Shown piece by piece: positions 1-64,000 of a DNA stretch of 64,000 nt. The stretch covers positions 992,001 to 1,056,000 of the forward strand of contig OZ004592.1 of the NCBI GenBank assembly GCA_963924555.1. Direction: 5' to 3'. A program made the translations under genes and the position numbers. The notes below the pieces were generated by a model. It saw only the letters and a program-made list of their open reading frames with translations. It had not been told where the DNA came from and searched no databases. Each line of letters begins with the position of its first letter. Position 1 is the first letter of the stretch. The stretch comes from Crambe crambe. Taxonomy: Eukaryota; Porifera; Demospongiae; Poecilosclerida; Crambeidae.

Positions 1-134
1 TGGCATGGTTATCAGGAGCATCTAGAGGGTCCTGTACACACATGATACACAATAGAGTTGTTTTTGTTTTTATTTTAGATCTATCAAAAGAGCAAAAAAT
101 TCCCATATCATCAAACTTCTCAAGGTCTGCTAGT

Positions 135-194
<60 letters not shown>

Positions 195-2047
195 TCATGA
201 ACTGTGGGTGGGTGCTGTGGAGTCATGGTGCCCGTTGGTTTACGAAGAAATTTCTTCTTCATACCTGTTAATGCAGGAAGCATGAGATAATATCACTGAG
301 TTCTAGCCACATAACTCTCCAGTACACAACTCCTCTCACTGGAGCACAAACAGCTAACTAAAAATAGCAAGAACTGAATCAACAATTTTTAGCTCAGCTT
401 TTATAGAGCCAGTCAACATATACATCCAAACAGTGCCGAGGAGAACAATAGATATTGCCTTATTAGTGTCTCTGATGTCTTAATTGGTGAACATCAGAGA
501 ACGGAACATTCCCTCATTTGCTACACAACTGCCATGGAAACTACTCCCTGAAGTTGATCACATGATAGCTTGAGCATGAGAGAGTCCAGCATTCAACAAT
601 GAATTAATAGTAGTGAGTATAGACTAGCACTACCCCAGTGTGACCCGGGTCACATGATCCAATCCACAAATCTAGTAAGCTAAGGTACTAAATACTTTAA
701 GCCAAGGTACCAATGAAGTGAAGATTGGGCTATATACTGGCACCTCTCTAGAGGTGACAGACAAATGGACCCAGTACCTACAGGTGTTGAGATTTCAGAG
801 CCCTGTCGCTTACTCTCCGATATTAATACAAGCAGTTACTCCAGCCATTAAACATACTTCAGAATGACATTCACTGCTAATGTATGCTGGTGATTCAAGG
901 CACATTCATAACTTTGAAAAGTCCATTCATCCACTGGACAGGTGGAGAGATATGCAAGTTTGCAAAAAGGATTAATAAACATGATTCATCGGACAGGTGT
1001 TTAACAGGAACCTATACCACTTTAAAGATTGCAGGGCCCTGATTGTCTCCTTTCTTCATTTCATGCTCTATTGCAGATCAAAAGAAAAAATCCAATGGAT
1101 AGGGCAAGGAATCAGTCATAGCCCTCAATCCATACCTATTTAGGCTATAAAAAGCAGTATCCTAGCAACTCTATCTGTAATTAGAGATCTTAAAATGCCA
1201 CAGTAATTGGTTCCACATACTTAATCCATAACGTCAAAAAGGGGGTCAGTGTTGTGTTGCCATGCACAACTACACAGCATCCAAACAAAGATGGGATATA
1301 TTACAGGAGTGTGGTATATAGAAACTCAAGGACAAAGAATGTGTAGTTCACACATCTGATATTCTCATGAGTTCATTTGCAAACATTGCATGCATGTCTT
1401 CAAGATCAATGTCTCTACAGAAAAATCTCTTATCACCATATACGGTATTTCATTGCAGCTAGTGTTAATTATCTCCTTTGATATGGTTTGACCTGAAGAC
1501 ATGTTACAGCTGCTCCATATAATCCTTGGCAATCGTAGCCCTAAAGACGCCTAGCGCCTCCCATTAATTTTAATGATGAAAATTGTGATAGCTCAAATTG
1601 ATCTATGTGTGGTCACCTGCCCCTAACTCTAGCTAGCAGGTTCACACCGAAATCTGAGTGCATACAGCTGTCTGTGATTCTAGTACACATGACTGGACAA
1701 TAGATAAACAACAGATGAGTGCACTCTAAATAGAGTAATCACTGATAACTTCGCAAAAAAATCCACCTGTCCATCTGTTTATACAGTTACTATGATTTAT
1801 TGTCACCTTTTTTGGATGATAAGCTCCCTGAAGACAGCCGACTGCTAATTTGTGGGGAGCCAGGATGAGATGATGCGGAAGGACCCATGAGGTTCATCAT
1901 CTGAGGCGGAGAGAGGGTCTGATTTCCATGGTTACTTCTTGGAGGAGACTCCCCTCCAGAGACACTGATCATTGAAGCCTCAGAGTGACCTCTGGACATG
2001 TTCATGGATGAGTTGCCGGGATTAGACTGTTCTGGGGAACTAGACAT
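1..2047 (-). CDS. Unrecognised Ser/Pro-rich protein, N-terminal part (3' end beyond left edge)
   Basis: Three exons join in consistent phase: 2047-1807 (starts ATG, MSSSPEQSNPGN; donor AAG|GTGACA, phase 1), 264-194 (acceptor AACAG, then GMKKKFLRKPTGTMTPQH; donor GAG|GTGAGA, phase 0) and 31-1 (acceptor TACAG, then DPLDAPDNHA), which leaves the window. If the first donor is ignored, the first exon instead ends at a stop at 1790, giving an 85-aa protein; I prefer the spliced form because two later exon-like stretches keep frame with it. The first 80 residues are Ser/Pro/Gly/Asn-rich and probably disordered; a short basic run (KKGMKKKFLRK) follows. No family is recognised. The gene faces away from lipin, with start codons 720 bases apart. 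A (CT)n tract begins directly after the second exon's donor. Confidence 0.55.
136..190. repeat. (CT)n microsatellite beside a donor site
   Basis: About 27 CT units. On the minus strand it reads (AG)n and continues straight from the predicted donor GTGAGAGAG of the exon at 264-194. Nothing else is seen in the 1542-base intron from 265 to 1806. Confidence 0.9.
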
Positions 2048-2767
2048 ATTTCAGTTGGTTTGTAGGGGTAATTTCTCTTCCTTTCACAGTTTGATCTAAT
2101 GACAATAGGATGTTCAATTGAATTAGTACTACATACAACAGATGTGGAGAATAAACATTAATGGCAACACATCTCCATGATCAAAAGAATGCCCTTTGGG
2201 AATCTGTGCCATGGAGAAAACTTGGATAGCCATAGCCAGGCAATGTTGCTCAGCAAAGCAGCAAGCAGCTAAGTCTAATAGCTAACCAGAGTACATAGCT
2301 TCCAACCAGGAGTCCTAAACTGACAAAAAAAAACTCGGAGCTAGTTGCAGAGGGACTGTATTTATCTAAAATTAGAGGCTATATCTCTTTCTCCTGCAGT
2401 TCTCCAACATACCATATAAAATGATGCATCTTGCCTGAGTGAGCTAAAAATGTGAGAATATCAGCCAGTCACTTGGTTCGACTCTTCAGTTCGCTCCTGG
2501 AAATAGAGTTCTGTTGGCTTCACGCCAAGAGAGCAATACTCGATTCTTCAGTCCTGCACTTTGGAACGCTCACCCTAAACAAAATCTGCGGCAATTTTGA
2601 AATTCATCGCAATCAACCACGCCCATAATAGCATGATAGAGTAAGCTCCGCCCACTTGAAATTGTATGGTTTTCCCCTAAAAGCACCCAGTCCGTCCCCA
2701 GTTCTGAAGATATCATATCAGGTCCGCTGGATGAAGTTGATTCACCCTCGAGTTCTGCTCTCTGAGG
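2048..2767. promoter_or_regulatory. Divergent intergenic region between the Ser/Pro-rich gene and lipin
   Basis: A 720-base gap between two start codons on opposite strands, so it should hold both promoters and 5' UTRs. I see no TATA box at a convincing distance, no obvious repeat and no additional exon I can defend. Confidence 0.4.
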
Positions 2768-9264
<6,497 letters not shown>

Positions 9265-9633
9265 AATCAGTGTACTAATGGCGTCAATCTTCAATCATCA
9301 CATCACATAATAAAACACGTTGTAACAACTTTTTTTTTATTGTAATGACATTCAGGTAACTGGCTTCACAAGTAACACACGGCTTTTTAATATGATAATG
9401 AAAGATAACAATTATTTGACACAATTATTATTAGGTATAAAAACATGAGGATCTTGTCCCTAAATTATACAGTAATTAAAAATCAGTTGAAAGTCACACA
9501 CCACCTGTGGAAAAAAAATCCTCTGTGAAATTGCAATGCTCAAAAAAGCCCAGACTGATGTACTGAAAGAGTAATTTTTTACACTCATCTTCTAGAGAGA
9601 GACTCGCTCAGAGACAAGCCACCCACCCCACAA

Positions 9634-9737
9634 TTAGTATAATGTACGAGTGGCTTGGTTTTGAAAGAAGATGCTGTCAACCACCTTGACCTGGTAGTTC
9701 TCTGACTCCACCCCTTCAGTGAGGAAGGCCTTTAGCA
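9634..9737 (-). other. Isolated exon-like open stretch, possible orphan last exon
   Basis: On the minus strand a pyrimidine-rich stretch and AAG acceptor precede an open frame (LKAFLTEGVESENYQVKVVD, then a hydrophilic tail) that ends ATRTLY and stop. Residue composition looks like real protein, but I find no partner exon and do not recognise a family. It lies between the two copies of the lipin-tail duplication, so it may be the carried-over end of a neighbouring gene or an alternative last exon of the receptor gene upstream on this strand. Confidence 0.25.
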
Positions 9738-10103
9738 CTTGAAGGACCGGAAACAAAAAAGCATTTAACTAGCTTGTAGCTACCTCACTATAGCGCATGC
9801 GCAATGAAACATTGTGAATCATGCATGTGAGATCACTTTCAGCTGATTCTGTCACTCATGGACTCTCATTCCCTGTTGATGCAGAGTTACCCTTTAATTA
9901 AGCTCCCAGACACTTATAAAATTAGTGTGTTGCTAATGGCTTCAATCATCACATCACATAATAAAACACAATAGTCATTCTTTTCGTTGTGCAATGACAT
10001 TCCGGTATTCACAAGCAACACATCATTTGCTGCTTTTTAATATTATGATAATGAAAGACAGACACAATTATCAGGTATAAAAAACATGAGGTTGTGTCAG
10101 TAA

Positions 10104-12522
10104 TTAAAAATCATCTAGTAATGGTTCTCGAAGGTGTGTGAAGTCCATTTCTTCGACTGCACCGTCACTGCTAGAATGAGTGTGTGCTCTGGTTTTGTCT
10201 GCACCAGTGCTGCGAGTTTCTTCTGTCCTGTTGGTTCCAGCTGTTGTTGATGAGTCAGTTTGATTGGTGTCTCTGGTTCCATCACCACCATCTTGGTCTT
10301 TCACTGCAGACTCGGCTCTTTCTTTCTGTTGCTTCATGGCTGATATTTTCCTCCTGCATAATAATATGAAGTGCAAAATGCTTTATAATGACACAAGGTG
10401 TGCTATAAGAAGAACAATGGATGGTGTCTTCAATTGGAGTAATGAAAGGTGTGCTTTAATTGTTACAATGGTACCACATACCATAACTTCTTTCCAAATA
10501 GAGTGTAGAAGATGTAGCATGCAGCATACAAGTAAGGGAGTAGAGCCAGTGTTATACTGAATCCAAAGGGGATGGGAGAGTTGGAAGGATCCAGAAATGC
10601 TACAGTGACGAGGAGCAGGTCCAGGAGAATGGCAGCTTCTATGATATTGATGTACATCTTCTGGAAAGGCTTGGTGAAGAGGTGCACCAGTAGAACTCCC
10701 AGGGCTGCCAGGCTCATTAAAAACTGGACACATAGAGATGTCAGGGAACACAAACACCTCATTCAATATTGGATTACTGTCCTAATTAGCAGGGATAAAG
10801 TCCACTTTGGTAGCCTTACATGCACAAAGAGAATTGGTTGGCAGATTCATTCGACAAGATGGAAATATACATATGTATGTGGAAGCTCGGGATATCATCA
10901 CTAACACTACACAAGACACCTTTAATAGACTTACCAGAACAAGGGAAGGTCTGAGGAGTACTGTGAAGAAGTTGATGAAAACAAATGGGAGACGTCTTGC
11001 AATGTCCCATCCTCCCCACCATCGATGCTTGAGCCTCAACCCATAGGTCAGCACATCCGCATACTGCTGGAAACGCTGCACAAAAAGATTCTGTGATGAA
11101 ATTATTTTTCTCATCATGGATGTTATATATTATAAGAACCTGAGGCCTGCGAATGCAGATATAGGAGACCAAAAATGGAGTCGGGACAATGAAGAAAGCC
11201 ACCAAAATCAGCCCGATGATAGCGAACACTGCAAACTCTGGAGCAGTGCAAAGCTGGGACCCATCATACTGAAACACCTGCAGCATGCATGCAGCAAACA
11301 TTAAATGTTAATTGCATCTCGTTTAAGACCCTTTACCACTCCTAAATCTCTGTGACTGAGACAGTTCAAGAAGATGAAAGAAGTGTCAGCCACGTATTTA
11401 TAGATGAAGAGAAAGATGAACGTGATGCCCTTCAAAGCAGAGCGACTCCCAAGGGCACGAATAAACCGAGTCCTGGATGGAAGGAATTATAAATAATTGG
11501 AAAGTTCAATAAAACATGCTCAATCCTCAACTAAAATTCCATGGAGGGATACATACTACACACACTCTGCTGGTGTCTTAAAAGTAAGAATTTAGTTGAG
11601 AATTGAGTTATAGCAAATCTACATTGAATCATGGTGAAAATGTATACGCAGTGATACGCTTGTGCACTTACCCCAGCACAAAGAGGACCATGCAGAGAAT
11701 GGATAGGAGTGGGGAGATGTAGCCGAGAAGAGCCACATAGTGAGCCTTCCAATCGGGAGAAATGCAAAGGGGAAGGGGTACACTCAGACCCAGCAGATTC
11801 AAGAAAATCCTGATATTCTGATTTCACGTGATTAAATATGGTGTAACATGATGTAACATCTGTTATAATAACTTACTTCTGTATGCCTATCACTGCTGAG
11901 GTCTGTTCTGACAGTAACATATGGACTGTAAATCAATCCTATGACCTGAATGTCCAATGAGATACAGTCACAATACAGAGGGGAAACTCCTGATCATTAA
12001 GCAATGCAATTGGAATATTACCATACGGTACAGGTACTAGGTTTATGCAAAAGGGCTAGAGATGGTTATAAGTAAATTTAGTTGGATCCTAGTAGTCAAC
12101 TGTATGTATCCAGCCTTTTACTTGAGCATAGAAGATGAATCCTTTGAGCTCATTCGGAAGTGGGATATTGAAGAGCAGGATCAGCATGGAGAGCACCACC
12201 ACTAGAACACCTGGACACCATCAAAATGACGAGGGTTAAATTTAGGGGGGGTGGGACTGCTGTGAGCCTGTCCCTTTGGCACATGCACATAATATGATGG
12301 AGTGAGATACTTAGATAACATTGTTAACCTTGTTTACATCGATACAGATAATATGTTTACATCGATACAGTTTAACTTCAAGGGAAGCGAATAAACTTAG
12401 GGGTTAGCTATACTTACAGAGAATAAGGAAGACAACCAAACCAATGTAGCATGGTGTTGAAGTGCACTCTCTGAGGTCAAGGGTCACACCCCGCCCCTCA
12501 GTGCACTCTCCACAGAGGTTGC

Positions 12523-12582
<60 letters not shown>

Positions 12583-15500
12583 TAGGTACACCATTCTATA
12601 ATCACAGCTATCACTTTGACAATGCCACACCTTTTCTTCCTTCTCTGCACTGTGCAGTGGTATTGTCGAACTCAAAGAGGCAACCTGGGAGGCGACCTTG
12701 AGGTCGACAGCTGACATACCCTAACTGCACCCTTGCTGTGATCAGCCTCCGAACCCCATCCTCTCTTTTGTTTCCACCCCAAATCCCCTCCTGTAAATGT
12801 CGAAATTAGCATTAATTTTTTCATAGCTAAAAATATAGTATCAAGCATTATTTACAAGGTCAGGAATGATTAGATGTCTCTGCATCTTTTCACTTACTCT
12901 GAGGTAGACGTATCTTGAGTCTGAGTCGTCACATCTCAGAATGTCTTCATTAGTTGATTCACACGTACACGTGCCTGTCTCCTTGTCGAAAAAGTAACCC
13001 GGATGGCAACCAGACACCCTCAAGTTCAAAGGTTGAACTGTGCCCTACAGTATATGATATGATCACAGTGTTGCTCCCAGAAAAATGAACGTGATACAAT
13101 GAAATAATTTTCCCCAATAAATGATGACCCCTTACCAGCTTACAAGTGTTTGAATGATGATTGACTCTTTACCAACTTACCAGTGTTCGAAGCAAAGAGA
13201 AGTTGAGGGTGAATGACGAGCTGAAATTGTCAGGAATGCTCATCATGTCCTGAATGCCAGTCAGATTCCCAGCACTGGGAATCATATAAGGGTACGTCCC
13301 ATTCGTGCCAGAAAGGGCGTCCAAATTCTACAGAGAGCATAACATGATGATGATGATGATGTGGAACTAGAGAGTTGTGTGTACATTTTCGGAACCAACT
13401 TATAGGGGAAAGTAGTTGGAACCAACTTAAGAGGGTTGCGTGTATTGGTATGGGAAGTGCATGCATGTGCTGGAACCAACTTACAGGAGCTGTAGCTGGA
13501 GCTTCCCTGGACCAGATAGCTTCTCGGCTGTTATTGACTTGATCCGTTGCGAGGAGATTTATTTGAAGTGTTTCTCCCGGTTGGACCAAAAAATCCTGCA
13601 TATACTGTGCGAAATATTTTGTGGGTTGAGATAAAATACTTGAATGTACATGAGCCACCATAACCTCATACCCGGAAAGGATGTAGTTATACCAAAAATG
13701 AACCTGAATCTGGGTATATATGAGGCCAGTGAGACTCCCTTACATTTACTGTCACAAGTATATTGGCAGGAGAAGTGGCCAAATTTTCATCACTCAGAAT
13801 TGCAGCTGTTTGCCCCTCAGGAAAGAGGCGATTATTACTGTGAAGAAGAAGTTATTCAATATCCTCATTATAATTAATACTTCTATTAGCTGGATTGATA
13901 TTCAGTATTTTACTCGGTGTACCTGTATTGAAACGGATAGTTGGGGGACAGATCCAACACTTGCTGAGGAGGTTTAAAGATGAGTGTGCTGTTGTTGGTG
14001 AACTCACTACCCAGCCAACTGCACTGTTGCATATCGGAGGCAAAGATGGCTGCACCGCTCAACCGAGCTCTGTTACCAGTGAAGTTGAGAAGTACATTCT
14101 GTGGGAAGGGATGGAGTACTTTGTTTATTGTTTATTTATTTGTTTGTTTACTTGTTTGTTTGTATTTGCTTGTTTATTGTTTTTGTTTATAGTTTGTTTA
14201 CTTGCTTGTTTATTTATCTAACTTACATTCCACTCCTGTGGCGGGGCATCTATACCAGAGCCATTGTTGTACTGGAGGAAGCAGAGACGGTTAAAGATGT
14301 CTACCACAAACCTGATGGGAGGGAACTCGACATATATGCCACCACCGGACTCTGTGGCCACATTCTCCTCAAATATCATACTCATGTCATTACTGATCTC
14401 CAGCTGCACATTAAAAACATAATTGGGGGCGGGCACAGGGTGGGAATGGGGGTGTGGCATGGGGGTGGGGAAATGGGGGTGGGTGGGGAGAGCTAGAGGC
14501 CACACACAGGACTATTGAACAAGTTTTCGGTACTGCATATAAAACAAAGAAGTCATTCCTACAGTTGAAAGTTACCCTGCACATGATGATAATAAGCCTA
14601 ACTTTGGAACCTGAATGAAACTTTTTCGTATGATTCTCAACTTTTTTTTTCACTACATAATAGCTATCATCCCACTCTCACCAGACATCTGTCATCCATA
14701 GCAATGCCTCCTCCAAACACAGCTGTGTTTCTTTGGAAGACGAGGACACTATTGGCCATTGCTCTCATTCGAGTGTTGAGCAAAGTTATTCCTCCTCCAA
14801 TGTTCTCCCTGAACAGGTTGTAGCCAGAGAAGACAGTGGGGAAGCGAAAGGCGGCAATGGCACTTGTGTCTCGTGCAGCCTCCAATGAAGTGTTGTTCAC
14901 AAAAGTACTGGAGCACACCACAAAAAAATTAACATTAATGGTTGATCAAAATGTCAGGCCATGAACTGCACAGTCATTACATAGCCTCAAACCCAGCCTC
15001 TTTTTTCCTTTTTTTTTTTTTTAGTATGTAATTTTTGGGGCGCCCCCCAACAAAGGAAAAAGCTAAGTCATTACAGCTTGTTTCATCACCTTTGCAACTG
15101 AGAAAGCATATCACCCAAGCCACAGTTTACACTAATCCATTATTCCACTACTCCATCAAAGTACCAGTACAATAGTTCCAGTATAAACTGAGGTTTAGTG
15201 TGCTCTAGGCTTGTTGCAAAGGTGCTGAAACAAGCTGTACAGTGCCTTGCAAGTTGGTTGGCAGATTTCACCTCTTAGCTGCACTTGTAGCTATGTAAAC
15301 TCTCTATTGTGTTTGCAGTAGTGCACAATATATACTTACAACTGTAGCTAGGACATTATGTGTGTGTTAGGCATACTATTTCACTCATCAGATCCTCTAA
15401 CTTTTGACCTCAAAAGTCTTTAATTTTTTTTAATTGCAAAGATCACTATGCATGATTATTAAAAATTGGTCACATGATTGGGAAAGTGGGGTGGGGCAAG

Positions 15501-16819
15501 TCACATGATTAGATCACTGTGCCTAGTGCTTGTGGAAGGGGGTAAATATTAATTGGTCACATGATTGGGGGTTGGGCATTCATAATAATTTGAACATACC
15601 AGTCCTCAAAGAATACTCGAAAGCCGACTTGATCGACATGCACCAGAGAAAAAAGTCCCACAGCTGTGCCTTCATTCATGGCATAGTTGGTATGAAACAT
15701 GCAGTTCTTGAGTATCAGCACATCTGGGCGACTAGTACTAACAAGATTGCTGTCATAAAGAGCCATGCTGAATGCTCCTCCAGAATTGCCACGGTTTAAG
15801 CTGAAATTGGACCCCTCAACCGTTATGTTGTTCTCATAAGTGAAATTGTAGAAATTAATACTGACTGCGCCTCCAGAGGCTATCTTAACTGAATTATCTA
15901 TAAACGTGTTGTTCCTTAAAATAAACTGGTTGTTGCTGGAGAACTGAGAGAGAGAGACATACACACTTCCACCATCAACTTGCGCTGTGTTGTTCTCAAA
16001 GATGCAACTTTCAATTCTCACTCTTGAGTTATTAGATCCAGTAAAACGAAGAAGAATAGCCCCACCGTGACCAGCTGCCTTCAGAAGAACAGGACGAGAG
16101 TTATTCGGAGGATTATTGCTGGCTGCATTGGATGAGAATATGCAATCTTGAATTGTGATATCAGTAGGTAGGTCCTTTGTGAAGAAGGTGAATCCTCCAG
16201 AAGTGGTTATGGTGTTGAAGGTACTCGTGATGGTAGTGTTTTCATCGTCCGGTGGGGGACTCACCATGTTCATGTTCTCAATGAAGTGACAGCTACGCAG
16301 TTCTATTCCAGTACCGAATCTGATCTGAAGAGGAGAGCCAATATTCCTCCTACATTCCAATCCAAAAATGCATAACATGTAAGGGATTAAATGGAATGGA
16401 ATTGGAATGAATCAGTAGTGTCATTATCATACTCAACACAAACACAGAATTACTTTTAGAGTCACATTTCTGTGCCTATCATAATATTATAATATATTAT
16501 ATAATTCCTGAAACAAGCAAAGTTATTATTAACTGCTAACACATAATACCTGAAGATAGATTTTTGGATCGAGATTCCTGACACATTAAACATGAATACA
16601 TTTGCGGAGAAAGGTCCACACCCTTCAAACTGGATCCCCACAAATGAGATGTTTAGTGAGTAGCAGAAGAATATGTTGTCGTATGTGTTAGGGGGAGCAT
16701 TAGAGTCATTTGCACACATGATGCTGGCTCTTCCTTCATTGATGGCCTCAAAGGTGATATTACTGCTGTAACTGAGACCCACACAGGCTGTGTGAGAAGG
16801 GACAAAAAAATATGCCAGA

Positions 16820-16876
<57 letters not shown>

Positions 16877-17710
16877 TAGTCTCACAGGTCAGACTTGATT
16901 TGTTCCTTTTTCTTGGGGGCGGGGAAAGAAAGATTCTGGCCAAACTGCATTGGACTTTTCATTTGTACTATGCCACAAAAATCGTGGCAGACATGCACAG
17001 AAACAGCGTGGGAATTTTTAACGTCACTATACATCACAGTAGTGGTTCAATTAATAATGCACAGTCGATTAATTTTTGGCCTTCATTAATTTTGTTAATT
17101 TTTAAAAAATAATTCTACATCATAGTTAAACCGCAATGCCCGCACCATCCCTAAGATGCTGAGTCAACACAAACGAAACATCCAATGCAGTTTGGCCAGA
17201 CTCTTTCTTTAGAATCGAGTCTGGCCCACGAGACTACACTCCTGCTTGCTGAAATAAAAAACACTTTCCAGTCATAGCTAGTGCTTACTACCATCAATGA
17301 TAAATAAGCACCTTTACTCTGTATATGGTTGCACATCACACTATGCTATAAAAACAGCAGTACGTTTATGCTCAGGGGTACTATAGCTACCATGTCCATG
17401 ATCACAGTGACTCACCAGTTAATCTGTGCTCTCCATCAGCAAGCCTTATCAAGACTCCATCCAATTCACTCACAGTTCCATTCTCACACGACACGTTAAC
17501 ACAAGGCACACTTCCAACCCCCAGGGCTCTATTCAAAGTCCTGCAGGCAGTGTCTCCCATGCTGATGTTCATGTCCACTAGATCTTGGGCGGAAAAGCAG
17601 CGCGTATCATTGCCATTTGAAGGGTCGACAGTAACTGTGACTCCAGCCTCACACGATTCGATGATCACCAGCGCCACTATCACGCAGAAAGAGATGAGAA
17701 GACGCCTCAT
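10104..17710 (-). CDS. Beta-helix / cysteine-rich / multi-TM receptor-like protein 1, about 20 exons
   Basis: Start at 17710 gives a signal peptide (MRRLLISFCVIVALVIIESC). Exons I can place with matching phases: 17710-17416, 16787-16550, 16349-15600, 14907-14682, 14403-14227, 14098-13923, about 13853-13755 (NNRLFPEGQTAAIL), about 13593-13486 (DFLVQPGETLQ), about 13327-13180 (NLDALSGTNGTYPY), about 13043-12897, 12790-12631, 12522-12418, about 12211-12123, then about seven TM-encoding exons down to 10104. The ectodomain has repeated NN-T/GG-A patterns (ESCIFENNTAQVDGGSVYVS) typical of right-handed parallel beta-helices, with many N-glycosylation sequons. It is followed by a Cys-rich part (CHPGYFFDKETGTCTC) and GNLCGECTEGRG. 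The C-terminal half is multi-spanning, with a charged tail ending LREPLLDDF. I know this organisation as a common unnamed family in sponges and cnidarians; its function is unknown, and a cell-surface receptor role is inferred. It pairs head to head with the gene starting at 17828. Confidence 0.85.
12524..12580. repeat. (GA)n tract acting as the pyrimidine tract of an acceptor
   Basis: On the minus strand this is (CT)n that runs directly into the CAG acceptor of the exon at 12522-12418, so the microsatellite itself supplies the polypyrimidine tract. Confidence 0.9.
15071..15247. repeat. Inverted-repeat (MITE-like) element in a receptor intron
   Basis: Arms of about 28 bases (TACAGCTTGTTTCATCACC at the left, its near-exact reverse complement at about 15215-15247) enclose about 120 bases. 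Inner parts are weakly complementary (CAGTTTACACT against AGTATAAACTG). It lies in the 692-base intron between exons 3 and 4 of the minus-strand receptor. It has no coding content. Confidence 0.65.
16821..16873. repeat. (CT)n microsatellite in receptor intron 1
   Basis: About 26 CT units, beginning some 35 bases from the acceptor of the exon at 16787 and next to the MITE at 16924-17211. On the coding (minus) strand it reads (GA)n. Confidence 0.9.
16924..17211. mobile_element. Non-autonomous inverted-repeat element (MITE) in receptor intron 1
   Basis: About 288 bases bounded by imperfect inverted repeats of about 42 bases: 16925-16966 and 17169-17209 share AAAGAAAGA, then TCTGGCCAAACTGCATTGGA. 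There is no coding content. The outer flank at 17188-17229 adds a second perfect 10-bp inverted pair (GGCCAGACTC / GAGTCTGGCC). Target-site duplication is unclear and the superfamily is not assigned. Confidence 0.7.
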
Positions 17711-17827
17711 CCTTCTCTCAAAATAAACCGCAAACTTTAGCGAAATTTTAAACACATCAAAGGAATTTTGTGGGCTGGGCTCGTTGAAAAACCAGCGGAA
17801 CTGCTTCAATACAGACTAATTACAGCC
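17711..17827. promoter_or_regulatory. 117-bp bidirectional promoter between two receptor genes
   Basis: Start codons at 17710 (-) and 17828 (+) leave only 117 bases for both 5' UTRs and the promoter. The segment is AT-rich, with TTTAGCGAAATTTTAAA and no clear TATA box. The two receptor genes are thus probably transcribed together. Confidence 0.6.
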
Positions 17828-20800
17828 ATGATGAGTTTGAAGGCAATTTGGATTCTCTTGGCATTGACCCTTTCTGGGAAAGTAAACCTAGCTCAGGAAT
17901 CGACATGTCTTCACACCTTCACAATCAGAACGTTGACGACCAGTTCTGCTTGTGAGTTGATCAAATCTGTGAACTACACTTCAATGCAACCATCTGTGTG
18001 GGACTGTGCTGATCTGCAGACAACTCTCAGGACTATATCCAGTCTTGACTTCAGCATCTCTCTCTCCTCTTCCATTTCTGGAGCTCTCTCCAATTGTGTG
18101 TCTGTTGTCGTGCCCCCAGGGCGTCACTTCATCACTGGTCCACTTCACATGGGGAACTCCAGCGTCCAGCTCACTGCTGTCCTCAACAACACAGCTACAA
18201 TATATTGCAACTACGTTGCAGATTCAAACATAAACTACATGCTGTATTTCGACCACTCAGAACTTTTTTCAATGAACAATCTAATCTTGAAAGGTTGTCC
18301 TTTCCCTTTGAGGCTGGACTCAGTCAGAATGGTTAGAATAAGAAACAGTGTTTTCCAGTAAGTTTGCACCTAAAAAACTACGTATGCAAAATACAAGGTG
18401 AAACACAGGATGAATCATTACTGAAGCGAAGCCTGATGTTGATATTAAAGCTGCATCAGCACATTCTTAGTACTAAGATTTATTTTCACCAACTGAGCTA
18501 AACCTTGACCCCATCTAATAATATTCATTAGGCAATGAATACATGTATACATGGTCACATGGGTATGAAGAAGCTCTGGCTTTTTTTTTTCCTTGCAGGA
18601 ATTTTTCTGAAGCTGCATTGGACATCTATAACAGTCCAAATATATCCATAACTGGTTCCACTTTTGTGGATAATGTTGGAACTGGAATCGTTGCAATCCC
18701 ATTCCGAGGTAACACTGGTGCTGTGGCTATTGGATTCAACACGATACAGACTGACATCCCCCACCCTCATTTCAATGTATCACATTGCAACTTCACCAAT
18801 AATAGAGCAACCGCAGAAAACTCATTTAGAACAACAAATCGGGCATTTTTTAGTCGAGTATTCACAGGAAGAGGAGGTGGACTTGGTATATTCATTAATG
18901 AATCCCTCCATAACATCACTGGTGTGATTTCAGATAATGTATTTTTAAATAATTATGCTCGATTGTTCGGAGGCGGATTATACATAGTGATATTTGGTGA
19001 AAGGACTCAGAACTTCATGCTTGTGGAGAGGAGCATCTTTGACAATAATGTTGCCAGAAGTGGTGCAGGAGGTTTGCTCATGACGTTCTTCTCCACTGGT
19101 CTGCTGGGAGCCCCCCACACTACAAATGTCACAGATTGCTCCTTTTCTGGAAATTCAGGAGAATCAGGCGGGGCAGTTTTAGCTTATCTAGCTTATGAAG
19201 GTATGAGGATGGTAGGATCATTTTTGGTTGGTTGTTTTTAAGTTGTTGTTGTCACTGTTGTTCTTGTTCTTGTTGTTATTGTTTTGTTTTAGCTTCTAGT
19301 GTAGGTGATTTTATCAGTGGCTCATAACCGTATTCTGGATTTACCTCTTGCAGTCTTTGGTGTGAGTTTTTTCAAGTTGGAGAGATGCAACTTTTCCAGC
19401 AACCGTGGTGTGGGGTCTGTGAATGACTATGGCTCTGCTCTAGGAGTTTGGTTGGTCAATAACATTAGAGAAAAAGCGTCCCTGCCTCAATACCAAATAG
19501 TGGACTGGTGAGTGAGCATGTCTCTCTGTGTGTTGTCTGTCCAGGTATGTAGTCACATGACTTATGTTGTGAAGCGGTGAAGTATTATGGAGCACTTTCA
19601 CTTCCTATCTAATTACAATGTAAATACAGGGGTGTATCCACAGAATTTTGAGTGGTCCAGTGTGCTTGTACAGGATAGGCATGCCCACTTTTTTGATCAG
19701 TAAAGTTATGCTAGTGTGAATTTTGCAAAATGTGTTTTGTATAAAAGTACTGGACCAACCGGAGTGGTGGATACACCCCTAAAATAGCCAAGAAGAAAGT
19801 GGTATCTCCTGTTCCATAATGCACCCATCTCCTCTGAACTTGCAGCATATTTGATGGAAATGTTGGTTTGAATGGAATAGTAAGCATTGGATATGCTCCA
19901 TTTGGCTTCTATGGAAGGAACATATTCAGAAATAATAGAGGCACAGGTTCACTCAGGGTATGTTTGTATTGCTATGGGGAGATTCCTGTCATTAATTGGT
20001 GTTATTGCCTTTTTAAAAAAAAAAAGATTATTGGTTCCTTGGTGGATATTAATGGTTACATGGAGTTTACGGGAAACAGTGCCAACACTACGACTTCTTT
20101 TGAAATGCTCTCCTTTGGACAAATGCGATTTCACTCAAATCTCCTGATGAACTTCACTGGCAACACTGGAAGGTGAAGCTAAAAATTCCAGCATTTATAA
20201 CAATATTAAAACTTAATGTATAGATTTGGTGCAAGTATATCTTCAAGTGGTACAAAATCTGCCTTTAGCTTTCAGAACTTGGCCTTCAATCCCCAGTGCT
20301 TCATTCTCCATGAAAACCCCATGCTACCACCTTCTGAATGGAACAATGTGAGGACTCTCTTACAATTACCAACAATGTACAACTACATGCTTTTACCTTT
20401 GATCTCCTATTAAATTTCTTAGTATAGTCTGGCCTGTATAATCTCCTTGTTTATCTTCTGGGCTGATTAATTTCTATGATGTATTTGACTTCCACTGATT
20501 CAGTTTAATAATTTAATATCTACTCCTCTATATTTGGGCTGATTAATTTCTTTGATGTGTTTGACTTCCACTGATTCAGTTTAATATCGACTCCTCTATA
20601 TTTGTAGATATCTGTGACATTTCGTAAGAATGTGGCAGTGTTGGCATCTTCTCTCTACTTGTCAACTCTTGCCTCTTGCACTTGGTTCTCTCAGGACTAT
20701 CCCTTCTTTAATCGCTCTTATATCCTTGACTGGCCACTATGGGACTTTGGGTTCGTTTATATAATAATAGTGAAAAATGATCACCATAATTACAATATGC

Positions 20801-23800
20801 ATGCATGCATGTTGTACTTATTGCAGGAATGATAGCAAAAACACAGGCTATGCAGATCCCTATGCAGTCAAGTATCATGTAGAAACAGCTGCCCAAGTCA
20901 TTCAAACAGCCAAGAAGCAGGTGAAAAGCTCATTGCAATCTTTGATACTTACATATGTAGTGGAACTTCTCAATGCTAGCTCTGTGTGTGGACAGGATTT
21001 GTACCGTTGTGGTTTTTTCATAGTATACTTTATTGGCACAACTACCAGTAGCTATCTGGTTTGTGGTCTGTTTGTTTAGGTTTCTGCTTGGCCGGGACTG
21101 AAGTTCAATGTGTCTCTGACTGGTTGGGACGAATTCAGGAACCCGACGACTGTCAGTGCACGCTTCCTCTTCACCGGAAGCCAAGACAATGTGTGACAAT
21201 ATCTCTATCAGATATCCTCACTGGATTGAAACTTAGCTCTTATCATTGCAGAAAGATGTCACCGTTGTTTTCCACCCTGAAGCTGTGGTTGTTGACTCTG
21301 GCGGTGAAAATGGGACCCTGAGTGCTCATTTTCCTGTGGTGTATTCTGTATCAAGTGCAGAAGCTCTTCTATCCAGTGGACCTATTGGGACAGTAGACAT
21401 CAGTGCAGTGTTTGAAAACATTGAGGTAGTTAGCTATGTCTGCCAGTCATCCATACCTTCTCCATTATCAACTAACTTCTTCCTTGTCATCTATTATACC
21501 TTCTCCTTATGCCTTTTCCCTAGTCATCTATATATCTATATACCTTATCCCCAGTTATCTACCTTCTTCCCTCTTCTCCCTGTCAAATGATCTTATGTGT
21601 TTACATACTCTATAGATTGTGGGGGACACGTTCGCCCTCTATGCCAATCTCTGTCCTGGAGGATATGAACTATCCTCGTCTCCTTTGCAGTGTCGTTGCA
21701 AGGAGCAAGTTGTTGAAGTACTCAGCTGTGAGCCTGATCAAGACTCCATCATAATCCAAGTATGACTTTCATACGAGCTAGTGGTTCCTTTATATTAAGC
21801 CCCTTCTGACTCTTCTGCTCAGATCATATCGATGAGTTATAATTACAATTCTGAACCTATTATTAATTGATTGGTAATTAATTGATCCTAGGAATAGAAG
21901 ATAGATTCCTCTCACTAATAACTCTGATTTTTTTTCCAGCGAGGTCACTGGGTCTCTACCTTCCCATCCAATTCCTCCCACAGGCATGTCATGACCTTCT
22001 ACACCTGTCCAGCAGGATATTGCCGCTGCATGCAAAACAGCAGCTTTGGGGAAGAAAACTGTGTCTTCATGTACATCAACACAAATCCCGATGCTCAATG
22101 TGCCTGCAGGAGACATGGTGAGTGGAACCTGTGGTGGAGATTCCTTAAGAGGAAAAAAAAACATCATACCTGGATTAATGATGACACACTCTAAGTCCAT
22201 CTTTATTGAGATATTTACAGTTTGAATTTATTGAAGGTTCCCACTTTAGTAGAGTGGCTTAGCACCAAAAAGGGGGGGGGGGGGGGGGGGGGGGGGGTTG
22301 TGCACTTTCTGATAAAAGCATGAAATTTGGTACATAGTTTTTACATATCATAAGGGTCATTTTCAGATAGGGAGCCATCTTGAATTTGACCTCTGGTGAC
22401 CTCTAGACGTCAATTAACTTTGGAAACCACAACCTCCCATTTATACACTTGGATTAACTATCAAGTGTAAGGTATCAGAACAAAGCTGACACTTTAAGGA
22501 GTAATATGGGACTGGAATCATGCCCATATCTCATTCCATTCCAAAGTTAATTGTGACAGGTTATTGATAAACTGTGTCAGTTCATTAGCTACTGGCAATC
22601 TCTACAACAGGAGCAGAGAGCGGTGCACAAGGGCAGCCTTCACACACTTGCACCATCTAGTACAGCCTCCACAATGGATCAATTCATAGCATGCCTATAA
22701 TGCTTCTGAAAGAGTGGTCCACAGTGGTTCCTAACTCCTTCCTCCATCCCCAGTCTGCTGGATTGGGAAGTCCCTCTGTTGGGCAAATAGAGCCTTCTTC
22801 CAGTAGTTAGACTGATAAGCAGCTTGTTTTATGTGCTGCATTAGGCTCCTAGATTTTGTGCAAAATGCAATACCATGGAGATGGGGATCACTGTCACTTT
22901 TGTGGTGATATTTGGTCTCAAGACCAATCATCCCCAGGTGCAAATGCAAGCTTAGCCAACAGAGCAGTATCCATTGCACATCTCTCATCAATATTGTAGG
23001 TAGAAGCATTGTGAAGACCTGCAGATCCTTACAGAGGAAACATTTGGCCTCCTTGAGGTCAACTCTTACTTTATTGAAAGTGTTTGCACAGGTACTGGTG
23101 TACCAACTTTTTTTTCAAGATTTTTTCTGCAGTTATTCCAATTTTGTTTGGTTGAACTTCAACCGATTTATGCTAGCCAGCATGATGTCTTATCAATGTT
23201 GCCTCTATGCTACCCCAGAGCTGGAGCCAGCTTGGCTACCATCTGGGGGGAAGTCCTCCAGTAAAATTTAAAGTTATTGATTCGATTTCAATCTGGTATG
23301 ATCTAGGCAATGCCATGGACTAACTTATAAGATATTACTAAACAAATAAAAAAATCTGAATGGTGGTATGGCCATGGCCGTACCAGCCGCAGCAGTGCCT
23401 CCGGCCGTGCATCCCATTCATCAAGTCGTTCAATGTCAATGTTCATTGGCATGTATCCAAGACTTAATTGATGACTAGAGGTCACCAGGGGTCAATTTCA
23501 AGAGGGCTCCCTATCTGAAAATAACCTTTCTGATGTGTAATAACTATGTACCAAAATTCATGCTTTTATCAAAAAGTGCACAAAAAATTGCTAAACCGCT
23601 GTATGGAATGCAATAGCAATAACAAAAGTGTTGGTGCGTCAGTGGCTGTTTTCAGTTTCAGCTTGTGACTTCTCAAAGTTGATTATTTCTTTAATTAAGA
23701 AGATGTGTTTTCATTATTATTAAGGGTTATTGTGTGGAGAGTGCGAAGAAGGATATGGTGTGAGTGCACTGCTGGACAGATGTGTCAGTTGTCATGACGC

Positions 23801-23982
23801 TAATGGACTCCTGATACTATTGCTAAGTGAGCATCATTACATAATGCCATGCCTACTGGGTAGGCTGTGTAATGGTTTGTTTACATGATGCAGTCATAGT
23901 TGATGGTGTGGTGCTGGTTGTACTGGTTCTCATTGACAGGAAACTGCCAGCTGCATTGTATTCATTCACCTTTTACATTCAG

Positions 23983-24017
<35 letters not shown>

Positions 24018-25928
24018 TACGGTATTACCATAGCTACTGTAGTAGGCCATGCAACTTTCCCACTGCAGCTGCAGTGGGTTAGCGGTTCTTTTAAACTACT
24101 GATCTGAATTTGCATTTGTAGGTTGTGCCTCATATTTCTCTTTATTTTCCTGAAACATTTGAAGTGGTTGGACAATATGTAAGCATCATAATAGCTGTGT
24201 ACTTACCACTTAGAAGTCCATTTTTAAAAAGATCTTTTCTTCATCTTCAGCTCTACTACTTGGGCAGTGTTCTTGGCTTCTATTTCCCATACGATTTCTG
24301 TCTCTTTGAAAGATTGAACCCCTTGGTGTCGTACTTCATCAGATTCATACCACTGCTGTTGGCTGTAGTAATAATGCCTGCAACTATTTTGCTAAGGTGG
24401 GGGGGAAAAGACAAGATGTGTGTCCTTGATGTGATAGCAATACCTGTGTGTGTATTTCTCCTTACTCAGGCAGTTAAAGTGGAAAAGGAAGTTGAAATAT
24501 CGAGGTTTGTGGTTGGTGGTTCTCCTTCTCTATAGTCATGCAGTACACACTTCAATGTCTATACTTCGTTGTCCTCTTATCACAGACAAAACTGGAGAAG
24601 CAAAGCCGGTAACTAATGTCACAAGTATGTATGCAAGCATGGAACTCTTTGGTCATTATTTACAGAGATGGTTTGTAAGTGGGAACACAGTGTGCTTCAC
24701 AGGTGGCCACGTTCCTCTCGCTCTCCTGGCCATCGCTGTTCTGGTGGTGTGTGTGGCTCTTGTTCCTCTTGCTGGCATTGTGGCACTTCACAACAATCTC
24801 CCACAAGTACAATTTCTATGATTAACCAATCTGTGCATGCAACTAATGATCTTCTCACTCTCAGAGGTTACGCTGGCTGCTACGAGATGTGCACCTGCCA
24901 TTAACTGAGAACTTTAGAGAAGGATTCAAATGGTGGTCTGCCATTGAGCTGAGCAGAAGGTTCATCTTTATCTTGTTTATCACCATATTCCCAAGAGAAC
25001 AGGTATCGGTAGTGTGTAAAAATTGAAGCTTTCTGGCTACAGATGTCTTTTTTACATCTTTCTAGGTTGTCATCTTACTCATTCTGTGCATCATACTTAT
25101 AACATATGGCTACATCCAGCCCTACAAGTCCCGCAAATCAAATGTCCTTGAGCTAATCGTGGACCTCAATTTCCTATTCCTCCTTCTACTAGTCTCGTCC
25201 CAAATACTAGAACCATACTATAGACTGCCTCCAGTCACGAACAGAAGAGCTTCCGATACGTGTGGCAATACTGGAAGGGGCATTGCTCAAGTGACGTGGT
25301 TCTTGATGCCGTTCTACTACTTCCCCGTTGTGCTGTTAGTGGGAGTGTGCACTGCATACTTCATACTCTTGTGCAGGTACACTATGCTGTTAGTGGTAGC
25401 AGTCCACCACTTTTAAAAACAGTGGCCCCAATTTTCCAAGTGTATGAATGTATACTACAGTATATTAATGGTAATAGTCTGTTGTTTTTTCGTTTCGTTT
25501 CGTTTTGTTTTGTTTCTTGTTGTTGTTGTTTTGCCATCCCTGAGTCATCTCCAGTGGGTATTTATTCTCACATAGCCAGACCCAATTCTTTCTTTGGGTC
25601 TGGCTACGCTAGAAGGCAACATTCCTTCACCCACTTCATTATAAGTGGGCGATGGCTAGGGGAGGGCATCATCTATTGATATTGTATATACTGTAGGACC
25701 AAGTATTTATCTCGAAAACATGAGATAGGGGACAAGGATGATGAAGAGGAGCCCTCCTTTAATTACGTCTCTCCTGATGTCACCACACAAGTTATTGAAC
25801 TGAGTATGTTGAGCGAGTCAAGACCAGCTGTCAACCAAACCTTGAAGAAGAAGAAGAAAAGCTCAAAATTGAAAAGGAATAAGTCACTTTTCTCTTCCAA
25901 TTCATTGACTAGTAACAGTTTCCTATAG
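17828..25928 (+). CDS. Beta-helix / cysteine-rich / multi-TM receptor-like protein 2, about 20 exons
   Basis: ATG at 17828 starts a signal peptide (MMSLKAIWILLALTLSGKVN). Exons with agreeing phases: 17828-18357, 18599-19200, 19354-19507, 19846-19957, 20027-20172, 20224-20347, 20608-20750, 20827-20920, 21080-21190, 21252-21425, 21616-21759, 21940-22117, 23725-23826, 23894-23982, 24122-24178, 24250-24395, then about four to five more to the stop at 25926-25928. The ectodomain shows beta-helix strings (CSFSGNSGESGGAVLA), then Cys-rich exons (CPGGYELSSSPLQCRC) and LLCGECEEGYGVSALLDRC, matching LCGGC/LCGEC in the two sister genes. The membrane part includes SAIELSRRFIFILFITIF and YGYIQPYKSRKSNVLELIVD. 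The cytoplasmic tail is acidic, then basic (LKKKKKSSKLKRNKSLF). The exon at 20027 follows a run of A rather than pyrimidines, an odd acceptor. The 1607-base intron 22118-23724 holds a transposon. Ligand and function are unknown. Confidence 0.85.
20459..20603. repeat. Tandem duplication of about 70 bases ending at a splice acceptor
   Basis: Two adjacent copies share GGGCTGATTAATTTCT, GACTTCCACTGATTCAGTTT and ACTCCTCTATATTTG. The second copy supplies the branch/pyrimidine region just upstream of the acceptor for the exon at 20608, so the duplicated region is a splice-acceptor region. Confidence 0.85.
22254..23611. mobile_element. DNA-transposon-like element with long terminal inverted repeats
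   Basis: Both ends carry inverted repeats of about 150 bases: the left end from about 22254 and the reverse complement from 23611 leftwards share TTGTGCACTTT-TGATAAAAGC, TTTGGTACATAGTT, TTTTCAGATAGGGAGCC and CTGGTGACCTCTAG. A poly-G run (22272-22297) interrupts the left arm. The interior of about 1.1 kb has only a short minus-strand open stretch (about 22735-23005) with no motif I can assign, so the element is non-autonomous or a transposase remnant. It sits in the intron before the LCGEC exon of receptor 2. The superfamily is not assigned. Confidence 0.7.
25573..25606. repeat. Perfect 11-bp hairpin in a receptor 2 intron
   Basis: TAGCCAGACCC and GGGTCTGGCTA are separated by 12 bases. The core GTCTGG resembles the GAGTCTGGCC arms flanking the MITE near 17200, so it may be a fragment of a related element. 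It follows a CGTTT/TGTTTT/TTG low-complexity run at 25485-25530. Confidence 0.55.
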
Positions 25929-26068
25929 TTCATCATTATTAGACTATTGCATTGACCATCCTTTACCACCCAGCAAATTAAACTCGCGCGCGAATTATAA
26001 TTATTTTGGGTGTGGTTCTGCTGATGAAGCAGATTTGTCTCTGATCGAGTACTACATCGTCGGTAAAA

Positions 26069-28746
26069 ATGAAGTGCTCCAGTAAATACTGTGCTCTAAT
26101 TCTTGTTGTTATCTTGATGATGATCATGACTATAGCAACATTTGCAGGCACACTTGGTCTTGGTAAGTTTATGGCAATGATTATGTTAATAAGTACTCTG
26201 CTTCATCTCTGCAGCCATTGTTGGGATAATAAAGGCTGATGAAGATAATGTCTGCAGTACCTCGAACAAGACAGTTAACTGTTTACCACAGATGACACTC
26301 CTCACATCTTCCTCAAATGGGACACCCTCCACTGAGAATCAGCGAAGGATCATAGATGGGGAGGATGAGAATGAGTTTGCTTACTGGCTTGCTGGTGCTA
26401 CTGGTTGTGGCGTGTTGTTTGCTATTTTTGCTACGTTCAGTCTGTGGGCACTGGAGGAGGCAGTTTGCAGTAGTAGGGTGTGAGTGGGTTAAGAAGCATA
26501 AGATAATGACTCTAGTTTGCTGCAGTTATCAATCTAGCTACCCAGTCACTATCTAATAATCAACCTAACTATACCCCAAACTTTAATTGAACACTCTTCA
26601 CTCTGTATTCTTGGCCTTACAGGTAATATTTTGTGTGTTCTATTGAATTTTGTACTCAGTGATGGACGTAAACCTCAAGCTGAGGAGACAGAACTGGAAA
26701 GAATGGGTGAGAGTGCTACTTGTGATGAAGAAGAGACTGAGACGGAACCAACACCACCGGTAATGTTGATCATAACTCCTAAACAGGCTTTTTTTGATGA
26801 AATTATCCCAAACTTCTAATGTTCTGCACTATCTCCACATCTAAAAAATCTATTGCTAAATGTATATTATGAAGAAATGAAGAACTCTCAGGTGGTGTGT
26901 ATAGATTGAAAGACCTTTAGCCAAGGTGCAATCAAGACATCAAAGCCACTAACACAAACCACTAGTGTATTTATATGTAGAGTGCTTGCATTTTAAGACA
27001 GCATACCAAACCAAGATCATGCCACTGAGTTTTGTGTGCACATGCTCTAGTTATTAGTTTGGGCAAAAGAATCTATGGTTTTAGGCCCTTCCAATGATTG
27101 AAAAGCACTACTGATTCATTGATGCTGTGCTCACCATACACAAATTCCTTATTGCTCACTATGTTAGAGGTGCTGTAGCAAAGTTTCCTTACAATTATGA
27201 AATTATGCTAGCTCTTTTGCAAATTGTGTAGCTGACTTCTTTGAATTGAGAAACATGTTATCATGCTCCATGCACTTTCCTTCAGATGTGTACAGAGGAT
27301 CAATTTTAGATAGTCCTTGCTATGCTCCGACTCTAAATTAATACTGACCAATCAGATTTCTCTATTCTACCACACAATAAACCCGAGACTCTCACTATTC
27401 TCTCCTGCCATCTTAGATTGATGACACGATTGATGACCATGATGTCAGTAGTCGCACTAAAGCTCCCCTACGGAAACTCGACTGCTGCTCCATATTCGTG
27501 CTTTTCTTCGGTTGTCTCACTGCTACCTTATCACTGCTCACAAGTAAGTGTACAGAGCCACAGTGCAATCTCCCAATCAGGAATTCCTTTCCCACATACA
27601 CAAAAAATCAAGCAGCTGCTAATTAATCCAATGGGAAAAGACATCCATTACTTAAAGCTAATGAGGTTCCAGTCACCAGATAATTGAAGTTGCACTGTAT
27701 TAGCCACCAAATTTGCTTACCTTACGAGTGTTTATTAACATTATCATTATACCCCCCCCCCCCCCCCCCCCCTTCCCTGTCCAGTATTATGGTCCATTGC
27801 TATTGCATTCAATCACGCCCATCGAGTGGTCATAACAGTGAGGCCTTTTGTGCTGGTGGAGCTCTTGGCTGGTGTTGTTTTCCCCGCATTGTTCTTCTCC
27901 TCAGTTGTTGCCATTATGAACGTGTTGGACTTTGTCACTGTGGGTGCTGTAGATGCTCGCAAAGCTCTCCCTCGTTTCCTCCCTTCAGTCCAGATAAAGA
28001 AGGGCGAGAAATACGATTGGTGGATCATTCAAGGCAGTTTTTATTTCTCTCTCAAGCAAAGAAAGAAAGAAGATCGTCCAAACCATGGCTTCTGTTTTAC
28101 TTGCTTTCCTAACACTGCTACTTGGATTCTGGTTGCTATTGTCTTTGTGACAATCAATTTTGCCATCTCTTATTTTTTCGATGTCGCCATTGATACTCAA
28201 AGAAGTGTCACATCCTGCAATGATCCCCTCATAGACCGAGACTTCAGCTGCTTCAATCGTAGCACTCTAAATTTCGTGGACTGCATCAATGACACTCAAG
28301 TGGAACTAATACACTGCTTCAAGTTTTACAGGTTTGGTGTTGAAGTTGATTTAATCTCTGCATTCGCTAAAACTTATGCTATCTATCTTTTTGCTACTAC
28401 TATCTTTGGTCATACCTTCCTCGTAATGAAAGTCCTCACTCATGTGTCTAAACAGCGTTTTTGGGGTGTCTTGTTCATAGTTGCTGGGGTGATATTACTG
28501 TTTGGGTTTGTTGGTGTTATTATTCTGTGGCTCACAGACTACATCTCTGCAATTACACCAGAGTTATCGCGAGTGAATATCATCAATCTAGCTCAGTTTG
28601 TAATGGTGGCCATGTTTGTGCTGCTCGTGGGTCTCTTGATCTTTAGTGGACACTGGAAGGAGTCGAAGCCAAAGCCAAAGTCGACAAAAGGGACAGAACA
28701 AGAGAAGACAAAAGGGACAGAACAAGAGAAGAAAAAAACTCAGTAG
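26069..28746 (+). CDS. Unrecognised 515-aa multi-TM protein, 5 exons
   Basis: Exons 26069-26162, 26215-26479, 26660-26759, 27417-27543 and 27785-28746 keep phase and give 515 aa. Residues 8-31 are a hydrophobic segment (LILVVILMMIMTIATFAG) that could be a signal anchor. Further membrane segments lie near WLAGATGCGVLFAIFATFSL, CCSIFVLFFGCLTATLSLL and VLVELLAGVVFPALFFSSVV. The last exon adds a Cys-containing loop (SCNDPLIDRDFSCFNRSTL) and three more spans. The loop between spans 2 and 3 is very acidic (DEEETETEPTPP). The tail is Lys-rich, with TKGTEQEK repeated twice. It shares no obvious motif with the flanking receptors. The family is unknown. The second exon's donor was placed at 26479 (GT|GTGAGT) because only that keeps the next exon open. 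Confidence 0.75.
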
Positions 28747-28933
28747 GAGACTGTCCTAGAGTTCTGCTTCATTATGAGTATAATTATTAATGATAGATGG
28801 GCCCATGGTGGGCCATATGGGCCAGCAAGTTTTCGTGCGCATGCTCCGATCAACGGGGGAGGGGCTTTGGTGGGCATTAATATGAAAACTTTAGCAAACA
28901 CCGGTGCACCAGAGTCGTGGTTATAAAGCCACC

Positions 28934-31900
28934 ATGTCTTCTTTTGCTCGCAACCTCATCTTATTATCCATTCTGATCGCGGCTTCAGCTGCACAAACAA
29001 GAACTGAGAGGTACTTCAGACCCACCCCCAGCTCACCATGTCCGGTGGAGACATGCCACACCCTCATGGAGGTCCTGGAAGATGATACTCTCGCAGAAAC
29101 TGTGTTCTCTTCAAACACGCTTCTAGTGTTCCTGAGTGGAAATCACGTGGTGGATTTCACAAACGGAGGATACCTGACCATTAGGGACCTTGCAAATGTG
29201 AGCTTCATTGGTTCTCCAGAGGTAATTCCCGGCACAGTTGGACTCAATGGACCAGCTTCCAGAATTATTTGCAGGTCTCCTTTTGTTATGGAACTAGTTA
29301 ACATTTCTCGACTTGCATTTACTAATATCACATTCTCTGGTTGTGGTGCTAATCTAACAAATGAGTTATACACAGATGCTTTTCGTATCCAAACTCACGG
29401 GATCCACTACTTTGGACCAGAACAAAAAGCTGCCTTAGTGCTGGTTAACATTGATACATTTCAAATGATCCGTTGCTCAATTGAAGACAGCAAGGGCTAT
29501 GGTTTGCTTGCAGTGAATGTTCTGGGCAATTCGGCTGTACTTGGTTCCATCTTTGCTGGAAATAATAATTATACTGTCGGGGAGAAACGCTGCACCTCAT
29601 CTCCAGTTAATTTCCCCAATGACGTCACAGCTTGCAGTGGTGGGAACGCTCTCTTCGTCTTTGAAGATCTCCCAGAATGTCCATCGATACCTCAACAATA
29701 TTCTCTCCTCATCCGTAACTCTGTCTTTGTGCTGGGCGTGAACGGTTATGGTGGACGTCTAGCTGACTTACTTCTGACTCGGGGAACTGGAATTGGTCTC
29801 ATCTTGTCGCAAAACTCTTACGGTGTGACTATAACATTGGACTCGGTAGTGGCATATGGAAATAGTGCATTGATTGCTGCCAATATCTACATAGCCGTGT
29901 ACGATGTAGTGGATAACTCAACTATCCACATACAGAATAGTTCAAGTTCTCGTGCCAATGGCGGCTTACTGACAGTTAACAGTTTCTTTGAACAGAGCAA
30001 CAGTGCTTCTGGAGGTTTGCACATGGAATATGGTCTTCCATTTCTTGCTTCCTTCGCTTCTCCTGTGTGTGCAAAGAAAAGGAAACATAATAGAGATATC
30101 ATTAACATAATAAATAGTGATTTCAACGATAATGTGGCGCTGTTGGGAGCTGGAGCTTTTTTCGAGATTCGTGTGGGCACTGACGTCAGATTCGATGATC
30201 CAGGTCATGTTGTCAAATTCTCAATTAAGAATTGCACCTTTTCTGGAAATATAGGGGTGACAGGCATAGGTATACATGTCTCCCAGCAAGACAACTTTGA
30301 AGGTGTTGGCACAAGTCAAGTCATCATCGAAAATGTTAATATCAAGTTTAATTCTTATGTCACACCCATAAGGAACTTGACTGAACTGTATACCAGTTAC
30401 CAGCTCAATGTGGTTCAAATGATTTCTGCTGATAATGTCACCTTCATAGACTGTAATTTTGTTGGAAATGGGGCATCAGCCCTCTCAGTATTCGACAGCA
30501 ACGTGGGAATGTCTGGTCTGGTAAACTTCATAAGCAATAGTGGAATTGAAGGTGGAGCAATCGAAATGCAGAACTCCCACCTGGTGCTCTCACCAAACAC
30601 TCGTGTGAACCTACTTGATAACTACGCTTTGTATAATGGCGGGGCACTCAAAGTCACAGGACGAAATGATCTAGCCGTTCTTTGTTTCTTCCAAGTAAAT
30701 GATCCACTCCTAAATCCGAATATCACTCTTCACTTTGAGGGTAACTATGCCGAACAAGCAGGCAGTGTATTATACGGAGGATCGATCGACAGATGTATTG
30801 TTAATCCTCAGACGTTCCTCTCTCTAAATTCTTCCAGTGAGGTCTTTGATTTCCTCACAGATATTGGGCCTCACAGTAACGAGACATCCACTATTTCCTC
30901 AGATCCTTTAATAGTGTGTCTTTGTGTGGGAGATAAACCAGATTGTACTCAGAGGGAAGTGAACGTATCTCTGTTTTCCGGTGCTTCTGTGACAATTCCT
31001 CCCATAGTAACCATTGGACAAAGAAACGGAACAACTCCTTCGAATGTATACATCATAACTGACCAGAAAACACGACTGGGAGAATTTCAAGAAGTCCAGC
31101 AAGTGAAGAAGACCTGTACACTATTGAACTTGACCGTTTCTAGCAACAGTACCAACTCCAGGCTTCTTATTCGTACTGGAAACTTGGCTGTAGATGGAAG
31201 TTTATCTGTAAATTTCGTGATCCTGCCATGTCCTCTTGGATTTGTAAACATCAGTGGAGAGTGTACCTGTGACCCCATAACCCAACTCGCAGACTATTCC
31301 ATCACTTGCAGCATCGACAACAGGACCATTCAGAGAGAGGGAGGGAGTTGGATAAGCGCCTCATATCTGGGACCCAATGGGAGTTACAATGGCGTCTCTC
31401 TTCTTGCCATCTGTCCCTATGATTATTGCATATCTGCTACCACAAATGTTGATTTATTGGAGCCGGACACACAGTGTGACCTAAACAGGAGAGGGACATT
31501 GTGTGGTGGTTGTAAGCCTGGATTAACTGTGAGTCTTGCAAACTCTCAATGTATAGAATGTTCCAATAACTACCTCGCACTGATGATAGTGTATGCCATT
31601 TCAGGAGTGTTGTTAGTAATTATCCTGTTTTTCTTGGACTTCACTATCGCCAAGGGAACTTTGAGTGGAATCATTTTTTATGCAAACATTGTGCACGACA
31701 ACAAGTTCTTATTCTTCCCTCCTGGGGCAAGCAATGTCATAACTGTGTTTGTATCATGGTTGAGTTTGAGTGAAGGTCTGGTTGGCTGCTTTTACGACGG
31801 TTTGGACAGCTTTGGAAAGGCTTGGCTTGGATTCATCTATCCATTCTACATTTGGATCATTGTCATCATCATCATCGTAGCTAGTCGATTCTCATCCAGA

Positions 31901-32773
31901 GTGGCAAGAGTATGTGGTTCAAAATCTGTCCCAGTCCTGGCTACTCTCATCCTTTTGTCCTACAATAAACTCCTTATATTCATCATCATTGTTCTATCAT
32001 CTGCTTCAATCATCAACCCCGATGGAAGCTTTCATGTCGTTTGGTCATTTGATGGTAACATGGATTATTGGAAAGGAAAACACATTCCACTGGCAATTTT
32101 TGCAAACATTGTCCTCATCTTCTTCGTCATTCCTTACACATTTCTGTTGTTAGTTGTGCCACTGTCCTGCATACAGGCTCGCTCTACTCACCACTTTCTC
32201 TCCTGGGTCAACAAACTAAAACCATTCATGGATGCCCATCAAGGCCCCTTCAAAAACTCTTACAGGAACTGGACAGGCATCTTACTGGTTGTGAGGATTT
32301 TCCTATCTATAATACTATCATCAGTGAACATTGGAAAATCACACACTAACTTCTACTTGCTTGCTATAGCCACAGTGATGGTTTTGCTCTTGAGCTTTGG
32401 ATGGGTTTCAGGAGGAGGGGTGTATAAGAAATGGCCGCACAATGTGCTGGAGTGTTCTTTCTATTTGAATCTTGCAATTCTTTCGATCGCAACTCTCTAC
32501 GTGAGGCAGACAAATGGTGCCAGGCAGGATGCATTAATCCTCACCTCTGGCTCCATTGCACTGGCACAGTTTATTGGAATCATTTTCTTTCATGTAGCAG
32601 AGCGTGTCTATTCACTCAAGTGGATCAAAAAATTGATGACCAAAATGACAGAGAAAGTTAGAACAGATAAAAAGACAATGCAAGAGGAACCAATTAAGTT
32701 TGCTACCACTAGCGACTATCCATCCACATCTTTCGTTGATCTGAGAGAACCTCTCATAGACGATACTAGCTAG
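28934..32773 (+). CDS. Intronless 1279-aa beta-helix / multi-TM receptor-like protein 3
   Basis: A single uninterrupted frame. I chose ATG 28934 because it sits in a textbook Kozak context (GCCACCATGT) and opens a signal peptide (MSSFARNLILLSILIAASAA); the in-frame extension upstream has no ATG. Residues about 30-700 are an N-glycosylated beta-helix-type ectodomain (NVALLGAGAFFEIR, ENVNIKFNSY, EGNYAEQAGSVLYGG). A Cys-rich module near 765 (CPLGFVNISGECTCDP) leads to RGTLCGGCKPGL near 855. From about 880 come about eight membrane spans, with FYANIVHDNKFLFFPPG, WLGFIYPFYIWI, PVLATLILLSYNKLL and YRNWTGILLVVRIF. The tail ends DLREPLIDDTS, nearly the LREPLLDDF tail of receptor 1. Absence of introns, against about 20 in the two sister genes, suggests origin by retroposition or wholesale intron loss. 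The function is unknown. Confidence 0.88.
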   Translation: MSSFARNLILLSILIAASAAQTRTERYFRPTPSSPCPVETCHTLMEVLEDDTLAETVFSSNTLLVFLSGNHVVDFTNGGYLTIRDLANVSFIGSPEVIPGTVGLNGPASRIICRSPFVMELVNISRLAFTNITFSGCGANLTNELYTDAFRIQTHGIHYFGPEQKAALVLVNIDTFQMIRCSIEDSKGYGLLAVNVLGNSAVLGSIFAGNNNYTVGEKRCTSSPVNFPNDVTACSGGNALFVFEDLPECPSIPQQYSLLIRNSVFVLGVNGYGGRLADLLLTRGTGIGLILSQNSYGVTITLDSVVAYGNSALIAANIYIAVYDVVDNSTIHIQNSSSSRANGGLLTVNSFFEQSNSASGGLHMEYGLPFLASFASPVCAKKRKHNRDIINIINSDFNDNVALLGAGAFFEIRVGTDVRFDDPGHVVKFSIKNCTFSGNIGVTGIGIHVSQQDNFEGVGTSQVIIENVNIKFNSYVTPIRNLTELYTSYQLNVVQMISADNVTFIDCNFVGNGASALSVFDSNVGMSGLVNFISNSGIEGGAIEMQNSHLVLSPNTRVNLLDNYALYNGGALKVTGRNDLAVLCFFQVNDPLLNPNITLHFEGNYAEQAGSVLYGGSIDRCIVNPQTFLSLNSSSEVFDFLTDIGPHSNETSTISSDPLIVCLCVGDKPDCTQREVNVSLFSGASVTIPPIVTIGQRNGTTPSNVYIITDQKTRLGEFQEVQQVKKTCTLLNLTVSSNSTNSRLLIRTGNLAVDGSLSVNFVILPCPLGFVNISGECTCDPITQLADYSITCSIDNRTIQREGGSWISASYLGPNGSYNGVSLLAICPYDYCISATTNVDLLEPDTQCDLNRRGTLCGGCKPGLTVSLANSQCIECSNNYLALMIVYAISGVLLVIILFFLDFTIAKGTLSGIIFYANIVHDNKFLFFPPGASNVITVFVSWLSLSEGLVGCFYDGLDSFGKAWLGFIYPFYIWIIVIIIIVASRFSSRVARVCGSKSVPVLATLILLSYNKLLIFIIIVLSSASIINPDGSFHVVWSFDGNMDYWKGKHIPLAIFANIVLIFFVIPYTFLLLVVPLSCIQARSTHHFLSWVNKLKPFMDAHQGPFKNSYRNWTGILLVVRIFLSIILSSVNIGKSHTNFYLLAIATVMVLLLSFGWVSGGGVYKKWPHNVLECSFYLNLAILSIATLYVRQTNGARQDALILTSGSIALAQFIGIIFFHVAERVYSLKWIKKLMTKMTEKVRTDKKTMQEEPIKFATTSDYPSTSFVDLREPLIDDTS

Positions 32774-33119
32774 CCATTCTCTACACAATCCATTGAAGCA
32801 ACGTAACTATTAAAAGTAAAGAAATTATTATTAATTATGTGGCATGTAACAAAAACTATTTAAAGGTGTTATAAATAATAATTTGTAGATATTAAAGGTT
32901 TATTCTGCAGCAAAAGTTGTGGCAGCAATAGAGTTAGTTATAATATGTTATAGGAGGATGTGTAGAACGATACATAGCATGACTTATGATTCTGAAGGGG
33001 GTGGAGGTGGGGGAGGGGCACCAGACTGCAAGGGAGACAAAGAACACCATACATCAAGCTAACTACCGTAGGAACGAGAGCTCTTTGACCACTAGGCTGA
33101 GTATATTGGCAAAATCTAT
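32774..33119. other. Convergent intergenic spacer (receptor 3 / SF1)
   Basis: 346 AT-rich bases holding both 3' UTRs, with several AATAAT/ATTAAA-like possible polyadenylation signals (for example at about 32892). No further gene is seen. Confidence 0.6.
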
Positions 33120-36100
33120 CTAGTTACAGTTCACTTCAATTTTTACCCGCCCCATGGAATTTCCCTTCATAGTTCGTACCCAGTTTTGGTCGGGAGGTGG
33201 AGGTGGAGGGGCCCCAGGCCCCACAGGTGGTGGGAGGGGAGGAGGTGCCATTCCCTGAGGCCCAGTGCCATACATTAGAGGAGTTGGTGCCTGTTGTTGC
33301 CATGGAGGGATTTGAGAGGGAGGGGCTTGCTGCTGCCATGGCGGTGGCTGGGAGAAAGGTTGTGATGTTGGCTGGGATGTGTTAGGGTTGGCTTCACTAG
33401 TGGGAGCAGGTGCAGCAGAGTTGGGAGGCATGGCAGGGTAACATGGTGCTTGTTGTGGCATAGGTGGACCAGCGGTATTAGAGTTGGGAACCTGGGGTGT
33501 CTGCATATAAGCATGTTGGGCTACAAGGGGAATAGAAGGGGGAGTAAAATTTCTGTGTTTTTACTATTGTAAATCTGACTCACCTGGTGGTACTAAAGGC
33601 ATTGGCATTGGACCTGGCATGAGGGGGGTGGGGCCTGCAGGAGGGGCCATAGCCCATGGAGGAGGAACTAAGAAAGAAATTTAAAAGATGGTTATTACAG
33701 CATCTGCTATTAGGAGGGTGTGTGTGTGGTTACTGACCTCCCTGAGGCATCATCATGAATGGTGGAGGAGGTCCAGGCATCATGAGTGGAGCTCCTGGAG
33801 GTGGTACGTTCTGCATCCACGGACCTACTGGTTCATTTGGTCTAGGTCCCTAATTGGGAGACATTTATCATTGGAATAATTATCATCGTGGAAATTGACC
33901 TAATGTACCAAGTTTGAGGGTGGAGGGACAGCAGTTCCACTTGTCGGTGTGTCAGGTACGGACTCCCCAAGTTCCTTCATCAGTGATAAGTACTACATGT
34001 AGGAGGGAGGAGAGGGGGCGGAGCAGGGTGGGGAGGGGGAATAGTTAAATTGACCAACAGAGTAGTGTCAACGGCAGCCTAACTTACTTCACTGTCCATC
34101 TTTGCTTTATCCACCGGAGGGGCTGGTATCGTCGTCCTGAAATAACACATCATAAGCTATGTCATACACATCTCTATAGGTGTGATGACCAAACCTACAG
34201 GTCAGCCTTGCAGTCTGTTGCAATGTGACCTCCGCCTCCACAGCGTGTGCAGATGATGGTGGAAGTGACGTTCTGATGCTCCTGGCACTCCCATGTCTTG
34301 TGCTGAGTCGAGCCACAATTCCGACACCTGGATACCCACACCACAATGCAGTCAGTCAGTTATAAGACCCCCACAAAAGGTTTTTATGCAGTGACATATA
34401 TAGTGTAAATGCTATGGTATCTTAGAGCTATGACTATGCATAACTCTTGAACATGACTACCATTATTTTGGCCAATAATTATGATGTTGCTTCACTTCAA
34501 CACCATTACGAACATGCATTGATCTCTAGTCTGTAGGGTCACATGTTAACACAAAGTCTTACTATAAGGGCATGTTCAGAATGATTCCAGATAGAGCATT
34601 TTGAAAATGGCAGTTTCTAGTCAGGATGTTCAGTTTAACTTGATTGAGATTCACAAAGGGGATGAGAACCTTCTTGGGATCTGGTCCTATGGCAACATCT
34701 ATAAGGCTACTTGTGACTATCTTCCCTGTGCTGCTAAAGTACTCCATCCCATCTTGTTCCAGACAAGCAATCCTCAGGTATTGTACCAAGAAGTGGCCTC
34801 TCTACAAGACCTCAGACATCCTAACATTGTCCAGCACCTTGGCTGCTATCAAGATCCCAAGACAAATCTACCAGTACTTTTCACTGAGCTGGTGGATGAG
34901 AGTTTGACCTTGTTTCTTAGCCGATCTCGCATTCCCCTACCTTACCACACCCAGCTTGACCTCAGCCATGAAGTAGCCCTGGCCCTTGCTTATCTCCACA
35001 CCAGAAAATTGATCCACTGCAATCTCTCTGGCAGCAGTGTGATGTTGGTTAATAACAGAGCCAAGGTTACCGACTTTGCAGTATCAAAATTAGAAGAAGC
35101 TAGCAAGAGCTCCAGGCAAAGGTTCCCTCTCACCAAAGAAGAGTTCTACTTGCCTCCTGAAGCACTGAAAAAAGTGCCCATTTTCAGTATAAAGACTGAC
35201 AGCTTCTCGTTTGGTGTACTGTTAGTTCAGGTCATAACACGACTGTACCCCACTCCAGGTGATGAGATGGAAATAGTTGATGATCCTCAAGCTCCTCTTG
35301 GAGTTCTTTATAAACCAGTAACAGAACTTCAAAGAAGGAAAAGCCATATTTCATTGGTAGGTGAGCACTCTCTCATGCCGATCATTACTAAATGCCTCGC
35401 TTTCAAAGCTGAAGACAGACCATGTGCAGGAGAACTGTGTCAAAAGACGTCCAAACTCAAAGGGATGGATCAATATCAGAAGAGCAAAAAAAAACATCTC
35501 AAAGCAAGAAGCGATGAAGACACTGATGAGGTACCAGATGACTTCAATGTTAAAGGGTGGAACAAACACCAAAAAAGTATCGATCAAGAGCAGTATCCTA
35601 AGCAACAAGAATTCAACTTTACATGGCAACCAGCTGATGACCAAGCTGACGATCAAGTCAACTATAGCAACTGTACAGTGTCCATAATTGATAGTGACAC
35701 AATATACTTCTCGGATTACGGTGAGTATATATACGCATTTCACATTCAAGAGAAAAAATGGTCGAAAATTCATGCCAATGGCAAATGCAACTATGCAATA
35801 GCCATTATCGAAGGAATGCTGACTACCATTGGAGGAAGCAGAAAAGGAGATGGGCTACACGATAACTCCCTGTACAGCTTATTGAGCAATGACACTGAAA
35901 CCCAAAAATGGGTACAATACTATCCACCGTTGAAAAGCTCTCAGCAATTTCCAGCTGCTGCGGTCTATAAAGATAAGTTTGTGATCGTGTGTAGCACTAC
36001 AAGCAATACGAGTTACACTCTCCATTCTCTGAACTTTTCGGGTACGAGTAGTGTGTCTCAATCTCATGATTCAACTGAGTTGTTGTATCTTACTCAAGGC

Positions 36101-39100
36101 CAAAAGCAATGGCTGACAGTCGAAGGATTACAATTTCCATACAGCAAGGGGTCAGCAATAATAATTGATGATGCTTTATATCTACTTCCAAAACAGAACA
36201 GCCTTGGCTTACGAGAGGAGAAATCTGTATTAAGCTGTTCCGTTAAGGATCTTTTAGCTTATGATGGTCGAGAATTGGAGTGGAGACATCATGCTGAGCC
36301 CCCAATGTTTGCCAGTGGTTATGCAGCTGTCAGCGGAAGACTACTAGCCTTCGGAGGGCAGGAGGGTAACGATCAATATTTACACTCAAAAAAAACCACC
36401 AATAATGTGTACCAATACGATCCAGAGAGTGACTCGTGGCAGGTGATTGGTCAGATGCCTAACGCAAGGTCTCATGCCTGCGTCACTGTCCTTCCAAATA
36501 ATAAACTACTTGTAGTAGGAGGATCTATCATGTCCAACACTCTGGAACCAGTAGCAACTACAATCATTGACAGCGCTACATACACTTTAACATAAAATCA
36601 ACCACTTAGCTGTCTGTATGATCTTGTGATTCTTTGTGCAAATCATTTATTGCTATTAGTTTTGTGGTACCATAGTATGTGCTCTCAAAAGGAAAACAAC
36701 CACCCCGCCATCGTTTTTATAGTAATATACAGCTATATACAACTCCCCCCCCCCCCCCCCCCCCCCCCCCCCACCATCACAATCTTCAAGGGGACTCTCA
36801 TACATTACAACAGATTGCAGTGATCTTGCAACATGAAATCCAGAACAGCAAAATCAAAATTTACATAGCCTCCTTTCAAATGGCTTTGGAGTTGGGCTAC
36901 TTGAAAGGAGGCTATGTAAATTTGCTGTTCTGGATTTGTATTGCCACTGCAATCTGCTGAAAGTACTTGGCACTGCACCTTGCCAACAGGTTGACATTAC
37001 ATAAATGTAAACATTTCCATATAAGGAAGGGAAGCAAATTGCTGCACCACAAAATGGCTGGTTCTCAGTCTAGTTCATTTGAGATTCACAAAGGGGATGA
37101 GAACCTTCTTGGGATCTGGTCCTATGGCAACATCTACAAGGCTACTTGTGACTATCTTCCCTGTGCTGCTAAAGTACTCCACCCCATCTTGTTCCAGACA
37201 AGCAATTCTCAGGTATTGTATCAAGAAGTGGCCTCCCTACAAGACCTCAGACATCCTAACATTGTCCAGCACCTTGGCTGCTATCAAGATCCCAAGACAA
37301 AGCTACCAATACTTCTAACTGAGCTGGTGGATGAGAGTTTGACCTCATTTCTTAACCGATCCCATAGTATCCTACCTTACCACACCCAGCTTGACCTTAG
37401 CCATGAAGTAGCCCTGGCCCTTGCTTATCTCCATGCCAGGAAGCTAATCCATCGCAATCTCTCTGGCAGCAGTGTGATGCTGGTTAATAACAGAGCCAAA
37501 GTTACTGACTTTGCAATATCAAAGTTAGAAGAAGCTAGCAAGAGCTCCAGGCAAAAGTTCCCTCTAACCAAAGAAGAATTCTACTTGCCTCCCGAAGCAT
37601 TGAAAAAAGTTCCCATTTTCAGCATAAAGACTGACAGTTTTTCTTTCGGTGTACTGTTAGTTCAGATCATAACACAACAGTATCCCAACCCTAGTGACGA
37701 TTTAGAGGTTGTTGAAGATCCTCAAACTCCTCTGGGAATTGTTTACAAGCCAGTCGTGGAAATAGACAGGAGAAAAGGTCATATTTCGCTGATAGGCGAG
37801 CACTCTCTCAAACTAACCATTACTAAATGCCTCGCTTTCAAAGCCGAAGACAGACCATGTGCAGGAGAACTGTGTCAGGAAATATCCAAGCTTAAAGGTC
37901 TGAATCAATATCAGAAGAGCAAAAAAAGTAATCTCAAAATTTCTTGTAAATCTAGCGATGAAAACTCCAATGAGTCACCAGATGTCGTCAATAGCAAAGA
38001 GTGGAACAAAAACCAAGAAAGCATCAGTCCAGAGCCATATGATAATACAGTGCAACAAGGATTCAATTTCACATGGCAGCCAGCCGATGATCAAGCCAAC
38101 GATCAGGTCAACTACAGCAAATGCACAGTGTCCATAGTCGATAGCGACACTATATACTTCTCAGATTACAGTGAGTATATATATGTACTTCATACTCGGG
38201 AGAAAAAATGGTCGAAAATTCATACCGAAATATGTAACTATGCAATAGTGATTATTAAAGGAATGCTGACCACCATTGGAGGAAAACCCCTACCAGGTGC
38301 ATTAATCCCCCGTGGCGGTCATAAGTCCTTATATAGCTTATTGACCAATGATGCTGGCACCCAAAAATGGGTAGAGTACTAGGGCAATGTTCAACATTCA
38401 GTTGACAGCGAGCGAGCAAGCAAGTATTCTTCAACGATTTTCATTTGCTGTTGAGTATCTGTAGCAATGTGCAGCATTTGACAGTGAGCAATTAAAGTAG
38501 CTGATATGCTTCAGTGCTTGATATTGTTAAGAGTCATGTAAGTGGTGGCAGGCAGCTGCATACATGCTTACCTCAAAGCACTTAGATAAGCCTAGTGCCT
38601 ACAAGCCGCTTAGATAAGCCTCTTGTCAGTCTTGTGCCTGCTGCCCAAAAGGCTGTAGAAATGTTGAGCTGATAGTTCATTTGTGCTTTGCTGTTGTGTT
38701 ATGTAGCTAAGTGGCAGGCAGCTGCATGCATAGAAAGCTAAGTACTTACCACAAAGCACTTGGATATGTCTAGTGCCTACAATCCACTTAGATAAGCCTA
38801 GCCCAACTATCCACCATGCTATATACAAAGCGATGTAGTAATCAATCAAGCAATTGCAACTGGAGCATGCGCATAAATGCACGCGCAGGGGCGCTACTAT
38901 TGCACGACACTTACCTACTTACGTAAGTACGCCTGGGGCATTTTGGAGTGTAGACCTAGATATATATATATATATATTTAAAATTTCAATGAGTCATGAC
39001 CTGAGAGTCAGCTCACTCGCTTCGCTCGCTCGCTGCAATTACCCACCAATGACATACAGTCGGGAATTTCCATATGCTGCAGTATATAAAGATGAACTTG

Positions 39101-42100
39101 TGATTGTATGTGGAAATTGTCCACCCTCTACTTCTCCATTCTGTACTTCTGTTCAACCCCCTACTTTTGTTGAAGTATTATGTCTAACTAAAACCAAGAA
39201 GCAATGGATGACAGTAAAAGGACTACATTATATGTATGGTAAGGGGTCAACAGCCATTATCAATGATAATCTTTATCTACTACCACGATACTCGGGAGGA
39301 CAGGAAGAAAAATCTGTATTAAGCTGTTCTATTAAAGATCTTTGGTGAATTGGAGTGGAGACATCATGCTGAGCCCCCAATGTTTGCCAGTGGTTATGCA
39401 GTTGTCAGTGGAAGACTACTCGCCTTCGGAGGGCAGGAGGGCAATGATCAATATTTATGCTCCAAAGTAAAAACCAGTAATGTGTACGAATACAATCCAG
39501 AGAGTGACTCGTGGCAGGTCATTGGTCAGATGCCTAACACAAGGTCTCATGCCTGCATCACTGTCCTTCCAAATAAATTATTTGTGATGGGAGGATCTAT
39601 TACGTCCAACACTCTGGAACCAGTACCAACAGTGCCACATAGTCTATTCAGAAACACTCTGGAACCAGTACCAACCACAATTATAGACAGTGCTACATAC
39701 TCTTAACCAACCACTTTATATGATCAGTTTTCAGCTTGTGATTCCCTGTGCTAATTATCTATTGCTTAAATAGTGTAGTACCAAGTAAGGATTGATCCTG
39801 CTCTCAAAAAGAAAGCAGTCATAGCCACCCGACCATCATTTTCATGTTATTATTTAATTCCCCCCCCCCCCCCCCCCCCAATTTTAAGGATACCCTGCCC
39901 TTAGGTGATACACTATAATAAAGAGTCCCCTAGTAACTCTACTTCGCATGTCCCCAGACAATGTACATAACAAGTATTCCATATAAGGAAGGAAGTGAAT
40001 GCCCACTCAAGCCACAAGCATTTGAAAAATGGCAGGTCTTAGCCAGTCTCAGTCTAGTTCATTTGAGATTCACAAAGGGGATGAGAACCTTCTTGGGATC
40101 TGGTCCTATGGCAATATCTACAAGGCTACTTGTGACTATCTTCCCTGTGCTGCTAAAGTACTCCACCCCATCTTGTTCCAGACTAAAAACCCTCAGTCTC
40201 TGTATCAAGAAGTGGCCTCCCTACAAGACCTCAGACATCCTAACATTGTCCAGCACCTTGGCTGCTATCAAGATCCTGAGACTAAACTACCAGTACTTTT
40301 CATTGAGCTGATGGATGAGAGTTTGACCTCATTTCTTAACCGATCCCATAGTCTCCTACCTTACCACACTCAGCTCGACCTCAGCCATGAAGTAGCCCTG
40401 GCCCTTGCTTACCTCCACGCCAGGAAGCTAATCCATCGCAATCTCTCTGGCAGCAGTGTGATGCTGGTTAACAACAGAGCCAAGGTTACTGACTTTGCAG
40501 TATCAAAGTTAGAAGAAGTTAGCAAGAGCTCCAGGCAAAGGTTCCCTCTCACCAAAGAAGAATTCTACTTGCCTCCCGAAGCATTGAAAAAAGCTCCTAT
40601 TTTCAGCATAAAGACGGACAGCTTTTCTTTCGGTGTACTGCTAGTTCAGATCATAACACGACAGTATCCCAACCCCAGTGACGACTTAGAGGTTGTTGAA
40701 TATCCTCAAACTCCTCTGGGAATTGTTTACAAGCCAGTCATGGAAATAGACAGGAGAAAAGGTCATATTTCGCTGATAGGCGAGCACTCTCTCAAACTAA
40801 CCATTACTAAATGCCTCGCTTTCAAAGCCGAAGACAGACCATGTGCAGGAGAACTGTGTCAGGAAATATCCAAGCTTAAAGGTCTGAATCAATATCAGAA
40901 GAGCAAAAAAAGTAATCTCAAAATTTCTTGTAAATCTAGCGATGAAAACTCCAATGAGTCACCAGATGCCGTCAATAGCAAAGAGTGGAACAAAAACCAA
41001 GAAAACATCAGTCCAGAGCCATATGATAATACAGTGCAACAAGGATTCAACTTCACATGGCAGCCAGCCGATGATCAAGCCAACGATCAGGTCAACTACA
41101 GCAAATGCACAATGTCCATAGTCGATAGCGACACTATATACTTGTCAGATTACAGTGAGTATATATATGTACTTCATACTCGGGAGAAAAAATGGTCGAA
41201 AATTCAAACCGACACACGTAACTATGCAATAGTGATCATTAAAGGAATGCTGACCACCATTGGAGGCCAAAAAAGGTTCATTGACTATGTTGAAACTAAA
41301 TCCCTATATAGTTTATTGACCAATGACGCTGGCACTCAAAAATGGGTAGAGTATTACCCACCAATGACATACAGTCGGGAATTTCCATATGCTGCAGTAT
41401 ATAAAGATGAACTTGTGATTGTATGTGGAAATTGTCCACCCTCTACTTCCACTAGGTCTTATACTCATCCATCCCTTACTTCTCCTACTTTTGTTGAAGT
41501 ATTGTGTCTAACTGAAACCAAGAAGCAATGGATGACAGTAAAAGGACTAGATTATATGTATGGTAAGGGGTCAACAGCCATTATCAATGATAATCTTTAT
41601 CTACTACCACGATACTCGGGAAAAAATTGCTTTGGTCAACAATACTACTCGGGAGGACAGGAAGAAAAATCTGTATTAAGCTGTTCTATTAAAGATCTTT
41701 TAACTTACGATGGTGGTGAATTGGAGTGGAGACATCATGCTGAGCCCCCAATGTTTGCCAGTGGTTATGCAGTTGTCAGTGGAAGACTACTCGCCTTCGG
41801 AGGGCAGGAGGGCAATGATCAATATTTATGCTCCAAAGTAAAAACCAGTAATGTGTATGAATACAATCCAGAGAGTGACTTGTGGCAGGTCATTGGTCAG
41901 ATGCCTAACACAAGGTCTCATGCCTGCATCACTGTCCTTCCAAATAAATTATTTGTGATGGGAGGATCTATTACGTCCAACACTCTGGAACCAGTACCAA
42001 CAGTGCCACATGCTAGACCTATATTCAGAAACACTCTGGAACCAGTACCAACCACAATTATAGACAGTGCTACATACTCTTAACCAACCACTTTATATGA

Positions 42101-45100
42101 TCAGTTTTCAGCTTGTGATTCCCTGTGCAAATCATCTATTGCTTAAATAGTGTAGTACCAAGTAAGGATTGATCCTGCTCTCAAAAAGAAAGCAGTCATA
42201 GCCACCCGACCATCATTTTCATGTTATTATTTAATTCCCCCCCCCCCCCCAATTTTTAAGGATACCCTGCCCTTAGGTGATACACTATAATAAAGAGTCC
42301 CCTAGTAACTCTACTTCGGTGTCCCCAGACAATGTAATAACAAGTATTCCATATAAGGAAGGAAGTGAATGCCCACTCAAGCCACAAGCATTTGAAAAAT
42401 GGCAGGTCTTAGCCAGTCTCAGTCTAGTTCATTTGAGATTCACAAAGGGGATGAGAACCTTCTTGGGATCTGGTCCTATGGCAATATCTACAAGGCTACT
42501 TGTGACTATCTTCCCTGTGCTGCTAAAGTACTCCACCCCACCTTGTTCCAGACTAAAAACCCTCAGTCTCTGTATCAAGAAGTGGCCTCCCTACAAGACC
42601 TCAGACATCCTAACATTGTCCAGCACCTTGGCTGCTATCAAGATCCTGAGACTAAACTACCAGTACTTTTCACTGAGCTGATGGATGAGAGTTTGACCTC
42701 ATTTCTTAACCGATCCCATAGTCTCCTACCTTACCACACTCAGCTCGACCTCAGCCATGAAGTAGCCCTGGCCCTTGCTTACCTCCACGCCAGGAAGCTA
42801 ATCCATCGCAATCTCTCTGGCAGCAGTGTGATGCTGGTTAACAACAGAGCCAAGGTTACTGACTTTGCAGTATCAAAGTTAGAAGAAGTTAGCAAGAGCT
42901 CCAGGCAAAGGTTCCCTCTCACCAAAGAAGAATTCTACTTGCCTCCCGAAGCATTGAAAAAAGCTCCTATTTTCAGCATAAAGACGGACAGCTTTTCTTT
43001 CGGTGTACTGTTAGTTCAGATCATAACACGACAGTATCCCAACCCCAGTGACGATTTAGAGGTTGTTGAATATCCTCAAACTCCTCTGGGAATTGTTTAC
43101 AAGCCAGTCATGGAAATAGACAGGAGAAAAGGTCATATTTCGCTGATAGGTGAGCACTCTCTCAAACTAACCATTACTAAATGCCTCGCTTTCAAAGCCG
43201 AAGACAGACCATGTGCAGGAGAACTGTGTCAGAAAATATCTAAACTCAAAGAACAGGATGAATATCGAAGTAGCAGACATTCCAAAAATGTGGATGCTAG
43301 TAAGTTACCTGATAATCGTGATTATACTGCACAACCAGTACAACGTGAAATCAACCTGACATGGTTACCAGCTGAACAAACCAATTACACCAAATGTGCA
43401 ATATCTGTAGTCAAAGGTGACACCATATACTTCACAGATTATAGTGAGTACACATATGCATATCACTGTCAAGAGAGAAATTGGTCAAAGATTTGTCTCC
43501 AGGGCAGATCAGAATATGCAATAACAGTCATTGAAGGAAAATTAACTGCTATTGGAGGAAAGATTGGATGTTTTATCAAAAAATCTCTAATAAGCTTAAT
43601 CGATGTTAATGGTGCGCAAAAATGGGTGAAATATTACCCCCAAATGACATGCCCACGAAACTTTGCAACTGCTACAGTTTATAAAGAAACACTTGTGATT
43701 GTCGGTGGTAGTAGTAATACACCAACAGAAATACTGGATATAACACAAAACCAGAAAAAATGGGTGAAAGTGAAAGGTTTAACCTATTGTGGGTATCGAA
43801 CCTCATTGACAATAGTTGATGATACATTATACCTAACAGGACAAACAGATTCGTGTAATACACAAGTAAAAACTATAACAAGCTGTTCAATCAAAGATCT
43901 TTTAGCTTATCAAGATCAGAAATTGACATGGAAAAATCACGCTGAGCCACCATTCTTTGCCAGTGGTTATGTTGCAATTAATGGAAAACTACTTGCCTTT
44001 GGTGGGCAAGCTGGAAATGACCAATATTTGTGCTCTAAAAAGACGAGCGATGAGGTGTATGAGTATGACCCAGAGAGTGATTCCTGGCAAAGCATTGATC
44101 ACATGCCTAACGCAAGGTCTCATGCCTGCATCACTGTCCTTCCAAATAATAAATTACTTGTGGTAGGAGGCTACATATTATCAGAGACTCTGGAACCAAA
44201 ACCAACTGCAATTATCGACACTGCCACACTTATATATTGATAACACAAATTAACTTTCCCCAGTAAATGAACTACAATGTTTGATATTCCCTTCCCCCTA
44301 CTTCCCACATGATGGGTACTTAGCTTCACTTCATACCTATTTTTGCTTTGCATACTTTTTGTTGTGTACACAGCCTGGTATACAAGCAATGGATGGCATA
44401 TATCAAGGTGTATCCCCTTTATGGTACACTTGATCATGCAGCAGAAAGAGTTGGTCTTACTTGAGGACATCTAGAGGCTTGAAAGTGCCATTGAGCTCAG
44501 CCAGCTGTTGCAATTGGAGCTTCTTCAGGTCATTGTCATTGCCAGGGACATCAATACCACTTTGAATGATAGACCGTATCTGAGCAAGTAAAAAAAAAAA
44601 AAATTATCCACATCAAAGGAAGTGAGGGACCAAAAGCAACAAAATAATGCCTCGTTTCAGGTAAGCTATCTGTACCTTGTCCACAGCATCCTTGACTACC
44701 TCTGGGGTGGTCCCAGTAATGAGGGCATGAAGTGGCTCATCCTCCCCTGGCTGGGGAAGCCCTGCCCTCCCTAGCTTCCCCTCCTTGGTGGCCCCCTTAC
44801 CACGGATCATGATCTTGGTCTGTGTCTTTATGTACAGAGAGCAACTAAATGAGTGTAGACTGACAAAAACATTATTAATTAATATTACCTCTCTCTCAAG
44901 CTGCTTCAGTGTGTTGCCACTATAAGAAAAAAATTAATTAGCCACAATTATTTAAACTTACTGTAAGGAAGCCCCTATTAATTAATTAGCCATAATTATT
45001 TAAACTTACTGTGAGCTGTGAGAAAGCCCCTTTAATTAATTAGCCATTATTAAACTTACTGTGGGAAAGCCCCTATTAATACTTCCAATTTTATTATTTA

Positions 45101-46446
45101 GCCATAATTATTAAACTTACTATTAATGCTTTCAGTCTTATCATAAATGATTGCTTACCGTGGACCTATGAGCAGGCCTACAAAATTAGTCTCCGGATGG
45201 TGATCCTGAGGGATGAATACTTTGTCTTCGAACTTCCTATTGGGTGCCCTGTCATATCATCCAAATTACATTCATCATAACATCTAATAATGTCCACTTA
45301 CTTATAATCTATAGGAGGTTTGTACTCGGGGTTGAGGGTGCTTGCCTTCTGGATGAGGTCGTGTCGTTCGTCCTCCAGTCTCTTGCGTACTCGCACCTCA
45401 CGTGTGTTGAGTCGCTTCCCATCGTGACTATAAATGGGCTCAGGAGAAGGGGATCTGTTGGGTAATATTCAGTGTGGAAAGTCTTTAGCACTTTCAAAGG
45501 AACATGAAAGGAACACAGTCCCTCTCACCCATCCCCCCAAAGGGGCTGGTGGGGGAAGATGCTGAACCACAGCGAGTAAGAAGTTTTGGTAACAACTCAA
45601 ATCAAACCATGATTGAGATGAAGGAAACAAAAACTTGATACCTGATATGCCGGTTGGTATTGTACACACAAATATACTGCATTACCTGTCAGACGGGTTC
45701 ATAGGAATCCCCAAGTCCCCAGTCCTCAACATACGACTGTTCTCCTCAATCTTCAGATGTACTAAAGTATAAAGTTCATATATGATAGATAAAATGATAA
45801 ACTGATGGCAGACTCACATAAATACAACTCTTGTTCATCATCCTTCATGTCAGAAGGCAAGACAGTTGGGAGACCAGGGATTATTGTTTTTGTCTCTTCT
45901 TTTCCCCAACGACTTTTCCGTTTCTTTGCAGGTGGCTTTGCAGCTGGGTGTATCAACACAATGATAATCATTGCAGGGGCTGGTGACCTATGAGTGGGGT
46001 ACTTACAAGAAAAAAGAGCTGATGCCGCTCTTTTTGCAGCCTCTAAATGTTTTTGGAGCTCAGGATCTTTGCTGCCACCACTACATTGGTATCATAGACA
46101 CACACACACACACAGTAGAACTTTAATATTATTGGGAATTTAGGGGTTAATTAACACTCATCTATAAGAGTAAATTTTAAAAATTTGGAAACGTCATTTG
46201 GCATAAAACTTATTTGTTCCTTTCATTCTACATACATGCTTTATGAATATAGACAACCTTCTCCCAGTGTTCTCTTGTGCTAAGGATTCTGTCTATTCCA
46301 CCAAAACTAAATGACAACACTTCACTTGTATCTTATAAAGTTAGGGTGTATCAATACCTATTCGAGTTACTCTGGTTTGAGGAAAACTTGGCAGCAAGAA
46401 TTGGGTGGAGTTTTCCTAGAGGGGCTGTGTTGGCTCCTGTAGCCAT
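33120..46446 (-). CDS. SF1: Splicing factor 1 (branchpoint-binding protein), 15 coding exons
   Basis: SF1 binds the intron branchpoint with U2AF in early spliceosome assembly in the nucleus. Exons: 46446-46358, 46080-46007, 45943-45818, 45761-45686, 45454-45302, 45248-45159, 44919-44889, 44825-44676, 44579-44461, 34327-34199, 34136-34088, 33992-33909, 33849-33738, 33667-33584, 33520-33120; phases agree, giving 588 aa. It starts [10 protein letters not shown], like human SF1. Then come [11 protein letters not shown] (the U2AF-binding Arg/Trp region), [20 protein letters not shown], the KH domain ([35 protein letters not shown]), QUA2 ([15 protein letters not shown]), zinc knuckles [14 protein letters not shown] and [24 protein letters not shown], and a Pro-rich C-terminus with PPWQQQAPP. 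The intron between 44461 and 34327 is about 10.1 kb and contains four genes on the other strand. The acceptor for exon 8 reads ATAAAG. Confidence 0.95.
34607..36595 (+). CDS. Pseudokinase-Kelch protein, copy A (intronless, 662 aa)
   Basis: Single exon inside the big SF1 intron. The ATG at 34607 matches the start of the sister copies (GAAAATGGC). Residues about 15-285 form a tyrosine-kinase-like (TKL) domain: the VAIK lysine is present (CAAKVLHP, K44), as is the helix-C Glu (YQEVASL, E62), but the catalytic HRD is HCN (137-139), the loop Asn is Ser (NLSGSSVML) and DFG is DFA (156-158). This predicts an inactive or strongly impaired kinase. After a charged linker, residues about 340-662 carry Kelch-type blades ([47 protein letters not shown]), usually a protein-binding beta-propeller. 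No signal peptide or membrane span, so cytosolic. A scaffold role in signalling is inferred. It differs from copies B-D by many substitutions and is the oldest-looking branch. Confidence 0.85.
   Translation: MAVSSQDVQFNLIEIHKGDENLLGIWSYGNIYKATCDYLPCAAKVLHPILFQTSNPQVLYQEVASLQDLRHPNIVQHLGCYQDPKTNLPVLFTELVDESLTLFLSRSRIPLPYHTQLDLSHEVALALAYLHTRKLIHCNLSGSSVMLVNNRAKVTDFAVSKLEEASKSSRQRFPLTKEEFYLPPEALKKVPIFSIKTDSFSFGVLLVQVITRLYPTPGDEMEIVDDPQAPLGVLYKPVTELQRRKSHISLVGEHSLMPIITKCLAFKAEDRPCAGELCQKTSKLKGMDQYQKSKKKHLKARSDEDTDEVPDDFNVKGWNKHQKSIDQEQYPKQQEFNFTWQPADDQADDQVNYSNCTVSIIDSDTIYFSDYGEYIYAFHIQEKKWSKIHANGKCNYAIAIIEGMLTTIGGSRKGDGLHDNSLYSLLSNDTETQKWVQYYPPLKSSQQFPAAAVYKDKFVIVCSTTSNTSYTLHSLNFSGTSSVSQSHDSTELLYLTQGQKQWLTVEGLQFPYSKGSAIIIDDALYLLPKQNSLGLREEKSVLSCSVKDLLAYDGRELEWRHHAEPPMFASGYAAVSGRLLAFGGQEGNDQYLHSKKTTNNVYQYDPESDSWQVIGQMPNARSHACVTVLPNNKLLVVGGSIMSNTLEPVATTIIDSATYTLT
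36747..36771. repeat. Poly-C tract in the A-B spacer
   Basis: About 25 C. Equivalent poly-C runs occur after copy B (39860-39879) and after copy C (42237-42250), so the tract is part of the duplicated unit and has changed length in each. Confidence 0.9.
36808..36960 (+). repeat. Long near-perfect hairpin between copies A and B
   Basis: Arms of about 65 bases (36811-36878 and 36898-36958) around a loop of about 21 bases. Nearly perfect blocks include CAGATTGCAGTG, AAATCCAGAACAGCAAA and TTTACATAGCCTCCTTTCAA. It could be a small MITE or the precursor of a small RNA. It lies just upstream of copy B and is missing from the B-C and C-D spacers. Confidence 0.7.
37054..39706 (+). pseudogene. Pseudokinase-Kelch copy B, broken
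   Basis: The ATG at 37054 ([20 protein letters not shown]) opens a frame like copy C through the kinase-like domain (HRN and DFA in place of HRD and DFG) and the first Kelch blades. At 38382 a foreign segment of about 655 bases interrupts it and brings an immediate stop; homology to copy C resumes at about 39038. Further on, 14 bases present in copy C are missing near 39346, shifting the frame to a stop. The final part (39350-39706, [20 protein letters not shown] onward) is otherwise nearly identical to copy C. A truncated kinase-like product of about 440 aa could still be made from 37054-38382. The Kelch half and 3' flank are much closer to C than to A. Confidence 0.8.
38383..39037. mobile_element. 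Inserted segment of about 655 bp in copy B (unclassified)
   Basis: Its borders are defined by comparison with copy C, where GTAGAGTAT runs straight into TACCCACC. Each end carries an inverted CAGCGAGCGAGC (38406-38417 and complement at 39024-39035), as subterminal inverted repeats would. Inside, about 85 bases recur (38538-38620 and 38708-38800: GGCAGGCAGCTGCAT, CAAAGCACTT, TAGTGCCTACAA, CACTTAGATAAGCCT). There is no coding potential. No clear target-site duplication, so the transposon class is open. Confidence 0.6.
40029..42083 (+). CDS. Pseudokinase-Kelch protein, copy C (intronless, 684 aa)
   Basis: Single exon, ATG 40029 in AAAAATGGC. It has a TKL-type kinase domain (about residues 12-280) with the VAIK Lys kept, HRN for HRD, Ser for the loop Asn and DFA for DFG, as in B and D. 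The linker is charged, and the Kelch half contains [41 protein letters not shown] and LFVMGGS. Near the C-terminus [19 protein letters not shown] is followed by a second NTLEPVPT, a small internal duplication shared with B. Versus B it has about 11 extra residues ([11 protein letters not shown]). The kinase half is almost identical to copy D (I see two amino-acid differences in about 278), while the Kelch half is almost identical to copy B: a mosaic. Predicted cytosolic scaffold. Confidence 0.85.
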   Translation: MAGLSQSQSSSFEIHKGDENLLGIWSYGNIYKATCDYLPCAAKVLHPILFQTKNPQSLYQEVASLQDLRHPNIVQHLGCYQDPETKLPVLFIELMDESLTSFLNRSHSLLPYHTQLDLSHEVALALAYLHARKLIHRNLSGSSVMLVNNRAKVTDFAVSKLEEVSKSSRQRFPLTKEEFYLPPEALKKAPIFSIKTDSFSFGVLLVQIITRQYPNPSDDLEVVEYPQTPLGIVYKPVMEIDRRKGHISLIGEHSLKLTITKCLAFKAEDRPCAGELCQEISKLKGLNQYQKSKKSNLKISCKSSDENSNESPDAVNSKEWNKNQENISPEPYDNTVQQGFNFTWQPADDQANDQVNYSKCTMSIVDSDTIYLSDYSEYIYVLHTREKKWSKIQTDTRNYAIVIIKGMLTTIGGQKRFIDYVETKSLYSLLTNDAGTQKWVEYYPPMTYSREFPYAAVYKDELVIVCGNCPPSTSTRSYTHPSLTSPTFVEVLCLTETKKQWMTVKGLDYMYGKGSTAIINDNLYLLPRYSGKNCFGQQYYSGGQEEKSVLSCSIKDLLTYDGGELEWRHHAEPPMFASGYAVVSGRLLAFGGQEGNDQYLCSKVKTSNVYEYNPESDLWQVIGQMPNTRSHACITVLPNKLFVMGGSITSNTLEPVPTVPHARPIFRNTLEPVPTTIIDSATYS
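42399..44240 (+). CDS. Pseudokinase-Kelch protein, copy D (intronless, 613 aa)
   Basis: Single exon, ATG 42399, with the same 5' flank as copy C for about 300 bases. The kinase-like half (HRN, DFA) matches copy C almost exactly to about codon 278 (nt 43232). From there ([20 protein letters not shown]) the sequence abruptly diverges: the linker is shorter and the Kelch half ([55 protein letters not shown]) is only a distant relative of the others. The 3' flank is also unlike that of C. This looks like conversion or unequal exchange of the 5' half only. Last member of the array; SF1 exon 9 lies about 220 bases downstream on the other strand. Confidence 0.85.
   Translation: MAGLSQSQSSSFEIHKGDENLLGIWSYGNIYKATCDYLPCAAKVLHPTLFQTKNPQSLYQEVASLQDLRHPNIVQHLGCYQDPETKLPVLFTELMDESLTSFLNRSHSLLPYHTQLDLSHEVALALAYLHARKLIHRNLSGSSVMLVNNRAKVTDFAVSKLEEVSKSSRQRFPLTKEEFYLPPEALKKAPIFSIKTDSFSFGVLLVQIITRQYPNPSDDLEVVEYPQTPLGIVYKPVMEIDRRKGHISLIGEHSLKLTITKCLAFKAEDRPCAGELCQKISKLKEQDEYRSSRHSKNVDASKLPDNRDYTAQPVQREINLTWLPAEQTNYTKCAISVVKGDTIYFTDYSEYTYAYHCQERNWSKICLQGRSEYAITVIEGKLTAIGGKIGCFIKKSLISLIDVNGAQKWVKYYPQMTCPRNFATATVYKETLVIVGGSSNTPTEILDITQNQKKWVKVKGLTYCGYRTSLTIVDDTLYLTGQTDSCNTQVKTITSCSIKDLLAYQDQKLTWKNHAEPPFFASGYVAINGKLLAFGGQAGNDQYLCSKKTSDEVYEYDPESDSWQSIDHMPNARSHACITVLPNNKLLVVGGYILSETLEPKPTAIIDTATLIY
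44938..45125. repeat. Tandem repeat in an SF1 intron, about 4 copies
   Basis: Period about 45-65 bases, built from TTAATTAGCCATAATTATT, TAAACTTACTGTG and AAAGCCCCTATTAAT with indels between copies. It fills most of the 239-base intron between exons 6 and 7 (44920-45158). On the minus strand the TTTAAGTT/AATTAATT strings fall where the branchpoint and pyrimidine tract would be expected. Confidence 0.85.
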
Positions 46447-46759
46447 ATCTTCAAAAAATAAAAAAATCAGTAGCCATTTATTGTATGTTGGTGGGCATTA
46501 AAACGAATATTGTATTCGAATAATTTATTATCAACTTACTTAGTAAGCAAGGAAGGTACTAAGTTTTGAATCTTATTGTATGGCCGTAAAGGTCAAAATA
46601 GTAGATTCACACAGGTCATGGTGGAACACGCTGCTTCGATCGAAGAACCTCTTTTCAATTTTTCTTTGTTGTTAGTGTCATCGTTGAATAAGGTAGCTGA
46701 CCTTTGAACCGCAAATAATATTCACAAGACACACCCCCTCGACAACTGACAGTGCAAGA
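46447..46759. promoter_or_regulatory. Bidirectional promoter SF1 / PhyH copy 1, with a DR1 site
   Basis: 313 bases separate the SF1 start (46446, -) from the PhyH copy 1 start (46760, +). At 46698-46710, TGACCTTTGAACC is, on the reverse strand, GGTTCA-A-AGGTCA: two hexamer half-sites spaced by one base (DR1), the classical site for HNF4/RXR/PPAR-type nuclear receptors. A block of about 52 bases around it (46694-46746, through CACAAGACACACCCCCTC) recurs upstream of PhyH copy 3. Confidence 0.6.
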
Positions 46760-48438
46760 ATGGCTGCAGTGATTAGAGGTCTCATACGTCTTCAAACGCC
46801 TCTCTCCCTTAGAAGCGGAGTTTTGGGGGCTGCATGGAGCAGAGGGCAACAAACTGCAGGTATTCACCATAAATTTCTACGTTCTAGTGAAGTCAGAAAA
46901 ACACTGACCCTTTTCTAATCTCCACACAGCTTCTCAGCGCCCTGCACCTGAGATTTACACAGTCCCCCCTCCTCAGCCTAAGGAGAAAAAGTCAGGTCAG
47001 TTAGAGAAATGGCAGCTGGAGCAGTTCTTTGATAAAGGGTTCCTGATTGTCCCCAAGTTTTTCACCAATGAAGAGATGCAGCCAGTCATTGAGGTATGTA
47101 TTGTAGTAAGCAGCAGAGGTGTGGTGTTTTTAGTAAATATACTCAAATCAATAGGGTGTAAAGGAGTGCGTGGAGATATTAGCTGACAAGTTGTACAAGG
47201 GAGGAAAGATCAAGGACAAGTGTGAGAAGGCAGGTTTTTACCATCGCCTGATCCTCATTGAAGAGCAGTTTAAGGGAGCAGCTGTGTTGCTACACAAGAT
47301 GGGCTACTTGCCCCCTGCATTCCAGCAGTTATGGACCAACGAGAAGCTTCTCAACATTATCGAACAACTCATTGGACCAAATATTGCTGGTGAGTAAAGA
47401 TTTTAGTTGTTCAATCTTCATGAAGTGTCTTGTAGTATAGTTCATTGGATATTACTTAACTGCTTGAGTTGTATAAATGCCTTTGTTATCCATTTCCTCC
47501 TGTGATGATTATTTCACTCTGAAGGTCACCCAGTGTGGAACCTCAGGACTAAGACACCTCATAACGAACAAACCACAGTACCTTGGCACCAGGACAATGC
47601 CTATCTGGACCATTCAGCCCTCAACACTTTAATGCCTACAGCGTGGATCCCTCTCATCGATGCCAATGCTACAAATGGTTGTATGCAGGTGAAGTAACTT
47701 AGAGTCATTCCCTTGCATCTAGCCTATGAACTGAATGTTCACATTATTAGATGATCTCTGAAGGACACAAACCTGGTGTCACGGCAACCCACACTTGCTG
47801 TGCAGGTGGTACCTGGTATGTGGACTTGGATGAGAAAGAAATGGAGAAAACTCTTGGAGTAGACTTGGAGAGAGACGTGGTGACATGTGAGGTTCCCTTT
47901 GGAGGGATGGTGCTCCTCAACAATTGCATTCCTCACAGAAGTTTGGAAAACTACTCTGACAAAGTCCGATGGAGTCTTGATTTTCGCTGGCAGGACCCTA
48001 AGAAACCAACAGGTTTTTATGACTTGAAGGAGTGTGTTATCATGAGGAAGGCAGATGACCCAAACTATAAGGTGGATTGGAAAGGTACCCCCATGGGCTT
48101 CAGTAGAGTCAATTGTTTTGTTAGTCCCTTTGGAACAAGTAAAATGGTTGGGGCTACACTACAAACTTCTAGTACCACAAAGCTAATCCTGTTGAGATTG
48201 GGTAAATTTGACTCATAGTCATGTGACTGGAATGATGAATTTTTATACAGATTTTGCTATTGTTGACCGCATTAAATTGAGCAGTAAGGCTGTTACTGAT
48301 CTAAGTGAGGATGAGTTTGATACAAACGTCCATGGTCCGTGGATGAATCGCTGGCAGATAGTCCATCACAACAAGCACACACAAAACTTGAAAGAAGGTA
48401 GCTCATGGCATTCTCATACTCTGGGTGACAAAGCCTAA
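46760..48438 (+). CDS. PhyH-family Fe(II)/2-oxoglutarate dioxygenase, copy 1 (394 aa)
   Basis: Exons 46760-46859, 46930-47093, 47155-47389, 47525-47688, 47751-48084 and 48251-48438, phases 1,0,1,0,1, shared exactly by all three copies. PhyH enzymes hydroxylate substrates such as phytanoyl-CoA using Fe(II) and 2-oxoglutarate. The metal-binding HxD is in VPWHQDNAYLD, the distal His is in NNCIPHRSLENY and the likely 2-oxoglutarate Arg is in DKVRWSLDFRW. The N-terminus (MAAVIRGLIRLQTPLSLRSG) is basic, hydroxylated and free of acids, suggesting mitochondrial import. I see no convincing PTS2, and the C-terminus DKA is not a PTS1, so this is unlikely to be the peroxisomal PHYH orthologue; the substrate is unknown. 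Confidence 0.88.
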
Positions 48439-48510
48439 CCCAAGACTCATTTGTATGTTCAATTCTGTGTGTGATTGTGTGACCAATTATGTTGAGTTAA
48501 CCATCTTTTA

Positions 48511-48522
48511 TGCGCATGCGCA
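48511..48522. promoter_or_regulatory. NRF1-like palindrome upstream of PhyH copy 2
   Basis: TGCGCATGCGCA is a perfect match to the NRF1 consensus (YGCGCAYGCGCR) on both strands, 56 bases before the start codon of copy 2. The DR1 block of copies 1 and 3 is absent here. Confidence 0.55.
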
Positions 48523-48577
48523 TACTGGCTATGACTTTAGCCCCGCCCTGCTGGTTAGCTATTATTATATTGTGCGA

Positions 48578-50077
48578 ATGGCTACAGTGAGAAGTTTGAT
48601 ACGCCTTCAAGCTCCTCTCTCCCTCAGAAGTGGAATTGTAGGAGCTGCATGGAGCAGAGGGCAGCAAACTGAAGGTTTGATAAGCAAGATACAGTATAAG
48701 ATGAGAAGTCTCCACGCACACATACAATATACATACACACAGCTTCTCAGCGCCCTGCACCCGAGGTGTACACGATTCCTCCTCCTCAGCCTAAGGAGAA
48801 AAAGCCGGGCCAATTGGAAAAATGGCAGTTGGAGCAGTATTTTGACAAAGGATTCCTTGTTGTCCCTAAATTTTTCACCAACGAAGAGATGCAGCCGGTC
48901 ATCAAGGTAAGAACAATGCTGGGGTTTTTTTTTAATGAGAACTACCCTGTATCTTAGTTCTAAATGTCTCTGTCCCCTTCTTCTACCTTGTTAGGCTGTG
49001 AAGGAGAGTGTGGAGATATTAGCCAACAAGCTGTACAAGGGAGGAAAGATCAAGGACAAGTGTGAGAAGGCAGGTTTTTACCATCGCCTGATCCTCATTG
49101 AAGAGCAGTTCAAGGGATCAGCTGTGTTGCTACACAAGATTGGTCACTTGCCCACTGGATTCCAGCAGTTTTGGGCCAATGAGCGACTTCTCAACATTGT
49201 TGAACAACTTGTTGGACCAGATATTGCTGGTGAGTGTTATATAAAAGGTGGCTACATTTTACTTATTGTGCAGGTCACCCAGTATGGAACCTCAGGACTA
49301 AGACACCTCACAATGAACAAACCACAGTACCTTGGCACCAGGACAATGCTTACATGGATCCTTCAGCTCTCTACACCTTCATGCCTACTGCATGGATCCC
49401 ACTCATTGACGCCAATGTCACTAATGGCTGCATGCAGGTACCTCATGTGCTATATTCTATAGCTACTGCTTACTTGGTCACATTATTAGATGGTTTCTGA
49501 AGGACACAAACCTGGTGTCACAGCAACCCACACTTGCTGTGCAGGTGGTACCTGGTATGTGGACTTGGATGAGAAAGAAATGGAGAAAACTCTTGGAGTA
49601 GACTTGGAGAGAGATGTGGTGACATGTGAAGTTCCCTTTGGAGGGATGGTGCTCTTCAACAACTGCATTCCTCACAGAAGTTTGGAAAACTACTCTGACA
49701 AAGTCCGATGGAGTCTCGATCTTCGCTGGCAGGACTCCAAGAAGCCGACAGGATTTTACAACTTGAAGGAGAGTGTTATTATGAGGAAGGCAGATGACCC
49801 AAACTACAAAATAGATTGGAAAGGTAGCTTTATTAATAAAGTACCCAATGGTTATAGCTAACTTCTCCTTTCATTGCATTGTACAGATTTTTCCACTGCC
49901 AGTCGCACTGAGTTGCAAGCAAATGAAGCAGGTTTTGTTACAGCTGAGGATGAGTTTGATACAAACCTCCATGGGCCATGGATGAATCGCTGGGAGATCG
50001 TCCACCACAATAAACACACAGAGAAACTAAGAAAAGACAGCTCATGGGATTCTCCCACTCCTGGTTACAAGGCCTGA
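48578..50077 (+). CDS. PhyH-family Fe(II)/2-oxoglutarate dioxygenase, copy 2 (394 aa)
   Basis: Exons 48578-48674, 48743-48906, 48995-49229, 49274-49437, 49490-49823 and 49887-50077. The four middle exons have exactly the lengths of copy 1 (164, 235, 164, 334). The metal ligands are kept (VPWHQDNAYMD, CIPHRSLENY). It starts MATVRSLIRLQAPLSLRSG, again basic and mitochondrial-like. Only 139 bases separate it from the stop of copy 1. The last exon is the most divergent (TASRTELQANEAGFVTAEDE), while exon 5 is nearly identical among copies. The promoter differs from the other two copies. Confidence 0.88.
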
Positions 50078-50217
50078 GGCACCCCTACCCCACCCCGACT
50101 CAAATATTACATGTCTCACATCTTTTGCATGTAAATTTTTGGTGTTTTTTTTAAGTATGTAATTAATTTTTTTTGGTTTTTATCTCCATGCAATATAATC
50201 TCTGCAATACTTAAATG

Positions 50218-50651
50218 TTATTTTAGAAGTTTGTACTTTTTGAAGTACTGTTGTATGCCAACTTTTGGGTAGGGTTTGGTGGCCAGGCAGGTTGGATAGT
50301 TCTCAGGCTGTTCTATCCACATCTTGAAGCTTTTGTCTTCTTCCTCAAGCCTCTTGGAGAGTGAAACAAGTTCATCTTCTGTGTTCACCTGAAAAAAAAA
50401 AGACCTCATGGGATGACTAAGGATAAGTCATTATGTAGACCTTCTTTTCTCACCCTGAGAACTACTTTGTGCATGGTGTCAAGATCAGCTAGATAGTGCT
50501 GTGTGTGCGAGTCATCTCTAAACATATGAAGTACTGCTGACGAGGCGTGGCAGGCCTGAGCTATGACAGCACCCATGGGCCATTTGTCGATCAAGTCCCC
50601 TCGGATGGCAATATACTGGACCAAGTTCAGTCCAGCTTGTCGTCCTGCCAT
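50218..50651 (-). CDS. PTRHD1: PTRHD1-like peptidyl-tRNA hydrolase-domain protein (122 aa)
   Basis: Two exons, 50651-50454 and 50388-50218, phase 0, giving 122 aa (human PTRHD1 is about 140). Recognisable PTH2-fold features: LVQYIAIRGDL, WPMGAVIAQACHASSAVLHM, MHKVVLRV, then WIEQPENYPTCLATKPYPK and QYFKKYKLLK. PTH2-type enzymes release peptides from tRNA; PTRHD1's own activity is uncertain. Compact (65-base intron). It lies on the minus strand between PhyH copies 2 and 3 and shares its promoter region with copy 3, whose start lies 189 bases away. Confidence 0.92.
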
Positions 50652-50840
50652 TTGGAAACACCTGGCAAACACCAATTCCACAACTCCTAGTACAATGAGG
50701 TCACACACCCATGCCCTTTGTTAATAACAACCTGAGTCAGCTGACCTTTGAACCGCAAATGAATATTCACAAGACACACCCCCTCAACAAACAATCATAC
50801 CAGGTGCAGCAACAATAATTGATGACCGTGCAAGACTGCA
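50652..50840. promoter_or_regulatory. Bidirectional promoter PTRHD1 / PhyH copy 3, with a DR1 site
   Basis: A DR1-type site TGACCTTTGAACC lies at 50742-50754. It sits in a block (50738-50789) nearly identical to 46694-46746 upstream of PhyH copy 1, including CCGCAAAT, AATATTCACAAGACACACCC and CCTC. The segment between block and start differs from copy 1, so the conservation is local. Confidence 0.6.
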
Positions 50841-52442
50841 ATGATTAGACGTTTTCAAACGCCTCTCTCCCTCAGAAGTGGAGCTGTAAGAGCTGCATGG
50901 AGCAGAAGGCAGCAAACTGCAGGTATCTATTAGCTAGCTTAGCTACTCCCAGTTCAGTTCAACTGCTACATCCTAATCCCCACAGCTTCTCAGAGTCCTG
51001 CACCTGAGATTTACACAGTACCTCCTCCTCAACCTAAGGAGAAAAAGCCTGGTCAATTAGAGAAATGGCAGCTGGAGCAGTTCTTTAATAAAGGATTCCT
51101 GATAATCCCCAAATTTTTCACTGACGAAGAGATGCAGCCGGTCATTGAGGTAAAGGCATCATGATAGCATTGTAAAGTGATTTTTCAGTTCAACAAGATG
51201 ACTCAGTAAGTTTTCTCTTTAATAATGCCCTCCATTACCCCATAGGCTGTGAAGGAGTGTGTGGAGATATTAGCCGACAAGCTGTACAAGGGAGGAAAGA
51301 TCAAGGACAAGTGTGAGAAGGCAGGTTTCTACAAGCGTCTGATCCTCATCGAAGAGCAGTTCAAAGGAGCATCTGTATTGTGGCACAAGTTGGGGTACTT
51401 GCCTGCTGGATTCCGGCAGTTATGGAGCAATGAGAGGCTTCTCAATATGGTGGAGCAGCTCATAGGACCAGATATTGCTGGTGAGAACACACCGGATAAT
51501 TTTTTATCTTTAGCTAGCTAGCTATTTCCACTTATTTCAAACTAGCTATACCATTGCAGGTCACCCAGTATGGAACCTCAGGACTAAGACACCACACAAT
51601 GAGCAAGCTACAGTGCCTTGGCACCAGGACAATGCCTACCTGGATCCTTCAGCTCTCTACACTTTAATGCCTTCTGCGTGGATCCCTCTCATCGATGCCA
51701 ATGCTACTAATGGCTGCATGCAGGTGAAGTAGCTGCCATTGTATTTAGGTAGTAAGCTCACTCTTACCTATGTAGCCAAAGGTCCACAGGTAGCTATTGT
51801 TTCAAATGCCATTTTCTATTTTCTCTATCACAATTAATCCTTGCAGATGGTTTCTGAAGGACACAAATCTGGTATCACAGCAACCCACACTTGCTGTGCA
51901 GGTGGTACCTGGTATGTGGACTTGGATGAGAAAGAAATGGAGAAAACTCTTGGAGTAGACTTGGAGAGAGACGTGGTGACATGTGAAGTTCCCTTTGGAG
52001 GGATGGTGCTCTTCAACAACTGCATTCCCCACAGAAGCTTGGAGAACTACTCTGACAAAGTCCGGTGGACTCTTGATCTTCGCTGGCAGGACCCCAAGAA
52101 GAAAACGGGATTTTACGACTTGAAGGAATGCATTGTCATGAGGAAAGCAGATGACCCAAAGTATAAGATAGACTGGGAAAGTATGTAAGACTACCACAAG
52201 GTTTAGAAAAGGACTTGACAGAATATAATCTACTCTCAAATTGTTGTATAGATTTTGCTATCATCAACCGCAATGACTTGCAAGCCAGTAAAGCAGGTGC
52301 CAGTCCAAGTGAGGATGAGTTCAATACAAACATTCATGGGCCGTGGATGAACCGCTGGCAGATAGTCCATCACAACAAGCACACAGAGAACCTTGGAAAA
52401 GGAACCTCATATCATTCTCAGATCATAGGTGACAAAGCCTAA
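50841..52442 (+). CDS. PhyH-family Fe(II)/2-oxoglutarate dioxygenase, copy 3 (389 aa)
   Basis: Exons 50841-50922, 50986-51149, 51246-51480, 51560-51723, 51847-52180 and 52252-52442, with the same middle-exon lengths and phases as copies 1 and 2. The first exon is 15-18 bases shorter (MIRRFQTPLSLRSGAVRAAW), because the sequence homologous to the ATG of copy 1 has changed and the next ATG is used. Ligands are kept (VPWHQDNAYLD, CIPHRSLENY). Exon 5 ends GAA A rather than AAA G, so the codon at the last junction becomes Asn instead of Asp. It is otherwise intact and presumably active. Confidence 0.88.
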
Positions 52443-52483
52443 TGCCAGGCTGAACTCTATTTGTTGTGTGCTTTTATACTCTA

Positions 52484-52495
52484 TGCGCATGCGTA
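52484..52495. promoter_or_regulatory. NRF1-like site upstream of the ABHD gene
   Basis: TGCGCATGCGTA, one mismatch from the NRF1 consensus, 240 bases before the start codon of the hydrolase and about 40 bases after the PhyH copy 3 stop. Confidence 0.35.
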
Positions 52496-52723
52496 TTAGC
52501 ATGGCATGCGTAAGCTTACGTGTAGACCCTTTACCAGTCATCAATGTAAACATTGAAACTTGAAGTGATACCGCACCGATGTAGGAACCGGAGGTCATTC
52601 CAGCGTAGCCTCCATTATATACCATGTTCTATACTGAAGGGCTTCAGTGAGAGTGTTATTACGTCTTGCCATCCATCTTACCACTCGATTCTCACCGACA
52701 GTCTCTCCAGCTCTGGGTCTCTG

Positions 52724-55150
52724 ATGCTTACTGTCCTTCTCTTGGGATTTATCCTCGCATGTTACGTGTTCTACTACAGAAAGTATGTAGCCGGTCGTCC
52801 GGAAGTGGTGTGTTGTGATCAGGACAGGAAGAGAGTATTGAAAGAGCACTGTCCTATCCTTTTCCAGACCTTTTACCCTACCATTTGGGCACCTCAAGCC
52901 CACATGCAGACTGTTCTGAGAGCAATGCTACAGACACATCCAAAACACCAACAAAGAAGGTATTCGGTGCTAGCTGTACAATTTGTGATTGTGGCCAATT
53001 TTTAATACCCACCCACCTCCATAATGTTTCCAGGGAGACAGTATCAATGAGTGATGGTGGACATGTATGTTTGGATTGGTATAACGAGTGCACCCCTGCA
53101 CAACCCACTCTCATGATCCTGCCCGGGATAACAGGTAAAGGGTCATCAACACATCAAAAATATATAAACCACTTTTTCCCCCCCTTCTAATTAAAGGTAG
53201 TAGCAATGAAAATTATGTAAGGCATTGGATAGATGACATGGTCCACCAGGAATACAGGTTATTCATAATAATAAGTGATTATTAAAAAAATATAACATTC
53301 ATGAATTCTTGTTGTCGGAGTTTCAGTATCAATTCTCGATAATTCTTGCAGATGTGTTGTTTATAATTACAGAGGTTGTGGAGACTCTAAACTTTCAGTA
53401 AGTATCTTTCTAAGAGTGGATAAGTTTAACAGCCATTTATACTGTACTCTCAAGGAATCATTTCACAATGACACAGACTGTGAATCCCTCAACACTGAAT
53501 CATGCAATCAAAAAATAAACAAAAAAAAACCAAAAAACCTTCAGCCTATATATTATAATGATTGGCACTAGCTTTCCTCCCTCACTCCCTCTCTCCCTCC
53601 CTCCCTCCCTCCCTCCCTCCCTCTCTCCCTCCCTTTCTCCCTCACTCTTGCCAAACAATCAATCATGGTCCTTACATTCCTTGTTAGAACACGAAGCTGT
53701 ATTGTGGTGCCAATATAGAGGACTTGGTGGAAGTAATGGGACACATCCACGCTGCCATCCCCGACTCCCCCCTCATAGCCATTGGAGTGTCCCTAGGAAG
53801 GTACCATTGTAGTTAAAGTAAGGAAGTAGTTAGGACAAGAACCTGTGATGATTGAGAGCCAAAAGGATGATTGAAATCGGTTCTAATGGCCCCCACAAAT
53901 GTGTTGTCCATGCCTAGTCAACCTCATAATAATGATTGAATTAAAGTGAGGCTCAATTTAATTGACCACAAACCACATGAAACACTAACCAGTGCATAAC
54001 TACAAACCACACCATTTCCTGCCCTGTCTGGTCATTTCCTGTCCTGTCCATTCCATGCAGCACTCAGTTGGTCAAGTATCTCAGTGAGTGTAGCAGACTT
54101 GGTAAGGAGTGTCACTTGAAAGCCGTTCTATTGATCTCGGCACTCTGGGACATGAGGGAGTCACAGATGAACCTCAGTAAATTCCTCAATAGACACACCC
54201 TCATTCGCTTCCTCGCCTTCAAGTATACAAAGATGATGAAAGAGTGAGAGAGAGCCTTCCTCTATGATATCTGACTTCCCCATATCTGATTCCACAGGAA
54301 TAAGGAAGTCTTCCAAGACGCCACACGGAGGGGAGATATTTGCTTCAACTATGAGAAAGCTGTGAAGGTGAACTACGATAGTAAATTTCCAGACTGAGAT
54401 AATGTATTCAAATTTTGTTCCTATTCTTGTCAGCAGTCAACTTCCTTACAAGATCTGGCAGAGGAAGTGATGCTGCCGATGTTTGGATACTCCACTCTTG
54501 ATGAGTACCTCCATGACTGGTCTCCGTGTCACAGACTGGACGGCATCACCATTCCCGTCTTGGCAGTCAATGCTTCTGATGATCCTTTCTGTCCAATACA
54601 TAGTCAGTTTAGCATTATATACAAAATAATGGACACAGTTGGCACCCAGCCTTTTGTCCTTTGTAGAGAGGTTGTCCCTCTTTTGGAGGGTGTTGAGAAG
54701 TTTGTCCTCTTTTCTTTTATCAGAGGGTGGCCAGAGCTCTATGTGAGTCATTGCCAGAGCTCTGTGAGCCATTCAACTGTTGAAGACACCATGCCACACA
54801 TAAATCGGAGTGCTGGACTTATTTCCTAGCATTTACTTGCTCATAAAAAGCAATGGCTAATTTCTTGGGTTCCAGTACTAGTTCATCAGTGAGGTTTAAA
54901 AAGGGAGTCCCTTTGCAGGTGCCCACTCCTCCATTATTAAGTGGTCACTTGATGTCATTATTAGTTCATTGTTATACCTTCAGCATTACCCATGGAGGAG
55001 GCTCGCAGGAACCCCAACTTTGTTCTTGCCACCACCAAGAGAGGAGGACACATTGGGTTCATGGAAGGGATATTGCCATTTGGGAAATGCTGGATGGATA
55101 AGGTTCTGATAGAGTTTGCCAACACCGTGTTCGAACATGATTCCTTGTAA
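52724..55150 (+). CDS. ABHD1/3-like alpha/beta hydrolase, membrane-anchored (381 aa)
   Basis: Exons 52724-52959, 53034-53134, 53197-53257, 53352-53397, 53688-53800, 54061-54243, 54298-54367, 54434-54602 and 54984-55150; phases agree. ATG 52724 is the first in frame and starts an N-terminal membrane anchor (MLTVLLLGFILACYVFYYRK). Family signatures: PTIWAPQAHMQTVLRA, LMILPGITG, VVYNYRGCG, LYCGANIEDL, the nucleophile elbow GVSLG (Ser), the acid in ASDDPFCP (Asp) and the His in RGGHIGFMEG. The catalytic triad is thus complete. ABHD1/ABHD3 relatives include phospholipases acting on phosphatidylcholines with unusual acyl chains; the ABHD1/3/15 subgroup cannot be separated here. It lies tail to tail with the Costars-LIM gene, 229 bases apart. 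Confidence 0.9.
53577..53640. repeat. (CCCT)n microsatellite in the ABHD intron 4
   Basis: About 15 imperfect CCCT/CTCC units, 48 bases before the acceptor of the exon at 53688; it provides an extended pyrimidine-rich region. Confidence 0.9.
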
Positions 55151-55379
55151 GGTTCACTCAGTATTTTTAACTCAGTCCGTTTTATTTATTTTAATTTCAT
55201 TTAAAAAATTTTGTTTTAATTACATGATTGTACTATTTTTTATTTTTAAAATCTACAAAAGGAAAATAAATTAAATAACTGAAATAAAACTGATTCCTGC
55301 CATTTATACTACATAAACTGATTGTGTTTTAGTTGCTCAATGATTCATTATATACAAATGTCCTTTTCGTGGACTCTCA

Positions 55380-57534
55380 TCAAAAACCAGAGGTATAGTT
55401 CCCTCCACCTGCCTTGTAACGCTGGTCATAGTGACTTCGGCAGTACAGCTTGTTATTGAGGGTTGAGTAGTTGGTGGCAGTGAGGAGCTTAGAACAGTCA
55501 CAACACCTGTCAGTGAACAGATTTAAAAAAAGGGACATCATTTTTGAGAGTAATCAGAGCATGAAGCTGAATACACACCTTCCCATCATAACTTTCATTG
55601 ATGACTTACTTTGCTTGGGGACAATTAAAATTCTGACTATACAAGCATTGCGTAAACATTGAAAATGTATGTCCCAAAGCCATGACAACTGCTTTCCCAT
55701 TGTTAAGAAATAAATAAACACCTTTCCTCTATCTGTTGTAACAATAACCATCCACAAGAGCCAAGTCTCGTCATGGCAATGACAGTCATCAGCCATGGAA
55801 TTAACATAATGGCATACCTGAAGCAATTTGAGTGATATGCCTTGTTGCTGACCACCACTTGCTCAGCCGGGTACACAGTCTTGGAGCACATCACACACTG
55901 CAGAGGATTGTCAGCTGATTCATTTACACATGCAGGCAGGCATGGTTATCATGATAAACTAACTAATGGGGTCCACTATACACTACACCACACAGCTGTA
56001 CACATTAGTCTCAATAGAGACAGAGAGACCCCCTACACCCCCAGGAAAAGGGGGAAGCCTGCTCCATGGATGGAGTTTACTCCTATAGCTAGGTGATGTG
56101 GCATTAATACTCCCCCTGTATACAGAAGGGCTTGAGGGTGTTGGATTAATTCAAGTGTCACATTCACATTCCTGTGGACACACATAATGGAAACACGGAC
56201 ACACCCTTACTTTAAGAAACTCTCCAGTTGTCTGTATGCCACCAAAACTCTTCCCCTTCTGCTTGTCCTTGGGGACCTGGGTGGTCTTTCTCTCCTTGAT
56301 GTAGTTCTGTGCAGCAGAGTCCGGGAGCTTGTCTGTCAGTAAAGTGATGATGGTTCCATCGTTCTTGCGCTGCATCAAGTGTTCTCCCTCAAAAGAAACA
56401 ACCTGGACAGATGAGGCATCATCAGACTCAGGGAGAAACATGTATTTATCATGTGATCAAAACTCGGGGATAAAACATTAATTTTAGGGTGTATAGTTGC
56501 TCTTAAAACAATCTCTACTTGTTCATCTGACACCCGGTCAATATTCAGGTTAGAGACGATGTCAGAACAGAGCCTTTTTTAGGCACAAGAGAAGGAGTTA
56601 ACACAAGATGTCCTCTATTGATTCTAAAATGATACCAGAATCGAACTAATAAGGGAATTTGGAAAGTGCATTGTTAATTACAATTTACAATACAATGTGA
56701 GACACTCAATATGGCAGTAGTCACTACTACACTTTGTTCTGTCACTTGTCTTGTCTACTAACACAACTCGTGGACACTAATCTTTACTCGATAAGGGAGT
56801 CATCAGTTCACATAAGCCATGTTAGCTGCTAGTTCTGCATTCAAAAGACTGACACGAAGCTACTTCACCCTTGATCTCTTTCTCGTCCCCCACTTAAAAG
56901 TAGAGCTTTCTCTTTGTACATTTATTAGTTAAGTGGATCAGAAATGCGAGAAATGCAACTCATTTCATTCTGATAGATTAACACATGTCTTTGATAGCTT
57001 ACAGAGTAGACTAAATGAAGCCATTAGTGTCAAGATGTGGCTAACAAAGAACATCAACACCTCTTACAGCTTCATTACAAGTAGCCACAAAAAAGAAAAC
57101 AGTGCCAGGAGGTTGTTTGGCTACACCTCTGGCCGTGGGAGAGAGGGATGGGGCATTATAGAATACTGGGGAGGTAAACGGGAGGGAAGGCTTCTCTTGT
57201 TATATTGAAAGGGGAAAAACAGTTGGTACTTTGCCAAGAGAAAACACGGAAAAGAGCTGTTATCCACCTGGCTACTCAAGGTTTAAGCAAAAGTTAATTA
57301 GCCCTCATTTTCAAAATCCTTTCAAGAAAAAAACAACTAGATACATGGAATGGAGACCGTTTCCCTGTTGCTGCTGGTTAAGTGCTTCAAATGCTCAGGG
57401 GTAGGGGGAAGCTGCTTGCATGGGGACATCATAATGACAAGGTGAACAAGGCGAGATGTCCTCATCAAGTAATTGGACACCGACTGATAATTGTTCACAT
57501 TCTTATACCCGACGGAGGGAATAATTACAACCAC

Positions 57535-57567
<33 letters not shown>

Positions 57568-60500
57568 CATACATACATACATACATACATACATACATAC
57601 ATACACAGCTACATACATACCTTTAATTTTCTGGCAGTGTTGAGAGTTCCAGAGAGTGCCTCAAAGGTGTTGCTGGTCTCGTCAAAGAATTGGCCAAAGA
57701 GAACTTGGTACTTTCCCTCACCATTGGGAGTACCCAGACGCTGTATTTCACTGATCAACTGCAAACAGAATAATGTAATATTATTTGGTAAACTTCTTTT
57801 CCTGGAGCTAAAGAGAGACTGTTTTAGAAAGCTAAATCTCAGATTTTATCATATCACAAGCCATACCATTCTTATCACAACATTTTGGACAAAACTGCAT
57901 GAACCAAAAATAATCTGTTATCAACTCCATTAGTCATCACAGTACTGACTGATACAGCAAGTCCAATTAACCATGCCACAAAATTGGACACTCAATGTTG
58001 TGAAGTAATTGGTTTAGGGTGCTCCCACATTCACACACTACAGCTTAGGAAGAGGAACTTTGGCAGCTGCTCTATCTCAATAATGAATGTACACACACAC
58101 ACACTCTCCTCCTCTAACCAAGTTTGGTCACACTCTTACATGAGTATTTCCTACAATCTTATGATCATTATTATTGTTCCTTCAACCATTAACAGAAAAA
58201 TGATTTGATTATCTTCTAGCTACATCAATTACGATTTCCTATTATGAGGTCGAAACAGAATCCTATGAAATGCTATCAGTGAAATAAACAAGAAGCATAA
58301 GGTTACTTATGATAAGAATAAAGTTACTACATGTGTGGCTTGAACTCACATTACCTTAAAATGGAATTACTGCACTTTGTTGCTCTCACCTTTTTGATTT
58401 CCTTGTCTACCCACTGAATGGCAGCTTCATTTCTCTGCTTTCTCTTCTCCTCAATCTCGGCCTGGACTTCGTCTTCTCTGTCACTAAAGGGACTGGTTCG
58501 TCCTGACGAGAGACCGCTCCGAGGACTCAGTCGACCTGATGGAGAAGGTGGAGAGGCAGAAGGCCCTGTCAAACTTGACAGGCTCTGGAAAGACGGCTGC
58601 TTGGGACCAATGTTACCACCACTGCTGGATGTTTCCTGTGGACTTGTGGTGGAGATGACCGGTGCTGGGGAGGAAGCTGCAGGCCGAGGGTTTGCAGGTG
58701 AAGATATACTCTTCTTAACTCCGCCACTAGGTGGTGGCTTGGTTTGAGGGAGAGGACTCTTCTCTTTGGTTTTGGGAGCTGGTGGTTGGTTGCTGTTACT
58801 ATTGTTCTTGTTCTTCTTCAGAGCACTCAACAACTCAGCCTGGAAAAGGGCCGCTGTGTCACTCTGAGGCTTATAGGACGGTTTTGGACGGGAACCAGAA
58901 GAGGACATTGAGGAGTCAGTCATTGCCTTCTTTGGTGGAACGTAACCAACAGGAGGTGGCGGCGGTGGAGGAGGGGGTGGGGGAGGAGCTCCTCCAGGAG
59001 GTGGCGGGGGTGGAGCTGCTGCTTCACCTCCTGCAGGGGGTGGAGGAGGAGGTGCAGGTCCACCCACAGGGGGCGGAGGAGGGGGTGCAGGTCCACCCAC
59101 AGGGGGCAGAGGAGGGGGTGCAGGTCCACCCACAGGGGGCAGAGGAGGGGGTGCAGGCCCTCCTACAGCAGGTGGAGGTGGTGGGGAAGCCGACACTTTT
59201 TGAGGTGTAGGGGGTCCAGGAGGAGGTGCCAGTTGCCCACTAGGTCCAGGAGGAGGTGGGGGAGGGGCAGGAACCACACCTGGTGGTACTGCTACAGGCG
59301 GAGTCACTGTCTTTGGTACAGACTTCTCTTCCTTTGCAGGAGGTGGCGGATCATCCAAGACTCGTCCTAGCTGCACCTTCTTCTTCTTTCCCTCCAAAAG
59401 TTCTTCTTCAGACTTGAACAAACTGGTGCTTCCCTGCAACTTGTTCAATAGGTCACCTTTGAACCCAGAGCCAAGGTTTCCCTTGGATCCTGTCTCCTGT
59501 GGACCCCTTCCTTTGGCAAGGAATTTCGTTGCTCTCATGTTTTCCATTCCGGGTTTCTTGCAAGTGACAAGAGTTGTCGTATTTCCCATGGTGAAAGAGG
59601 CAACTGCAGAAGATGGTGGTGCGTTCTTTGCAACATTTTGGGGTTTGGAAGAAGGTAGGTCTTTCTCTTTCTTGGTGGTAGACGAAGAAGCGTTCACAGG
59701 TGGATTTGGTGATTTTGCTGCTGCTGCGGATGGACCAGCTGGAGTGGAAGGTTTGACCACAGAAGGAGAGCTGATGACTTTAGGAGGAGCAGGTGAGGAT
59801 GATTTAGTCTGAGATGCAGCAGCTGAGCCTGGATTGATAGCAGGTTGAGCACTTGCAGGTGGAGGAGGCTTCTGAACCTTGCCTTCATCAATCTTCTTCA
59901 CAACTTGAGATACCACAGCTGAGCCTGGGCTAACGGCAGGTTGAGTATTAACAGGAGGAGGTGGTTTCTTCTGAATTTTACCATCATCTATCTTCTTTAT
60001 TACAGAAAGTGAGCTAGCAGGTTGTGGTGTCTGTACTTTGCCCTCATCCATCTTCTTCACAACTTGAGATACAGCAGGCTGAGAATTTACAGGCAAAGGT
60101 GGCTTCTGAATTATATTTTCATCTTTCTTCTTTATGGCCCCAGATGCAGCAGCAGGTTGAGGAGAAGGTGGCTTTTGAATCTTACTATCATCAGTTTTTC
60201 TAACTGCCTGAGATGCAGCTGCAGGTTGAGGATTGCTCAATGCAGAAGGTACTGGAGGAGTTGGTGATGAGGGCTTCGGCTTTTGAATCTTGTTATCATC
60301 GGTTTTTCTAACCTCCTGAGATGCAACTGCAGGTTGAGGATTTGGAGAATTGCTCTGTGAAGCTGCTGCAGAAGGTACTGGAGGAGTTGGTGATGAGGAC
60401 TTCGCCTTGCTTGCACCGTAATAGATTCCACCCGGAAACATTGATCCTCCTCCATATTTCGGTGGTTCTTTAATTGGAGCCTGTGTGATGGATTTAGCAG

Positions 60501-61167
60501 TGGCTGCAGCCTGTGGGGGGTTGGGCTTGGCAATGCCTACTGCCGATGGGGAAGGTGATTTACTTGGAATAGGTGATGGAGACTTGGTGGTGTTTCCAGC
60601 GTTAGCCGTTGGTGGTGGAGAAGGTTTCGTGATAAGTGAACCAGTTGCTGCAGTCTTAGTTGGAGTGGGTGCAGGGCCATCCACTTCATCTTTTTTGCTT
60701 GTAGCACTTGGTGGGTAATAAAGGCCTCCAGGAACAGCTTGAACTTTTCCAGAAGATGACGATGATGAAGCTACTGCAGAAGATCCTCCAACTGTAGGCT
60801 TCTTTGTTGTTGTGCTAGAGATCACTTGCTCCTCATTCACACTCTTGTGAGTGGCTTTGATCCGCTTTAGTGCATTCTGTCTCTTCTCCTCTGCCTCAAG
60901 GAGCTGTAGGTTCGCAGTGAGGGACGAGATCGCGACATTTTTCTTGTCCTGCGAGGAGTTTGCAGGAGATCTCCCAGCGACTCCAGTGCCATTGGTTCTG
61001 GAAATATTCAACGGAGTTTTCTGAGATAGCTGGGGACTCCGTCTACCTGCAGAGGCTCCACCTTTGAGCAGAGACGGGGTGAGGGAATTTAAGAAGGCAT
61101 CTGCTTCTTGCTCACGCTGTTGGCGCTCTTTAGCTTCGGCCTCAGATTCTCCAGCATACGAAGACAT
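55380..61167 (-). CDS. Proline-rich Costars-LIM protein (1104 aa, 5 exons)
   Basis: Exons 61167-58390, 57758-57621, 56402-56211, 55897-55818 and 55506-55380 keep phase. The 926-codon first exon is low-complexity: a charged N-terminus (EAEAKERQQREQEADAFLNS), about seven degenerate repeats of the type VVKKIDEGKVQKPPPP (59830-60400), then a polyproline block with the 12-aa unit GGPAPPPPPPV (58930-59240). Exons 2-3 encode a Costars domain (EIQRLGTPNGEGKYQVLFGQ, FEALSGTLNTARKLK, VVSFEGEHLMQ), the actin-related module of ABRACL/ABRA. Exons 4-5 make one LIM zinc domain: CVMC, HSNCF, CCDC, LYCRSHYDQRY. Polyproline segments of this kind bind profilin or SH3/EVH1 domains, so a cytoplasmic actin-regulating role is inferred. 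I do not know a named protein with this domain order. Confidence 0.85.
57536..57604. repeat. (CATA)n microsatellite beside a donor site
   Basis: About 17 CATA units with one ATAT interruption. On the minus strand the (GTAT)n array starts about 15 bases after the GTATGTATG donor of the Costars exon ending at 57621. Confidence 0.9.
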
Positions 61168-61316
61168 GATGATAACGTTGATCAGTGCTGTAATTTTAGC
61201 TCCAGTCCGAATTTAATACGACCAAAGTTTAGGATGGAAAAGATCGAATCACGAGAAACCTCAGGGTATAATTTGAGATTATGGATATAGAAACCACGAT
61301 CTCTACCCGTTACGTA

Positions 61317-61885
61317 GGGTAGGTGTGGGTATTATGAGTCAGTCCCTATTATGGGTTCACCACTTGATAAGAATCTACAAGAGTTGATACTTTAGATATG
61401 AAAACTTAATCATTTTTTTGGTCTTTTGATCAAATAAAATCATCCAGAAAATGCCTCATTCATGCATAAGCATAATCTTAAATGAGAAGTTTAAAAATGG
61501 GTACAATCGTAACCAATCTGAATAAAAAAAGCGCAGGGAACTGAGGGAAGCAATGATGCCACAAGATGGAGTAAAAAATGAATTTTAAAGTAATCCAAGG
61601 TTATTATTTTTATTTTGTAGAAATCTTAGCTACACTATCAATTTTTAGAGACAAAAATCAAGCCAGCGACTCATAATTCATACCTATGACTCATAATACC
61701 TTCCTGAGTATGTTATGTAAGATCATAACTCCTATCTACAAGATGCAATATTTTTATTACTTTCTCCACACATTAGTTCTACATAACCTATTTTATATCT
61801 GGAGCAATTTTCAGGATTCTAAGATAGTCCATTTCCAAGAAAAGAGCAACAATACTTAGCTGACTCATAATACCCACACCTACCC
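61317..61885. mobile_element. Mariner-type MITE, 569 bp
   Basis: The terminal inverted repeats of 25 bp (61317-61341 and 61861-61885; GGGTAGGTGTGGGTATTATG at the outer end) match perfectly, and TA flanks both ends (61315-61316 and 61886-61887), as expected for Tc1/mariner insertion. The motif GACTCATAAT recurs inside near 61670 and 61688. No coding content. Perfect ends suggest recent movement. It occupies most of the 815-base gap between the Costars-LIM start and the next gene. Confidence 0.85.
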
Positions 61886-61982
61886 TAATTACGTAAATTT
61901 CTGTAAATTTCATTGTAAAGCCCGCAAGGGATACATACAGAGAGAACATAATGTGAAAGATGTGACATGATACAATAACTTG

Positions 61983-62531
61983 CTAAAGAGTTGTGTGCAA
62001 TATTGTTCTAAGTGATAGTGCCTTTTCAAAGGTTTCCTCGCAAGGAGTTGTGAGAAGGTGCAGCAGGTGCTTGAGTTCACAGCCGAGGTGAACCTTGGTG
62101 ATGTGGTCCGCAGGAAGGTTGCTCTTGCCGTACTTGTGCCCGCACACAGGACAGGCAAAGTCATCTGTGAACACTGGGATGGTGATAACGCGAAGGACTG
62201 TGGCAATTGCTCTGGCGCCTTGAATACCTTGCTCCCTGGCCTCATCCCATAGTCTCATCCAACTAATATCACGGGAGAGAGCAGCAAGGTTCTCACGTGA
62301 AGACACTAGGGACCAAATGTGGTCACGATCAGCAGCCTGGAGTTTGTCTTTGACTGCTCTCAGGGTGAGATGATTTTCAAAATTCTCTTCTTGCTGCAAA
62401 ATAACTTCTGTCAGATTGGTCTTATAAACCTGCTCCAGGAACTTGCACTGCTGAATCACTAGTGGCTCAGAATCTTTCTCCCTCAGACAGTTGAATACCT
62501 CCACACTGATGGACACCTTTTGGGTGTAGGC
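61983..62531 (-). CDS. Unrecognised protein with a C2H2-like zinc motif, start unresolved
   Basis: An open frame of about 180 codons ends KALSLRTILHTTL and stop (61983). Helical N-terminal part (VEVFNCLREKDSEPLVIQQC, LQQEENFENHLTLRAVKDKL), then CPVCGHKYGKSNLPADHITKVH, a C-x2-C-x12-H-x4-H zinc-finger-like motif. A stop lies in frame just upstream (62532-62534) and there is no in-frame ATG in the first 86 codons, so the 5' end must come from an upstream exon spliced near 62531 (CTAG before GCC) or the gene is decayed. No family is recognised. It faces the 62597 gene across a short CpG-containing gap. Confidence 0.6.
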   Translation of the reverse strand, partial: AYTQKVSISVEVFNCLREKDSEPLVIQQCKFLEQVYKTNLTEVILQQEENFENHLTLRAVKDKLQAADRDHIWSLVSSRENLAALSRDISWMRLWDEAREQGIQGARAIATVLRVITIPVFTDDFACPVCGHKYGKSNLPADHITKVHLGCELKHLLHLLTTPCEETFEKALSLRTILHTTL

Positions 62532-62596
62532 CTAGGCCGCATGCGCGAATCGCGTGATTACGATAGCGCATGCGCATTGGCAGGCAAAAAAGAATT
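62532..62596. promoter_or_regulatory. Short divergent promoter with NRF1-like sites
   Basis: 65 bases with two GCATGCGC-containing sites (CATGCGCG at 62540-62547 and AGCGCATGCGCA at 62565-62576, one mismatch to NRF1) and several CpGs between two divergent genes. The second site ends 20 bases before the plus-strand start. Confidence 0.5.
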
Positions 62597-63250
62597 ATGG
62601 CTACTACTACTACTCGAAGTCGAAGGATAGTCGAAGTAAGTGGAGATGGAGTGGAGGCAACTTTACTGCAAGGAGAGATGGTTTCAGCCCAAGAAGTTCC
62701 ATCCAGAGTTGTCTTCCTAAAGAAAGAGATCTACATCAAAACCAACTTCTACATCGACCAATCCAGGCCATATTTCACAAAAAAGTTCACTAAATACTTC
62801 AACATTTGGGGCCATTATTGGTACTTCCTCATATACTTCATCATCAGTCTATTTACACCATTAATTGGTGGTATTTTTGGCTTCATCTGGTTTGCTTTTG
62901 GGGTGCTCTTCTTTCTCCTTTATTTGCAGCACATGTATGTCAATATCTTCACAATGCCCTATGTTCTGATGCAACCAAGTCTCCCTGATAACAAACTCTC
63001 CACATCCAATGCCTTTTTTATAATATCGTACGCAAGCTACACTGCACTCCATGGAGAGACTGCTGAGATAAGCCTAGGGGGGATTAATCTGGAAGGAGGG
63101 AGGTTTAAAGTGCAAGCATTTCGCAAGTCAGCTATGCGCTGTATGAAGCTGTGTGTGGTGCTTTCAACGTTGGGTTTCTTGGGCTCCATGTGGGCAATGG
63201 ATTACAGCCTGGCATTTGCAATTGTTCTTTATGGAGCACCTGATCAATAA
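62597..63250 (+). CDS. Unrecognised small membrane protein (217 aa, intronless)
   Basis: I chose ATG 62597 (MATTTTRSRRIVEVSGDGVE) over an in-frame ATG at 62570, which lies inside the NRF1-like palindrome. After about 85 soluble residues comes a long hydrophobic stretch with two spans (WYFLIYFIISLFTPLIGGIF, FGFIWFAFGVLFFLLYLQHM), a central soluble segment containing HGETAEISLGGINLEGGRF, and one or two C-terminal spans (LCVVLSTLGFLGSMWAMDYS, LAFAIVLYG). No signal peptide. No family is recognised; it may be an ER or Golgi membrane protein, which is only a guess from the short spans. It ends tail to tail with VPS11, 267 bases away. Confidence 0.7.
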   Translation: MATTTTRSRRIVEVSGDGVEATLLQGEMVSAQEVPSRVVFLKKEIYIKTNFYIDQSRPYFTKKFTKYFNIWGHYWYFLIYFIISLFTPLIGGIFGFIWFAFGVLFFLLYLQHMYVNIFTMPYVLMQPSLPDNKLSTSNAFFIISYASYTALHGETAEISLGGINLEGGRFKVQAFRKSAMRCMKLCVVLSTLGFLGSMWAMDYSLAFAIVLYGAPDQ

Positions 63251-63517
63251 GACTTTCGTGTGTGAATGTGTTTCTCTCCTTTGAATGTGTGACTGAGTAC
63301 TACATATAACTAGCTAGCTGGATAACTATAATCTATATATAGAATTTCAATTTCCTACTTTTTTCCACCACACTAGCACTATGTAAACATACTAAATTTT
63401 TCTTTGAACACAATACATCTATTTAAGTGACACTTTGAATTCCAAAAAAAATAGTGCAGGAGAACAGCTATGACGCTATGACAGGTAGAGAACAAACAAT
63501 ATAAAATAGGAACCAGT

Positions 63518-64000
63518 TTATATGTGTGCCACATCTCTGCCACGCTGTCTTGGGTCACTTTTATCCACCTTTGGCTGAGAGGATGTATAAAGATATTCAA
63601 TCACTTTGTGTGGAGAATGCTACTGTCTTTGGTCAAGCAGTACCAAGGTATGTAACTGACTTACCTTGTTAAAAACTCCCCTTCCAAAGTAATCAGCCAC
63701 AACACTGAAGCCATCTGCAGATCTGGTGAGCTGTGAAGGAGTAAAGTGATCAACCAACCTTCCCCCCCAAAAAATCTTTGAAGGGGAAAATAACTTGCCT
63801 GCGAGTGGAACTGCTCATGGAGATCTGTAGTTTCCTCCTGGCATTGAATAACATCCAACACTTTCCTAAAGTTAGAGTGAGAGAAGAAGAAGGAGAATAA
63901 GAAGATGTCTGGCTTGAAACCTGATCACTTATCACACCATACCTGTTATTCCTGGCACAGATGGAACACTCGTGCTCAAACTCATCATCAAGACATCCCT
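63518..64000 (-). CDS. VPS11: VPS11, C-terminal exons (5' part beyond right edge)
   Basis: VPS11 is a core subunit of the HOPS/CORVET tethering complexes on endosomes and lysosomes. Exons >64000-63943, 63865-63799, 63730-63665 and 63574-63518 encode the tail of the RING-H2 finger (FEHECSICARNNR), KVLDVIQCQEETTDLHEQFH, LTRSADGFSVVADYFGRGVF and a last short exon ending GRDVAHI. These match the end of animal VPS11 (DLHDQFQ, FSVIADYFGRGVFNK), though the last exon is shorter. The intron after 63799 begins GC (CAG|GCAAGT), a GC-AG intron. Confidence 0.93.

Follow-up and report, generated by a model that had tools for sequence, protein, structure and literature searches.

SF1 is in all likelihood a single gene here, and its intron 9 hosts on the opposite strand a probably dead kinase-Kelch family which, as read from the sequence, would have grown by unequal crossing-over from one founder. 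SF1 is the branch-point-binding splicing factor and acts in splicing. The window, by which we mean the whole stretch of 64,000 nucleotides analysed, corresponds to C15:992001-1056000 in its own assembly, and the features that bear on this reading are given in Table 1.

Table 1. Positions, strands and properties of SF1 exons and intron 9, nested units, tandem duplication and dispersed element in the window
Feature	Position	Strand	Remarks
SF1 exons 1-3	46446-46358, 46080-46007, 45943-45818	-	GT-AG model, one open frame
SF1 exons 4-6	45761-45686, 45454-45302, 45248-45159	-	GT-AG model, one open frame
SF1 exons 7-9	44919-44889, 44825-44676, 44579-44461	-	GT-AG model, one open frame; exons 1-9 span 44461..46446
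SF1 intron 9	34328..44460	-	10,133 bp, phase 2
SF1 exons 10-12	34327-34199, 34136-34088, 33992-33909	-	GT-AG model
SF1 exons 13-16	33849-33738, 33667-33584, 33520-33180, 33025-32984	-	Model; exons 10-16 span 32984..34327
Nested copy 1	34607..36595	+	Intact, single exon, pseudokinase-Kelch, 662 aa
Nested copy 2	37054..39706	+	Broken
Nested copy 3	40029..42083	+	Intact, 684 aa; chimera
Nested copy 4	42399..44240	+	Intact, 613 aa
Tandem duplication	39289-40905 and 41646-43275 (span 39289..43275)	+	96.9% identical, 1638 columns, period about 2.37 kb
Dispersed element in copy 2	38378..39037	+	660 bp; longest stop-free stretch 102 codons

The SF1 gene and its ninth intron

Positions 46446-32984 of the minus strand code for SF1, which was modelled as 16 exons with GT-AG borders at all 15 introns and one open frame of 582 aa. 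The acceptor of exon 8 was placed at 44819 in a first model and at 44825 in the final one, the two differing by two residues in that exon; the latter is preferred because the alignment to human SF1 is gapless there. In Pfam, run on the first gene model, SF1-HH, KH-I_KHDC4-BBP and KH_1 are above cut-off and zf-CCHC is slightly under it (20.3 vs 20.8 bits), and two zinc-knuckle motifs can be recognized by eye in exon 10. The human SF1 chain 7vpx_D aligns in a single stretch to residues 59-384 of the query (residues 1-390), across the exon 9/10 junction, with an E value of 1.8e-114; the alignment has eight fewer residues at the first knuckle. SF1-HH, KH and CCHC knuckle occur in order and collinear with human SF1, as in an SF1/branch-point-binding protein, the knuckle being just below its cut-off. 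The original prediction placed the end of SF1 at 33120; the frame there probably reads on into an intron, and exon 16 is the better candidate for the last coding exon.

The proposal that the exon ending at 44461 (...LDVLK) and the one starting at 34327 (CRNCGS...) join in phase proved right, and the coordinates of the junction were exact. Intron 9 has GTAAGA as donor and ATCCAG as acceptor, and two CTGAC words resembling branch points can be read from the sequence within about 35 nt of the latter. The other 14 introns are short, as had been said, though their range in the model is 53-277 bp and not about 60-350 bases; intron 9 is about 37 times as long as the next longest. The window's own assembly (143,139,886 bases in 119 contigs) was searched with SF1 residues 1-390, giving 11 matches, ten of which are exons of this locus and one a 38% KH-domain match elsewhere on the same contig. 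A second complete SF1 locus had been named as an observation that would count against the prediction; with this query of residues 1-390, SF1 exons were found at this locus only, and neither a second nor a split locus was found in the 143-Mb, 119-contig assembly. In this sense, phase, splice sites, collinearity with human SF1 and the finding of no other SF1 strongly support, from the sequence, the claim that the gap of about 10.1 kb is an intron, and we infer that SF1 would be spliced across 10 kb as one gene.

Other open frames were observed in the neighbourhood of SF1. Beside it, three similar frames on the plus strand (47751-48218, 49490-49861 and 51838-52188) look like tandem dioxygenase-like exons, which we take to be PhyH-like; Pfam gave no match for these single exons. 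Tail to tail with SF1 lies a single open frame of 1292 aa (28895-32773) that has, by eye, a beta-helix-like and membrane-spanning look, and no Pfam or NCBIfam match; the neighbouring protein given to NCBIfam was of 1278 aa. Additionally, a 953-aa single-exon, proline-rich open frame is found on the minus strand at 58351-61212, with no match in Pfam.

Units of the array and the wider family

From the first ATG to the last stop (34607-44240, spacers included), the plus-strand tandem array occupies 95% of intron 9. The whole coding span lies inside 34328-44460, which makes these units nested (intronic) genes, and their coding regions are 279 bp and 220 bp away from the nearest SF1 exons. All four copies contain a kinase domain in Pfam (PF07714, 95-110 bits vs a cut-off of 23.1), and Kelch_1 and Kelch_6 are above cut-off in copies 1, 3 and 4, with one clear repeat stretch each, the scan of copy 2 having taken in its front piece only. 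NCBIfam, run on copy 3, gave sub-cut-off matches only. Four intronless genes on the opposite strand had been predicted; the four kinase units are there and three of them are intact single frames, whereas copy 2 is broken. Pure poly-C runs of 28, 20 and 14 bases are located downstream of copies 1, 2 and 3 (36745-36772, 39860-39879 and 42237-42250, respectively); read on the SF1 sense strand they are runs of G and, as a guess, might favour misaligned exchange.

A genome search with copy 1 gave at least 75 matches, 67 of 533 candidates having been scored. The other three nested units are 69-76% identical, and the next relatives among the matches listed reach at most 47% identity to copy 1; a closer relative outside the intron could be missed, since 67 of the 533 family candidates were scored. 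Many of the listed members are located close together on contigs C3, C5 and C16. From the listed matches we hand-picked, not at random, 20 distinct relatives (24 loci fetched, four of them repeats). As in the nested copies, the kinase stands in front and the Kelch motifs behind in nine of the ten relatives scanned, which were mostly picked for long frames, and the open frames are long; the remaining one, L005, contains the kinase only, and many family frames match it in length. The sampled members (loci L005-L008 and L013-L032) are single open frames, so that a single-exon structure is usual in the family and not special to the intronic array. For the same reason, retroposition of the founder, which was considered, is not needed. 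The longest repeat common to both flanks of the array is 11 bp. Scans with short peptide patterns, which may leave out the window's own genome, were also made of viral and prokaryote collections, and no relative was confirmed there.

The HRD aspartate, the catalytic-loop asparagine and DFG are key catalytic residues of kinases. They are kept in 20/20 sampled relatives and, unlike in these other members of the family in the same genome, they are lost in the four nested copies, which show HxN/S/DFA, i.e. asparagine, serine and DFA at those positions (the catalytic loop of copy 1 was read as a stretch of 11 residues, letters not shown). The nested copies thus do not have the residues of an active protein kinase, and all four keep the lysine, the C-helix glutamate and the DFA aspartate. 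The nested kinase domain is probably catalytically dead. In a tree of 24 rows the four nested copies form one group with a support of 100/100, apart from the 20 relatives (midpoint rooting was used for drawing only). The nested units resemble an inactive branch, grown in place, of a family whose catalytic residues are intact, and these probably dead kinases stand beside many relatives of the same genome in which the catalytic residues are kept. Because the catalytic residues are lost while those of the fold are retained, the likeliest role of the nested proteins would be that of non-catalytic scaffolds, in which partners would be bound by the pseudokinase and ligands by the Kelch part. Structure prediction for four proteins of the window had a mean pLDDT of 36 and was unusable.

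Growth of the array and decay of copy 2

The tandem duplication of 1638 columns is out of register with the gene borders. We found that the front of copy 3 is of copy-4 type at 94/96 informative sites up to 40745, and its back of copy-2 type at 419/443 (17 sites are of copy-4 type and 7 of neither), the switch point being located between 40740 and 40781. One main switch together with a duplicated spacer is what an array grown by unequal crossover presents, two patches being exceptions. Of the 52 differences between copies 2 and 3 in their aligned back part, 39 lie in these patches, whose limits were set after seeing the data and which comprise 203 of 1388 columns; 17 differences fall in a single window of 60 columns, against a maximum of 12 in 2000 shuffles. 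The two patches and the 24/443 misfit sites suggest that later conversion or another donor contributed to copy 3.

The expansion of the array inside SF1, as the original prediction had it, is backed by the nested clade (100/100 against 20 sampled relatives) and by a chimeric copy 3 such as unequal crossover gives. The tension with the essential nature of the host gene appears weak: an exchange between misaligned intronic units changes intron length only, so the SF1 exons are spared and an array can change within an essential gene. In this sense, the array illustrates why introns tolerate such growth.

A founder from the large genome-wide single-exon kinase/kinase-Kelch family, with catalytic residues intact, would have come into the SF1 intron. 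The loss of its key catalytic residues is common to all four copies and would therefore most simply be placed ahead of the earliest duplication that survives; these losses might also predate arrival in the intron. Unequal crossing-over would have multiplied the units in place, and in the last step a misaligned B/C exchange may have converted A-B-C into A-B-(C front/B back)-C, i.e. copies 1-4. Copy 2 would have been broken afterwards by a mobile element and a small deletion. We infer this order of events from the present arrangement of the copies. The birth of a gene family in an intron, with its founder, catalytic loss, chimeric duplication and mobile-element decay, would thus be readable in 10 kb while the SF1 frame is intact.

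Compared with copy 3, copy 2 has the 660 extra bases listed in Table 1 and lacks 14 bp after 39342, which results in a frameshift. An in-frame stop (38380-38382) is found right inside the insert, and the genome search with copy 1 also reports stops in copy 2. The 660-bp element is not present in copies 1, 3 and 4 and has no duplicated flank, the empty site in copy 3 indicating no target-site duplication. At least 91 matches to it are present in the genome, from 40 scored out of 1882 candidates, and among the matches listed, besides itself, some cover positions 1-660 at 87-99% and others are partial. Sixteen full-length copies of the element, picked from the listed matches and including that of copy 2, were examined at their edges: a T is found on one side in 16/16 and target-site duplication is not consistent, a comparison that tells little, three of the copies being situated in TAT repeats and at least one bordering directly on another unit. 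A weak 5-bp hairpin lies near a CTAG end. Helitron/Helentron-like elements are characterized by the absence of target-site duplication, a T at the insertion edge, a 3' hairpin and an autonomous Rep/helicase partner, and the insert presumably resembles a non-autonomous element of this type. It also has a subterminal inverted repeat of 12 bp (38406-38417 and 39024-39035). The element, found also at loci L010-L012 and L033-L042, occurs in head-to-tail groups elsewhere in the genome. That the insert is a new, working spliceosomal intron was considered and rejected: a GT (38376) and an in-frame CAG are readable, but the element is dispersed and the later frameshift stays.

It is unlikely that the similarity of the copies comes mainly from gene conversion among old copies instead of unequal crossover. 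Conversion would agree with the patches of copy 3 that fit neither parent well, and with kinase halves of copies 3 and 4 that are near identical (dS 0.03) next to Kelch halves with a dS of 0.91; however, a single switch point accounts for most of the sites, and near-identity extends from the end part of copy 2 across the spacer and on into the kinase half that follows, as duplication predicts. We find it very unlikely that SF1 is here an assembly artefact or a copy that was split or rearranged, whose halves are not one transcription unit, with a working SF1 elsewhere. The disproportionate length of intron 9, about 37 times that of the next longest SF1 intron, would be accounted for in that way, and the 97% identical 1.6-kb repeat of the array might confuse an assembler. 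Yet no other SF1 was found in the 143-Mb assembly with residues 1-390, the exons of the model stay open and join in phase, the back half of copy 3 carries sequence of its own, and the contigs are megabases long (C15 has 7.2 Mb), which suggests long reads. One SF1 gene with an array grown by unequal crossing-over in its intron 9 is thus the reading we prefer.

Regarding expression, we found the word TATAAGG upstream of copy 1 (34563..34569, plus strand) with further instances at 37020, 39982 and 42352 for copies 2-4, i.e. 34-47 bp before the ATG in 4/4 copies; the 64-kb window holds 10 such words on both strands, and the four are not independent observations because the copies are related. The rest of the upstream sequence is poorly conserved between copies 1, 2 and 3. 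Each nested gene may be transcribed from its own promoter. The sense-antisense coupling of array and SF1 that had been proposed is a matter of speculation, and it is very unlikely that the array regulates SF1, either by antisense transcription or through the 10-kb length of the intron, with effects on splicing or expression. Such regulation would be in line with the opposite-strand geometry, with an array that fills 95% of the intron and with SF1 being itself a splicing actor. Transcriptional interference by nested genes is also the subject of a paper, as its excerpted text indicates (PMC3192792). Against regulation, no nested coding region overlaps an SF1 exon, a TATA-like word precedes each copy, the unit number of the array appears to have changed, and nested genes are frequent, as far as the excerpted sources indicate.

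Constraint on the nested genes and comparison with other animals

Between copy 1 and copies 3 or 4, dN/dS was 0.18-0.19 in the kinase and 0.28-0.29 in the Kelch part, and it was 0.37 in the Kelch part of copies 3 vs 4; these five comparisons (0.18-0.37) have bootstrap upper limits of 0.28-0.52, and the dS of 1.14 for the Kelch part of copies 1 vs 4 is near saturation. The kinase of copies 3 vs 4 gave 0.14 with an upper limit of 0.65, there being too few changes. For copies 2 vs 3 the value was 0.20 in the kinase front before the switch, and, with the back divided into three parts, 0.96 (10 changes), 0.36 (32 changes) and 0.60 (3 changes), which denotes no clear constraint. The intact nested genes look as if kept by protein-level selection, copy 2 not clearly so. 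Positive selection on Kelch was considered and is unsupported, as both dS (0.25) and dN (0.09) are elevated in the patch region, a pattern that fits conversion or another donor. It is also rather improbable that the SF1 intron, lying in a steadily transcribed housekeeping gene, provides a sheltered place for a fast-changing family of non-catalytic, receptor-like proteins, in which crossovers that do the host no harm would shuffle pseudokinase fronts and different Kelch backs while two Kelch patches stay unusually variable; if this were true, individuals or lineages would get different ligand-binding sets.

Intron-nested genes are common in animals, sponges included, and the SF1 array is a well-resolved example of a known arrangement. 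According to excerpts of the respective papers, nested intronic genes make up 12.24% of exonic bases in Hormiphora (PMC8527503), and nested genes number 2432 (12.4%) in Aphrocallistes, 3358 in Amphimedon, 5032 in Sycon, 83 in Oopsacas and 0 in Ephydatia, differences between species which the authors blame largely on annotation method (PMC10282587). Nested genes are often located on the strand opposite to the host, as stated in part of another source (PMC3786989). The SF1 array resembles the sponge and ctenophore nested genes, as these are described in the excerpts, in having whole genes in an intron, many single-exon, and tandem clusters, and differs from those annotation-dependent genome-wide counts in being one resolved four-unit array (PMC10282587, PMC8527503). 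Among the open-licence titles listed, none concerns an array nested in SF1 and none a kinase-Kelch expansion in sponges, and no SF1 case occurs in the excerpts.

The mechanism of growth proposed here is the same as that for the tandem clusters of Ephydatia muelleri, which the excerpted text ascribes to slippage and unequal crossing-over, stating it for gene clusters generally, with no mention of host introns there (PMC7385117). The closest likeness in arrangement is with Drosophila dunce, where, in the excerpted account, an intron contains Sgs4 and four ng genes, three of which resemble Sgs3 without its intron (PMC10835880). In both cases several genes lie in one intron of an unrelated gene. 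Unlike in the dunce intron, as far as that account goes, the host and the proteins are others here: the units are pseudokinase-Kelch genes, all copies lie on the strand opposite to the host, and the chimera is still visible.
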